This document shows, one piece after another, positions 1 to 64,000 of a stretch of DNA of 64,000 bases (the stretch's first letter is position 1; the number at the start of each line of letters is the position of its first letter). A program made the translations under genes and the position numbers. The notes beneath the pieces are model-generated. The model searched no databases. It was not told where the DNA came from and saw nothing but the letters and a program-made list of their open reading frames with translations. Source of the stretch: Paracyclopina nana (Eukaryota; Arthropoda; Copepoda; Cyclopoida; Cyclopettidae). The stretch lies in contig JAGUCH010000004.1 of NCBI GenBank assembly GCA_019096065.1, positions 4,898,001-4,962,000 on the forward strand, in the 5' to 3' direction.

Positions 1-621
1 TATGATCATGACAGAGATGGAACTCACACCACCATTGGAGGCTGTGAGGTCAAATTCCGAAACTTTCAACATGACACTTACATTTCCATACGTTATGAAA
101 ATGACGTACTCACAGGTAAGCCTTTTCTTTGCGAACTATATGAATTACGTGATACTCATTCGTTGTTGTTCGTTCTTAGTAACGCACGATTTGGAAAATA
201 AGAGGGCTTGGGCTCCCTGCTTACGAGTTGAGGGAGTCAAGTTACCGACAAATTACTATTTCGGAGCCTCAGCTGCTACAGGTATAGTAGCTTACAACGG
301 TACATGTTAATGTGCTGCATATGAAGTTTATCTCCTGCAGGTGATCTATCGGATCAACATGACATCGTGTCAATGAAGTTGTATGAGCTAGATGCCCCTG
401 AAGGTGGAGACTCTGACGATGAGAGGGCTCGTATTCAGCCCTCTTCTGCGTACTTTGAGTCTCCTCGTGATCATGTGGACGATCCCAAGCCCTCGTCAAT
501 GTCTGGAGTCAAACTGTTCTTCCTTCTCCTCCTCGGAGTCATTGGATGCATAGCTTGTGTCGTCATTGGCATCATGATCTATCAGAAACAGCAGGAAAAT
601 TCTCGGAAGCGCTTTTATTGA
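1..621 (+). CDS. LMAN2: LMAN2/VIP36-like L-type lectin, 3' part
   Basis: C-terminal 165 residues of a type I membrane lectin that carries high-mannose glycoproteins between ER, intermediate compartment and Golgi. Exons read 1–115, 180–281 and 341–621; the introns (116–179 and 282–340) are 64 and 59 nt with GT–AG ends. Exon 1 encodes the lectin-core stretch DGTHTTIGGCEVKFRN, exon 2 LPTNYYFGASAATG and exon 3 GDLSDQHDIVSMKLYEL, all characteristic of VIP36/VIPL/ERGIC-53 carbohydrate domains. A single membrane span (about residues 127–152) precedes a short cytosolic tail ending KRFY, the ER-exit type tail of VIP36. The 5' end lies outside the window. VIPL (LMAN2L) is an alternative, though the family assignment is firm. 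Confidence 0.9.
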
Positions 622-1394
622 ACCCAAGGTTGTGCCAATTTACATGCTACTACTACTACAACTCTAAATGGAACTATAAAGTGTGCGAGTGTGTGCGCGT
701 GGCAGTTTTTCTTTTGCTAAAGTGCTGTGAACACTTTGCCATCGTTGCTACTGCTTTGAAGTAGTCCAACAGTGTTACTGGAGCTGAATGCAGCTCTAGA
801 TGAAGAACACTGATATTGTCTGAAAATCACATTCCTGTTGCACTTTGATACAATCGAAAGCTATGTGCTTGTTTTGCAGAAATACATTTTGTAGGATGCT
901 TTTTTAATAATTAGCCTCGTCACTGTTTTTAAAATATTTAACGGATTTTAAATTTAATTTTGACAGCTATTTTTTCTTTTATCACACTCTTAGTGATATG
1001 GTTGCTTCTCCACCACCTTTTTTGTGTCAATCAGTGATGCAAACTTATTCAAAATGCCGATAATATTTTCGCAGCGTTTATTTTTATCCTGTCGAAACAG
1101 ATTGCGTCAAAAATGCGGATAATTCGTCGAAAAGGCACGGAAAGTTATCCATTTTGCGGTCACCTGACAGCCATAAAAGCCTCCAGTTTGAGAAAAAGTA
1201 AAGCAGATGTCGCTGCCGACACTTCCTGATTCTCTCATGTCGTATTTTGTTTACAATTCTGCCCTTCTGATTGGTCGAAACAGCTCTGGGTCGAAGAGGG
1301 AGAAAATCAGCTTGTGATTGGTCGGCGTTAACTTCCAACTCACACACGTCAAATTTTTTCCATCTTGGCAACTTGCACCGGAATAAAGGCCAAC
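622..1394. other. Intergenic region, LMAN2-like 3' UTR and ASPH promoter
   Basis: No coding exon is seen. The left part is AT-rich 3' UTR of the lectin gene with an AATACA-type variant polyadenylation signal near 882. The right part (about 1,200–1,390) is the upstream region of the ASPH gene. Confidence 0.6.
1219..1324. promoter_or_regulatory. Candidate ASPH core promoter elements: ETS-like and paired inverted CCAAT
   Basis: Two identical GATTGGTCG sequences (1269–1277 and 1316–1324) contain inverted CCAAT boxes 47 bp apart, a typical NF-Y arrangement. CACTTCCTG at 1219–1227 matches an ETS site on the minus strand. They lie 70–175 bp upstream of the ASPH start codon and no TATA box is evident. 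Function is inferred from motif and position only. Confidence 0.35.
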
Positions 1395-4300
1395 ATGAAC
1401 GGAGAAGCGAGCAAATCGAAGTCGAAAAAGGCCACAGCTGCCAAAAGTGGCAAGCAGGGTAAAAATCAAGCGGTAACCCAGAAAGTCGCTGCGAAGAAGA
1501 AGTCAAAAGAGAAAAAGATGAGCGGCGGCCGAAGGTCCGGTTGCTGCCCCTGTTCTGGCACTTTTCTAGTTTTGGCCTTGATTTTCGTGACAACAGCGGG
1601 CTACAAGGCTTATCCAGAGAAATTCCTTGAAGCGTACGAGAAATTGCCGCCCCAAGTAAGTTTACTGAGATTGAAACCTTGACTTGACAACCACTAACAA
1701 GCTTATTTAGGTTCAAGATGGTCTGGTGCAAGCTCGAGAGATGGTCTTCCATACGGTGGATATTGTGTCATCAAAGTCCACTCAGATCTACGGCCAAGGC
1801 GTTGGAATGGTGAAAGAGGGCTACTCAATGTTGCCCCCTGCGGTCACTGAATACACTGATCCTGCCATTGAGGCCGTTGGTCAGTATTCAGCTGTGGCCG
1901 CCACTAAGGTCAAAGAAGGCTACGTAAAAGTTGCTGATTGGATTGTTGAGCAGGAACCTGTTGCACGGGTTTACTACGAACAAGCCATGAGTACTGCTTC
2001 TGTGTATGGAGGGTTTGTTTTTGAAAATGGCAAGACAGCTTTCAAGCAAGCAAGTCAAGTTGTGATTGAGTACTATGAAACAGTTTCACCTCAGGCAATG
2101 TTTTACTTCAACGAAGCTAAAACTCTGACGGTTAAGTATGGCAAGATTGCTGCGGGGAAAGCTGCTGATTTGCTCCTGGATGCTTTCGATCTTGCCTATG
2201 ATGGCTATGAAGCAGCCAGGCCTTATGTGTCCAAAGCTACCAATCAAGTGTCTGAAGTTTTTTCCCCGTACATCAGACCTTATGTTGGGCCTTATTGGGA
2301 TATTTTCTACAACACATCCGTGCAACAATACAATGAAGTACTGACTTTGACCAGGGAATGGGCCAGACAAATTGACATTGGCGATGTCAACCTTGAAAGG
2401 CTTCTTTTTGCTGATGAAATTAAGCAAGAAGAGCTGCAAAAGGCCAAGGAGGCTGCTGAAAGGATTAAAGCTGCTGTGGAAGCCATGAATCAAAAGGCAG
2501 CGGAGGCTGCTCGCCAAAAGGCCGAGGAGGAAGCAAAAGAGAGGGAACAATTGGAGAAACAGAAGGCAGAAGAAGAGGCCAGGTTAAAAGCTGAGGCTGA
2601 GGCTAAGAAAAAAGCCGACGAGGAGGCTGCGAGAAAGAAGGCTGAAGAACAGGCTGCAAGGAAGAAGGCAGAGGAAGAGGCCGCAAGGAAAAAAGCTGAA
2701 GAAGAGGCCGCCAAGAAAAAAGCTGAAGAAGAGGCCGCCAAGAAAAAAGCTGAAGAAGAGGCCGCCAAGAAAAAAGCTGAAGAAGAGGCCGCCAAGAAAA
2801 AAGCGGAGGAGGAAGCAGCAAAAAAGAAGGCAGAAGCAGAGGCCGCAAAGAAAAAGGCTGAAGAGGAGGCCGCAAAGAAAAAGGCTGAAGAGGAGGCCGC
2901 AAAGAAGAAGGCTGAAGAGGAGGCCGCAAAGAAGAAGGCTGAAGCAGAGGCCGCAAAGAAAAAGGCTGAAGAAGAGGCTGCTAAGCAATTGGCTGAAGCT
3001 GAGGCTACTAAGAAAAGGGCCGAGGCTGAGGCTGAAAAGAAAAAGGCCGAGGCTGAGGCTGCAAAGAAAAAGGCTGAAGCTGAGTCTGCAAAGAAAAAGG
3101 AAGCAGAGGTAGCAGCAAAAAAGAAGGCCGAGGCTGAGTCTGCAAAGAAAAAGGTTGAAGCTGAAGCTGCTAAGAAAATTGCAGAGGCGGAAGCAGCAAA
3201 GCAGAAGGCTGAAGTTGAGGCTGGCAAGAAGAGGGATGAAGAAGAGGCTAGCAAGAAGAATGTTGATTCTCGGCCTGTCATGGTTGACGAAAAGAAAATG
3301 CCAAACGCAAAACCAAAAGAAGATGAGTTGAAAGATGCAAATAAAAAGACATCTGAGGAAGTAAATATTAAGCTTGAGGCTCAAAGGCGAGCTCAAGAAA
3401 AGGCTGTGAAAGAAGCTGAAGAGGCTCGTCAGAAGGCCATGAAGGCCGACCAGAAACCCAAGGCTGGTGACTCAGGACATGATAGCAAAGATGGTCCTTC
3501 CTCCAGATCTCGTGAGTAATTTCAATTAATCCATTCGTCATAAATAACTGCTTTTAGCTGCTGCTTTTAACTTTAACTTTTAACACGCATCTGCTGCTGC
3601 CATATTTCTCACCTCGTATTCTTTCACAGTGTGATTGACCAACTTCTGCACTGCTCCACAATCAATCTTCATCGTCATCTTCATCATCATCAACAACCAA
3701 ACCGTCTCCCAAATCTTCTTCCCTTTTTTAATTTTTTCCCTCCTTACTAGTGTCTTGGATTTCTGAGCAACTGGAGTCCATCTCTCAAGTGCCTAACGAC
3801 AGTGCTGACAAAGAATCCCTCCTGGCCCAATTATCTCAAGACCTCGAGCTGCTCGAGCAATCCCCTTTGGCAATGCTGCATCAAGCCGCAATTCTGGAAC
3901 AGTTGGCCAGCATTAGAAGATCGAACCCTATTCTTGAGCAAGCCATATCAATTCTGCGTGACGTCCTATTGATGGGCCGAGAGGTTCCTGACGAAATCTT
4001 TGCTGGAGCCGGTGACAAGTGTGTGGAATTAATGAAATTTCGTGGCTGGCATGCGAAATCTATCCGTATTCACCAAATGTTGATCCAACGTTTCGAATCC
4101 AACCCAATCTATCGGAAAAACCTGGGCGTGGCTTTTCTTACTATGGGCAACAACAATGCTGCCAAGCAAGTCTTTCAAGAGCTCCTGTCTTTGTTTCCCT
4201 CCGACTATTTCTCAAAGGCTCACCTCGGTTTCATCTTGAAGTCAGAAGCCTTAGAGCGTAATGATGATAAGTTGCTCGTCGAGGGAGTATCTCTGATTGA

Positions 4301-5075
4301 AGATGGAATCAAAAGTCAACCTGTGGATAGCAAGGAACCTCTCGAGGGTCTCTTCTACTTCCATCTAGGAGACGGATTTCGTAGGCTCAACAACCCCGCC
4401 AAAGCAGATGAGATCTTCGCTCTAGGATCTCAACGGGGAATTTTCCCTAGCTTTTGGCAGCGATCTCTCTATAATGAGCCAGACCTTCGTGCTCAACCAG
4501 TATGGCATGTCAATGAGACTGGCATCAGAGAAGACTTGCTCATGTTAAAAGACAATTGGCGAGCCATTCGCGATGAGGCTCTCAGCGTGCTTGATTCTGC
4601 AAATGGTGGCTTTGTCGTGGAAACTGAAAACCTGAAGGATACTGGTTATTGGGCGCAGTTTGACCTTTACGTTCAGGGTCAGAGGAATGCGAAAAATTGC
4701 GCCAAGGTGCCCCTGACGTGCGCTTTGATCGACTCCATTCCTGAGATCAAAGGCTGTCGCAGAGGTCAGGTCAAGTTCAGTGTGATGAAATCGGGCACGC
4801 ATGTCCATGCCCATTCAGGACCAACCAATTGCCGACTGCGAGCTCACTTAGGACTCCAGATACCAATAAGCATCCAAGACACAAGCAGTTCCATGTTACG
4901 AGTAGCTGACCAGTATTTAAGTTGGCAAAATGGCGAGTTATTCGTGTTCGACGACTCTTTCGATCACGAAGTATGGTACAACAACGAAAACAACCAGTCC
5001 AGGCTCGTGTTGATCTTAGACTTTTGGCACCCAGATCTGAACCCCGAAAAGCGAGCGACCCTACCGGCCATTTGA
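1395..5075 (+). CDS. ASPH: Aspartyl/asparaginyl beta-hydroxylase (ASPH)
   Basis: A 1,128-residue type II ER membrane enzyme, the 2-oxoglutarate/Fe(II) dioxygenase that hydroxylates Asp/Asn in EGF-like domains. Exons: 1395–1655, 1711–3511, 3751–5075 (introns 55 and 239 nt). Start chosen at 1395 because it is the first ATG in frame, in an AACATGA context. Residues 1–53 are basic and cytosolic, and a membrane span lies at about 54–74. A helical region follows, then a very long KKAEEEAA-type charged stalk (about residues 340–620). TPR-like helices in exon 3 lead to the C-terminal Asp_Arg_Hydrox domain. Catalytic features visible: VHAHSGPTNCRLRAHLG (His about 1041 and 1052) and FDDSFDHEVW (His about 1092), ending ATLPAI as in vertebrate ASPH. 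Retaining the second intron gives an in-frame stop at 3517–3519 and a non-catalytic, junctin-like product. An AATAAA at 5202 lies downstream. Confidence 0.93.
2600..3260 (+). repeat. In-gene heptad-like minisatellite encoding the KKAEEEAA stalk
   Basis: A 21-nt-scale coding repeat within ASPH exon 2, with units close to GCCAAGAAAAAAGCTGAAGA, runs about 30 times. The most uniform units sit around 2,690–2,960 and more diverged units follow. Each unit encodes a seven-residue block rich in Ala, Lys and Glu, predicted to form a long single helix or coiled coil. No frame disruption is seen. Confidence 0.85.
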
Positions 5076-5201
5076 TTGTTATTTTTTACTATTTACCTTT
5101 TTTTGCGATGTTATGATAAAGGATGAACTCAAAATGTTATCAAATTGATATTTCATCAGTGCAGTTGCTAGTCATAATTTGCACGCTCAAGGCAAAGTGT
5201 C

Positions 5202-5207
5202 AATAAA
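5202..5207 (+). promoter_or_regulatory. ASPH polyadenylation signal AATAAA
   Basis: AATAAA 127 nt past the ASPH stop codon and only 3 nt before the stop end (5210) of the opposing TKFC coding sequence. Cleavage would normally fall inside the TKFC coding exon, so the two transcripts probably overlap tail to tail. Confidence 0.6.
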
Positions 5208-5209
5208 AA

Positions 5210-7122
5210 TCAATTGAAATCAATGCCCATTTCATTGGCTTTGAGCTTGAAGCCTTCAAAGACAGCTCTCATGATGATCCCGATGGCATGTGCACCAGGA
5301 TCTGGATGGCGGAGCTCAGAGCTAGGCACATAGCTTGCACGTCCAGCAGAAGCCTTCATGTCCAGCGTCGATTTGGCCCCGTTCTCTGCTGAACATGTCG
5401 CGGCCTCCAAGGCCTTCAAAGGGGAGCCCGTGGAATCCAAGGATGAGCTGAAAGAGCTCAAAGCAGGGGCTAGAGCATCAACCAGAGTCCGATCTCCAGG
5501 TTGAGCGCGACCATACTTGATGATGGCATTAAGGCCAACGTTGAATGCTTTGCCACACAGAGATGCTGTGATCTCAGAGGCATTTTCTATCTCAACTGCT
5601 GCTGCCTCAAACAGTATGGAAAACATGGCACCTGAGGATCCACCCATCTCCTTTTCAGCTATCTGCCAACAAATCATATAGCTTGATGGCTTTATCAAAG
5701 GTGGAAGGAATTAGGCTTACTTTGCTTATTTGATGGAAGAGCATAGAGGGTCTTGCGGTGGCATCGGAATTTTTCTTTACAAAGTTTAACACCGCTTCTG
5801 CTCCTCGTTTTAGAGTTGTTCCACAATCGCTATCTCCGCTGCCGGAATCCATAGTGTTGAGCTGTTCCTCACATGACATGACGGCCTCGCATGCAAAAAT
5901 CACTGCTTTGCTTAGGGCCTCCTTGCCAAACTTATTGGATTCGGGGCCTGACACTCCAGCAGTCTTCACATTATCCATTGGATCAGCCAATTTGGGCTTT
6001 TTACCCTCGAGCTTGCGCGGAAATGCTTGCCCAGACCAGCCAGAACACACTGCTTCCGCATCCAAATATCCTGCTATGTCTGAAGAAGTCAGTCTTAGAA
6101 TGGAAATGGAGAAACCAGGCATTTCCAAGGAGGTGAAAAAGTGGCCAGAGTAGAATCTTTTCACCGTAACGCGTTGAACTTCCTCGAGTTGGCTGACCAC
6201 CTCTTTTCCCAACACACCCATCTCCAGGCTTGACAAAGCACCCAAGTTGTTGAGCAAGACTGCCACAAAGTCTCCAGTTTTCAACGACAAGTGTGTGGAA
6301 GACTTGGGATTGGTCATATGCGAAAGCATGGATCTGACCGAGTCTTTAGCAGGGGAAATCTTGATCCTTTTTACCCCAGCTTCTCCATGGACACCAAGTC
6401 CTAATTCCATTTCATCCTCTCCAAGATTGAATGAAGGCTGCGTTCTTCCAGGCACAATACAGGGTCCAAGGCTTAAGCCAATGGTTCCTAGGTTTGGCAT
6501 TACTTTCGTATTCAGCATATTGAGAATATCATCGAGAGATTTTCCCTGCTCAGCCATGGCACCGGCAATCTTGAGCACAAACTTGCCTCCGCTCAGGCCA
6601 CGTCTTCCAGCAGTTTTGTCAGCACTTGTCAAGGCTGTGTCATCGGCGACAATGAACATTTCACACCTCACCTTGGTGAGAGCTCGAGCCCTCTCCAAAG
6701 CGAGGCCAAAATTTACCCGATCTCCAGTGTAGTTGTAGACAACCTACGCAACAAATCAAAGCGTTAATTTGTGCACACAAAATTCACATATATTCACTAC
6801 TCACAATAAGAATGCCTGATGGGTTGTGAGCTGCCAGTGCCAAAATCGCAGCAAGGATGGAAGTAGGGGGTGGAGATGCAAACACTGATCCCGCTATGGC
6901 AGCACTAAGCATTCCTTTGCCAACGTATCCCGCAAAAGCTGGCTCATGGCCTGATCCTCCACCGCAAACGACGGCCACTTTGCCTTTAATTGCCTCCAAG
7001 TCAGAGCGAATGATGACTCTGTGGTTATCAATGGCGTTGACACTAGGATTGGTGGCCACCAGAGCCTCCAAGGCTTCGTCGACAACTTTGTCTGGATCAT
7101 TGAACAGCTTTTTGGAAGACAT
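5210..7122 (-). CDS. TKFC: Triokinase/FMN cyclase (dihydroxyacetone kinase)
   Basis: A 597-residue bifunctional enzyme that phosphorylates dihydroxyacetone and glyceraldehyde and can cyclise FAD to cyclic FMN. Minus-strand exons: 7122–6805, 6743–5721, 5662–5210 (introns 61 and 58 nt). Start is the ATG at 7122 giving MSSKKLF, matching the family N-terminus. The DhaK domain shows GGGSGHEPAFAGYVGKGML (about residues 52–70), NYTGDRVNFGLA at the exon 1/2 join, and DEMELGLGVHGEAGVKRI, whose His (about residue 223) is the covalent substrate-binding histidine. The DhaL domain shows GDSDCGTTL, EMGGSSGAMF and PGDRTLVDAL, the ATP/Mg-binding signatures. Length is close to vertebrate TKFC (about 575). The gene is convergent with ASPH and divergent from the TXNDC12 cluster. 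Confidence 0.95.
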
Positions 7123-7637
7123 TTTGGTGATTCTTCTATGGTCAACGTCGTCGTCTCCTTTGTGAGCTCGCTTCCTGCTGTGCAAGGGCAGAGTTGTTAT
7201 GCAAGTTGGGCTTTGCTTTTAAACTCACATTTTTTAACTTCATCATACTCTGCAAGCGTCGAAGATTCAATTAAAAATTGTTCCTCTGTTGGTTTCACGA
7301 GAATTTACTTTGCCTTGTTTATTTATCTTTTCTTCCTAAAATTTGCCAAACGAAAGCTGCTAAGAGAAAGTCAATATTTTGAATTTTCCCGCTTTTCCGT
7401 GAAATTTAGGCAGCTGACGGACTCATTTTCCATATGATTTGATGGATCAATTTTTGCTGAGCCCTTTTAAGACCTTGTGAAGTGGACGCTTGACATACTC
7501 AGTAAGTCAATTTCACTTATATCTCAGTCACTTTTTTCGCTCTTTAACTTGGGTGTCTTCCGTGCTCCACTTTTCGCATAAAGGTAATTCCTTTTTTTCC
7601 ATATTTCAGGTTTAAGGTTAGGGTCTGCTGTCGAATT
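7123..7637. other. Divergent promoter interval between TKFC and TXNDC12-like genes
   Basis: 515 bp with no convincing coding exon. A pyrimidine tract followed by CAG at 7607–7609 sits 28 nt before the TXNDC12 start. No plausible donor lies at a normal intron distance (the nearest GT-type donor gives only a ~27-nt intron), so it could be a trans-splice acceptor. Confidence 0.4.
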
Positions 7638-8117
7638 ATGATTTCGCTGCCGATGACATCATGGCTGGTTTTATTTTTGCTTACGTTTACTGTTGAGACT
7701 ACTCTGACCGCCGAGTCGAACGGACTTGGCGACAATATCAATTGGGTTGACTTCGAGGCAGCCGTAGCTGACGCAAGCAAGCCGTCCATGGTAATCTTGC
7801 ACAAGACTTGGTGTCCAGCCTGCAAAAGCCTGAAGCCTAAGCTCGCCGAATCATTCGAATTTGAGAAACTTAGCTCTCGGTTTTCCATGGTCAACGCCAA
7901 CGAAGAAGATCCTATTCACGAGTTGGACATATTCAACGTTGACGGTTCATACATCCCTCGCATTTTCTTCCTTAATCAAAAGGGTGAAGTTCTGGCTGAC
8001 ATACAAAACAAGAAGGGGAATCCCAACTACAAGTTCTACTATTTCAACGCCGAGTCCGTCATTGAGTCTATGCACGAAGCCTTGAACTCTTTGGGGGACT
8101 CTAAAGACGAGCTTTAA
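7638..8117 (+). CDS. TXNDC12: ER thioredoxin-domain protein, TXNDC12/ERp18-like
   Basis: A single-exon gene of 159 residues. An N-terminal signal peptide (about residues 1–26) leads to a thioredoxin fold with the active site KTWCPACKSLKPK (Cys about 59 and 62). A cis-Pro loop SYIPRIFFL (about 105) follows, and the C-terminal SKDEL is an ER retrieval signal. Length and the motifs NPNYKFYYFNAE and MVNANEEDP match the ERp18/AGR family. The CxxC shows it is redox-competent, unlike vertebrate AGR2/3 (CxxS); the family usually has CGAC, here CPAC. It acts in disulfide formation in the ER lumen. Its stop is only 14 nt from the ATG of the next gene, so it is probably the first cistron of a polycistronic unit. 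Confidence 0.92.
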   Translation: MISLPMTSWLVLFLLTFTVETTLTAESNGLGDNINWVDFEAAVADASKPSMVILHKTWCPACKSLKPKLAESFEFEKLSSRFSMVNANEEDPIHELDIFNVDGSYIPRIFFLNQKGEVLADIQNKKGNPNYKFYYFNAESVIESMHEALNSLGDSKDEL

Positions 8118-8131
8118 CCATATACATAGCT
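8118..8131 (+). promoter_or_regulatory. 14-nt intercistronic spacer with possible trans-splice acceptor
   Basis: Between the TAA of the TXNDC12-like gene and the ATG of the kinase are only 14 nt, containing an AG (in CATAG) 2 nt before the ATG. There is no room for a separate promoter or a conventional 3' end. Spliced-leader addition at this AG would free the second cistron; this is inference. Confidence 0.4.
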
Positions 8132-9592
8132 ATGACTTCTAATAACATCACTCCTCACTTACGAGAATATGCTATTACGGAAAAGCTTGGATCTGGGACG
8201 TATGGCGACGTGTATAAGGCCCATAAACGGTCGGGGGCACGTGAGGTCGTTGCCGTGAAATGTGTGCAAAAGATGAGGATGACAAGGACAGAAGTGGACG
8301 CCATCATTGCCGAAATAACCATTCTGAAAAAGCTGCATCACGATTTCATCGTGGAAATGAAGGACTTCACGTGGGACTCAAATTACATCTACATTATCAT
8401 GGAGTACTGCGGAGGTGGGGATTTGTCCAAGTACATCAAATCACACCGAAGATTACCCGAGAAAATTTGTAGCAGATTTTTGCAGCAGTTGGGGTCCGCA
8501 CTGAAGTTCCTCAGATCTCAGAACATTGCTCATATGGACTTGAAGCCTCAGAACATTCTGATCAGTTTGAACAATCCAAAGTTTTTGGGCCCCGTGCTCA
8601 AGTTGGCTGATTTTGGCTTTGCCCAGTATTTCACATCGGACGAGACCAAAAGTGTAATGCGCGGTTCACCTTTGTACATGGCACCCGAAATGGTCCTTGA
8701 CAAATGCTACGATGCCAAAGTGGACCTGTGGTCAGTCGGTGTGATCCTCTATGAGTGCCTTTTCGGCAAGGCACCATACAAGTCAGAGACGTTAGAAGAG
8801 CTGTTGGTGAAGATCAAGACCGAGCAGCCCATTGTGATACCGCGAGGAGTGCATATTTCCGACTCCTGCAGAGATCTCCTTGCCAGATGTTTGGAGCGTG
8901 ACCCTGCAAAACGGATCAGCTTTGAAGACTTTTTCAGTCACGAATTCCTCGATTTGGAGCACATACCTTGCGAAGCCTCCAACGTCAAGGCTATTGGCCT
9001 CATTGACGAGGCTGTCAAGCTCGACAATGAAGGCAACTTGGAGGATGCTTTGTCATTTTACAAGTCTGCCCTTGAATACTTGATTCCTTTGGTGTCAAAT
9101 GAGAAGAATGCGGCTAAAAAGCTGAGCCTCCGCAAGAAGACTGACCAGTACATACAGAGGGCTGAGGCAATCAAAACCGAGCTTGGGCGGAAGTCGGCAT
9201 CACCATCTGGATCCTTTGACTTTTCTTCGACAGAGTCATCTTTGAAGCAAACCACAACCAAGGCTGTTATTGTTACCCGAGTCGATGAGTTGCTCAAGCT
9301 ATGCCGCAACACACCACCGCTCAGGACCGCTGTGGAAATAGCCCAGTCTGCAGAGCTTTACGACCTTGAAGGCCAAACCGATATAGCCTTCGACAAGTAC
9401 CAAACAGCTTTGGGTCTTTTGATTCCATTGTTGGCCAAGGAACCGAAAGGAGACCGGAAAACGCTTCTGACTCAAGAAGTGAGCCGTTGGATGACTCGCG
9501 CTGAGACCATCAAAGATATTAAGGCTATAGAAGAGAAGGCTTTAACTGATAGTGTAGGCGAAAGCGTCGACAAGCAGTGCCTGATTCAATGA
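8132..9592 (+). CDS. ULK3: ULK3-like serine/threonine kinase with tandem MIT domains
   Basis: A single-exon gene of 486 residues. The kinase domain (about residues 10–275) has the glycine loop GSGTYGDVYK, VAVKC with the ATP-binding Lys (about 43), the catalytic loop HMDLKPQN (Asp about 136), DFGFAQ, and activation segment GSPLYMAPEM. It ends DPAKRISFEDFFSHEFLDLEH, as in ULK3. Two MIT-type helical hairpins follow (about 285–350 and 395–460), the modules that bind ESCRT-III proteins. ULK3 regulates the abscission checkpoint and Hedgehog/autophagy signalling in vertebrates. HMD replaces the common HRD, in line with the HLD of ULK3 orthologues. It sits 14 nt after TXNDC12 and 52 nt before the NTPDase gene. 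Confidence 0.93.
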   Translation: MTSNNITPHLREYAITEKLGSGTYGDVYKAHKRSGAREVVAVKCVQKMRMTRTEVDAIIAEITILKKLHHDFIVEMKDFTWDSNYIYIIMEYCGGGDLSKYIKSHRRLPEKICSRFLQQLGSALKFLRSQNIAHMDLKPQNILISLNNPKFLGPVLKLADFGFAQYFTSDETKSVMRGSPLYMAPEMVLDKCYDAKVDLWSVGVILYECLFGKAPYKSETLEELLVKIKTEQPIVIPRGVHISDSCRDLLARCLERDPAKRISFEDFFSHEFLDLEHIPCEASNVKAIGLIDEAVKLDNEGNLEDALSFYKSALEYLIPLVSNEKNAAKKLSLRKKTDQYIQRAEAIKTELGRKSASPSGSFDFSSTESSLKQTTTKAVIVTRVDELLKLCRNTPPLRTAVEIAQSAELYDLEGQTDIAFDKYQTALGLLIPLLAKEPKGDRKTLLTQEVSRWMTRAETIKDIKAIEEKALTDSVGESVDKQCLIQ

Positions 9593-9644
9593 CTTTTCCA
9601 ATGTCTTTTATTGCATTCAATATAAATCTAAAGCGGATTTTATT
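9593..9644 (+). promoter_or_regulatory. 52-nt intercistronic spacer
   Basis: Short AT-rich spacer between the kinase stop and the NTPDase ATG. It contains AATATAAA-like sequence (near 9,620) followed by an AG (in TAAAG) shortly before the ATG, the order expected for coupled polyadenylation and trans-splicing. Function is inferred. Confidence 0.35.
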
Positions 9645-11331
9645 ATGCCCCCTTCACGATCATTACAGGCGATGGCAGGGCTAGTAACCAGGTTTCGCAG
9701 CCTCGGTCTCCTGAATAAGGCTGTGATTTACTTTTGCCTCGTCGTCGAGGTTGGCTTAGTGCTTGCATTTGGGCTCCTCAGTCTTGAGCAACGGAGTAAC
9801 GTTCAGAGCGTAAGTAATTTGAGAGCATCGTTAAACAGTATTATGATAGTCTTGTTAGTACGCAGTTGTTTTCGACGCTGGGTCCGTACACACTACAGTG
9901 AATGTATTTGAATACCCTTCCAACAAATACACGCGTAAGGATGATCCTCTCGGAGTCTTGTCCGGGATTTGGAGCTGCGAGATCAGCTCGAACAAGAGCA
10001 TCACCGATCCAAGCATTGGTGCCAACATTGGGTCTTTTCTCTTTGTGAACCGATGCTTGAACGATATTGTGGTGCACACTCCAATCATCGATGAAGGCGT
10101 CAACACGTGGTTTGTAGTTGGAGCCACCGCAGGAATGCGAAATTTGCAGCGTGAGGACCCGGATCGTGCCCAGTTCCTGATGAGCACCCTGCAGAACTTC
10201 ATGAGCAAATTCCCAAGGACCGAGAAATTCCCTCCACAGGCAAGAGTAATGAGCACTAAAGAGGAAGGCAAATATGGGTGGCTGACAGTCAATTACCTCC
10301 TCAATGGGCTCAATTTCGAGCACCCCGTTGGATCTTTGGATTTGGGCGGCTCATCCTCCGAGCTGACCTTCGCAGCTGAAAGCAATGCCAATGCGGTGAT
10401 TGAGCTGGCCAACACCACCATTAATATTTATACGCGGAGTGATGAATGCTTTGGCCAAGCTGAGGCGCTCAAAAGATACTTTGTTACTCTGATACGAGAC
10501 AAATATGAGGTGGTGGGCGCTAATGGCTTTCACAGAGAGCCAATTGATGCCCCTTGCCAACCGAGTGGGGCGATTTCCAATAACCTCTTTGTGCTCAAGT
10601 GGGATGACATTTTCAGCTCAGAATGCACCCAAGTTGCTGATTTGGAATTCAAGGTGAACTTGATAGTGTCATCATTTTGAACAATGTACTAATCCTGTTT
10701 TTTCAAGGCCTTTGTTCTATCGTTGAGGAAGAGGACCTTTGAGTTTGTTGGCAGGGCCAACGCCACTGCATGCTACTCAACCATCCAAAAGCTATTCAAC
10801 CATCGGGAATGCAAAGGCACTTTTTCTCGGAATTGCTTCGCTAGCTCTGCTGACTCGATGCCAGATATGCCCAATGTCTTTTATGCGTTTTCGACTTACT
10901 ATTTTACTGGCACCATGCTCAATCTGGACATGAGCAAATCAATGCTGTTGGGTGACACGAGGGCTAAAACGAGGACTCTGTGTGCTCAGCACCTTGAGGA
11001 TCACCCTTTGACCAGCCAAGGTGAGGATCACGTGCAAAACGAGTGTTTTCGAGCAGCCTACATGAGCACCCTTTTGGAGACTGGTTATGGCTTCAACTCA
11101 TCTCAGCAGAATGTCATTCAAGTGGTGGACAAGATTCAGGGTCAAGCTGTTGATTGGACGATGGGATTTGCCTTGGCTCATACCGTCAATTGGCCAGTGG
11201 AATGGATTTACGTTACGCCCTCGTGTCGATTCTACGTTTTAACCGCGTTGGTCGTTTTTTCAATTTGCTCTTTCACCTATGCATACTCCGTGCTCGTCGT
11301 CAATTTTGATGATATTTACCGGCACTTTTAG
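9645..11331 (+). CDS. Ecto-nucleoside triphosphate diphosphohydrolase (GDA1/CD39 family)
   Basis: A 527-residue apyrase hydrolysing nucleoside tri- and diphosphates in the lumen or extracellular space. Exons: 9645–9809, 9859–10653, 10708–11331 (introns of only 49 and 54 nt). An N-terminal signal anchor (about residues 23–47) and a C-terminal span (about 495–520) give the two-membrane-span topology of ENTPD1/2/3/8. Apyrase conserved regions in order: ACR1 VVFDAGSVHT (about 58), ACR2 VVGATAGMR (about 140), ACR3 EGKYGWLTVNY (about 191), ACR4 SLDLGGSSSELTF (about 214) and ACR5 around DWTMGFAL (about 469). Many ectodomain cysteines follow ACR4. ENTPD4/7 are the alternative subfamily. It is the third gene of the closely spaced same-strand cluster; AATAAA lies at 11369–11374. 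Confidence 0.92.
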
Positions 11332-11368
11332 AAGTGCCCGCTATAAAATGCGGAGCTTAAGAGCAAGC

Positions 11369-11374
11369 AATAAA
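11369..11374 (+). promoter_or_regulatory. Polyadenylation signal of the NTPDase gene
   Basis: AATAAA 38 nt after the stop codon. It is the first canonical signal downstream of all three clustered genes, consistent with one shared terminal 3' end or with a normal end for the last gene. Confidence 0.6.
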
Positions 11375-11978
11375 ACCTCTGCTGAAGGTGTAGTGGCCTG
11401 GGCATTTTTAATTGCAGAGACAACTTTATGCAGAATGACGTACAGGTAGTTTGCATTTAGTTGTCGTTTCTGAGAAATGTGCCGTTGCAAGTTTTGGCCC
11501 TCGTCATCTGCTGGGTCATGCCACGCTTCTCATAGTGCAGCCAAATTCCCCCTTATCTAGACTGTGTTACAGTGTCTAGCTGCATTAGTTAAAGTTGCTT
11601 CTTAATATTGGTGCAGTGTTACTTACGACTAATATTTGTGTACCATGTCAGAGTCTCGTTTAGAAAATAGGGTCATTATCAATGTTGGTGACTAAACAGG
11701 GCGTCTCGGTATCGACCCGATTATATGCTGTCTTAGCATGCCTATTCATTATCACAATGGGAAATTCTCCACGCTTCTCTCACCAACTTACTTATCGCAT
11801 GACTGCAAACCCCACCCAAAAACTGCGGTACGCGCGCGGCTTTCTTTGAAAAAAGGCGCAATTTTTGCAGATGGCAAAATTCTGCTAACCAGTTCTGAGA
11901 ATTAAACAAGGCTATTAAAAAAACCCGAGCCTACCAAACCAGTTATTGGTTATGGTTGGAGGGCTTCATTTTGAATTG
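11375..11978. other. Intergenic, no gene seen
   Basis: About 600 bp between the NTPDase 3' end and the small secreted-protein gene. I see no coding exon, repeat or RNA gene in it. Confidence 0.5.
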
Positions 11979-12465
11979 ATGATGCAGCAGGCAATTTTGG
12001 CATTCCTTTTAGCAGTTGGCCTCCATGGCCTCATGGTTCACAGTGCTTGCATGAAATTTCCAGCCTGTTCAATTGGCACCACTGAATTAAGTGACGGCGA
12101 TAGCGAAACCTACAATTGTGCGGTCTACACGTAAGCAACAGCATTTTTTTCCTTATATACGGTATAATACCAGTGTATTTTAGGTGTGCTGAAGGGGAAA
12201 TGTCCGTGTGCAGCGATATGATGGTCTATGCGGGCTATGACACTCAAAACTGCATTCAGGTATTATTATTATTCCAGCATTAATTACGCGAGCCTTGAAC
12301 ATGGTAACTGCATAATTGTTTGTTTAGGTATTCAATTATGATGCCTGCAATACCACTTTGATCAACTTTGGTGGGGGCGAGGAGTTCAATTGTGATGAGA
12401 ATGCCACTCAAGTCCTGTCCAATTTGAATTGCTCTGATGATGGCATTTGCGAGCCCATCGAATAG
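11979..12465 (+). CDS. Small secreted cysteine-rich protein, unknown family
   Basis: Three exons (11979–12130, 12184–12259, 12328–12465; introns 53 and 68 nt) encode 121 residues. A signal peptide covers about residues 1–21 and the mature part starts near SACMKFPAC. The mature protein has ten cysteines, an even number suggesting five disulfides. It also has NxT/NxS sequons (NTT, NAT, NCS) and an acidic, Gly/Asp-rich C-terminal half ending CEPIE. An in-frame ATG at 11952 would add nine residues; the start at 11979 gives a better signal peptide. AATAAA follows 12 nt after the stop. I do not recognise the family. Splice frames, signal peptide, cysteine content and the polyadenylation signal together support a real gene. 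Confidence 0.75.
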
Positions 12466-12477
12466 AATTCATGCTAT

Positions 12478-12483
12478 AATAAA
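12478..12483 (+). promoter_or_regulatory. Polyadenylation signal of the cysteine-rich protein gene
   Basis: AATAAA immediately downstream of the stop codon at 12463–12465; the 3' UTR would be very short. Confidence 0.55.
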
Positions 12484-12789
12484 GATCCCAGTTTAACCAG
12501 ACAGTGTTTATGGCAGTCGTCTGAGTAAAGTAGTCTTTTGTCAGCCATTATCAGCTTTCCAATTCCTCCCATGGGAACGATACACAAGTAGCGTTCATGG
12601 TTATGTTAGGTGTGGAAACGTGGAAAAATGCTCGCCTCTCCATGATCACTTGATTATGTAGTTCGTTGTGTTGAATAAGGCAATTTCTATCCTGCAAAAG
12701 AGCGCAACAACACATAGAAATTGCTCCATTACTTTTGCATTTTTCCCGACTCTTTTTTCGCGCAAACTGTTGAAATGGTTATCTCACGT

Positions 12790-13776
12790 GGTATACTAGG
12801 CCCATACTAAATACCGCACACAAACGCAACGCAACGCACACTACTAAATACCGCACACAACTTTTTTATTATATTATAGGAGGAAAACGCAAATTATTTT
12901 TTAGTGACTAGAAACACGAGTAAGCATTGAACTCGTATATTAATGTGTGAATCCTGATAGCTCAACCAGAATCTGTCGGGTTTTTTGCCATTTTTAGTGT
13001 GTGCGGTATTTAGTATGTTTGCCTACTAAATACCGCACACTATAGGCCGTTCTCATATTGCCGGAAAAAGCTAAGCTAAGGTAAAATTAGCTAAGCTAAG
13101 GTAAAAATTATGCAACGAAAACCGGTTATTTCGCTCAACATTCACAAAAAGCAGCTACTTTGCTTGAAATGTTGAGCGTTTGCTTAGCTATTTTTACCTT
13201 AGCTATTTTTACCTTAGCTTAGCTATTTTCACCTTAGCTTAGCTTTTTCCGGCAATATGAGAACGGCCTTATAAGTACAGTCTGTCCAGCAGATTTCTAA
13301 ACACTTTCGTGCTGAAAATTAGTGATGCGAAAATGTTCAGAGGTGAGTCTACTGAACACCACAGGAAACTTAAAAGCCTTGCCTTAATTTTTGGAAAAAA
13401 TATAAAAAATTTCTGAAAACCAAGAGATTTTTTTAAAATGGCTTTTTGAGACTGAAATTATTGTAGCTGAAGAATAAATTTGGTTCACAATCGCACTGTG
13501 TGTGGGCTCCCACCATCAATGAAAATTAGCGTATACGCCAAAAGTTACAATTTAACTAGCAGTGTAAAGCACTAAGTGAAAGCAGTTTATTTTAATTATG
13601 AGTGTATTAAAATAATTGCTGTCAAATTTTTTCAAATGCAATTCCATTTTTTTGCTGTGTGCGGTATTTAGTAGTGTGCGGTATTTAGTAGTGTGCGATA
13701 TTTAGTAGTGTGCGGTATTTAGCAGTGTGCGTTGCGTTGCGTTTGTGTGCGGTATTTAGTATATACGGGTATACTA
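12790..13776. mobile_element. Foldback DNA element with CTAAATACCGCACAC-rich long inverted ends
   Basis: The ends are inverted copies of an array of a 15-mer, CTAAATACCGCACAC. The left end (about 12,803–12,859) also carries CAAACGCAACGCAACGCACAC, whose complement lies next to the right edge (about 13,724–13,745). I count nine copies of the 15-mer, some with one mismatch. Two internal copies near 13,000–13,040 face each other, so the structure may be two related elements side by side. GGTATACTA at 12790–12798 and at 13768–13776 could be a 9-bp target duplication, although part of it is palindromic. There is no coding capacity, so it is non-autonomous. Confidence 0.7.
13044..13269. mobile_element. 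Nested palindromic MITE inside the foldback element
   Basis: AGGCCGTTCTCATATTGCC at the left edge is the exact complement of the right edge. The inverted arms continue through GGAAAAAGCTAAGCTAAGGT, with extra AGCTAAGGTAAAA-type subrepeats on both sides. Flanks read TAT on the left and TAT on the right, a possible 3-bp target duplication. The whole 226 bp could fold into one hairpin. No open reading frame. Confidence 0.75.
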
Positions 13777-16700
13777 TCTTGTCATGGGCGTTTTATGGCC
13801 ACCCTGTAGTCAAATGTGCAATTTCCTCAGCCATTTTTTGCCGCATTTTCAACGAGGATGATTAGATGCGCGCTTTTCCCTTATCCCTTTTTTCTGCTTA
13901 TGCCAAAAGTAGGACAATTTGCAAGTCTGGTTTTTTTTCAATAAAAGGCCAATTTTCACGTCGTGAAGGCCGAGGAAAATTGTTTCGTGCAGAGGATTCA
14001 TGCTTGAGCTGCCCACTTAATCACAGAGTTAAACTTTTTGCGCGCTTTTTTCGCTAGCTTCAACGACGGGCATGGGTCATTACCCTTTTTGCATTTGCAT
14101 GACATTAGCTAGAAGTGCTCGAAGAGAAGAAGAGGTGACTCTTCTTTTTTTGTTTTTTGATCCAGATTAGCATATTTTATCATCAGCTACTATTCTCTGG
14201 ATTTCTGCAAGACCTTTCAGGACCCCCCAAAAGTTGAGAAAGCCTTTTTTCCTCTCTACCTCCAGTCACGTTCACATCTTTTCATGAAGCCAATTTTCAG
14301 CCATGCTCAGACAGCGCTAGAAATTCTGCCATTAGGTAATAACCATGAGGCGAGCTGAGGATGACATCTCCTTTTTTAGCCAACCAGGTTTTTTTTGGCA
14401 AAAATGGTTGTTGCTTGTTAACTGTCTACTTTGCTACAGCTTGTTAGAAAGCAATAAGCTTGTCAAAAATAAATGGCATCCATTCATGCTCCTTCTGCTT
14501 CTCGTTAGTCTTTCTCTCTCATTTTTTCGGCCCAAGAGACAAATCGACTTGTTCTCACCACTTGCAGTACCGTCATCATCATCCTTCGTTGCCAGTAAGC
14601 TAAAGGTTCCCCCTAAACAAGAAGAACTGAATCCAATTTCCACGCGACAATTTGACAGTTGTCAACTGCTCGTGAGGAATTTCTTCCTCCTTTTCTGCTG
14701 GCCCACAAAATATCCTCTCCAAGGTGATCGTATGGTTCGTGTGGTAGAAATTCAATCAGCTTTTTGGTTATATATTTAGGGTATCATCGGCCAACAACAT
14801 GGAAGGCAAGCTGCACTGCTAAAGCTGTTACGTTATTTGCCCTTTTTTCTCATTAGGATTTCCTGTGACCTTGTGCGTATGTACTTTATTGCACAGAAGT
14901 ATATATACACAATAAGAAAGGTTTGGTATGCATGAGAAGGCCTAATTATAAGTTGCGGTGAGTTGTCATGATTACTCTGAACGATTGCATAATTACATTC
15001 GTGTATTGCGAGATATTATATTAAGGCCTCACGCTGACCTTCAGACATCATCAGTGGTAAAATACGTAAAGAATTCTTTGAAATTAGAAAGCTTTGCAGC
15101 ATCGAAAGTGAATTTAATCAAGGTTTTCTAAAATCAATTTTGGCGAGAATAATGAAATAAATGAGGAAAAAAGTAGGAAATGAATGAATTAAAGAGCCAT
15201 ATTTTTTTAAAAAATTACCCCTGGATTTTTGGTGCATAGTTGCTGCAATCCAATTTATAAAGCCAGACAAGGTTTTTTGCTAAAAGCATTTATAAGGAGG
15301 ATGAAAGTCCAGAAAGTTGAAGATGGTAGCCAGCTATGCAGAAAATCAAAGCTGCCATGCACAACTTTTAAGATTGCTTTTTTGACCTGCCACTAAGTGC
15401 AAGATTTGGAAAACTTTGAGGAATAACGGAGAAAGCCAGCAAGGGATGTACCAACGTAAGAGAAGAATGATTATATAGGATTGATCCTGGTTGTCAAAAG
15501 TGATTGAATGAGTCATGACAAGGAAGTCAGGCTGTTTCTTTGAAGAGCTGCAGCCATTCCCCTCAGCTGCAATGAAATACAAATAAAATACAGCCAAAAG
15601 AACGGACACGTGACATCCAAAAGTAGCATTCGAAAACTTCCTTTGTGCTTGCTGTTGTAGCAGTCCTGAGGGGAAATTGAAAAGTCATGTTCACACACAT
15701 TTGGCTGTCACAACCTTTTTTTGCAAAAAAAAAATCCTCAAGGCTTTCCCTCTTTTCTTTGTTCAGAGCTCACGAGTAGCTATCATAAATGAAATCTTCT
15801 GGTAGCCCTGTCAGTGGTGGCCAAATAAACAAATCTAGGCGGAGAATCTTGAGAAATGGGTGTGTGTGGTTTGCTGACAATTACTGAGATAACAGTCAGT
15901 GAAATCTAGGCCAGACTAGCTCTCAGCTTTTTCTTATTCTGGTAATGTGCTACATAACTAAATTCTGGCAGTAAACCAACTGATATGAATCAGGCACTTT
16001 TGGCCGTAAATAGGAGATTTCCTGAGTGTTCCACCGAGTGGAAGATAACCAGTGGGCGTGTATTTTGAAATTCTGCCCACCATTAGAAGGCAAGTGAGCA
16101 CATCTGTGCTCAGCTATGATGATGTGATGTTCCAACCAGCAGAAGCAGCATTCCCAAGAGCCCCATTTTCTCAGAAAGAACGAAAAAATGTCCCTTCTCA
16201 TTTTGAATAATGGAGGACTGTGTTTGAGCTAGCTAGCTAGCTAGAGAGCAAGAGTTATTACTCTGCACAGTATCTTTAATGTATCTCAGAATACATGTTC
16301 ATCATCCTTTAGCAGCCTTGGTAATCTTGTTAGGCCTGGAGGCTAACTTCTGATGGAAGGCCAATGCCATTTACCACTCTAGCCCAAATAACCTCTGCAC
16401 CATCATTTCCATACACAAAGTCAAAGTAGCCAGTTCTCAAATCTGAGCTATGTAATTTCTATAAATATCTATCGCAATGATCCTTTCAGTAAGGAAATCT
16501 TGTATTTTGCACATAATTACAGTGTGTGCACAGGGAGAAAGTTTTTTTTTTGCAAACTTCCTCTGCTTTTATTTCGCAGGAGCTCGTGTGAAGTTTCCTG
16601 GTTGTACTATGCACTTTTCTCACTCTCTCTTTGAAATCTAATGCACACTACGTGTGTGTACTAGTCATGCTACCATGTATGTATAGTGAAAACTGCATCC

Positions 16701-19700
16701 ACTGATCAATGGAGCTCAAACTTCTTGCCTAACAATATGGTTGGGTTTTTTTTATTTCAAAATGGCTCTGAACATTTCAGATGGCAACTTCGTTGTTCAG
16801 CCAATAAGTTTTCTCCTCCCTCGTGGAAAAAAAATACAAAAAAGTAGCTGAAACTTTATGGGAGAAAGTTGCTTGATGTTTGACTTTCCGGATACTTTCA
16901 AAACGGTGTATTTCTCTATAAGTAGCATACTATACTATGTGTGCCTTTATCTTGGAGAAGGAGAGAAGCAACCCCTCAAAAGTAGTTAAAACTTTTCATT
17001 CTTGGCATTTAGCATTCCAAGCTAGATGACAATTGAGTCTTTGTTGAACACTTCATATCATGCCAAGCCTGTGCCCAACTGCCAAGAAACGTCTGTCAGA
17101 AAAGCCAGGCATAGTATTTTTACATTTCAATTTACCTGACACATGTAGTAGCACTTTTCATACTGCAAAGTAGTCATAGAATGCCAAAAAGTTTGTATAA
17201 TGCGCCATAAAATGGGCAAAACTTTTCCCAAGCTCTTCCTCAGCTTTTTCAAGTTTATTGCCTGAATTCTGCACCTTTACCATACTCAAAGTATAAAGTA
17301 TATTATTACATGCATTTTTCTATTATGGGGTCTTAAGAAAGGATCAAAAGACATAATTCTAGCGTTTTTCGCAATGAATTTTGGTCAGAAATCCTAAAAA
17401 TGGATTTTTCCAAGATTATGCTTTTTGGCATTTTTTGGCGGGTGAATGCTGAAAATATGTAACTTAGTCTCGTTCGCAATTTCCTATGAAACAAAATTAG
17501 CTAGTCGCAGCTCCATCTTGCGGATTAGTCCTGCTCGTGCTTCGATGAAGCTCAAAGAAAAGGAAAAGTCCACCTTTGAAAAAGGTAGTTTCACGAGGGC
17601 TAGATCAAATCTCGTTAGGCTTAACGGTTTCCCTTGACTGCTGACGTATTCAGAAGTACCGATAGTAATAATGCTGCTGGAAAAAGAGGAACCCTCCTCT
17701 TCTTCCTCCACTTTGAGGCAAACCAGACTACATATAGTACATAGGAAAATTGGTGCGACTCTCAAGTCTGTTGGCTTCCCCCAGTAAGCCAAAGCTGAAC
17801 TTGTCCCTTCCTTCCAATTTGATATCTCCCTTTTCGTGAAAAGTACCATATCCCTGCTGCGTACGTACCTTTCTAACATACCACACATGGTGGTCCCTAA
17901 ATGGACATGGAATATTTTCTCAATTCAATTTCGAGCATGTGATGACAAAAACAAAGTGGCCCAATACAACATGCTAAGAGTAGCTTAAAAATAGCAAATC
18001 CTCTGCTGTGTAACCTTTGAAACGATTATTTTTCAAGCTTGAAATAACGGCATGGTTGAAGTCTTTGGTGCATAATATTTGCATTCAAATTGCTTGTCCT
18101 AGTTCTCCTCGTCGAGTCGTAGCACTTGGTTCGAGCCTCGTCTGAAACGGAATGTTGTGTTCCAGACGATGAAAAGATCATTTTCTCTCTTTCCCCTGAC
18201 TAGTTTGCTCGAGCATAGAAAGCACACGCCTGAATAGCAGGCTTGATTGTGAAAAAGATTATTTCTTTTTTTGGGCTATATTCCTAGGTGCTATTCAACA
18301 TGCTTTTCAGGCCTTAATTTGTGTGGGCTCAATTTTGCAATAAATTCTCATTCTCTCCAAATGTAGCTTTTAAGGGAGCCATAATTGTACTTTTCGCTTT
18401 TAATGAGCCAGACAGTGTTTGCTTTGGTATATAAAGCAAATATTGGCACGCGCGAGTGCACTAAAATGCAACGAAAACGCATATATGTACTATAATAAAT
18501 TGTGAAAATGCAAAAAAGTACGCATAAAGCTCTTGGGATCGGGTTTTTACAGCCTCGTAATCAGTATATAATGGCGAAAGGCTCTCTTTTGAAATATAGC
18601 CAAAGAGAGAGAGAGAGTGTGTTAATCTCGGTAAAAGGCAGAGATAATTTATTGCTTATGGGTGGTTCCATCTCAAACTCACACCACCATTCACTTTCTG
18701 ACTTCGATTGATCGTCCTCCCCTCGTTTGCTTGACTTGATTTGGCCAATTAAATGGATGTGGGAGTAGCATGTCATGATCCCAATTGAGCCACACATCAG
18801 TCTTTGTTCTTGGATATCTTTGAACAAAGCACGTCCATCCACTCAGCGGTCATTTCAGCAAACAATCAGCAAGGAAAATAAGTAAGCTTAAAGCTAACGA
18901 GGCCGTCGTAACTTTCTAAACTTGATACTTATCAACTCGAATATGCAACAAAAGTTCGTGTTCCATAGGCATTAATCAATTAGCATGTTTGGAGCGAGCA
19001 GACTTACTACGCCATTAACTCGTCTGAAACTTTTAGCATGACTTTTATAAATCAATGCTCTTTATATAAAAGTAGTGCTGTAACCAGCTTCGAGGGAAAT
19101 GCTCAAGAGGTCTAGACACTTGAGTGCGCGCGACTATGACAGTGCAAGTGAAAATACATTTATTACCGTGCCATATCCTCTCCAAGTCCAACAACTGTGC
19201 AGGGGTATTTTATGGCCTTCCCAAAAGTGCCAATCAGAGCGAAAAGTCATTTTGCGCCATGCTACCCAGATCTGTGCCAATGATTGTTGGAAAGCTCTAC
19301 TTTATGCAGTCTATATAGCAGCGCAGCGCGCCATTATAGATGACTTTCTTTTTTCCAACAACATCCAATTAGCGTGATAACTTGATCCATTTCATAAATC
19401 CTCTATGAAAATTAATCCTCTTTGGTTATTTTCCATTTTCGTGCTTTTTAGCTCTTGGGCAACAAAAAGCTATTCCATAAGCAGTATAGTAGGAGCTAGG
19501 ATGCTAATGACCATTCACGAGGAAATCCTATAGTGTCTGTCTCGATCTCGGTGGTCTGATTTGCAGTCCCCCACATAAATTGCATGTGTAATGGCGCACA
19601 CCAGCAATTCGCCCCCACAAAAGGACCTAATCAGCTGCGATCTACATGCGCACATAATTGATACACATATTGGCAAAAACACCATATGATAGCAGTTGTG

Positions 19701-20094
19701 AATTTGGTATAAGCGATTTTACGCGCAGATGAGGCGAGCCTTTGGGGTGCCACAAAGAATCCATCTTATTGCTCGTTTGACCACGAGCTTAGCTCAGATT
19801 GAATGGTAACGATGGCTCTAACAATCTGGATGGACCAAAGAAACGAGGAATTTTATTGAGGACGGGAAACGAAGAACTTTCCCTCATCATCATCATCGTG
19901 TACCAAAGTTATATTCTTTTTACAGAAAAGTCTTTCGTATATGGTAGCAGACTTTGACAAGCGTCTGCCAAGCGGAAATTCGTTAGCATTTGCGCCGCGA
20001 ATATCCATATTTCAACATCCCAGTAATCAGAGCTCCAGACCTTGACTTTCAAAGGGCATGAAAGCAGGTACTAGGTATATACCATATTTTTCCC
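13777..20094. other. Long non-coding interval
   Basis: About 6.3 kb without a convincing gene. It is AT-rich with scattered simple repeats, for example (AGCT)n near 16,226–16,244 and (GA)n near 18,603–18,617. Open frames present are short, have no family resemblance and lack consistent splice structure. Confidence 0.5.
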
Positions 20095-20100
20095 TTTATT
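20095..20100 (-). promoter_or_regulatory. Candidate polyadenylation signal for the DUF704x-like gene
   Basis: AATAAA on the minus strand about 240 nt downstream of the stop codon at 20337–20339. Confidence 0.4.
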
Positions 20101-20336
20101 ATTCCTTTATGATACATTTATCACAGTTAACAATTACATCAAATACTAATAGCGCGCGTGTGTGTGCACGTTATAATAAAAGGAATAGTATATTATATAG
20201 TTATACAACCAGAGTTACATCGAAATTACACAATTACACAGTAGTATTATAGCATAGAAAATTAGTACAAGAATTTCGGTCTGAAGGAATGCGTGGTTTT
20301 GGCGACTTCTTCGCATCATCATCGTTATTATTAATA

Positions 20337-23300
20337 TTATATTGGCAACAACATCCAAGTAAGCATTGACGTGGAAAGCAGAAGTGTAGTAGTAGTAGTA
20401 AGGATTTGCCTCTTTGAAGACGAGAGCTGAGATCCACGATTTGCGGTCGCCAAGGCTTGCGCACACTCACCTAAAAGGAGCCAAAAAATTGCATATCACG
20501 CCAAAAACATGAGGTTGCGAATACTTTTTTTTTGCGCAAACATCCGACACACATTAACCCATGATTTATGGCTTTGAGGGCCCATTTTGAGAAAGGCCAT
20601 TATACAAATAATGTGACTTACTCGTTCTGGTGAGATTAAAGCTCCACGAAGAATATTCCACATCTGCTTGCTGCCAAAGGGGACAATGCTCCGATCCAGC
20701 CAAAAGGGAGACATTTGAATTGTCATGATCCATAATCAAGCGGACACAAAATCGTTTTTGGGGATTGTTGGCCGCGGAGATGACCACGTAGTGGTGGTGG
20801 CCTTCCTGAAGACTGTGGCTGGCCTTTAGCATTGAGGAGGTCGCCAAGGATTGCACCTTGAGTGCAGCAAAAGTGTTTTGACTCCCTAATGGTTCTGCTT
20901 CTTCTTTCCATCCGCCATGGCAAATGTAGCCTGAAATTGGGAGCAAAAATATTATTTTGTTGTCAGGACGTTGGCGGAAAAAAGTGAAAGCCAGAAGAAG
21001 ATCACGTTTTTGCTCTAGAAAACATTTCTCTCTCTCTATGATCTCCTAGATATAATAGTAGACGTATGGGGAGCAAAAGACAGACAAAATGCAATAGATG
21101 GTGCTGAATTTTTGGTTCTTTGGCGTACGAGTAAGCGTGCGTAGCAATTGCGGCAAAAATAGCGCTTCGAACAAAAAGTAAACAAAAAGTTTTTTAGAAT
21201 TGTAGGCATCAAAATGACTAAGAAAGCTCTCTTTTTGAGCTTGTAACAGTACAATTGATTCAAGGAACAAAATGGTACCATTTTGAGCAACATTTATGAA
21301 AGTCAAGAAATTTTGGATCATGAGTCACATCATATCCAGACATGAGCATGAAGGATCGAATAAGAAAAAATAGCCTTACTTTTTGCAGCTCCACTCTGTG
21401 TGAGTTCAAAACAAACAAGTTCATCTAGTGTGGGTTCAATAAAAAGAGCCAGTTTTTTGACAAATAAGCCATTTCTTGCAATGAATTGAGGAAAAAGTAT
21501 TTTCTGGTAATAATGATGGCCATGCTATAGTTGTTGTACTGGCATGGCAAAAGCTAAGAAAATTGGAAAAAGCCAGCCCAAAAGTAGTGAATTGTCCCTA
21601 ATTTTTAGAAATAGTCCTCAAAAACTTGATAATATCTTTGAATCTAGGGCTTTGAAAATAGGTATATTTAGCATAGGAAATCTTTTAAACTACAAGTAGT
21701 TTAGAGAACCAAGGAGAACCAAAAGATACTGCACCTCTATTCAGAGAACCAGCCAATTTTAATTGCGAGTCCACCTAGACAAGGCAGTTCTCAGCCCTCC
21801 ATGGTTTCAACTAAAATCCGCTAGCAGAAATATGGTACTTCTAGTTTCGCCCTATTATCAAAAATACTCCTTCTTCAGAGATACATCTAATATCCCATAT
21901 TTTTTGCTAGACTTTTGTGTTTGCCACCACTGACATTCAATACAAAGCTGGGGTAGCTTTTGTGACAGTAGTGGTGGCTGTTGCATAAACTTTTTTTCTG
22001 CATGGTAGAAACTTTTCCTATGGCTTTTTCATGGTGCTTTCTTCCAAATTTGTCAAAATGGCAATCAGGAAACCCACTAAAACGGAGGGGAGTCGTTTTT
22101 ACAATATATGTATAGTAAATGGGGTAACTTTTTGTGTGCACGAATAAGACGTAACTTGTTGTTGTGTGCCAGGGGAAAATGCGGATTAAGTTGTTGTACT
22201 GCCACCATAGTCTACAAGCAGGGTGAGTCATAAAATCAGTAAATAAGAAAGCCACAACATGTAACAACGCGCTGACATTCATTTTATTACGCTCGTAATA
22301 AGTCAGCAAGTCTCCTTTGGGAGTTGTGCAGCTCATTAAATCCCAAATTCTCCATGCTAAATTGCATCAAATTACTTCTTCCATGCTCGTCATATCGAGT
22401 GACAAATACCTTATCATTCCAGACATCTGGCTTCCCCCTGAATTTCACAATTTCCCCAGAGAGATGGCATATACTGCGCTGAGTAAAAACGCGACGAGGG
22501 CTTACTACTATCTAGGTAGAATTGCTAATGAATATGAAACTTTCACAATTAAAGGAATAATGGGAAGAAAGCACGAAACGTACTTGATTACAGGGCAGGC
22601 AGCGTGTGTACTCCAACTTTTAATTAGGAAGAATGAGCCATCATTTGTTGTTACACTTTTTCCCCTACAAAATACATACTGACTCCCAAAAATGAGATGA
22701 AAGTGAAAGCCCCACATTGAAGTGTATCGGCTCTCAAATGGGGATAGGGTGGTGGTGATAACTTTGGCGCCTTGCACTTGAAGAAGTGGAACTCCATGTA
22801 CTTGGTGTACACACAGATGTCGTACTGTGTTCTAATTTGTACACATTGTGGCTCCTACTAGTAGATTGGGGCAAAAAGAAATTAAGACTGGAGACAGCAT
22901 AGCAGAAGACCCTTCCCAAAAATAGCTGGGACATTTCATTTGGTGCACAGAGGGGCATCTCCCTCCCAAATTAATTTCCTGCAGCCAGACATGTATGTAT
23001 ATGTAGTAGTAATATGTAGGCAAAAGTATGCCAAAATTAAGTTTCACTCGGAATCTCTCATGGGCACACCCATTCAGCTCTACTATACACAGCATAACTG
23101 CTGTCAAGGGGAAAGGCAGAAATTGCGTGAGGACGATGAAACTTTTCAATTTTGTAATTTCTGCTTCGCGCGAGGAAGAAACATCAAACTTTCTTGGCGA
23201 ACAACAAAGCCACATTAAACACCCTAGTTTCTGCATAACTTCCCAGGCCGCTAATTTTTCGCGCGAAATTAATGCAAAAGCCCAATAATCCACATTTTGC

Positions 23301-26300
23301 GAGCTGTCGTGCTAAAGTTTGTGATAGCCATAAAAAAGAAGCGCCATCTAGGCTGAAACTGTGGAAACATTGAGGCTTTTATGTGGGGTGGGCCATATAA
23401 CGAATTTCCATGAAAATGTTGTTTAGTGGGATCGATCAATATTCTTTCCAGCTCGCTTTTTCGACAAATTGGTTTTCCCCACATAGTATACTCACATGCA
23501 GAGCATTTGCTTCCCCATGCCATATAGCACCAATGAATTGATGGCAAAAGTGACACCTTCCATTCGGTCCAATTTCCATCTCAATTCCAGATCATCACAT
23601 TTCAGGGCAATGAACCAAGCTTCCGAATCATCTTCCTGTGATCGGAAATTCAGTTGTGTTCGCCCCGAAATCCCCCGAATTTTTTTTATTGCTTCAAAAA
23701 ATTTATTGCCTCTCTAGCTGCTTCACATAGTGAAAAAACAAGCGAAATCCGAATTGTTGCTCTCCACTTTTATTGCCCACAAAGTAAATTGGATTTTTCT
23801 CCACAGCAGCATGCAGTAGCAGAAGATTGCTTGAACAAAACCTGCTATTTTTTTGCACCTTTCACTCCAAATCACTTGCTTCTGCCAGTCTCAGACCTGT
23901 CAATTAGGGCTTTCACTCTATATCGAAAGCGCGGTGTGAGGAAAAGTGGTTTATCATAAATAAGGGAAAATCTCCCATGGTGACAACGCAGCATGAAAGC
24001 AGTAGGGATTTGCTGCTGCAAAAGTGGCGAAAAATGCAAATATCGCTGACTTTTCCAAAGATGGATGCCATTAGGCGAGCTCACACACACAATGGGGGAA
24101 GGACCCGAAGTTGGGTCCGGAAGTTTACGGATCCAAGGAAGAGATTCAAAATCCATCAGCTCGTCCCATTAATCACCAAGGTCTATCTTGAGGTACACGT
24201 AATTTCGGGGCACAAAAATATTCCGACTACTTATTAAGTATGCAGGTAGGAATGTTTTAGCCAGATCTTTTGACATTTGAGCCCGGAGTTGATTAATGCG
24301 AGTAGACACCGAGTCCCATGGGAAAGCTCGCATAAGAGAGCTGCTCTCTCGATTGACTTTTGAGCAGCCTTTTCTATCATGGATGATCTATACAGTGTGT
24401 GTCCCTCAGCTTTTAGGAACTAAAAACGATGTGACAGTTTCATTTTGTTTTTCTGGAAGTGTAGTAGCCACTAATGGGATGCCATTAGCCCTCCATTTAT
24501 TTCAAGGAACAAATGGTGTGAGACTGGCTGGAATAAGTAAGGACTTTCCTACACACAAGAGCACTTGTGTGCAAATACATGAGTCATCCTTTATATCAAG
24601 TTTCATAGCTTCTTCACCCTCTCCACAGCGAGCTGCTGAGTAGGAAAAATGCTCTTCAGTGTGGTTGTAAAGTCTACTATTACACATGTCAAAGATATGG
24701 AGTCATACTACCGTTAAATCCGAAAGTTATTGATCCCAAAGTAATCTTTCTCCACTAGCTTTTCTCTCTAATGCAACACTGAATCCCTTCAAGCATATTT
24801 GTAGAGCTTTTTTATTCTAGAAATAGCCTTTGAATGTAGGCTAGTAGATCACATTACGAGCTCACTACGAACCACTCAGCATACAGGCTACAGTAGCATG
24901 CATGGAATATAATATGCCTCACAATAGATCATGTTATGGCCTCATAACTTTTGACAAAAGTCTGTATCCCATCGCGAATACTTGCAAGCCTTCTTTCACT
25001 CTCAATTTGATTTACAACCGCGCGCATGACTCTCATCATTTTCGCCTCTTGTGCGCTTGCAATATATTTTGTGCTTTCATAGAACAAAGCTCGCATAAAC
25101 ATAACCAGTTCTCCCCCCTCGCACTGTAATAATAATCTAAGCTGCTTCAAGGGAGAAATGTCTCAGTCTAATCTCAGCTTTGCTAGCTAAAACAAAACAA
25201 AAACTGAGTCGACGCAGCTTCGATTTCCACTCTTCTATGGCTTTCTATTTTCACATACAATATACCCTAGGAGATTTGCTGTGCGTGAAACCACTTTAAA
25301 GGTAGACTGCTTTATGAAGTAAATGGGTATATCCTAGAGCAATCAAAGAAAAGAAGCCCTTAAAAGCGTGTTGCAACTGAATTGAAAAAATAAAGTGCTC
25401 AATAAATTGAGGAATGGCAACACCTATCCTTGATGCCTTTCGTTTGGGAAAAATTCAGAAAATCTTACTAGTAGAGCCAGCGGCCTTTTCAGACGACGTG
25501 GTATTTTTGCACACTTGGCTGTGCTGGGTCACCACGTGGAACTCGGTCGCTTCTCCAGTGCAACCAAACATCAAATGGTCACTTTTGTGGCTTCCAGGAG
25601 CACAATTGGAATCTTGCGAAGAGCTGGCGATTGCATATTTGCCAACTAGAGGGCATCTCTGTCTATGGCCATGTTTTGCACTCACAATGATGATGGGTTG
25701 GATGGACTTGTCAAAGAATAGGTGCTGGTTGCAGGCCTCATCAGGGTTTCTTGACAGCCTCCCCAGCCTCACAGACATGATGCTGTCTGATTTTCTGCTG
25801 ACCTCCATGCACACAAAGCCACTCTCGCTGAAAAGAAGAAGATGAGGACCATAACTCTCTGCTTTCTAGAGGCCATAAAAATGATAAAAAAATCCGCGAA
25901 AATTTGTTTTGGTTTTGGCAGGGATACCAGACAAAGGCCCCAATATTTTCCTCATTGTTTCCTTAAAACGCCAAAGAGACACATTAAATGCAAGTTTGGG
26001 ATGACTTAATCTGGAGCTCGCATTAACTGTACTAGTTGCAACGCCACCAATTTGGCAAGTGTGAAAAAGTTGAAAAGGTCTTTTTCTCTTACCAGTCAAA
26101 GTTATTCTGCATGATGATCCTCGTGAAGTTTGAGTCCTCTTCTTCGATGGTGTTACATTTTAGCTTTTTCTCAGCCTTTTCTTGCGAGGAGATTGTCAAG
26201 CTAGTCCCCAGAGTGTTGAAGTGATATTTAACAGATCCATTGAGGCTGTGGAACGTGTGGTGATGCTTCAGCATCCAATGGGGTAAGGAACACTGTTTCT

Positions 26301-29258
26301 CGTGGCTGTGCTCTGTGAAAAAAAAGATCAGCAAGATTTGAACTTTTCACTTGTTCAAATAACTCTCACAGCAGGCAATAGGAAAAAGTTTTGACAAGTT
26401 CCAAGATGTGCGCGACACCTTGACCAGTTTTTTCTCTTCATATAAAATACAAAGAGCATTTTTTTTGTTCTGGAAAAGTGCATTGCTCTGCTGGGGCTAA
26501 TCTGGTTAATCCGCCAGGCATTGTTTACCTTTTTTCAGGGTCAAAGTTTTGTCCCCTTCTTTGGCTGAATGAAGTGTGCACTGAGCATCACCCGACTGGG
26601 AGATGAGGTAGCCCTGGAATTAATCTTGCATAGTAGCAACAAGTCCCATGGGAAATTTCAACTCGATTACTATACCTGAAAGATCTCTTGGTAAGCAAAA
26701 CACCTGAATCTGTCCTCGTAGTCATACTGGCTCACACGATCACGACTAATTAAAGCCAAAAAGTAGTAGGTGCTGCCCTCCTTCCATTGGGCGATGCATT
26801 CTACAGATTCAACAATGCTTTCACTCCCTTTGATGTCAGCACAAGCCTAATTGGAGAAGAGGAGCTAGAAGCTTGCCATAAAGTGGGAAAGGATTTCGAA
26901 AAACGCACCTGATAGCGAAACACCAACTTGGAGTTATCCGAGCATTGAGATATGGACGATTTTGGATAGTCACATACACCATGGCCCCTGCTGTAGCTGA
27001 ATTGGAAAGACCCCTGCAAGGAAGAAGAGTAGTGCATGCTATAACTATACGGCGTAGATATACCCATCCTTTGTGTGATATTTCTACGAGCCACGTTGTA
27101 CAAATGCATTTATTGCAGCAATGAGATATACCATGTACTAAAAGCTAGCAACACATCCCATTCTGATTCAATTTGTAGTACGAGAGGAGCCTCTATAGAA
27201 GAGTTGCATAATGAGGTCATCTTATTCAACTCTTGATTTGAAAAGGCTCTCCTATCCTGAAAGATTCTGCCTAGCTCTTTTCATCCTCTAATTAGCTCGA
27301 TTTTGCCCTCACAAAAGCTCATAATCTTATCAACGTCACTTTTTTTAGGGGAAAACTTTCCTCTCTTTGTTGAATAGAAAGCTACCTTTTTCTATGGGAA
27401 ATCACACAGAAAATTAGAGAAATGGTTTTTCCAAAGTGGTGTGGGCATGAAGCTAATTAATGGCAAGCCAAATCCAATAAATTAGGGCCACGACGATTAC
27501 CCACCTGAATAGGACAACTAGAAGGTTTGGCATCCAGCCTGTATAATGATTTTAGTGGTGAGTCAGCAGTGATTGTGGCACACAGCTCAAACGGACTTCT
27601 TCGGCCTGGAGAAGCCTCACAAAGACCTGAAATAAGGATAGGATCACGAGTGGGGTGATGCGGTCAGAAATCCAGAAATATTCACTCTCCACTTACTTTC
27701 TTTGTACTGGAGCACATTTGGGTGCTTTTGATGCATCACTGCACATCTGTAACACTGCAGGACTCTGGTGGAAAAAGAAGAAAAATTCAATTAATTTCTC
27801 AGCATAGATATAATATACCATATCAGATGAGAAGGGCCGAGGAAAAATTGCTTTGCAGGCCAAAAAACATTAATAATTCCGGTCCAATCCAATGTGAGAT
27901 TGAATATACGGTTGACATTTTTCAATATATTTGTCACACTACTGTTTCAGCTCAGGATCATCTGTATTTCTTGCCTTGCTTCTCCCCTTTTTTATTTCGA
28001 AGCAAGCAACAGAGAGTCAATAAATCAAAAGTCTGGCCAGCTAGCTAAGAGAAAGCCTTCTTCTTCTAGCCTCAGCTAAATCCAATCACATTTTTTGCTC
28101 TTGGGGGCTTCCACACAGATTCCCAGTGACAAGGAAATTGTGGCACACGGTCGCCACAACATTCTTGGAATTTTCTACCAGCAACTAGTGCTGACATCAC
28201 CATATGAGTTTCCGGCTCTAACTTTTAGTTCGAGTTCTTCCACCTGCAAAAACTTTGGCCTTGCTTCTTCTGCCCATTAGAGATGATGATAATGGGGCCC
28301 TCTTCATACACAAAAGTTTCCATTTGAAATTAGTCTCACTCAAGGCAGCACCAGCTGGCCATAAAATGAAGACTAATCTCAGAAAAAGTCGAGAAATCAA
28401 GTTGATGATGATTGAAAACTGGGTATTCTCAGCTCAACTTTGTTTCTGGCGGCAGCTGCGCACAGCGTTGCCAGATGTTGATCGCGCAATTGAATAAAAC
28501 CACTTGGAGATTAGGATAAGTCTTTGGAAAAGTGCCAGATGGTGGACAAAGTATTGGAAAAGTCATCTTTTTTAATGTAGCTTTCTATACAGTGTTGTGC
28601 ACACTGAATGGAAAGAAGCTCATATAGCCTCCTCGCAAAGTGCACAACAGTAGGTATACTGCTATATAACGCACACAGGACTGCGCAACATCATCAGCAA
28701 AAAATGGTTTGGGAAAAGAATGGCTTTTATCGAAAGCCATAAGTTGGCCCTCCTCCTTCTCCTTCTTGGCCTTTGGTGGCAAAATCTGCCTTATGCTATA
28801 TAATAGTAGACTTTACAGCATGTACCTTTCTAGTATGGAAGTGTACTAGATGGTATTAGGAAAAGAAAGGATTTTTCTTCACCAAGAAGCCTCTTTTTAA
28901 AGCCACTCATTTGAGATTCAGCAAATGTTTGCTCACATAAAAATGTGCTGAACTTGATTCAAGGCACGTTTCCCCCCAAGTGTACTTGCTAGCTTTCTTC
29001 TTGGTTCAAATCTCCGACTTCAATCAGCTTTGCATGATTGCCAAGCAGCACCAAAAACACTGGGAATTCGAATTTCCACACATACTATTTCAAATATAGA
29101 GTGAACTCACGGGTCTCTGAAGATGAAAAAGCTATCTCCTCCACTCTTGGTGCAAGTTCCTTTATGTGTGACGTTTTGTCTGTCGATAATAATGGCATTT
29201 CTCTCGCCATATTCGAACCATTTGCCCGACCACTCCTCTGATAGCTCACATGGTCGTC
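20337..29258 (-). CDS. Cysteine-rich extracellular protein, DUF7042–DUF7045-like
   Basis: Ten minus-strand exons join in frame: 29258–29111, 27764–27697, 27626–27505, 27013–26909, 26846–26676, 26613–26529, 26312–26093, 25827–25469, 20930–20622, 20470–20337 (about 572 residues). Every junction has GT–AG ends and matching phase. Motifs in order: CELSEEWSGKWFEYG, CYRCAVMHQKHPNVLQYKE, ASPGRRSPFELC, FSYSRGHGVCDYPKSSISQC, ECIAQWKEGSTYYFLAL, RFRCFAYQE, CPLVGKYAIA, ICHGGWKEE. I recall this order from invertebrate proteins carrying DUF7044/7043/7042/7045; that assignment is from memory. The last exon ends with a hydrophobic tail after small residues, suggesting a GPI signal or terminal membrane span. 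The signal-peptide exon, expected upstream of 29258, was not found. Introns up to 4.5 kb contrast with the ~60-nt introns elsewhere. Function unknown; probably secreted or cell-surface. Confidence 0.75.
20931..25468 (-). other. Large intron of the DUF704x-like gene
   Basis: 4.5-kb presumed intron between two phase-1-compatible exons. It holds one copy of the ~790-bp dispersed repeat (21068–21857). The short stretch encoding EAWFIALKCDDLELRW near 23,510–23,600 (minus) looks protein-like and could be an alternative exon, but is not needed for frame continuity. Confidence 0.45.
21068..21857 (+). repeat. Dispersed ~790-bp repeat, copy A
   Basis: Aligns end to end, same orientation, with 61498–62285; most positions are identical, with scattered substitutions and very short indels. 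Shared blocks include GGGAGCAAAAGACAGACAAA at the start and GAGAACCAAGGAGAACCAAA near the 3' part. The outermost bases (TxGGGAGCAAA on the left; the complement of the right edge reads TAGGGCGAAA) suggest weak inverted ends. It has no coding capacity. Probably a non-autonomous transposon; the superfamily is unclear. Confidence 0.8.
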
Positions 29259-32200
29259 CTAAAAAAGGAGAAGAGTATAATTGTAGCATGCTGCATATGA
29301 GGACTTGTCAAATATTTGCTGCTCTCTCAACAGCACGGTAAACCAAACACTGTAATGGCTGTGTATCTAGGTTTCATTGACCAACCCAGAAGAAAATAAG
29401 GTCAGTATGATACCTCCTACTTTTTGCTGCTGCTGTCGCCTTTTGATGAAAAAAGTAAGTGAACGTGCAAATATTACACTGGGGGATCCTGCGTGGAATA
29501 CAGAACAGCAAACCAAATATTTCTTTAAGCAAACAAAATTGAAACACTAGAGCTGCATTACATACAGTAGAGGCCAGCTATGACAGCGAGGGAAAACGCC
29601 CATTTTCTCATATTGTACTGTGTATACAATGCTCCATTAAGTCTGAAGTGGTTATTATATCCTGTCAATAGGGTAGGTCAGACCTTTCAACACGAGGTGC
29701 AATTTCTGCCCAGGTTCTTGACCCTCGTAAAAAATAACCATGCATACATAAATTCCTATTGCATGTTGTACAATTAGAAAGCTAGCCTACACGTTGGCAA
29801 CCGGCATATAAATAAAAATGGAATCATAATGGATGATTGCGTCAAAAACGTGGGGTATTTTGCCAAACAAGCTTGATGTATGATCCTCCGCAGCTACTGG
29901 GTTAAATGGTATGTGTCAACAACACTCATGCTCGTGTGGTTGCATGACGGTGGAAAAACAAGCCAATCAATCAAGTAATTCAAAAAGAAAGAAGTGGCAA
30001 CAGTTTGATCATATGTAGTACAATGAAAAATTGCAGGAGAATACAGACGATTACATATACTACTACATTCACCAATAGAATGTGGAATATCGATTAACCT
30101 CCTTACATTGACTCGCTTCATATAATAATAATATCTTGCAGCATAGTACAACGTAATACTCTCGTACATAGCATAAGCTGCCATTATTCTGTACTTGAAT
30201 TCAGATTTTTATCGGATTCTTGGCAAGAGACTGGCCTATAATGGCACAGACAAGACAGCCATTTCATTCATGCTACATTAACTTTAAGGACAAACTTAAA
30301 AAGGGCTAAAAGTAAAAGCTTTTCCAGAGAATGGACAATAATTGCTTTCAGGGCGATAATGTTGCTCGCAGGAATTTATTGACTGCATAGCGTGGGCATC
30401 TGAAAAATTCCCTTTTATGCTTTCATAAAGCCTTTGTTCAATTATTCATTTAAATGCACACTAGCAAAAGCATATAACTAGCCTAGTAGTTGCAATAGCA
30501 TAAGGGCATCCCAAGGGAGCATTATGAATATTATTAGAGCTCTGGGCTCAGATGCTATTAGATACAACGATATGACAGATTGCAAGGCCAAAATTGATGG
30601 ATGATCACTCACCTCTGATGCCTTCAGAAGGTAATGGAATCGTTGCCAAGAGGAAGAGGCTGGCTGAAACCACAACTGACCTGGAAACCGAAAGAAAGCC
30701 ACAATTATTATACTACATATATGCCCCTATTAATATTGAAACTAAAAAAAAACCTCGTGCTCGCGTTCTTGCTTGATATTTCTCACCCAAGTTTCGAATT
30801 CTACAATGTAAGTTTAGAAATGCTTTCAAGGAGTTTTAGGTCCCAAGAGAAGCTCCCAAAGGAAGATGAATAGAGGCGGAGTGGCCAAAAATAAGCTCAT
30901 ATTTTACTGAAGGCACTTCTACCACCTCTACATGAATATGTGATATGTTGAAAAACTTTTTGCGCCCCATTTTTCAAAAAAGAAAGGGATCCTCCACCTG
31001 AGAGCCTGGCTATAGTGAGTAAGCTCTGTAATAAGTTTGTGGAGGAGCAAAACTTCCATGAGGCAAGCCTGGCTGTAATTGAGTGATGGTATATAGAGCT
31101 AAGAAAGGGTTGTCAACTTTTGATGCATTAGATGGAAGGGAAAACTGTTACACACACATACCCCGGCTCGAACCTAAAAAAGTCTATAAGGCTTCTTGCC
31201 AAAACAAGAGAGCTCAAATGCGAGCAGCCTTTTTCTTCCCTAAACTACATGTAAATCCATCAATCAAATGGAAGTATATCTTGGCTAGTTTTGGCCACTA
31301 ACAATAGGCTAAAGCAGTGTAGCTTAGCTAAAAAAACACTGGGCTATAGCTACCACTTTGTAGCGAGTACCACCTGGTCCTGCCAGTCCTTATGATAAAT
31401 TGGGCTAGTATCATAAGAAGAAAGATTTGAAAAGATGTTTGAATGGAAAGCACAAATATGTTCCCCCTTTAGCATGGTACTATAGCTCTACTATAATGTG
31501 AGGTGGTAAACCTAGCTTAATTACAAAGTTTTATGGCTGAAGCCATTATAGTCACCTCATTTCAGCCTGGTGTATACAGCCAACTTTTTTGGAAGCCTAA
31601 TTAATTAGACCCAGGGCTATAATGAATTACTAACTCATGCTAGTATATATCACTATATCAAAGTAAGCTAAATGTTTGTACAACAACTTTAATTTGTCAA
31701 GATATGCATGTGTTCATGTGTGTAAGTGTGGTACAAAGCAATAAAAATACTATACTGCATGCTGCTGAATGCCAGACAACAATATGGTTGTTGGTGGCAC
31801 AAAATAATTTGTTTCTGCTTCCACTCTAAGTTCAATTGCTTTCCCAAGGGACCTTTTGAAAGGCAAAGCCGACTTTCTTCTTCTCCTTTTTTTGTTGCTT
31901 GCTGCTTCTGGTTTCCCTCCCTCCTTAATGAAACTGAGGACGACGACAAATAAATCTGGTTTCTTTCCTAGGCTTAGAAAAAGCTCGCAGCTACCATGGT
32001 AGTTTTCTCACTTCCTTCTCTAGTAGTTGTATAACTACTGCAGAAGTTTCCTTATCTTTTACAGGTCTGCCAAAGCAAAGCTACCATTGATGTTGGCCAA
32101 TAGACCAATATATACCTATATATATAAGGGCTTCGTTTCTTTCTTGTTGTCTAAAAGGATCATTGTAGCTGTAATGAAGCGTGATAAGACCTTAGCTCAC

Positions 32201-34694
32201 GTTGAATTTTCTGCTTCATTGCATTTTTTGTTGTCGAACAAATGTACAAATACAACCACGTGGATGCGATGTCTTTCCGTTTCCTTAGCTTAAGCTCCAC
32301 GTGCACAGGGCTACGCCATCTGGACTGAAGAAAGTAAACAAAACGTAGTGTTGGTAAAAGTCCTTTAGTGATTAGAAACCTCGTTATATTTCTTCTCCAA
32401 GAAAACGTATGTAATTTGGTAAACACTACCTTGCTTGCTTTGCGTTGATAACATGTTAGCGTTTGAGGTTTTTAAGCTTCTCGAGATTTGATGCTAGAGA
32501 TGCAAAGGAGCCAATTTCTAGCTGCTTTTGCAACAACTGCTTAAGTGCTTTCTCCGCCAAAAGCTACTGTAGCACTATAGTAGCAGTTGGCATCTAATCT
32601 CAAAGACAAAAGCTTTGTCACTAATTCCATGTCTCTTTGGGAAGAAGGCGAGCAAAAAGTCCTCAATCTCAAATGGAGGACACTTGAAAAATCTTCATCT
32701 ATGGCTGCGTGGCCCTGAGGTTCCCTTTTGTTTGCTCTCTTTTAATAAAAGTGGAGAAGACACAAAGCTATCTAGTTTCTTTTATTACTGTTTGTTTTTA
32801 TCCCAACTTTTTGACAATTTTGCGCGCGAGTCACTAACCGCAATTGGAACAAATTAAAAATGTGAAATCGCTTCCCTATAGAAATTAGCGTTCGCCATAG
32901 AATGCTTCAGTCCTCAAAGTTCTGCTTTAGCTTTCGCACGAGGAGGAGCTGGAATGCACACAAAGTTTCCATATTATACCTTTACAACACACTTTGGACC
33001 CATGATGGCTGCTGGCTCCTTCAGCACATTGGAATTTTTGCACACTGTGCCCATTATTATAGCGTCGTAGCCCGAAGCTTTCACATTTTTTGATTTATGC
33101 GAAAAGTGAGTCATCACATGAGAAAGGCCTCTACTATTGACATTCTGAGGCTTGAGAGCTCAAGAGCGGATATAGATGCTAAAATCTATAGGAATGGAGC
33201 CAAAAGTTTTGCCAAGAAAACAATTTAAATCGGAAGCGTCTGTGTCGAGAATCCGTGGGATTAGCTCCCAAAATGCATCATGGTTGAGTACAGCAGCTAT
33301 AGAAGTAGCCGTGGAAGTAAATATTGCACAACCTGCCAAGCAATATAAAAGTTCCGGCTAAAAGACGACGAAGAGCCAAGAGCAGTGCACACAAAGAGAG
33401 GGAAGAATGGCCTAGGGAAAGGTCAGATAAGTTCAAGATATGAGCATAAATACAGATTCCGCTGACATAGCACTAGCCTAGCTTCCTCGTTTCCTAGTGC
33501 TGCACACTAAATGTACTCATGCAAGACTTTCAACTTTTGGCCATCTGGTGGCAGTGAAACACACCTCAGCCGCGAATTAGAAATTCAGGTCGCCATGCTG
33601 TATGGTAGCCAACTGTAGTATATAGGCTAGGCTGCGTGGAAGGTCGGGGAAACAAATTTTCGAGGCAAGTTTAGGTGACATCCACGTGCGCGCGCGAGCA
33701 GTATGTAGAACACATGGTACCCAGCCAAGCAAGCATGGCAAAAGAATTGTTTGTGGCCCAGCAGAGTAGTAGCACACATGCAGCACTATTATTATCTCCA
33801 CTGCAGTCAGTTTTTATCATCATCCAGAGCCTAGTCGCTTCAGAGGACCAATTAGGAGAGTGAAAGCTGTTCCACCACCAACCCACCGTAGCATTATACT
33901 ACTAGTATGAAAGGCAATCGCTTTTATGTGTGTACCAGGAAGCCTTTCTGTTTTTCTGGTTACACCCTTCCAACCCAGGTTTTCATTAGCAGCAATTGCA
34001 TTAGGGGCTCCTCCCCAAATAACAACTGTTGTGCCTCGTTCTCAAAAAAATTCACGAAAAGCCTCCTTCTGCTGCTGCTGCAAGCTATGATGAAACTTCT
34101 TCTTCTTCTTCCCTGCTGGGCCCATCTTAGCTATATACTCTATGCAGCTAAGAACCTCTTTTTCTCTTCAAGGACAGACAGCTGCACAGAGGGGCTATCC
34201 TGGGGCAAAAACAGCTGCTGTGATCAAGATGTGTCAATTGGGCTTAATGGATGAATTTTTAAGCATGCTTTCACTATATACTATGGGGGAAGGCTGGTTT
34301 TTTGCAAACTTTTAAAAAGGCTTCCCATTTGTGAGGTAGAAAGGAGCTTCTGCTGCTGTGGAGCTGCATGCGCGGAGAGAGAAAGACATTAAAGTTTGGG
34401 GAGCTCCTGAGACCTGCATGTATAATCAAACAGATTGCAACCCACGACGACTTCAGCCGTAGAAGAGCTCCTAATTGAGGCCGTTTTTGGCGGCAAAAAA
34501 TGATGATGATGGAAGGGCAAATGATCCTGGGAAATTTTTTCTCTAGGCCATTTCCGCTTCACAAGTAAGCACATACACACAGTGAATGTCCAAAGTGCTT
34601 CAGGAACGAAGAAGACATTCCTTTTACGACTTCCACTTCAATCTGCGAAAGCTAGGCCCAGCTTAAATTGAAGAATAAGGAATTCCACATATTG
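29259..34694. other. Non-coding interval upstream of the DUF704x-like exons
   Basis: About 5.4 kb, probably a 5' intron or the promoter side of the DUF704x-like gene because its signal-peptide exon must lie further 5'. No exon could be supported. Short triplet runs occur (for example CTG and CTT repeats near 34,065–34,110). Confidence 0.45.
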
Positions 34695-34710
34695 CCCCAC
34701 AAATATTTTT
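34695..34710 (+). repeat. Left terminal inverted repeat
   Basis: CCCCACAAATATTTTT, exact complement of 43566–43581. Preceded by TG at 34693–34694. Confidence 0.7.
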
Positions 34711-34743
34711 TTCGGCTCGATCGATGAAAACATGATCAGAATC

Positions 34744-34986
34744 TCGTCAGAAATCTCGGCTGGATCTGATGCTTTTTCGTCAGCTATGGCGCAAACCTGA
34801 CGCCTCTTTTTAAGAAATCTGACGATGGACCTTGAGGATTTCGTTACTTTTCTTTTCAGGTTCTTGCAATAAGCTGATGTCAAAATTGAAGGGAAACTGA
34901 CGGCTGAATCACCTGGATTAGCGCTTCTTTGCTTGTTGTAACGAGAATCTCATTGATACCGATTAGAATTGGACGGAAACCTGACG
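34744..34986 (+). repeat. Left subterminal motif cluster (AACCTGACG)
   Basis: AACCTGACG occurs at 34794–34802 and 34978–34986, with close variants at 34817–34824 (ATCTGACG) and 34895–34902 (AACTGACG). Complement-oriented CGTCAG copies lie near 34,745 and 34,778. Such dense subterminal repeats are binding sites for element-encoded proteins in plant CACTA elements; here that role is inferred. Confidence 0.55.
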
Positions 34987-35215
34987 ACGATATGAATGAA
35001 AAACTGACTCTCCCAAAAATAGTCATATTTATTATTACTATTAGCTGAGACGGCTGAGCAGTACATAAGCTGCGACCGTATAATTTCCATGATTTTTCAT
35101 TGTTGTTTGATCTGGAGGAGGATAATGAACATTATGCATCTACAAGTGGATAATGATCATTACACCTCACTAGATCCTTGCGCCACCTATTTTATTTGAA
35201 TCAACGAAAAAAAGG

Positions 35216-35285
35216 AAGGAGGCAGCAAGAATCGAACCCAGGGCACCCAGCTAGCACGCCGATGCCCTACCACTGAGCCATTAAT
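35216..35285 (-). repeat. tRNA-like sequence (probable SINE head or tRNA pseudogene)
   Basis: On the minus strand, TGGCTCAGTGG (35270–35280) matches the Pol III A box and GGTTCGATTC (35229–35238) the B box, at normal tRNA spacing. A run of seven T follows within about 20 nt downstream, like a Pol III terminator. The T-arm pairs poorly and no acceptor stem is convincing, so a functional tRNA is unlikely. Confidence 0.6.
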
Positions 35286-35602
35286 TCAATTGTGAAAAAA
35301 TTGCGTAGGAGCTGGGTCAAATAGCTACTGCAGTAGCAGTAGCAGTAAGCTGGCGACTACCGACTAGCAAGCGCTGCAACAACATGGCCGAACAGGCCGG
35401 CGCGGCATAGTGGCAAGACGCAATGGCAACAGGCGCACTTTGACGGCTAGACCGCTGGGTCAGCTTTGATGAGCTCACGCTCGCTATCTGGAATAAAGCG
35501 AATCGCAAAATTTAAGGCATATATTGCAAAAATCAAGCCTAAAAACTTTCCTAAATTCAATTTTAGCCAATGCTTGAAATGTTGGGGGCCAGCTAATAGT
35601 AA

Positions 35603-35752
35603 TAGGATTATACACCTCTAGGCTGTCGGATAACACTCATTATTTTTTAGTATCTCGTGCCAATCACTCGTTCGCTCCGCTCACTCGTGATCTGTCACTT
35701 GATACTAAAAAATAATTCGTGTTATCCTCCAGCCTAGAGGTGTATAATCCTA
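35603..35752. repeat. 150-bp near-perfect palindrome (hairpin MITE-like)
   Basis: TAGGATTATACACCTCTAGG at the left is the exact complement of the right edge. Pairing continues through GGATAACAC and ATTATTTTTTAGTATC with a central CACTCGTTCGCTCCGCTCAC region. TAA on both sides could be a 3-bp target duplication as in PIF/Harbinger MITEs. It may be a separate small insertion inside the larger transposon. Confidence 0.75.
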
Positions 35753-35898
35753 TAATAGCGGCCTTTATGGCCTTCGATTGATGCATCGCAATATCACATT
35801 TGTTAATTTTCTAAAGACTATGTACATATTTTTATTTTCTTGTGCAAATGCATCTTTTCCTTCTCTTCTCTTGAGTCTTCACCATGTCCTGTTGCAAC

Positions 35899-38880
35899 CT
35901 ACTCGTCAGAAGAAGACGTGAAGTCACCAGGGGCCCTTTTGGTTGCCTTCCCTGCTGAGGTGCTTGGTTCCACCTAAAAAAAAAGATATTGATAGGTAAG
36001 ATTTCAGGTTTGTAACTCGTGAGATAATGGACTAACAGGAGGGTTAATGAGTGAAGGACGAGGGCTCTTCAACTTCTTGGCGGGTTGGAATTCATCTTCG
36101 CTGTCAGGTTCAGGCGTCCTTTTCTTCGATCCAACACTTTTCTCCTGAAATAGCAATGAAAATGTGAAATGAGTTGCAAAGCACACATTACTAGAGCTAT
36201 CATTGAACAGTTTACCTTGTCGTCGTCATCACTGTCTGTGAGGATGTCCTTTTGAAGCGACCGAACAACTGACTGCTTCTTGCTAGAAGCTGATGCTTTC
36301 CTGCTGGTCTTGGCAGCCTTGACAGGACTTTGGCTTTGACTATTGCCGAGGAACACTTCAGGCTGATAGGAGACACCCTCGGATGAGTACTCGACTAGGA
36401 GATCGTTGATGTTGTCACCAATTTCTTGGCAAACGTCGGCATACAATTCAGGAAGCTGCAAACAACAAGAGGATACATGTTTGCTCAAAAAGTTTCTCAT
36501 GATATATTACCTCGGGAACGTTGACCAGAAGGTCAAATTCGAGGTTTCTGAAATTCATGTTGAAGCAGTAAGCTGCGGCGCAGATCCTCTTCAAAACTTC
36601 CTTGATTTGTAGCTCCTCTTTGACGCACGTCTTCTTCATCTCATCGAAAATGTGATCCTTCTCCACTTGGTACAGCTTCTTGAAGTTGCCGCTGTTTTGC
36701 TGGGTCTTGGCAGTTACAAACTGGCTTCTCTCGAGAAGATAACGCACGTGTTCAGCAAAGGTGGGGATCTTCATGTTCTTTTTCAGCTGATGCTTATTCA
36801 GCTCATAGAAGTGGTAGTCCTCATCAGCAGTCGCGATAGCAGCCTCGGCGACGGTGTCACATGAGTCAACAGCCAATTGCAAGAACTTGGAACGATCGGT
36901 GCTGAATGCAGTGGTGCATGTCTGACGCATGTCTGTGATGTGACTGCGATGAACCATTGCAGCAAGGCTGAAGAGCTCTTCAATAGCTTGAACGAGGTAC
37001 TTGTCGACCATGTTATGCATTCCATCAGGAAGCGCCCTCTTGCAGAACATCAAATTTTTGGTTGAGCTATGCATACAATTATCATGAGAACCTATCATCA
37101 CTTTAAGCAATTACCACTTACTTTTCACCCTTGCCATAAATAAGATGAGCACGCGCAAGTGGCGTGAAAAAAGACATGGCGCACGTCTTGGCCAGCGTGA
37201 AGTTGATCCCCGAAAATTGCATTTTGTGCAGGTAAGGCACAAGGAAAGCACACATCTGCTCTTGCACGAAAGGAGATGAGAAGAACACGTCACAGGCTTT
37301 GCCCATATAATTGAAGGGAATCAATCGCAAAAGGATGTATCTCCCTCTGGAGCTGGTCTGGATGTGCATGGTCAATGACTTTTTGGGAGAGTTTCTCGCC
37401 ACTTGCTCAGTCACCCCGACCAGCCGGTCCTTCATTCCCTTCATGTCCCTTTTAATATCCTAATTGAAAACATATTACCTAATCATGCTCCATCATGTCT
37501 TAAATTTCAGCTGCGTGGAACTTACCAACACATTGGCGAACTTGTTATCCAACTTCTTGTCAATCTTCTTGTTCATTTCCTCAACTACCTTGTGTTTATC
37601 CTCGTTATCTTGCAAGATCACACGCTGGCTCTCGGTGACCAGATCGTGGATTCGCTCGAACAGCTCGTTAAGAGCTTTTTGCAGTTGAGGTTTGGTAACA
37701 AAGGTGCTGGGATCAGTGTTCCCGAAATCCTGCATAAATAGTATTTGATGTAACAATATGGATGTGTGAGGTTTGGATTGCAAAAACTAATCAATAAATG
37801 AATGTCATACACTCACCAGAATCATGCCTTCGCTTGCTACAAATCCTTGACCGCTAGTCACATTCATTGGGTTGAAGGAGTAGTTGAGTACATCAGATGA
37901 TGCCTCAGCAGTGGCATCACGGCTTCCCGAGGGTTTGGCGATGAACGTGTCAGATGTGGCCGACGTTACTCCTGAAGGCTCTCCTGCAGTGACATAGACA
38001 GACGAAGGGATATCATGAATTTGTGCCTCGCTGATGTCAAGGATGCCTTGATTGAGCAAGTCAAATGTCATGCTCTCCTGAGAACCTGTTGGTGTCTCAG
38101 CAACAGGAGTTTGTTCCCTTGGAGTAGTCGCTGCGGACGTGGCAGTGGTAGCCGGAGAGGAGGTGGCAGTGGAAAGGGGAGCGTCAGCGCCAGTGGCAGT
38201 GGGAGCTGAATTGGCATCTTTTTCAGCCAGCAGTCGTGCAACTTCCCGAGCTGACTGATCGGCAATTTCTTGGGCCTTCTTCAATCTTGGCCGCAGTGAC
38301 CGCTGGGTCGGTTCCGTTAGGTTGACATCAGACTGATCATCAGTGAGCGCAGTTTTTGAAGGATCAATATTTCGTCCGCTTCTCGTGCCAACCTTCCATG
38401 GACGAAAAAGGAACTCGCCGGTTTCCTTATCGCGTCGCTCGTAGATGAAGTCCTTGGACATTCGCTCAAACCATTCGTAGGTCATCTTGTTCTTGTAAAG
38501 CTCAAAGCGTTCCTCGGATCGCACATACGCCAACTCATTATTGAGCTCCTTGAGCGCGGCATCCAACCGGAATTGTTCCAGCCCTGAAATCGACGAGAAT
38601 CATAGGAATCTTATTATTAGGTCATGAGAAAATTACCTTTCTCGACTCTACAGAAGTAGTAGTACTTCCTGACTCTGCCATCGACCTTGATCGTAACAGG
38701 ATTTGACCAACGTTGGTCGCCGATCTTCTTATAGACGTTAATTTTCGGCGCCATCACCTGAGAAAATGTGTCTGGGCCGTCCACGACCATTTCGAGAGGG
38801 AAGAATTGGAAGGGCTCAGCCTCTTGTAGGCAGCAAACAATGCCGCGATCGTATTCCGTCTTGGATTTACCCTTTTCCAT
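35899..38880 (-). CDS. Orphan second gene of the transposon, 843 residues
   Basis: Eight minus-strand exons join in frame: 38880–38637, 38583–37817, 37729–37526, 37459–37122, 37066–36511, 36455–36216, 36144–36037, 35973–35899. Introns are 53–87 nt with GT–AG ends. Start is the ATG at 38880 (MEKGKSK); stop TAG at 35899. Visible parts: an N-terminal globular region, then a Ser/Thr/Ala/Pro-rich linker (exon 2). A charged coiled-coil segment spans exons 3–4 (around EEMNKKIDKKLDNK). A larger helical domain with scattered Cys and His follows in exons 4–5. The tail is basic and acidic (TDSDDDDK, KKRTPEPDSEDEF), suggesting a nuclear location. I recognise no family. It starts 405 bp from the transposase start in the opposite direction, so it is probably the element's accessory protein, by analogy with TnpA of plant CACTA elements (inference). 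Confidence 0.7.
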
Positions 38881-39285
38881 CTTCAAATAATTTGGAATCG
38901 TCTTTTCTGCTAGGAATTTTTTGACCTATGGCAATTTCGCAACTTTTTTAATTCAAATTTAATATTTTTGGCGATCATTGAAATTCTTACTGCTTTTCGT
39001 TTGGTTCTCGTCAAAACCTAACGTCAAATATGACAATCAAAAGCGGCGGTTATTCTCAGTTTCTACTCAGCGAGATGATGAAATAGCGTCAGATTTCTTA
39101 ACAATTTTCACCAATTTATGACAAGAAACGCCCGTAAATTATAACGATTACATTTTCAAGCGCAAACTGTTTTTTGAATCTCAGCTTCCATTTTCAGCAT
39201 TCGTTATTACGACGCAGTTTCAAAACGATCGCTGCAATTTCAATTTTGAATTTTGAGCAAGTTCTCTACGACAAGGAGGCGAAAA
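38881..39285. promoter_or_regulatory. Bidirectional promoter interval of the transposon
   Basis: 405 bp between the two divergent start codons. It includes AACCTAACGTC near 39,018, a relative of the subterminal AACCTGACG motif, which could allow autoregulation by an element-encoded DNA-binding protein. No TATA box is obvious. Confidence 0.45.
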
Positions 39286-42046
39286 ATGGCCGGCAAACGC
39301 AAAAAGCCGAAGACGAAAGCGTCGTTAGAAAAAATGACAAGGAATCGGACTCATCGCATGTTGAAACTCATTCAACATCAGTTGGAAAATGTTAAGGAAA
39401 CGATCGGCGAGGAAACCACACATCTTAATGAGTTATTGCGCGATCATGGCGATACGTAAGTTTAAATATCATACGCTATTGACAGTCAATGCAGCTATAA
39501 CTTTCTCCAGGCAAACTATGGATCCTGTAGTCAATTTGCGACGACAAGAGGAGGAGATTGAATCTGTCCAAGGAAAAATTACGCAGGCCATTGAGTCTCT
39601 TGCGCTTGCCTCGTCAAGTGACAGTGATGAAGTGCCAAACAAGCGCAAAGCGTCATCTTCTCCAAGCTCAGTTGCCATGTTCTCTGCCGACAGTGATGAG
39701 AACCCGGACGCACATCCAATTCATCGTCGAAGAGCTGCAGTACTCGTCCGAATTCAAAAATTGCGAAACGGCAAAACGCAAATGTCCCGTCCTGCGGAAC
39801 CAACTTATTTGGAGGCATCTACTTCATTTGGAGCGTGTTCTCGCCATGCCAGCAACGTTGACAATTTAGATGGCTACGAGTCGTCTGTGAGCGTTGTACC
39901 TGAAACAGAGGGATTTGTAATTGACGGGGAACTGCTGATTGATGGTCACCGGCCAAAAATCAAGATTGGCGACGATGAAGAGCAATCATCTGGTGACCCA
40001 AGTGAATACGACTACAACCAAGCCACAGAAAAGTCTTCATCTTCTGGCGAGGAGACGGCGATAGAAGAGGATTACGACAGCCAAGAATTGAAGCGTCAAG
40101 GAAAAGATCGTCCAGATGAGCCTGAGTCCGATACGTCTGATGGCTCAGCTGTTGTTGATCACACCTCAGAAGCTGCTGGGCATTTTGGTTTGAACTATAA
40201 GTCGTTCAAGGCGCACGCTAATAAGACGAGGAAATTGCCAAACGCTGAGAAGAATCAAGCCTTCTTTGATGTCTTCGACATGATTGCAATTAAAACGTGT
40301 GTGTCTGACGAGGCTACCAAAATGTTTTATGATCTATTCAGAGCACAGACAGAGATGAAGGATCGCAAAATGCCAAACTTCATGAAGTACAAGTTCAAGG
40401 CTGAGTCGGAGCAGCCAAAGATGACAATACATTACGAGATCTTGGACTTGGCAACTAAAGAAGTCATCAAAATTGAAGGTGCCATTAAGTACCCGCAGAA
40501 GGAATACCCTAGAAAGGATTTCATGAAGATTTCTGAGTATGGCCATGTCAACTTGTACGAGTTATGGCTATATGCCAAAAAGTGCCATCGTCACTGCCCT
40601 GGATATCATCAGTCTAGGACCCTAATCTTGTTCATGGACGGTTTGCCATTGTCTCATTCAGGCAACGAGAAGCTCAACATGGTCCAGATCGTGATTCCCC
40701 CATGCCAGACAGTCTACACGCTCGGGATGCATATCTACCGCCCACAAAGCCAGTTGGATGCCAACAAAATTATGGCCATGCTCATCAAGGAATTCCAAGA
40801 TGCTGGCCTAGTTATCGGCCGAGTCGTAGGGGATGCACCAGTACGGGCAGAATTGACTGGACTTAAGCTGCACAGTGGAACCTTCAGCTGTACTTATTGC
40901 TTTGCCGAAGGTGAAAACTTCAATCACCGACAGGTTTTTCACCCTGACTCGCGATATGCTGAAGAACGAACGGACGATTGGTTCAAGGAGACTGCGCGCA
41001 ACCTTGAGGCTGATGGAATTCAAGCGTTCGATCGGAAATCCCTTGCCGGGCTGCAAGTTGCAACCCCTCTCGCACTTCTTGATGGCTTCAGATTGCCACG
41101 AGATATAGGCTTAGAGCCCATGCACAATCTATCTGGTTGTTGCAAGCAATTGTTCAAACTTATGCTTGGATTCAATGGCAAGGCAAAGTCGCGTAAGCTG
41201 TCTGCTGTTCAAGAAGCCATTGTTGGTAGATTTGATCACCGTTGGCAAGTCATGAGCATCCCACGAGAATTTAATCGTAGAGCTCGCGGAATGAAGGACA
41301 ACTATGCTCACTACAAGTCTCAAGAGATAATGTCGATTACTGTTTGCGGCGTCTTTGCCTTTGGCGAAGCTTTCCGAGGCGACTTCTACAAAGGCTTCGT
41401 AGGCACGTGGTACACGTACTCATTCATCGTTCATGCCTCGCTCTTTGATGACGAGATGTACATGTTCATTGATGCCAAGTGCAACCTCCTTGAAATGGCC
41501 GGGATTTTCTACGACATGTTCTACGAAAACTTTGGCTTGGTCAACTGTTCATGGAACATTCACACGTTCTACCATTTGTACAAAGCTCGTCAGATCTCCC
41601 GACTGCCTCATCTCAGTTCACTGAAGTTCGAGAGTGATCTCAGCACTGTGAAAAGGAACCTTAAGCCTGGCACTCGATCAATCCCAAAGCAGGTCATCAG
41701 GAAAATGTTTCGCCGAAACAATGCTAGTCACAACTGCGACAACCGTGTGACCTTCAATTCCGTGCCGATCTCAAGATACTGTGACGACATTGTATATACA
41801 AAGGATCGAAAATTCTTCAAAGTCATTCACATCTCGGGAGAACACTATGTGGGCCACGCTTATGAAACGAAGCCATTTGAAACCCCTGAAGCGCCGCATT
41901 GCAAATGGTGGGCCATTGGTGTGTTCATCTGCCTCAAACTCGATACGAAGGAGGAGCACCTGATTGCCAAGAAAAACTGCATCGGCAAAGGGTGTCTTGA
42001 TGGGAAATACATCATTTCCATCCCATTTGACACATTTTTCACCTAA
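39286..42046 (+). CDS. Tnp2/CACTA-like transposase
   Basis: Two exons (39286–39455 and 39511–42046; 55-nt intron) encode 901 residues. The start ATG (MAGKRKKPKTK) opens a basic segment, followed by an acidic Ser/Glu/Asp-rich region to about residue 270. The core then shows LILFMDGLPLSHSG (Asp about 433) and VVGDAPVRAELTGLKLHSG (Asp about 497). Next come TFSCTYCFAEG with a CxxC (about 515) and GLEPMHNLSGC (about 591–601). This order (DG, D-x-PA, G, CxxC, MHN) matches Transposase_21/Tnp2 domains of CACTA/EnSpm elements, in which the Asp residues are part of the catalytic triad. NCSWNIHTFYHL (about 732) and a C-terminal region with KWWAIGVFICLKL follow. It lies between the terminal inverted repeats of the 8.9-kb element with no frame breaks. 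The exact clade is uncertain. Confidence 0.75.
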
Positions 42047-42374
42047 TTATGGCAAGAAAAGAAGCTGGACAAAGTATCTTATGTGATTTAAAACTCGTGA
42101 TTGCTGCCATTATCAAAAGTGATGGCACACCTTGATTATTAATAACCTGAAAGTGGTCGATGAATCGTAATTAACAAAATAATTAACAAAACTATGTTGT
42201 CACGCTATGGTCAGATAATAAAGACAATTCTTAGGTGAAACTCTTATAGATATTTTGTGCAAAAACAATTCCGATGGGTCGTCATTTATTTCATCTCTTG
42301 CATCTTCATAATGATCAATTCTGGCTAAGACTGGATACCCAGCCAACAAATCTAAAAAATTCGATGTATTAATA

Positions 42375-43255
42375 CTGTTTTTAGGCTTTTTGCAGCCAGC
42401 ATTTTTGACAGCTTGTTCACAGTTTACCTTTTAAGAGCCTCAATTTTTGTTGACGAGTTTGCTTTGGATGTTATTCTAATAGTCGTGAAATGGTAGATCA
42501 AACATTGCTTCAGCAGGCATTATATTTCGAAAACAGTCAATATATATTTTATGAAAACTTTGGTTTTCATAAATAAAACCTTTGATGATAAAAAAATGTG
42601 GTGCTTTTATGCTGTTTTTAGGCTTTTTGTAGCCGGCATTTTTGACAGCTTGTCCACAGTTTACCTTTTAAGAGCCTCAATTTTTGTTGACGAGTTTGCT
42701 GTGGATGTTATTCTACTTTTCGTGAAAATGGCGGATCAAAAGTTGCTTAAGCTGGCATTATATTTCGCAAACAGTCAATATATATTTTATGAAAACTGTG
42801 GTTTTCATAAATAAAACCTTTGATGATAAAAAAATGTGGTGCTTTTATGCTGTTTTTAGGCCTTTTGTAGCCGGCACTTTTGGCAGCTTGTCCACAGTTT
42901 ACCTTTTGTGAGCCTCAATTTTTGTTGACGAGTTTGCTGTGGATGTTATTCTACTTTTCGTGAAAATGGCGGATCAAAAGTTGCTTAAGCTGGCATTATA
43001 TTTCGCAAATAGTCAATATATTTTTTATGAAAACTGTGGTTTTCATAAATAAAACCTTAGATGATTAAAAAATGTGATGCATTTATGCTGTTTTTAGGCC
43101 TTTTGTAGCCGGCACTTTTGGCAGCTTGTCCACAGTTTACCTTTTGTGAGCCTCAATTTTTGTTGACGCATTTGATGATTTGGATGTTATTCTACTTTTC
43201 GTGAAAATGGAGGATCAAAAGTTGCTTAAGCTGGCATTATATTTCGAATACAGTC
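42375..43255 (+). repeat. 238-bp tandem repeat array, about 3.7 copies
   Basis: Units begin at about 42,375, 42,612, 42,850 and 43,088 (periods 237, 238, 238). Shared blocks include CTGTTTTTAGGC, CCACAGTTTACCTTTT and AGCCTCAATTTTTGTTGACG. The first unit is the most diverged; the last is truncated near 43,255. It sits between the transposase stop and the right terminus. Confidence 0.9.
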
Positions 43256-43581
43256 AGTGTGAGCCTATTCCATTTTGAAAGACTCGCCATGACTCTGTTT
43301 TAAGATTTGTTGCCGAAAACCTAAGATTGAAATTATAAAATTTTCTCATGAGAACCTAACGATATATCAACAAGATTTCATCATTTTTCTAGATTTTATA
43401 TGACGAAAAATTCTCGCGAGAACCTGAGGTTCATTCTGACGAAAATATTATCGTCAAAATGATCTCGCAAGATCCTAAGACACATTTTCAACCGGTTTTC
43501 GTCACTTTTCTTAAATGACGAAAACCTGACATAGTGTTCATGAGATCCAGACATAGAAAATTCCCAAAAATATTTGTGGGG
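43256..43581 (+). repeat. Right subterminal region and terminal inverted repeat
   Basis: AACCTAACG (about 43,353), AACCTGAGG (about 43,421), TCTGACGAAAA (about 43,435) and AAAACCTGACA (about 43,521) repeat the AACCTGACG theme of the left end. The perfect 16-bp terminal repeat occupies 43566–43581 and is followed by TG. Confidence 0.6.
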
Positions 43582-46500
43582 TGTGCTCGCGTCGGCAAAT
43601 ACCGCAGGTAATTTAGAATTAGAGGATGTGTCGTAGTTTGGTACACGTTGCGACATGTAGCAGCCCTTTTAAGGCCCGCGCCATTCTTGTTGTGCATAAA
43701 GTACAACCGAAGCCATACGCGCTTACTGCTGCAAAATTGGTGCAAAATTCCTGGTGCGGAAACTGCAACCTTTTTGAGGTCAACTTCAACTTGTTCAATC
43801 TTGGCTGTGAGCTGTTGTTGCCCTTAAAAACATTTGCTGCAGGAGAATCATTCTGTGGCGCAGGAGAAGCAGTAATTATTTGGCTGCAGCCATATTTTGA
43901 AAAAAGGGCTTTTTCTCCTTCTTCGTCTGAGATGAACAACAAAAGCTCTCTCTTATGGCTCCTGTCAAAACGACTGCTATCCACCCGAGGAGCATACATG
44001 ACAAGGCCAAGCAGCCATTAGTTATATATAGCTAGAGAAAAACAAGCTGACTGCCAACTCCACAACTATTTTGAGTGTGACATTGATGGAGCGGCTCAAG
44101 AGGCCAAATCATGATCAATTCTACTACGTTATCTCATTAATGGGACACATCATTATTCCCTTAAAGAGGGCTTCTCAAGAGCCCTAAATTCATTGCCCGC
44201 TCATTTGCATATATTTAAAGCTGTTTCTCTCATTCATTCCTTGCGTTATTTTGCAGCATTAGATTGATTACATTTCCTTTGCAGCAAATTGTTTGGACCT
44301 CATAATTTCATTTTTAGAAAGAATATTGGAGCTGGCACTATTTTCTTTTGAGCTGAGGTTTTTTGTTTCAGCTGTTTTTTCTCATCTCGGCAAATAATGG
44401 GCTTAAGGGCGCCATCTGGCGGTGGAAATACACAGAGGAGGAAAAAATATATCCAGATGCACTTTTTGCATCTTTATGACTCTGGCTATACGGCCCTAAA
44501 TGCGAAATGTTTGCAGCAGCATATGTACCAAACAAATACCATGGCATTGAAAAGAAACTTTGAGAGTGTCCAATGTGTGGCTTATGGCAGCTCGCATCCA
44601 AATGGTCGAACTTTTTTCAGCTCCACTAACTTCGAGCTGGGCTCTTTTTCGCCCAAATGGACAAGCTATCTATTGGACGTCATATCTTTGGCTTCATTGG
44701 CGACTGATGAAAAAAGCCTAATCAACCATTTTTTTGCCAATAATCGCGATATTTGCAGCAAGCTGTACACATGAAATATGGGGGAGATATGGTCAGCTAA
44801 ATCACAGGCTCTTGATGTGGCAGCAAAATGCCATTTTTTATTGGCATCAAACGGCTCGCTCCTGGCCATCAAATGTGTCCAATTGCCCATGACCTCGCTC
44901 ATTCCCAATTCTGGGGCCCAATAAACGGTTGTAGTATCATGTACAAGGGAAAAGGCCCTTTATCTTCCATATCAGCTTTCTCTTTCATGTAGCAATGATT
45001 TTGGGGGATTTTTGAGAGAATTAGCTTTATGCAATGCAGCATAAGGGACTTGATTTATGGGACACTTTGAACAACAAGCCGAGGCAGTTCTGCGGCGGTC
45101 AGTAGTGCGTGTATGCGAGCAGTAATCTTATTTGTGAAAAGGCCAAACCATACATAGGGGCTCGTCTTTTTTGTGCTCAGCAGCAGCATACTACACTTCA
45201 CAGCCATATTCATGAACCTTGAAGACCTACGAAGATATGGCGACCGAAAACAACTCCTAGGCATAGTATCCTTTTTTCTCTTTGTTTTTGCTCGCTCTTG
45301 GGAAAAGAAAAAAGTGTAAGCCATCCTACTATGCATATACCTATAATAATTGCCAAAGATGTGCCTTCTCTTGCAAGCCATAAAAATACATAGGAGAACA
45401 ATACACTCTTGGAATATTGTATTTTGGTGAAATATGAATACGCCACCACACTCCCTTCTTTTATGGCCAAATTATGTGGGCTGTACTTGTCCTAATAGTC
45501 TGCCATGCCTCGAATTGCAAATGAGACGATTCAAGCTGCAAACTTTCCCAGGGCGACGAACTTGGCCCACTAACGGAGCATGTATATCATGTGAAATGCC
45601 TGGACATCATATGTATAAAGTAGCATGCCATTTTCTCGGGCTGAATAATAAAGCTCGCCATTTTTTGCCCCGGGCTGTAGCTTCTGTTTTATGACAATTG
45701 CGGCTGGAATTCGGCGGACTTTTTTTTCATTACTTGCGCGTTGGAAAATGCACGTTATTGCTGTTGTAGTTGCGCTGTATGAGAATGGCATGAAATGCGC
45801 AATTCCCTCAAGCTCGATCCTCATAACTTGCTCGGTTTGGTGTAAAAGTTGCAACACAAGCTGCTGTTGTTGTTCTATTTTGCGTGCAGTTTCGCCTCAT
45901 CATGCGAAGCAATCATAAAACACTTGTGCCTTTTAATATTCACAGTCTTTCTCCTCTTTGCAGTAAATATGACCTAGTCTATGAAATCATCTGGAAAATA
46001 GGGAAAATCTCCTCAGAGTTATAAGTGTAGGCAACCTCATGAGAATCCGGAAGGAGAGGACAGAATTTTGGAGAAATATGAGAGATAGCAGCTAGCTTTC
46101 TTGTGGATATGATCTCACAGCTGGAATGCTAAAACGGGTGCCTCCATCTTCATTTCTAAGCTCTCACGCATTTTTCTCTTCTGCTACGTACTGCTGCCCT
46201 ATTTTAACTTTTTTTAAATAAGGGCCGATTCAATTACCTTACCAAGGTCTCTTTCGCCCCTTTTCTGCAGTATCCCACACATTCTATGTAGCGTACCAGT
46301 GTCTCAATTAGATTACCCATGCATCAAGTTTTTGCTGTCAACTTTTGGTCTTGAAAGGAAAAAATACAAGGGCAAGGCAAAAAGTTACGGTTCATGCACA
46401 GGCAGCTTGTAAAGCTAGGCCCAAAATGGAATTTTGGCGCTCCGGTAAAAAACGATGAGAATAGAATCTCACCTAAAAAATAACAATAGATGGTGTATAT

Positions 46501-49500
46501 TTTTGTAGCACAAACAATTACTGAGGATAAAGGCCAGCTTTTGCTGCTCCCAAGAAGATTGTAAGTAATCACCTAAAAGCCATTTTTGGTGGCCCCAACG
46601 TGTAATAATATCAAGGCACTTTTTCATTGCCAAAAAAAGCCAGCCAAGCTCTTTTCTGTTACCAAAAATAGTAATATCATGTGGAGTAGGCGGATTTTCC
46701 AGCTTAACCTCCTTTCCATCTTCAATTAGCCAGCTCTTCCTTGGATCTCACAAATCCTTTGAAAATTGGAACAAAAAAGCATGCCATTGTGCAAGCACTT
46801 TATATAGCTCGAGCTGCTTGTGAGAAAGTGGTCTCATTAACAATTCAGTAGTGGCACTTTTTTGCTGCATTGAAGCGCGCTACTCGATTCTCAGCTTTTG
46901 CAGCTTGCCCGGAACTTTTGTCTCAGCCTCTTGAATATTATGGAAAAAACTCAGCAACATTTATCTCTTCCAATTCTAATGGAAGACCCAAGGACCCATT
47001 CAAGATTAAATTGCTCTGAAATGATTTAAAAATGAGAAGCAGCAAAACCAGCCATTAAATGCTAATGAGAGTCCCCCCTTTTTGAAGCCAATTTGGCCCT
47101 ATACTAATTTTCTTGCAAATTGTGGGAACTTGGCATGACTGTGCCTAACTCTATATGGATTATTGGACTGCCTCAACTTGACCTTTTCACATAAAGTTTT
47201 ATCAGACTTGCAGCCAAGGAGCTTGTGTGCCTAAATGCCACCTTGAAAGTGAAATAAAACTTTATCATAAGTGGAAAAGCAAGTAAGTTTTTTGCTTCTT
47301 CAACTGTCAAGGCCAATTTCATCAAACTTTTTGCTTTCTCCTCCAATTAGGGAAACTCAGAAAGCAATTAAAGTTTGTGTGCAAGCAGGCCTGCTATTTG
47401 TTAGCTTCACTTGGGAAATGGCTCACATTCATCATCACTCCAAATACAATACCGCTTTTACATCAATCAATCAGCAATATACAATAAGAAACCTAATCTT
47501 TCAGCTTGATAAATGAAAATTGTGCATGAAAAGCAAATGGAATTTTGACTATTAACTACTATTGGGAGGAATTTCTTTTGATGTTCCACCCAACACAAGT
47601 ATACTTTTGTTGAAAAAACAAGAGTCAAGGTGGCATTAGGCCAAGCTCCCCAGCAGCAGAGAAAATGCACTTATTGTTTGTTCCTGGCATCTTACCCAGC
47701 CATTTTGCAGCAACTTTTGGAAATGATGTTCTGCATGTCTCCTTATGATAATGAGATCGTGGGCTCCTTTGCTACTTTTACATGGCAAATTTCTGCAGCT
47801 AGCTTCTGCTCAAGACACTTTTGTGGTGGAGGGGAAGGAGCCAGAAATAATTCAGATTGATGTTGAAAAAGGGGAAAAAGGAACTTTTGCCAACTCTGAT
47901 AATCATTTACCAATTTCTGGTGGATGGAAAACTTTCTTCAACCAATAAGATTAATGCTCTACAGGCTACGTATAAAGGAAGCAGAGTCGAAATTGGAGGA
48001 TTGCAACGGATTCCCTTTTGCAAATAACTCAGCTTTGGCTGCTTTTGAAAAGCTAAAAAATTGCCTTGCGACTTTTTCCTTGCTACAGTACTACTACTAA
48101 AGTAGCTAGCATCCAATTCTAAAGCACAGCCAAGAAAAGATAATTAAAAAGATACTACTAGCTTCAGGCACACAAAGCAAAGGTGGATAATTTTTCCTGC
48201 TGCACAAAAATTCCTCGAGTCAAATTGGATTCCTCGTGCAAACATGCCCGCCAAGAGAATCCACCAGGGAAGAAGCCATCCATGTGGGGATAAAGCTACA
48301 GGCATGGCATAACAATTTTGACAAGTGAAATATGGATATTGCTGGCTGCAACCACGTGGCAGCCAATTAATGGTCCTAAATTAGGGGTATGTGTCAAGCC
48401 TAATCTTTCTCATGGGAGCATGCTATAAATGAGCAGCAGATGATGCTCAAGTTAACAGCATCAAATGAATTCAAGTGTCAGAAAGCTGTCTCCATCATCA
48501 AACTTTAATCAAGCCCAGGAAATGGAGCAAGTTGTAATCTCGAATCTTTCCCTGTTCCGTTTTCTTCGCGCGCGCTGCTACAATAAACTGCCATGACATG
48601 CTATCTAAGCATAGTCTAGCAACAAGATGGATTTGTCTCCAGGACAGTTGTCACTATTGTTGTTGGACAATTTTGACACTTATCATGGCTATGTCATAAT
48701 CTAGAGAGAGATCTATCAAACGTAATTTATAAAGGGCAGATGACAGACACATACTATATTCAATGGGGGAATTACAAAGCATTACTTTTTGGCTGACAAC
48801 AAAAGGCGCACACTCATTGTGTGTCAGTTTTCTTTTTTATCACTTATTGCGTACATAAAAAATTCATGCAGAGCCCCCTGATAATGCAAACGTAAAACAG
48901 CTTCCGATATTTTAAAATTCGAGGAAATCAATGTCTTACCGTGTAAGAGTCTTCATATTCGCGTGCTTCCTACACAAATATTGGCTTTTGCATATAGTCT
49001 TGGTGGTAAAAGCTGTTTTTCCGTAAGGGCAAAATCCTCATCGATAGGTGTTGATATGGGTTGGATTTGGCCTCATCTGGCGGCCATAATTGCTTCCTGC
49101 AATCCGCATGCAATACTGGCACTTTTCCTTTAAAGGGCGCAAATTATTACAGTGGCACTGTTGCTTCACTGTATGTGTAGTCTTTTGAGGATTTGCAGGA
49201 GAGAAAGCAAGGAGATCCCTCCACGCGGCAAAGTTGCTCGAGAACGACTGAGCTGCAGTAAATACTTAGCTCGCTGAGCGCGCTGCAGAAACTTGAATCT
49301 CGCCAGCTCTCAGCCTTTTTTTTTTGGTCGCGAGAAAGCATCGACTTTTCGACACTTTTATGATCTACGCCGCAAGTTTTCCGCCATCTCTTCCTCATCA
49401 CAAGTTTGCAACGCTATAATCATAAACTTTAAAAGTACGTAATAAGCTAGCTTAAAACTTGATTTATCGGTAGTTTTTCTGCAATCAGAAAAATCTAATT

Positions 49501-50468
49501 TTTCGAATAGGTTTTTATGTGTCATTCAGTTTTTGGAGCAAATCACGCATGCATGGTATCTGCTTGACACGATCTTTAATTTTTAATGCTCATCCGCATC
49601 AAGGATTATTTGCGATACTTTTTGATGCGTTATGCACCATTTTTGATCCACAGCTAACATCCCCTTTTTTCAACGGTTTTCCTACTTTATTGCAACCTAC
49701 CTATGGAGCCACGTACCCAACAAGAAAATTTCCCAGTTTTATGAAAGTTATAGACAGGGGTATCATAACAAAGACATTCCATCTACCGACTTTTTTGAAG
49801 AAACACTTGGGAGCTGAGTTCAAAGACGTATTTTGTGTTGATGAGTCGAGCCACTTTTTTTAGGGCGAATAATTATTATAGATGGTTACTTTTTTTACTT
49901 ATGCATAGCTTCTGGACTCTAACATCTTGATGATTTAAGTTTCTTATGTTTCTTATAGATTTAAAACCATTTTATTTTACCGTCATGCCTTTAAAAAAAT
50001 TGATAACACTTATCTGCTTGGGTCTCTATTTCGAACTACTTTACGAGTCGCAAAAACGCGCTAACTCAGTTTTTTCTTGAGCAGTGTCAGCTGAAAATCC
50101 CAAAAGTTGCTCATAAAGGCCGCTGGGATCGCCCTACATCAATGTTATTGTTATGATACTAATGTGAGTAACATCATTCCTTCGTTTTACCCATGCTGAG
50201 CTAATGCCTTTGTTAAAACACAATTAAAAAAGTGAAAAATGAAAAAATCTGAGGTGACACGAAAAATTGCTGCTATCGATTTTGACATAGGTGTCAAGGC
50301 AGTTAATGTTAAATAATGACATGAACTCTTTGTCGCTAAAAATTGTGTAAGTTTCACTGAGTGCTATTTTGGTGTGTGAGGGCTCAGAATTTCTACGAAA
50401 GGTTGCGTGACAGTGTGGACGTTGTTCCGTCTAGTATTTTAAAAGAATGTATTTTCATATTGAAGTGA
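43582..50468. other. Long interval without recognised genes
   Basis: About 6.9 kb, AT-rich. Open frames up to ~125 codons (for example 44,397–44,774 on plus and 49,519–49,863 on plus) show no family resemblance and are not supported by splice structure. This is the likeliest place, with 29.3–34.7 kb, for the missing 5' exon of the DUF704x-like gene. Confidence 0.45.
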
Positions 50469-52689
50469 TCAGAATGTGACGGAATTGTTGTTTTCGCGAG
50501 TTTTCTCCTGTTGGTAAAATCCTGAAGGCTGTCCGAGCTCAACTTGCTCGTTGTTATTGTTGGTTTCTTCTGCAATGCCGAATCGTTTATACGGCGCTTC
50601 TAAATGAGTTGCAAGCCTTTCAGCGATTCCGCCCGGATTTCTTCGGCCATAGATGAACAAAAATCCTCCAGCCAAAATGAGGAGTATCATGACCAAAAGT
50701 GCTGACACGACTGCTGAGACAATGGTCGACGCTGAGCCCTGTTCCCCACTTTTGGCGCTCGTTTTCGAGGACTCCACCATGGAGTTTCTCCATTCCACAT
50801 TTTCGGATCCTTTGGAGCTCAAGCACTGATCCGGAGTGGTGATATTTGTGGCACCGCAATTATTCTCATCCCAATGCTCCCTGAGTCGATCAGCTCCATC
50901 GGAGCACCGATGAACTTTGGGGCACCACGAGCATTGGAAGTCGGAAGTTTGGCTCAAATGCACGCAAGCATCGCACGAAGTTTGCCTAATGCACGTGGGC
51001 TTCGCGTTGAAGACGATGACAGTTCCAGTCTTGATGTCAGTGTTGTCCACGTTGAGCGTATGGTAGACGTGGAGTTCGGAGTCACCAATTAAAAAGGCAT
51101 CGGAGAGTCCAGCCACTGGCTCGTTATCATAGAGCGCATCAGTTGTGAGGAGGTCAGGGACGAAGATGTAGACAAATACAATATCCCCATTAGCATGGAT
51201 GGTGACCTAAGTGGAAAAGAAGAAACGTAGCATTTTGATGCATGTACCCTGGCATGGAACTATAAATGCCTCGTGCTTATCACTCCAGTAAAAACTGGAT
51301 TTCATGGTGGAATTAGTGACTACTTGCTATGATAAAGTCAGCAATTTACTAGAAATTCATGCTTTCTTGGCATATTGAGAGGAAACTCGATTCACGTCAA
51401 AGCGCTTAAACTCAAATTGGATTTTACAATTACATTTTCAACGCTAGAATTCTAACTTGGAAAAGGAATCACATGTCATGTCGATAAAGACAAAAAATAT
51501 GTTTGTTAGGCTGATAAATCCTTAATGCGTTCTTAAGAAACAGCTGATAAAATACTATGTGAGATAATGTCGCCAACAGCTCAAAAGCTCTGGTTTTTAA
51601 TAAAGTGATTTTCCTGCTTTCTAAATAAAATACATATATGTCCTGCTTTTCTTTTGAATATCTTCAAAAGGGCACTATAAGATTAAACTAGATACTCTCA
51701 ATCTACCTTACTGCATAAGTACGATGTTTTATCCAACTGTGTCTGGTTTCACGTCTCGCAAGTGAGCTTCCGTGGCGCATGCCATAAATAAGAATGAAAC
51801 AATAAACCACCCATTTTTCATTATTAACAAAGTCTGTATAATACAGAATGCGGCGCCGAATTGCAACCACGCTACAGCCCATTCGGCCGATTTATTTACT
51901 TCAAAAGAGCAGCCTGCTGCATGCAGTTTCGGAGCCGCATTCGGTATATACATATACGTCATTTAGTATGACTCAGAGTTTTGTGAACACTTTAGTATAA
52001 GGATAATACAAAAGCGTTGACAATTTTCTGAATCAGGCTGCCTATGCGTGGAAAAGGCAATAGTTACGCAATTTCCTTCATATTCCAAGAAAGCAAGAAA
52101 AATTGTTTGCATAGCCCAAGTGGGTATGTCCCTTGAATGGAGGCTATTTACCGCACTCTCGTTTAATGGCCATTAATTAGGAGCTCACCTGAAAAGTGAA
52201 TTTTCCCCCAAGGGGATGCTCAAACGGCTCAGCCACAGTCACATTAGTCCACTGAATGGTCATGCTATCATCAAAGGGCCCATGCACCTTGTAGTTGACC
52301 GTGGACTCGTTGAATCTGGCTGGATCCAATTTCACTCTCAGAGGAGCAATATATTGGGTTTTGTACATGAGGTTGTGGATCCTGGGTGCAAATGACAAAA
52401 AGCCGTGCGTGGTGACGTAGAAGTTGTGCACCAAATGGCCGTAAAAGGGGAAAATGAATCCAGGCTCGATTTTCTCAGCTGCTTGCGTTTGAGTGCTGAG
52501 AAATACGTGCTCGTGCGAGTCGGACATGTTCATGAAGTGCTTGTCGTACATCCCAGACGCGTTGTCTTGGTACAAGTTCATCGTGTAGTACACGTGATCC
52601 ACGGTGTACTCGTCTTGGTAAGACCTTTCACTCGTGACCACGGAGGCTCCAAAAATTGTGGCACAAATGCACGCTGAGATCAGCAACAT
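50469..52689 (-). CDS. Plexin domain-containing (PLXDC/TEM7-like) transmembrane protein
   Basis: Two minus-strand exons (52689–52189 and 51206–50469; 982-nt intron) encode 412 residues. A signal peptide covers about residues 1–19. The ectodomain has the nidogen-like beta region typical of TEM7 (FPFYGHLVHNFYVTTHGFLS, then SMTIQWTNV and VTIHANGDIVFVY). A PSI/plexin repeat with eight Cys (CIRQTSCDACVH… CSWC… CSDGADR… NNC, about residues 238–285) follows. A transmembrane helix (about 325–350) leads to a short cytosolic tail of about 60 residues. PLXDC1/2 bind extracellular ligands such as nidogen, cortactin-linked partners and PEDF in vertebrates. The start ATG at 52689 begins directly at the hydrophobic signal sequence. 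PLXDC1 and PLXDC2 cannot be told apart. Confidence 0.9.
51207..52188 (-). other. Intron of the PLXDC-like gene
   Basis: 982-nt GT–AG intron, phase 0, longer than most introns in the window. Nothing recognisable inside it. Confidence 0.7.
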
Positions 52690-54986
52690 TTTCTTTTATT
52701 ATAGTCTCGTTGCTTCGAAGATATGAGCTATAATGTTTCAAAATTTCATTTTTTCGCAAGCTATATTGCTTTCATGAGATTTACTACTTATTTCAATGTT
52801 TTCAAAATGTCCGATTGGATTATACATGATTTTTTTATTTTTTGCGTAAATCGTAAAAAGTGGAATAGATGAAAAGTACCTCTATTTTTAAAAGTCATGG
52901 GTGCTAAAAGTAAATGCACACAGCAAAATGTTGAGCAATGCAAGTACTGCAATTTGGAGTTTCGAAACTTTGGGCATCTTTTAAAAACTGGGTAACCTTG
53001 CTTGCCCTTTCTCGTGGAAGCTATTTCCTCATCTAAAAAATGAAATGCAAATGACGGCCTTCAATGTACAGGATAAATTCTGGCATAATCCAATTTATTC
53101 GTCTTTTGGCAGACGTGAAATTGTTAAAGTTTGAAATTTGAGCCGAATTTAAGGTAAGAAAATTTGAAACATGATACCAGCTACTGACAGAAATAGTACG
53201 CTTAATTGTATAATAATGGCACTTGAAACAGATGAGGCCTCCTTTATTGATCAGCCACAGTAATCCATAGTCTCACTTTGCTTGTTTATTGCTGAAATTC
53301 ACTTGGAAACTGCGTAACGATGGAGACCGACTGAGATGCGTCGACATTGACATTGGCTTGCGTACGCTTCCCATGTTGGTGTTGGCCACCTTCCTCCAAC
53401 CAAAGCAAAACATGGCAAAAATACCATTCAAAATGAAAGTACGCTTTACTTTAACTTTTAATTCGTTAAGATTAGCAGTTTTCTATTTTTGTCGGAAAGT
53501 CAAAAATCAAGGAATTTTTGAGTTGCTTAAAAGCCTATTTTAACTTGTCCCAATTTGCCCAATATTACCCAAATTTGGCAAATTCAGATAAAAAGGAAGC
53601 TTGCATAGTTTTGAGGAGCTCGTTGTCATGGCTCTAAATGTGTTTCATTTGAGGAAGTTCCCTGGTAGGTAAAAATCCTTGAAGTTTTTCTAGCCACGTG
53701 ACCCTGCATGCACTGACGTACGCACTCTACGTACATAAGCGCATGCACAGAAAACGAAAGTTTGAGGGGTTTTGAAGGTCTCGAGCGTTTGTACCACTTT
53801 GTGCTGAGGAAATATCATCAACCTCGCACAAAGCCAAAAGTGCCTACAATAGATGATGACGCTGATTTTACCTAACATTTACCATATGGTTTCGCATGTG
53901 TACTCGTTAAGGGCGGAACACTTATACATCTTTAAATCTTTTGATGAAGAAGTTCGTGTCAATGCGGGCATAAATTCAAGGATACCATCATTTCTTTTAT
54001 CTTGTTCATGGAAAATTCAATCAAATTAGATTCTACACTTTTAAACTCCCTTGAGCAATTCGTATTCGTAAAGATATGTAGGTGCGATAACTGGCATGAA
54101 CCAGTTGAGATATCTGAAAAGCAACCTTCATTTTTCCAGTATTTCTGCCAAAGGTTCCACGGATTATAATAGCTAGAAAAACTTGCTATAGCCAAGAGCT
54201 CGGAACCAAGATGATTTCGTACCCTCGTCACGCATACACCTCCTTCATCTAGATGAGTTTTGCATCAAAGGTAGCACCAAGTTTTGTGCCAGTCATGTTG
54301 CACCTCTGGAAATTGTTACGATTCACTGCAGCAGTACGATTACAGTACGATTGACTTCCGCTTTTTCGAAAGAAAAAGAAAAATTAGGAGTTGCAAAGCA
54401 TTTGTCCAACTTAATTTATTTTGGTTAATGGGGTGTTCACCTATGCCTCATTTCTTTAAGGCATCCATAGATTAAAAGCTAATGTTTTCGTTGTTCTTAT
54501 TTATCATAACGCTTCAAACTCGTATGAGCTAAAGAGGTGGCAAAAATGGGCCAACTGAAGCTGTCAAAAGTTTTCGAAAGTAATGAAATTGAAGGCTTAA
54601 GAAAGACTCAATCTAACTAAAGGAAAAATTTTCAGGAAAAATTTTCAGGAAAAGTTTTCCTTTATAGGCGAACAGCACATTACCTTTTGCATATGTTATA
54701 GGACCAAAGGATCAGACAGTATTTAATTAAGGATGTTTTATGGTCCTCATGTCAATCATGGGCAAGATTGTGTAATGATTAAGTAAACAAGTAATTTTAC
54801 TACTATATTTCTAGCATAGACATTATTTACGTAAATGCGGGAATTATGATCAATAGCAGTGCAGTGTCTTTTTCTGCCGCCAATTAAAGCTAAAAATCAG
54901 GTCTCGTGGTTTCAGTATGGTTTAAGAGCAACAACCTCTCAATTGACTGCATGCCAAAGGGTAGATTTTCATAATTCTCACTACAC
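52690..54986. other. Intergenic, no gene seen
   Basis: 2.3 kb of AT-rich sequence upstream of the PLXDC-like gene, ending at the retrotransposon insertion site. A short direct repeat of AGGAAAAATTTTC-type units lies near 54,620–54,660; otherwise nothing is recognised. Confidence 0.5.
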
Positions 54987-54990
54987 AATG

Positions 54991-55227
54991 TGTTATGTTT
55001 TTATAACTTTCACCATTCATGGCGCTAGCGCGTCCTTCAGTAATATAGTAGTATAGTAGCATAGTACGAGCCGCGCTGCCTAACCACACTTTCACCTAGC
55101 AGGATGTACAATGCGATTTCACCTTGACAGTACATTGTATATACAGTGCTTGGTTGAGAAATAAACTCAGTTGTGGCTTTGTACGAGAGAAGTCAAGGTA
55201 TTGCTATAGACACCAAAATATACAACA
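54991..55227 (+). repeat. 5' LTR
   Basis: 237 bp, TG…CA ends, identical by eye to 60683–60919. Contains TATATA at 55138–55143 and AATAAA at 55160–55165. The close spacing implies a short R region. Confidence 0.95.
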
Positions 55228-55248
55228 ATTGGTGGCAGCCACTTACCT
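55228..55248 (+). promoter_or_regulatory. Candidate primer-binding site
   Basis: TGGTGGCAGCC begins 3 nt inside the 5' LTR end; TGG is the complement of the tRNA 3' CCA. The priming tRNA was not identified. Confidence 0.5.
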
Positions 55249-55295
55249 ACAGCCCTGGAGGGAATGAAGAGTGAGTGATGCTGTGTTCTATTTAA

Positions 55296-56192
55296 ATGGC
55301 TGATAGTGAGGACGAATATTTTGAGGAAGAATATTACGAAGAGGCTTCATCGGAAGGCACAATTCAAGCTACTGCTCCACCACAAGACGATACTACAGAA
55401 ACCTCCGCATTTTCCCAACAATTTCTGTTCAATATGGCTCAGCGTAATATCAAGGCAATTGACGTACCCGAATTTAGTGGGGACCCGGCAGTTGACAAGC
55501 TGCAAGCACGAGCATGGGCTAGAAGGATCGACGATTTACGAGCCCTTGCCAACGACAACATACCAGCTGGACAGCCGCAACGGTGGACGGACGAAATGAC
55601 GGCCATGTATGCTGCCATGGCACTCAAAGCCAAGGCAGCACAATGGTATAACACCCTAAAGGAAGAGGGTTTTGCTCCTAAAAAGTGGAGTGGAGTATCT
55701 GGTCTGAAGAAGGAGTTCCTGGATCATTGGCACCATGAGGCCACTTTAGCCGAACAGTCCGCAATCGAGGACAGCCTGGTGCAGGAGGCATCAGAATCCG
55801 TGCGGGATTTCTATGACCGTGTAAAAACTGGAGTCATGACCCTAATGGAAACTTTCATCGTCCTTGGTGAGGGCGAGTACGCCACAAATGACGCTGCCAT
55901 AGAAATGTGCAAGAGGAGCGCATATGTGTTCGCATGCCGGCGAAAGTTCATTCAAGGTCTGTTACCTGCCATCAAGAAGCAGGTGATCGTGCATGACATC
56001 ACGGACCTTAAGGAAATCTTTAAGGTGGCTAAGCGTGTAGAGGCCTCATTGTCAAGTGAAAAGAAAGCCACCGTACCAGTCCCTGAAGTCCATGCTGTGG
56101 AGCAAGCCGACAGTGCTCAGGAGAGCAATCCTCACGACCAGCCTCTGACACTAGGAGCACTTGTGAATCTCATCAATGGCAATGGAGCGTGA
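55296..56192 (+). CDS. Retrotransposon gag, terminated by in-frame TGA
   Basis: 298 residues from ATG 55296. An acidic N-terminus (EDEYFEEEYYEE) precedes a capsid-like region with the pattern of gypsy gag (AMALKAKAAQWYNTL, LKKEFLDHW, ESVRDFYDRVK, FIQGLLPAIKKQVIV). The frame ends at TGA 56190–56192, just before an Arg/Gly/Gln repeat and a CCHC zinc knuckle that stay open in the same frame to 56450. The stop therefore removes the nucleocapsid part unless it is read through. It makes the structural particle of the element. Confidence 0.85.
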   Translation: MADSEDEYFEEEYYEEASSEGTIQATAPPQDDTTETSAFSQQFLFNMAQRNIKAIDVPEFSGDPAVDKLQARAWARRIDDLRALANDNIPAGQPQRWTDEMTAMYAAMALKAKAAQWYNTLKEEGFAPKKWSGVSGLKKEFLDHWHHEATLAEQSAIEDSLVQEASESVRDFYDRVKTGVMTLMETFIVLGEGEYATNDAAIEMCKRSAYVFACRRKFIQGLLPAIKKQVIVHDITDLKEIFKVAKRVEASLSSEKKATVPVPEVHAVEQADSAQESNPHDQPLTLGALVNLINGNGA

Positions 56193-56450
56193 GGACAGGA
56201 CCGAGGACAAGTGCGAGGACAAGCCCGAGGACAAGTGCGGGGTCCAGCAAGTGGACAGTTCCGAGCCAACGTGGTCTGCTGGTATTGCACCAAGAAGAAT
56301 CATATTGAGGCTGAGTGCTTTTCCAGGCAGGCAGATGCTGCTAAGGGCATGTACAACCCAAGGCCTGGCAGTAAGAGAGCAACAGAGCAAGAGGCAAAGA
56401 AGGTCAATGAAGTTCGTGCCTCCTACCATTCCAACCCTTTAAACTGGTAA
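56193..56450 (+). pseudogene. Nucleocapsid (CCHC) part of gag beyond the stop
   Basis: Same frame as gag. A GQ/R-rich repeat precedes CWYCTKKNHIEAEC, a CX2CX4HX4C zinc knuckle that binds element RNA. It ends at TAA near 56,448–56,450. Separated from the capsid part only by the TGA at 56190. Confidence 0.8.
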
Positions 56451-56548
56451 ACGACCAGGGTGGGCTCCGCACCACTGGTCGTCGCAAGGTCGTTGAACTT
56501 TTTCACGCAATCACAAGTTTCAGCCTGCTATCCTCGAATGAGAATACC

Positions 56549-56839
56549 AAACGACCTTTTGTATCAATCCACAGCCTTGGAGCCACCTTTGAAATGTTGT
56601 TTGACACTGGCTCCAATATTTCCCTGTTATCGCGTATGGCATTCAGGAGAATTGCCCCCCAACTAAGACCTCAGAGAATTACAAATGCTCCGATGTTACG
56701 TGCAACATGTGCTTCCGGAAACCCTTTAAGGATCAATGGACTTTATGAAATAGACTGTATGATAGAAGGCCGACAGTTGAAGTGGCCATTTTATGTGTGC
56801 GAGGACTCGCACTTGATGGGATCGTGGGTATTGACCTGA
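56549..56839 (+). pseudogene. Retroviral-type aspartic protease, 5' part
   Basis: A different frame from gag encodes LFDTGSNISLLSR, the DTG active site, then a beta-rich region to WPFYVCED. The flap/second half (LALDGIVGIDLI) continues in the next frame from about 56,804, so the protease domain is split by a one-base frame change. The 5' limit is approximate. This enzyme would cleave the gag-pol polyprotein. Confidence 0.75.
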
Positions 56840-59202
56840 TCCATGCTACCGGCTTGTTTTATGATCCCATATCGATGGAGATCCGCTCTGCAAATAAGAT
56901 ACAACTTGAGGCGAGAACTCAGAAGAAGACGTACATACCGGCCAGAAGTGTTGCTACAATCTCTGTGCAGCTAAAGAACCAGGACAATGCGCCAATAGGC
57001 CACTTTGAAGGATGTCTCCAAATAAGCGATGCCGCCCAGCTTTGCAAGGAAGATTGCCTCATCCGCTCTAATCAACAAGGAATCGCTAATATTAAGGTTA
57101 CAAATGCAGGATTATTGCCTATTGAGTTAGACAAGGGTTCTTTTGTGGGGCAAATTTTCAGTGTTGATAAGATTGTCCCTGTTCATGATGTGTTCTTAAA
57201 TGATAAAAATGTTTTGGGGAGGCCTTCTAGGCAGGTGGAGGACTATATTCTAAAGCATGCAAATCTTAATCATCTTCCTCCTAATTTACGTCAGAGTTAC
57301 TTGAAGTGTCTACTTCGTAATTCTGACGTTATTTCCACTTCAGAATTTGACTTGGGTGATTGCACCCTGATGAAACACAAAATTGACCTACATGACCACC
57401 GACCAGTTCATGCCAGACAATTCCAGATTCCCATGTCACATCTTGATGAAATCAACAAAAGCATTGAAGAATGGCTTAAGATGGGCATTGTGGAACCCTG
57501 CGATTCTCCCTGGAACTCAAGTATTTTCTGTGTGCCGAAGAAACTGCCCGATGGGGGTACTGGTTGGAGACCAGTGGTGGATTATAGAGGCCTAAATGCA
57601 AAAACAGAGCCCTCTAGCTACAGACTCCCTCTTATTTCTGAATGTTTGGATGACATAGGATCATCAGGTACCCGTTTGTTTTCGCAGCTTGATCTTCGAC
57701 ACGGATTTCACCAAATGCAATTGGCACCATCTTCAAGACCCTACACAGCTTTCACTATACCTGGAAAGGGCCAATACAGCTATATTCGGGCACCCTTTGG
57801 CTTAACAGGGATGCCACTTACCTTTCAACGAATGATGATGTGTGCTTTCCAAGGTCTGACGCCTTCCCGTGTATTGATATACCTGGATGATGTGCTTGTC
57901 AAGGGTAGTGGGCATGAAGACATGTTAGTGGGCCTTGAAGAATGTTTTGCGAGACTTCGGAAGGCCAACCTAAAGTTGAATTTACCCAAATGTAGTTTTG
58001 GAACAGAATCTTGCACTTACTTGGGTTTCACGTTGACCCCTGAGGGCTACAAGCCAAATCGAAGGAAATTGGATGCTATATCGAATGTGAAGCCACCCTC
58101 TAATGTCAAAGAAATCAGGCAATTTCTGGGTCTAACTAACTTTTTCAGAGCGTGTATTCCTCAATTTAGCAGACATTCAAAGGAATTGTCTCGTCTTACT
58201 TGTAAGGACAGTGGATGGAAGGGCGGCCCTCTTCCTCCAAAAGCAATGAAATCTTTTGAGATTCTGAAGAAGATGCTATGTATGGAACCTGTGCTAGCCT
58301 ATCCCAAACCCGGCCTAGATTTTCATCTCTATGTTGATGCCTCTCAAGGTGCTGTTGATGCCGATGATGGAGGCCTTGGAGCAGTACTTATCCAATATCA
58401 AGATAATAGTCCACGAGTAATTGGTTATGCCTCAAGAGGTCTTCAGAAGCATGAGAAGAACTACACTCCGTATTTGTTAGAACTGCTAGCCTGCACATGG
58501 GCAATTGATCACTTTGCAGTTTATTTAACTGGTAACCCATTTACGTTATACACTGACCATAAGCCATTAGAGAAGTTGAACAAGACACATTCCAGAACAT
58601 TGAACCGCTTGCAGCAACAGATGTTAGAACACAATTTTACGATGCAGTATTGTCCAGGAGCAGAGAACCCTGCTGATTATTGTTCGAGGAATATTCCTGA
58701 ACTTTTGCGAGGTGGTGAAACCCACAGTGTCGCTATTGAGGCCATGGAGGACATGGCAGCTATGAAGAAGCTACAATCTACAGATTTGGTAGTTGCGGCC
58801 TTACTTTCCTTTGTCAAACAAGGACTTGTACCCAGACAACCTGAGTTGAAGCGAATTATTAGAAGATACGGCCCTATTTGTGAAGTCAAGAATGACTTGT
58901 TGTTTGTGAAGAGTGGGCCTTTGGACAAGTCAGTGTTGGCAGCACCGGCTGTTTGTCATGCTGACATTATAAGTGCTGCGCATGCCGCCGTTGGGCACAA
59001 GGGCATCTACAAAACCAGTGAAAGAATTCGCGAGCAGTATTTTTGGCCTAGTTTACTGGCTGATGTTGAGGAATACATCAGTTCATGTTGGAAATGTGAC
59101 AGAACCAAACCTAAGCAATCACAGCCAAATGTGGAATTGCTGCCCCACCAGCAACCAAAGGGCCCCTGGAGCGGGTCCATGCTGACCTCTTTGGACCTTT
59201 GA
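56782..59202 (+). CDS. Pol: protease C-part, reverse transcriptase, RNase H, integrase zinc finger
   Basis: A long frame of about 800 residues. It starts within the protease (DGIVGIDL), then the RT palm with QLDLRHGFHQM, APFGLTGMP and the catalytic YLDDVLVKG. Next is the RNase H region with FHLYVDAS, LELLACTWAI and LYTDHKPLEKLN (D, E, D). The integrase HHCC finger (HAAVGHKGIY… SCWKCDRTK) follows. The frame stops at 59200–59202, and the integrase core continues in another frame from about 59,165. The apparent one-base loss lies in a G/C-rich run near 59,160–59,170. Copies element RNA to DNA. Confidence 0.9.
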   Translation: MAILCVRGLALDGIVGIDLIHATGLFYDPISMEIRSANKIQLEARTQKKTYIPARSVATISVQLKNQDNAPIGHFEGCLQISDAAQLCKEDCLIRSNQQGIANIKVTNAGLLPIELDKGSFVGQIFSVDKIVPVHDVFLNDKNVLGRPSRQVEDYILKHANLNHLPPNLRQSYLKCLLRNSDVISTSEFDLGDCTLMKHKIDLHDHRPVHARQFQIPMSHLDEINKSIEEWLKMGIVEPCDSPWNSSIFCVPKKLPDGGTGWRPVVDYRGLNAKTEPSSYRLPLISECLDDIGSSGTRLFSQLDLRHGFHQMQLAPSSRPYTAFTIPGKGQYSYIRAPFGLTGMPLTFQRMMMCAFQGLTPSRVLIYLDDVLVKGSGHEDMLVGLEECFARLRKANLKLNLPKCSFGTESCTYLGFTLTPEGYKPNRRKLDAISNVKPPSNVKEIRQFLGLTNFFRACIPQFSRHSKELSRLTCKDSGWKGGPLPPKAMKSFEILKKMLCMEPVLAYPKPGLDFHLYVDASQGAVDADDGGLGAVLIQYQDNSPRVIGYASRGLQKHEKNYTPYLLELLACTWAIDHFAVYLTGNPFTLYTDHKPLEKLNKTHSRTLNRLQQQMLEHNFTMQYCPGAENPADYCSRNIPELLRGGETHSVAIEAMEDMAAMKKLQSTDLVVAALLSFVKQGLVPRQPELKRIIRRYGPICEVKNDLLFVKSGPLDKSVLAAPAVCHADIISAAHAAVGHKGIYKTSERIREQYFWPSLLADVEEYISSCWKCDRTKPKQSQPNVELLPHQQPKGPWSGSMLTSLDL

Positions 59203-60524
59203 GGGATTCAGATGGAAAGAAGTATATTTTGGTTATCACTGATTCTTTTAGCAAGTATGCAGAGTTTGTTGCTCTGGAGAACAAACAACCTGACACTGTT
59301 GCTGGGGCCATTTTTAATCGATGGATTGCAAGATTCGGCTCGCCAGCTGTGCTCATTACCGATGGAGGGGCAGAATTCACATCAAAGTTGAGTCAATCGC
59401 TTTATGATCTGCTCCAGATAGACAAGCGCAAAACCAGCCCTAGCCACCCTCAGTGCAATGCGGCTGCTGAAGTTATTAATAAGCACATTATAAGTTACTT
59501 GCAGAAGATGCTTGATACATCTTCTCCTTTGGAATGGGAACCCCTTCTCCCTGCGCTTCAACTCTCCTATAACTGTGGTGTGAGTAAGGCAACGAAAATG
59601 AGTCCGTTTTTCCTCCTTTTTGGCGTGCATCCCAGAACACCATTAATGGATCCAAATCTGGTTGACAAAACCTATTATGGGGAAGACTACATCAGTGAAA
59701 TCGCTAGACGGATGAAGATTGCCCGTCAAGTTGCTATGGAAAGCAACATATCTTATCGTGACTCATACAAGCAGCTCTATGATGCCAAGATCAAGCCAGA
59801 AGACTTTAGAGAAGGGTTATTGGTTTGGTTGGATCGTCCGAATCTTCTGAAAATCAATCCAAAAATTCGATCAAGGTGGGAGGGACCTTATGTTATTGTG
59901 AGTCTCCAGGACACAAATGCTTTGATTCAACATCTTTCCACTAGCAAATCCAGATATGTTCATTTAAACAGATTACGTGTCTGTAAATCTACTCCTTCTA
60001 AGCCACTGGCTCAAGCAACAAATGACTTACCAGAGACCCTGCCTGAAACTTCATCTTCCAGAGATCCTGCCCATCCAGACACAGGCTCAAAAGGAGGCTA
60101 CATAACAATTGAAGATGATGACGTTATCATCATGAATCCGCAAGACCCTCCACCAGCACCCATTCCTTTCAAATCAGAGGAACCAGCTGCCAGTATTGCC
60201 TCTCCGATGACGACAACACCTCCACCTATTAAGCAAGAACCGAACTCTCCACCTGCGGAGGAGGTACTCATTCATGACGATGTGCATGAACCCCATGCAC
60301 CCACTGAAGATGATGAACCACCAGACTTACCATCAAGAAGTAACCCTGGCTCTCCTAGGAAACTACTCAACCGTTTCCGTGACAGCTTCCGAGGGGGACG
60401 AGACCCCACAAGCTCATTGACACGCAATCAGGCTAGAGCTCAACGAGTTTTGATAGAAGACCAGCCTTTACCAGCCAGGGCGCCAGAATACAAGCCTGGC
60501 CGGGGGCGACCTAAGAAAAAATGA
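59199..60524 (+). CDS. Pol: integrase catalytic core, GPY/F module and disordered tail
   Basis: About 441 residues, in frame with the integrase core start near 59,165. The catalytic triad is visible: Asp in ITDSFSKYAE, Asp in ITDGGAEF and Glu in AAAEVINKH. The GPY/F module appears as KIRSRWEGPYVIV. A disordered acidic/proline-rich tail of about 180 residues has ITIEDDDVIIMN (SUMO-interaction-like), IKQEPNSP (SUMO-acceptor-like consensus) and ends PGRGRPKKK, an AT-hook-like motif. The core inserts element DNA; the tail may tether it to chromatin (inference). No chromodomain was seen. Confidence 0.88.
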   Translation: MRDSDGKKYILVITDSFSKYAEFVALENKQPDTVAGAIFNRWIARFGSPAVLITDGGAEFTSKLSQSLYDLLQIDKRKTSPSHPQCNAAAEVINKHIISYLQKMLDTSSPLEWEPLLPALQLSYNCGVSKATKMSPFFLLFGVHPRTPLMDPNLVDKTYYGEDYISEIARRMKIARQVAMESNISYRDSYKQLYDAKIKPEDFREGLLVWLDRPNLLKINPKIRSRWEGPYVIVSLQDTNALIQHLSTSKSRYVHLNRLRVCKSTPSKPLAQATNDLPETLPETSSSRDPAHPDTGSKGGYITIEDDDVIIMNPQDPPPAPIPFKSEEPAASIASPMTTTPPPIKQEPNSPPAEEVLIHDDVHEPHAPTEDDEPPDLPSRSNPGSPRKLLNRFRDSFRGGRDPTSSLTRNQARAQRVLIEDQPLPARAPEYKPGRGRPKKK

Positions 60525-60674
60525 TGTCTGCCTTAACATGACTTGGTCATAATTATCCTGTTTGACCTGACCTGACAAACCTGAAGTTTGACTTTACACT
60601 TTCTAACTTTTATGACTTGGTGGTGGTTTTCGTTAATACCTTCATCCCCTGTTAACAACAGCTTTCTTTAGCTT

Positions 60675-60682
60675 GGGAGGGA
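60675..60682 (+). promoter_or_regulatory. Polypurine tract
   Basis: GGGAGGGA directly before the 3' LTR, the expected plus-strand primer. Confidence 0.8.
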
Positions 60683-60919
60683 TGTTATGTTTTTATAACT
60701 TTCACCATTCATGGCGCTAGCGCGTCCTTCAGTAATATAGTAGTATAGTAGCATAGTACGAGCCGCGCTGCCTAACCACACTTTCACCTAGCAGGATGTA
60801 CAATGCGATTTCACCTTGACAGTACATTGTATATACAGTGCTTGGTTGAGAAATAAACTCAGTTGTGGCTTTGTACGAGAGAAGTCAAGGTATTGCTATA
60901 GACACCAAAATATACAACA
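60683..60919 (+). repeat. 3' LTR
   Basis: 237 bp, apparently identical to 54991–55227; followed by the AATG target duplication. Confidence 0.95.
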
Positions 60920-60923
60920 AATG

Positions 60924-61497
60924 CTTTCGATTCTGCTGATCAGTTGGAAAAGCGTACTAGCTTGTATCCAACAAGAAAATTTTCCTCCCATGCCATGGCT
61001 TTATTTATTTGCATATTTTTTGCTACTGTATCACATTTTTTTTTTTCTATCGTAAGCACATCAATATAATTTTATCTTGATATGACAGTAAGTTTGACAA
61101 GTACGACTTTTTTAGCAAATGAGCTAAGCTTAATACACGCGTCAGGTTAATTGATAGATCACTGGCCTCATTACTCTTCTTATAGGTGCCATGGGGATGC
61201 GTCGATGATAAAGCATCGCAACGCAGAAACAAAAACATGACTTATTGAGTCGCAACATATCTGGTAACTCTCGAAAACAAGAAATCGAATTAGGACTCAA
61301 GAAACAAAAGGCTCTCAGCACAGTGAGCACACTGAGTCTCAGTTCTCACTTCTCAACATCTGTGCTCTCATTCTTGACATTCGCATTCTATTGAATATTG
61401 AAGTCTGAACATTCCAAGCTTGAATAGTTGAACAAAGTTGAAATAAGACAAAAGAAATAGCAGAAACTTTGAAGATTCCATCAAATCTGCTTGAATA
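60924..61497. other. Short interval between retrotransposon and dispersed repeat
   Basis: AT-rich host sequence, no gene recognised. Part of it reads as repetitive 'CTCAGTTCTCAC'-type low-complexity sequence near 61,325–61,370. Confidence 0.4.
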
Positions 61498-62285
61498 GGG
61501 AGCAAAAGACAGACAAAATGCAATAGATGGTGCTGAATTTTTGGATCTTTGGCGTGCGTGTAAGCGTGCGTAGCAATTGCGGAAAAAATAGCACTTCTAA
61601 CAAAAAGTAAACAAAACGTTTTCTAGAATTGTAGTGAAGAAATGACAAAGAGAGCTCTCTTTTTGAGCTTGTAACAGTACAATTGATTCAAGGAACAGAA
61701 TGGTACCATTTTGAGTAAGATTCAAGAAAGTCAAGGAATTTTGGATCATGAGTCACATCATATCCAGACCTGAGCATGATGGATCGAATAAGACAAAATA
61801 GCCTTACTTTTTGCAGCTCAACTCTGTGTGAGTTCAAAACAATCAAGTTCATCTAGTGTGGATTCAATAAAAATTGCCAGTTTTTTAACAAATTAGCCAT
61901 TACATGCAATGAATTGAGGAAAAAGTATTTTCTGGTAATCATGATGGCCATGCTATAGTTGTTGTACTGGCATGGAAAAAGCTAAGAAAATTGGAAAAAG
62001 CCAGCCCAAAAGTAGTGAACTGTCCCTTATTTTTAGAAATACTCCTCAAAAACTTGGTAATATCTTTGAATCTGGGGCTTTGAAAATAGGTATCTGTAGA
62101 ATTGCATATCTTTTAAATTAAAAGTAGTTTAGAGAACCAAGGAGAACCAAAAGATATTGCACCTCTAATCAGAGAACCAGCCAATTTTGATTGTGAGCCC
62201 ACCTAGACAAGGCAGTTCTCAGCCCACCATGGCTTCGACTAAAATCCGCTAGTAGGAATATGGCTCTTCTAGTTTCTCTCTATTA
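61498..62285 (+). repeat. Dispersed ~790-bp repeat, copy B
   Basis: Second copy of the repeat at 21068–21857, same orientation and nearly full length, with scattered substitutions. It lies among two other transposons, suggesting an insertion-rich neighbourhood. Confidence 0.8.
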
Positions 62286-62342
62286 CACCCAACAGTAGCG
62301 AAAATAAAAATTGTTTACATTTCTGGAATCTCGCGAAATCGT

Positions 62343-62786
62343 CAGGGTGACCAGATGTGGCTATTTATAGCTAAAGTGGCTATTTTTGACCCGTGTGTGG
62401 CTACGGAAATTTAGCCCGAATAGCCATAGCCATTTGTGGCTTTTTTTAAAAAGTCCGAAATTTTGATATTTTTACTTAATAAACGCTTGAAAATCATCAA
62501 AAAAGCAGGGGCAAAAATGAAATTTGCAAAAATGGCTGACTTTTTCAAAAATCTTTTGCCATCATTATAAGAAGATAATCATAAGTAAATACATGATTTC
62601 ATCCACAACAATTCCCAAAAATGGTAAAATTTTTTATAATAACTAATTTTATCATGAAAATTCCTAAAAATGTGGCTATTTTTTACCAATTTGTGGCTAT
62701 TTTGAGCAATTTTTCTGAAATAGCCAAACGTGGCTATTTTAGGGGAAAATCTGGCTACAACCCACTCAAATTTTCTGGTCACCCTG
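62343..62786. mobile_element. hAT-type MITE, 444 bp
   Basis: A perfect 13-bp inverted repeat, CAGGGTGACCAGA and its complement TCTGGTCACCCTG, marks both ends. It is flanked by a perfect 8-bp target duplication, GAAATCGT (62335–62342 and 62787–62794), the hallmark of hAT insertions. The interior has repeated TGTGGCTATTT motifs in both orientations near both ends and no coding capacity. The mobilising transposase must be elsewhere. Confidence 0.92.
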
Positions 62787-62910
62787 GAAATCGTTAGAGG
62801 GTAAACTGACTAAATTGGGCTCGAATGCACCAGCTACGTTTGAACAAAAATGGGAAAAATGAGTTACGAAAGGGTTGAAAATCTGACGCTTTAAACGACC
62901 TACTTTCATT

Positions 62911-63462
62911 CTAGAGTACAACGTAAATGAGAAAATTGAGTGAAGAATTGACGACAATGAGGGCGTGAGACAATTGCTTGACGTAAAACATCCACACTGG
63001 AAAGTCGTCGTCGCTATAAATTAGCTCGTACACCGTGGGGATGAGCTTCCAAACGTGGCAAAATAGGAAGAGCCAAACAATCATGAGTGAGATCCTCGTG
63101 AGCCGATTCTCCCTTCGCCTGCAAACCGGGCTGTTGCTCCGTCTGAGTCGAGTGTTGTTGGCCAAGGACATTCGACGGCCTCGTTTCAACGAGGCTGTCG
63201 AAGCAACGTCTTCAGCACTCCCGTGTTTGATGCCGGAATCCAACTCAACCTGTTCAATATTCCGATTTTCCTCGTTTGAGTTCCGGCCCGAATGTGAAGA
63301 GCTTGAAGAGGAAGCTCGCTCGTGAGATCTCGAAAAACGAACGCACAATTTGTGGCCCTCTCCACTTTTCCTTCTCGTATCGCTGCGATTGGTTTCTATT
63401 TCATGCTCTGACGTTGGTGACCTTTGGCGGCCTCGGCGAATGTATGTGATGAAGAAATTCGG
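62911..63462 (-). CDS. Class A neuropeptide-type GPCR, 3' exon
   Basis: The last exon visible (63462 to 62911, minus) follows an AG acceptor and encodes 183 residues. A long basic/serine-rich third intracellular loop leads to TM6 (RISLMIVWLFLFCHVWKLIP), a short extracellular loop, and TM7 ending VVNSSLNFLIY. This ending resembles FMRFamide-receptor-like GPCRs, where NSSxNFLIY stands for the usual NPxxY. The frame stops three residues after the TM7 tyrosine, so the helix 8/tail is missing unless a weak donor after TAC is used to reach another exon. TM1–TM5 must lie beyond the right edge. The ligand is unknown. Confidence 0.75.
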   Translation of the reverse strand, partial: PNFFITYIRRGRQRSPTSEHEIETNRSDTRRKSGEGHKLCVRFSRSHERASSSSSSHSGRNSNEENRNIEQVELDSGIKHGSAEDVASTASLKRGRRMSLANNTRLRRSNSPVCRRRENRLTRISLMIVWLFLFCHVWKLIPTVYELIYSDDDFPVWMFYVKQLSHALIVVNSSLNFLIYVVL

Positions 63463-64000
63463 CTGAAATTTGAAGTGGGATAACGCTATTAGCGGTCACA
63501 TTGCTATCACGACCGCAAGCTCAACCTTTTATAAAAGGTCGTGCCAAAACTGGTAACTTTTACGTTTTATTCCATGTCAAGTGCTCGCTCAGGTTTCTCA
63601 GGAAACTTATGCTAGAGTACCAGTATCTTGGTTAATGTTATCATTTCCCTCTCCATTTGAAGCCTACGTTCGTATCCGGTGATACTTTCATTGAAGTGCA
63701 GCTTGCGTAGAACTGATGATATTCTCGGCCTTAAGTGATAAATTTCAGCTACCAAGCTCTCTTTTGCCTCTTTGAGCCAACTTTTTGTTGCCTTCTGCCA
63801 AAATTTGGTAGTGCACTTTTTGCTATCTTTTTCATTAAAAGGTCAATTGGTTTTCGCTGCTTTTCAAAGATGCTGAGGTATCCCAGCCTGAACTTTTGTC
63901 CTAAAGCAATTCAATTACTTCCTCCATTCATTCTAATACCAAATTAAAGGTAGTTTATACGCAAGCAAGAGTTTTAAGTCAATAATCTAGGCTTCTAGGC
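63463..64000 (-). other. Upstream intron of the GPCR gene, no exon seen
   Basis: The next 5' exon should encode the end of TM5; none is visible before the window ends, so this is read as intron. Confidence 0.5.

What the first reader, a model, noticed from the sequence alone, without database searches (positions are those of the whole stretch)
34695..43581. Previously unnamed-looking two-gene CACTA-like transposon in an animal
A perfect 16-bp terminal inverted repeat encloses a spliced Tnp2-like transposase and a divergent eight-exon gene, both with intact frames, plus subterminal motifs at both ends. The two-gene layout parallels plant Spm (TnpD/TnpA), but the gene order here is divergent and the second protein is not recognisable. 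The start CCCCAC is not the classical CACTA terminus.
Basis: partly seen in the sequence, partly recalled or inferred. Interest (0 to 1): 0.88.

Follow-up and report, generated by a model that had tools for sequence, protein, structure and literature searches.

The report
Two-gene CACTA-type transposon in an arthropod
This is a recently mobile cut-and-paste jumping gene, one of a large family in a small-genome arthropod, that carries a distant CACTA-type transposase plus a second gene of unknown kind that is kept beside nearly every related transposase found in that genome.

Summary
Confirmed and extended. Window 34695-43581 (8,887 bp) is a complete DNA transposon: a perfect 16-bp terminal inverted repeat (TIR), a spliced 901-aa transposase and a divergent eight-exon 843-aa gene 2, both open. 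A 99.4% identical copy with the same TIRs lies on another contig. Both ends were resolved in 26 of 31 relatives examined; [quoted passage not shown] Two of eight insertions tested have empty-site paralogs. The transposase keeps every diagnostic CMC (CACTA-Mirage-Chapaev) residue (D, D, CxxC, HxxxH, E), though Pfam and PDB sequence searches miss it. CCC termini with 2-bp TSDs are the published marks of animal TRC elements (SmTRC1, 2006), so the kind is not unnamed; some sister families here begin CCC+CACTA. The striking part is gene 2: 85 of 91 related transposases found in this genome have it upstream, all 85 divergently transcribed, down to about 30% transposase identity, while no relative was found in the libraries searched. 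Its likeliest role is a TnpA-like partner binding subterminal TGACGAAA repeats; that is inferred. Verdict: new variant of a known kind.

The parts
34693..34694 (.). left copy of the 2-bp target-site duplication, TG
34695..34710 (+). left terminal inverted repeat CCCCACAAATATTTTT
34711..35010 (.). left subterminal region with one TGACGAAA site (34775) and TGACG/AAACCTGA motifs
35037..35753 (.). nested insertion of about 710 bp, absent from the 99.4% identical copy on C7
35899..38880 (-). gene 2, 843 aa; exons 38637-38880, 37817-38583, 37526-37729, 37122-37459, 36511-37066, 36216-36455, 36037-36144, 35899-35973
   Evidence: predicted join; conservation
38881..39285 (.). 405 bp between the two start codons, presumably a two-way promoter (inferred)
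   Evidence: sequence; gene models
39286..42046 (+). transposase, 901 aa; exons 39286-39455 and 39511-42046
   Evidence: relatives
42375..43256 (.). 238-bp tandem repeat, 3.7 copies, 3' of the transposase
43266..43565 (.). right subterminal region with four TGACGAAA sites (43401, 43437, 43497, 43516)
43566..43581 (-). right terminal inverted repeat
43582..43583 (.). right copy of the 2-bp target-site duplication, TG

Best explanation
A complete, recently mobile cut-and-paste transposon of the CMC (CACTA/EnSpm-Mirage-Chapaev) superfamily, in a TRC-like animal branch with 5'-CCC..GGG-3' ends. Shown from sequence: exact ends, 2-bp target-site duplication, empty sites for two relatives, the CMC catalytic and zinc-motif residues, and a divergent partner gene conserved across the family. 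Inferred: the DDE transposase cuts at the CCC/GGG ends and inserts with a 2-bp stagger; the gene 2 protein is a partner needed for transposition, most likely TnpA-like, binding the subterminal TGACGAAA-type repeats to bring the ends together and perhaps regulating the shared promoter. My odds: mobile CMC element 0.97; gene 2 a transposition partner 0.75; specifically a TnpA-like end-binding protein 0.5.
For: Second full copy with the same TIRs, 99.4% identical over 7.5 kb. 2-bp TSD in 26 of 26 elements with both ends resolved, of 31 examined; mismatched-pair control 70 of 600. Empty sites for 2 of 8 joined flanks searched. D376, D441, CxxC 460/463, HxxxH 684/688 and E707 conserved in 18 of 18. 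Homology to P0001, BLASTP 2e-14. Gene 2 upstream and divergent for 85 of 91 transposases, downstream control 4 of 91. dN 0.12-0.33 with dS not computable, taken as saturated, for both genes. TGACGAAA clustering.
Against: No Pfam or PDB sequence match for the transposase; no structure could be predicted. In all but the seven breakpoint pairs the ends were searched for with patterns that require CCC/GGG, so 'all start CCC' is partly built in. TGACGAAA is clear in the window, C2 and L013 elements but not in all ten elements inspected. Nothing shows that gene 2 protein binds DNA or is needed. Five examined elements have unresolved ends.
Confidence: 0.8

Rival explanations
1. An ordinary TRC/EnSpm element whose second gene is a standard component already catalogued (for instance in Repbase); nothing new beyond one more host.
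For: CCC ends and 2-bp TSDs match TRC; L077 ends CCCAGCGAAC resemble Hydra CCCAGCCAAC and Aedes CCCAGTCAAC; the branch closest to P0001 also carries gene 2.
Against: The TRC paper found no conservation of its extra proteins among TRC elements; no gene 2 relative among 6195 scored candidates from 5.8 billion proteins; paper searches listed none that I recognised as reporting one. Repbase could not be searched.
Confidence: 0.3
2. Gene 2 is a passenger that helps the element persist (for example by countering silencing), not a part of the transposition machinery.
For: No recognisable DNA-binding domain; function untested.
Against: Same divergent position beside 85 of 91 transposases across very distant families; clustered subterminal repeats that call for an end-binding protein.
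Confidence: 0.2
3. The inverted repeat is a chance match around unrelated single-copy host genes.
For: With up to 2 mismatches the TIR pattern gives 204 hits genome-wide against 65 for the control, so near matches alone prove little.
Against: Second copy with the same exact ends, TSDs, breakpoints, empty sites and many relatives.
Confidence: 0.01

Closest known systems
TRC elements of animals (SmTRC1 of Schistosoma; Aedes and Tribolium TRCs; Hydra Spongebob/EnSpm-4N1_HM)
   Same: 5'-CCC termini, 2-bp TSD, DG and CxxC motifs; SmTRC1 also has a tandem repeat 3' of its ORF (PMC1636069, parts read; PMC4298943, passages)
   Different: Published strict motifs I and A in 0 of 18 here, but also in only 1 of 5 each of the TRC-type proteins P0001-P0005; a conserved divergent gene 2; SmTRC1's extra proteins come from alternative splicing of one unit
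Sly1-1 of Neurospora crassa (fungal CMC)
   Same: CMC transposase plus an adjacent, divergently transcribed gene of unknown function, also in Chaetomium (PMC4592977, passages)
   Different: Fungal, 11.5 kb; homology of the second genes could not be tested
Plant Spm/En (TnpD/TnpA)
   Same: Two proteins and subterminal repeats (TnpA roles as summarised in PMC1636069)
   Different: Starts CCCCAC not CACTA, 2-bp not 3-bp TSD (3 bp recalled), second gene divergent rather than alternatively spliced from one unit
Other CMCT lineages (Plavaka, ESTA, Transib, Chapaev, Mirage)
   Same: [quoted passage not shown] 2-5 bp TSDs (PMC12730594, passages)
   Different: Mostly 5'-CA..TG-3' ends (Plavaka TGT or CATCA), against CCC..GGG here

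Membership tests
CMC superfamily | DDE triad with C(2)C and H(3-4)H between second D and E | tested here: met
   Invariant or pattern-matched in 18 of 18; D1-D2 65-66 aa in 17 of 18 (the L021 value was a mis-hit of the pattern) against 74-81 in P0001-P0005; D2-E 262-267 against 242-251
CMC superfamily | 2-5 bp target-site duplication | tested here: met
   2 bp in 26 of 26 resolved, of 31 examined
TRC (animal CACTA) | TIR begins CCC | tested here: met
   7 of 7 breakpoint pairs and the window; other ends were searched with patterns that require CCC
TRC (animal CACTA) | 2-bp direct repeats flanking | tested here: met
   26 of 26 resolved
TRC (animal CACTA) | Transposase_21 domain (PF02992) | tested here: inconclusive
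   No Pfam match up to E=10 for the window protein; in 18 relatives only one DUF1258 match at E=0.01 and chance matches; P0001-P0005 do not match PF02992 either
TRC (animal CACTA) | Published motif I and box A | tested here: inconclusive
   0 of 18 in the lineage, but only 1 of 5 TRC-type proteins passes each
Plant CACTA (Spm/En) | TIR begins CACTA | tested here: not met
   CCCCACAAA in the window; CACTA at positions 4-8 in some sister families
Plant CACTA (Spm/En) | 3-bp target-site duplication (recalled) | tested here: not met
   0 of 25 extend to 3 bp
Plant CACTA (Spm/En) | TnpA homolog as second protein | not testable with these tools
   No TnpA sequence at hand; gene 2 matches no Pfam family at its cut-off
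Sly (fungal CMC) | Homologous divergent second gene | not testable with these tools
   Sequence of the Sly second gene not held

The most novel reading that the evidence does not exclude
Animal CACTA-type (TRC-like) elements are in general a two-component system: the transposase and an unrecognised, spliced, divergently transcribed partner protein have co-evolved throughout the group, as TnpD and TnpA do in plants but with a partner of separate origin. The same divergent layout in fungal Sly1-1 would then reflect an arrangement older than animals.
Probability: 0.35. Interest if true: 0.72.

Novelty: new variant of a known kind. Interest (0 to 1): 0.55.

Why it matters
In the papers I saw, animal CACTA relatives are described by their transposase. 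This genome has at least 91 related transposase loci, 85 of them paired with the same partner gene, and pairs of copies 98.6-99.98% identical that mark recent movement. That makes the function of a second CACTA protein in animals directly testable and offers apparently intact elements for a transposition assay. Both genes escape Pfam, so such elements are probably under-annotated elsewhere (inference).

Tried and rejected
Rejected: chance TIR (copies, TSDs, breakpoints, empty sites). Rejected: gene 2 confined to close relatives. With exon 5 of the window only 39 of 53 transposases were paired; profiles then found gene 2 in L077, L078 and L079, and exon 4 searches raised the count to 85 of 91.

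Led nowhere: structure prediction (off), hence no fold search; Pfam for either gene; PDB sequences; protein search with the gene 2 core; contig scans: P0005 and the gene 2 core in viral contigs, the transposase alignment in prokaryote genomes; host identification by 18S rRNA (not completed). An apparent empty site of the L031 element lies in a local tandem repeat and is not counted. dN/dS could not be computed. Left ends of L037 and L038 were not looked for. No unresolved end was pursued further; for L078 and L079 little DNA beyond the transposase had been fetched.
Full report
WHAT IS THERE. An 8,887-bp element, 34695-43581, with a perfect 16-bp TIR, CCCCACAAATATTTTT. Its plus-strand gene has two exons (901 aa); its minus-strand gene has eight (843 aa). 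Both join in frame with GT..AG introns; there is no RNA evidence. The start codons are separated by 405 bp and the genes point away from each other. A 238-bp unit in 3.7 copies follows the transposase. About 710 bp at 35037-35753 is absent from the second copy.

IT IS MOBILE. The exact TIR occurs five times in the 92-Mb genome. Two pairs bracket full elements: the window and C7:3293865-3302268, 99.4% identical over 7.5 kb with different flanks. The fifth belongs to a C2 copy whose transposase is 76% identical. A protein search gave 58 rows; the last five are N-terminal parts of genes already listed and were dropped, leaving 53 loci, of which 50 have no stop inside the match. For seven near-identical pairs, 98.6-99.9% identical, homology ends at or within 4 bases of GTGGGG (six pairs) or GTTGGG (one pair). 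A further pair, L029/L030, is 99.98% identical over the whole stretch compared, flanks included, so it shows no breakpoint.

TERMINI AND TARGET SITE. I examined 31 elements (L009-L036, L077-L079; L009 is the window element). Both ends were resolved in 26 and not in 5 (L029, L030, L035, L078, L079). TIRs begin CCCCACAAA, CCCCACTAC, CCCCACCAAA, CCCAACTAC or CCCAGCGAAC. Apart from the breakpoint pairs and the window, ends were sought with patterns that demand CCC/GGG, so the shared CCC is partly built in; the duplications are not. All 26 have an exact 2-bp duplication: 25 and L077. None of the 25 extends to 3 bp; left and right flanks of different elements agree in 70 of 600 pairings. For L024 the left end was one of two candidates and the one with the duplication was kept. 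Of 8 joined flanks searched, 2 gave paralogs that span the junction: the C9 element against C8:1113032-1113190 (237 of 255 identical, no gap), and the C6 element against 13 places, two of which were read; there only about 22 bp of left flank is shared.

THE TRANSPOSASE. No Pfam family up to E=10, no PDB sequence for the protein and only chance-level matches for the profile. One of 18 relatives matches DUF1258 at E=0.01, below its cut-off. Among 5.8 billion proteins one match, P0001, at 3.9e-5; a profile gave P0002-P0005; each of these searches scored only the 8000 best candidates. BLASTP to P0001 is 2e-14 over about 400 residues. D376, D441, C460-x2-C463, H684-x3-H688 and E707 are conserved in the 18 aligned relatives: the DDE + C(2)C + H(3-4)H pattern given for CMC transposases (PMC12730594 and PMC4592977, passages). 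A tree separates 20 genome members from P0001-P0005, but its branches are long, the program warns of them, and no named CMC reference was available. P0001 finds 62 places in this genome, 38 of them new, 91 loci in all.

GENE 2. It matches no Pfam family at its cut-off, and none of 6195 candidate proteins scored. Exons 1-6 were found in all seven other elements whose upstream DNA was read first (exon 3 of L042 only at E=0.08); exons 7 and 8 in fewer. Combining genome searches with exon 5 and two versions of exon 4, 85 of 91 transposases have gene 2 within 7 kb upstream, 85 of 85 divergent, median distance 3.4 kb; 4 of 91 have a match downstream. The coordinate lists were typed from the listings; one search's list is cut at its end and some fragmentary rows were left out, so counts are lower bounds. 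The six unpaired loci were not inspected. Profiles found gene 2 in 3 of 3 distant elements read, L077, L078 and L079.

AGE AND SELECTION. Six near-identical pairs differ by 0 to 26 codons in the transposase, so movement is recent. Between families dN is 0.12-0.33 while dS could not be computed, which I take as saturation, for both genes: long constraint on both proteins (inference).

HOW IT PROBABLY WORKS. Inferred from CMC biology: the transposase pairs the ends, cuts at CCC/GGG and inserts with a 2-bp stagger. Five of the seven TGACGAAA sites of the window sit in the outer 190 bp of the element; of ten elements whose ends were inspected, the repeat is as clear in C2 and L013 but not in the rest. 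In plant Spm clustered subterminal repeats are bound by TnpA (recalled; PMC1636069 summarises TnpA as a DNA-binding regulator), so gene 2 is a natural candidate for the binding partner. No result here tests that.

KNOWN OR NEW. TRC elements have CCC ends and 2-bp duplications (PMC1636069: abstract, text parts 1-2 of 6, sections 9 and 10); a Hydra element too (PMC4298943, passages). L077 here begins CCCAGCGAAC, close to Hydra CCCAGCCAAC and Aedes CCCAGTCAAC. So terminus and target site are of a known kind. The strict published motifs I and A are absent from 18 of 18, but 4 of 5 TRC-type proteins also fail each, so that test is inconclusive. The TRC paper found no conservation of its extra proteins among TRC elements; Neurospora Sly1-1 has a comparable divergent gene. 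The searches listed no paper that I recognised as reporting a conserved second gene in animal CACTA elements; most hits were seen only as listings, and Repbase was not available.

HOST. The genome has 80 matches to the cuticle family PF00379, by general knowledge an arthropod family, so the host is very likely an arthropod with a compact genome. The species was not identified.

Noticed in passing
window 35037-35753: About 710 bp inserted in the window copy only; contains a long inverted repeat and a tRNA-like stretch by eye (ARAGORN calls no tRNA), probably with a TA duplication.
   Followed up: partly
window 55296-60524: Open frames with gag, reverse transcriptase, RNase H and integrase domains: a retrotransposon.
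   Followed up: no
L077 1872-9841 (G000:C4:3466871-3474840): A distant relative with 17-bp TIRs CCCAGCGAACCCTTTTC and an AC/AC duplication, close to published Aedes and Hydra ends.
   Followed up: partly
genome C2:2569352, C2:2577663, C2:2585951: Three related transposases about 8.3 kb apart, each with gene 2 upstream (2564918, 2573229, 2581520): a tandem array of elements.
   Followed up: no
genome C2:1613143/1614504, C2:9299607/9300963 and others: Pairs of CACCATAAATATTTTT about 1.35 kb apart in inverted orientation, possibly another repeat family.
   Followed up: no
L029 and L030 (C1:12911841, C6:6610711): Two copies 99.98% identical across the whole 4.9 kb compared, flanks of the transposase included, with a repeat array at the 3' side; ends not found.
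   Followed up: no
window 1726-10680: Host genes: aspartyl/asparaginyl beta-hydroxylase, dihydroxyacetone kinase, a kinase with MIT domains, a GDA1/CD39 nucleotidase.
   Followed up: no
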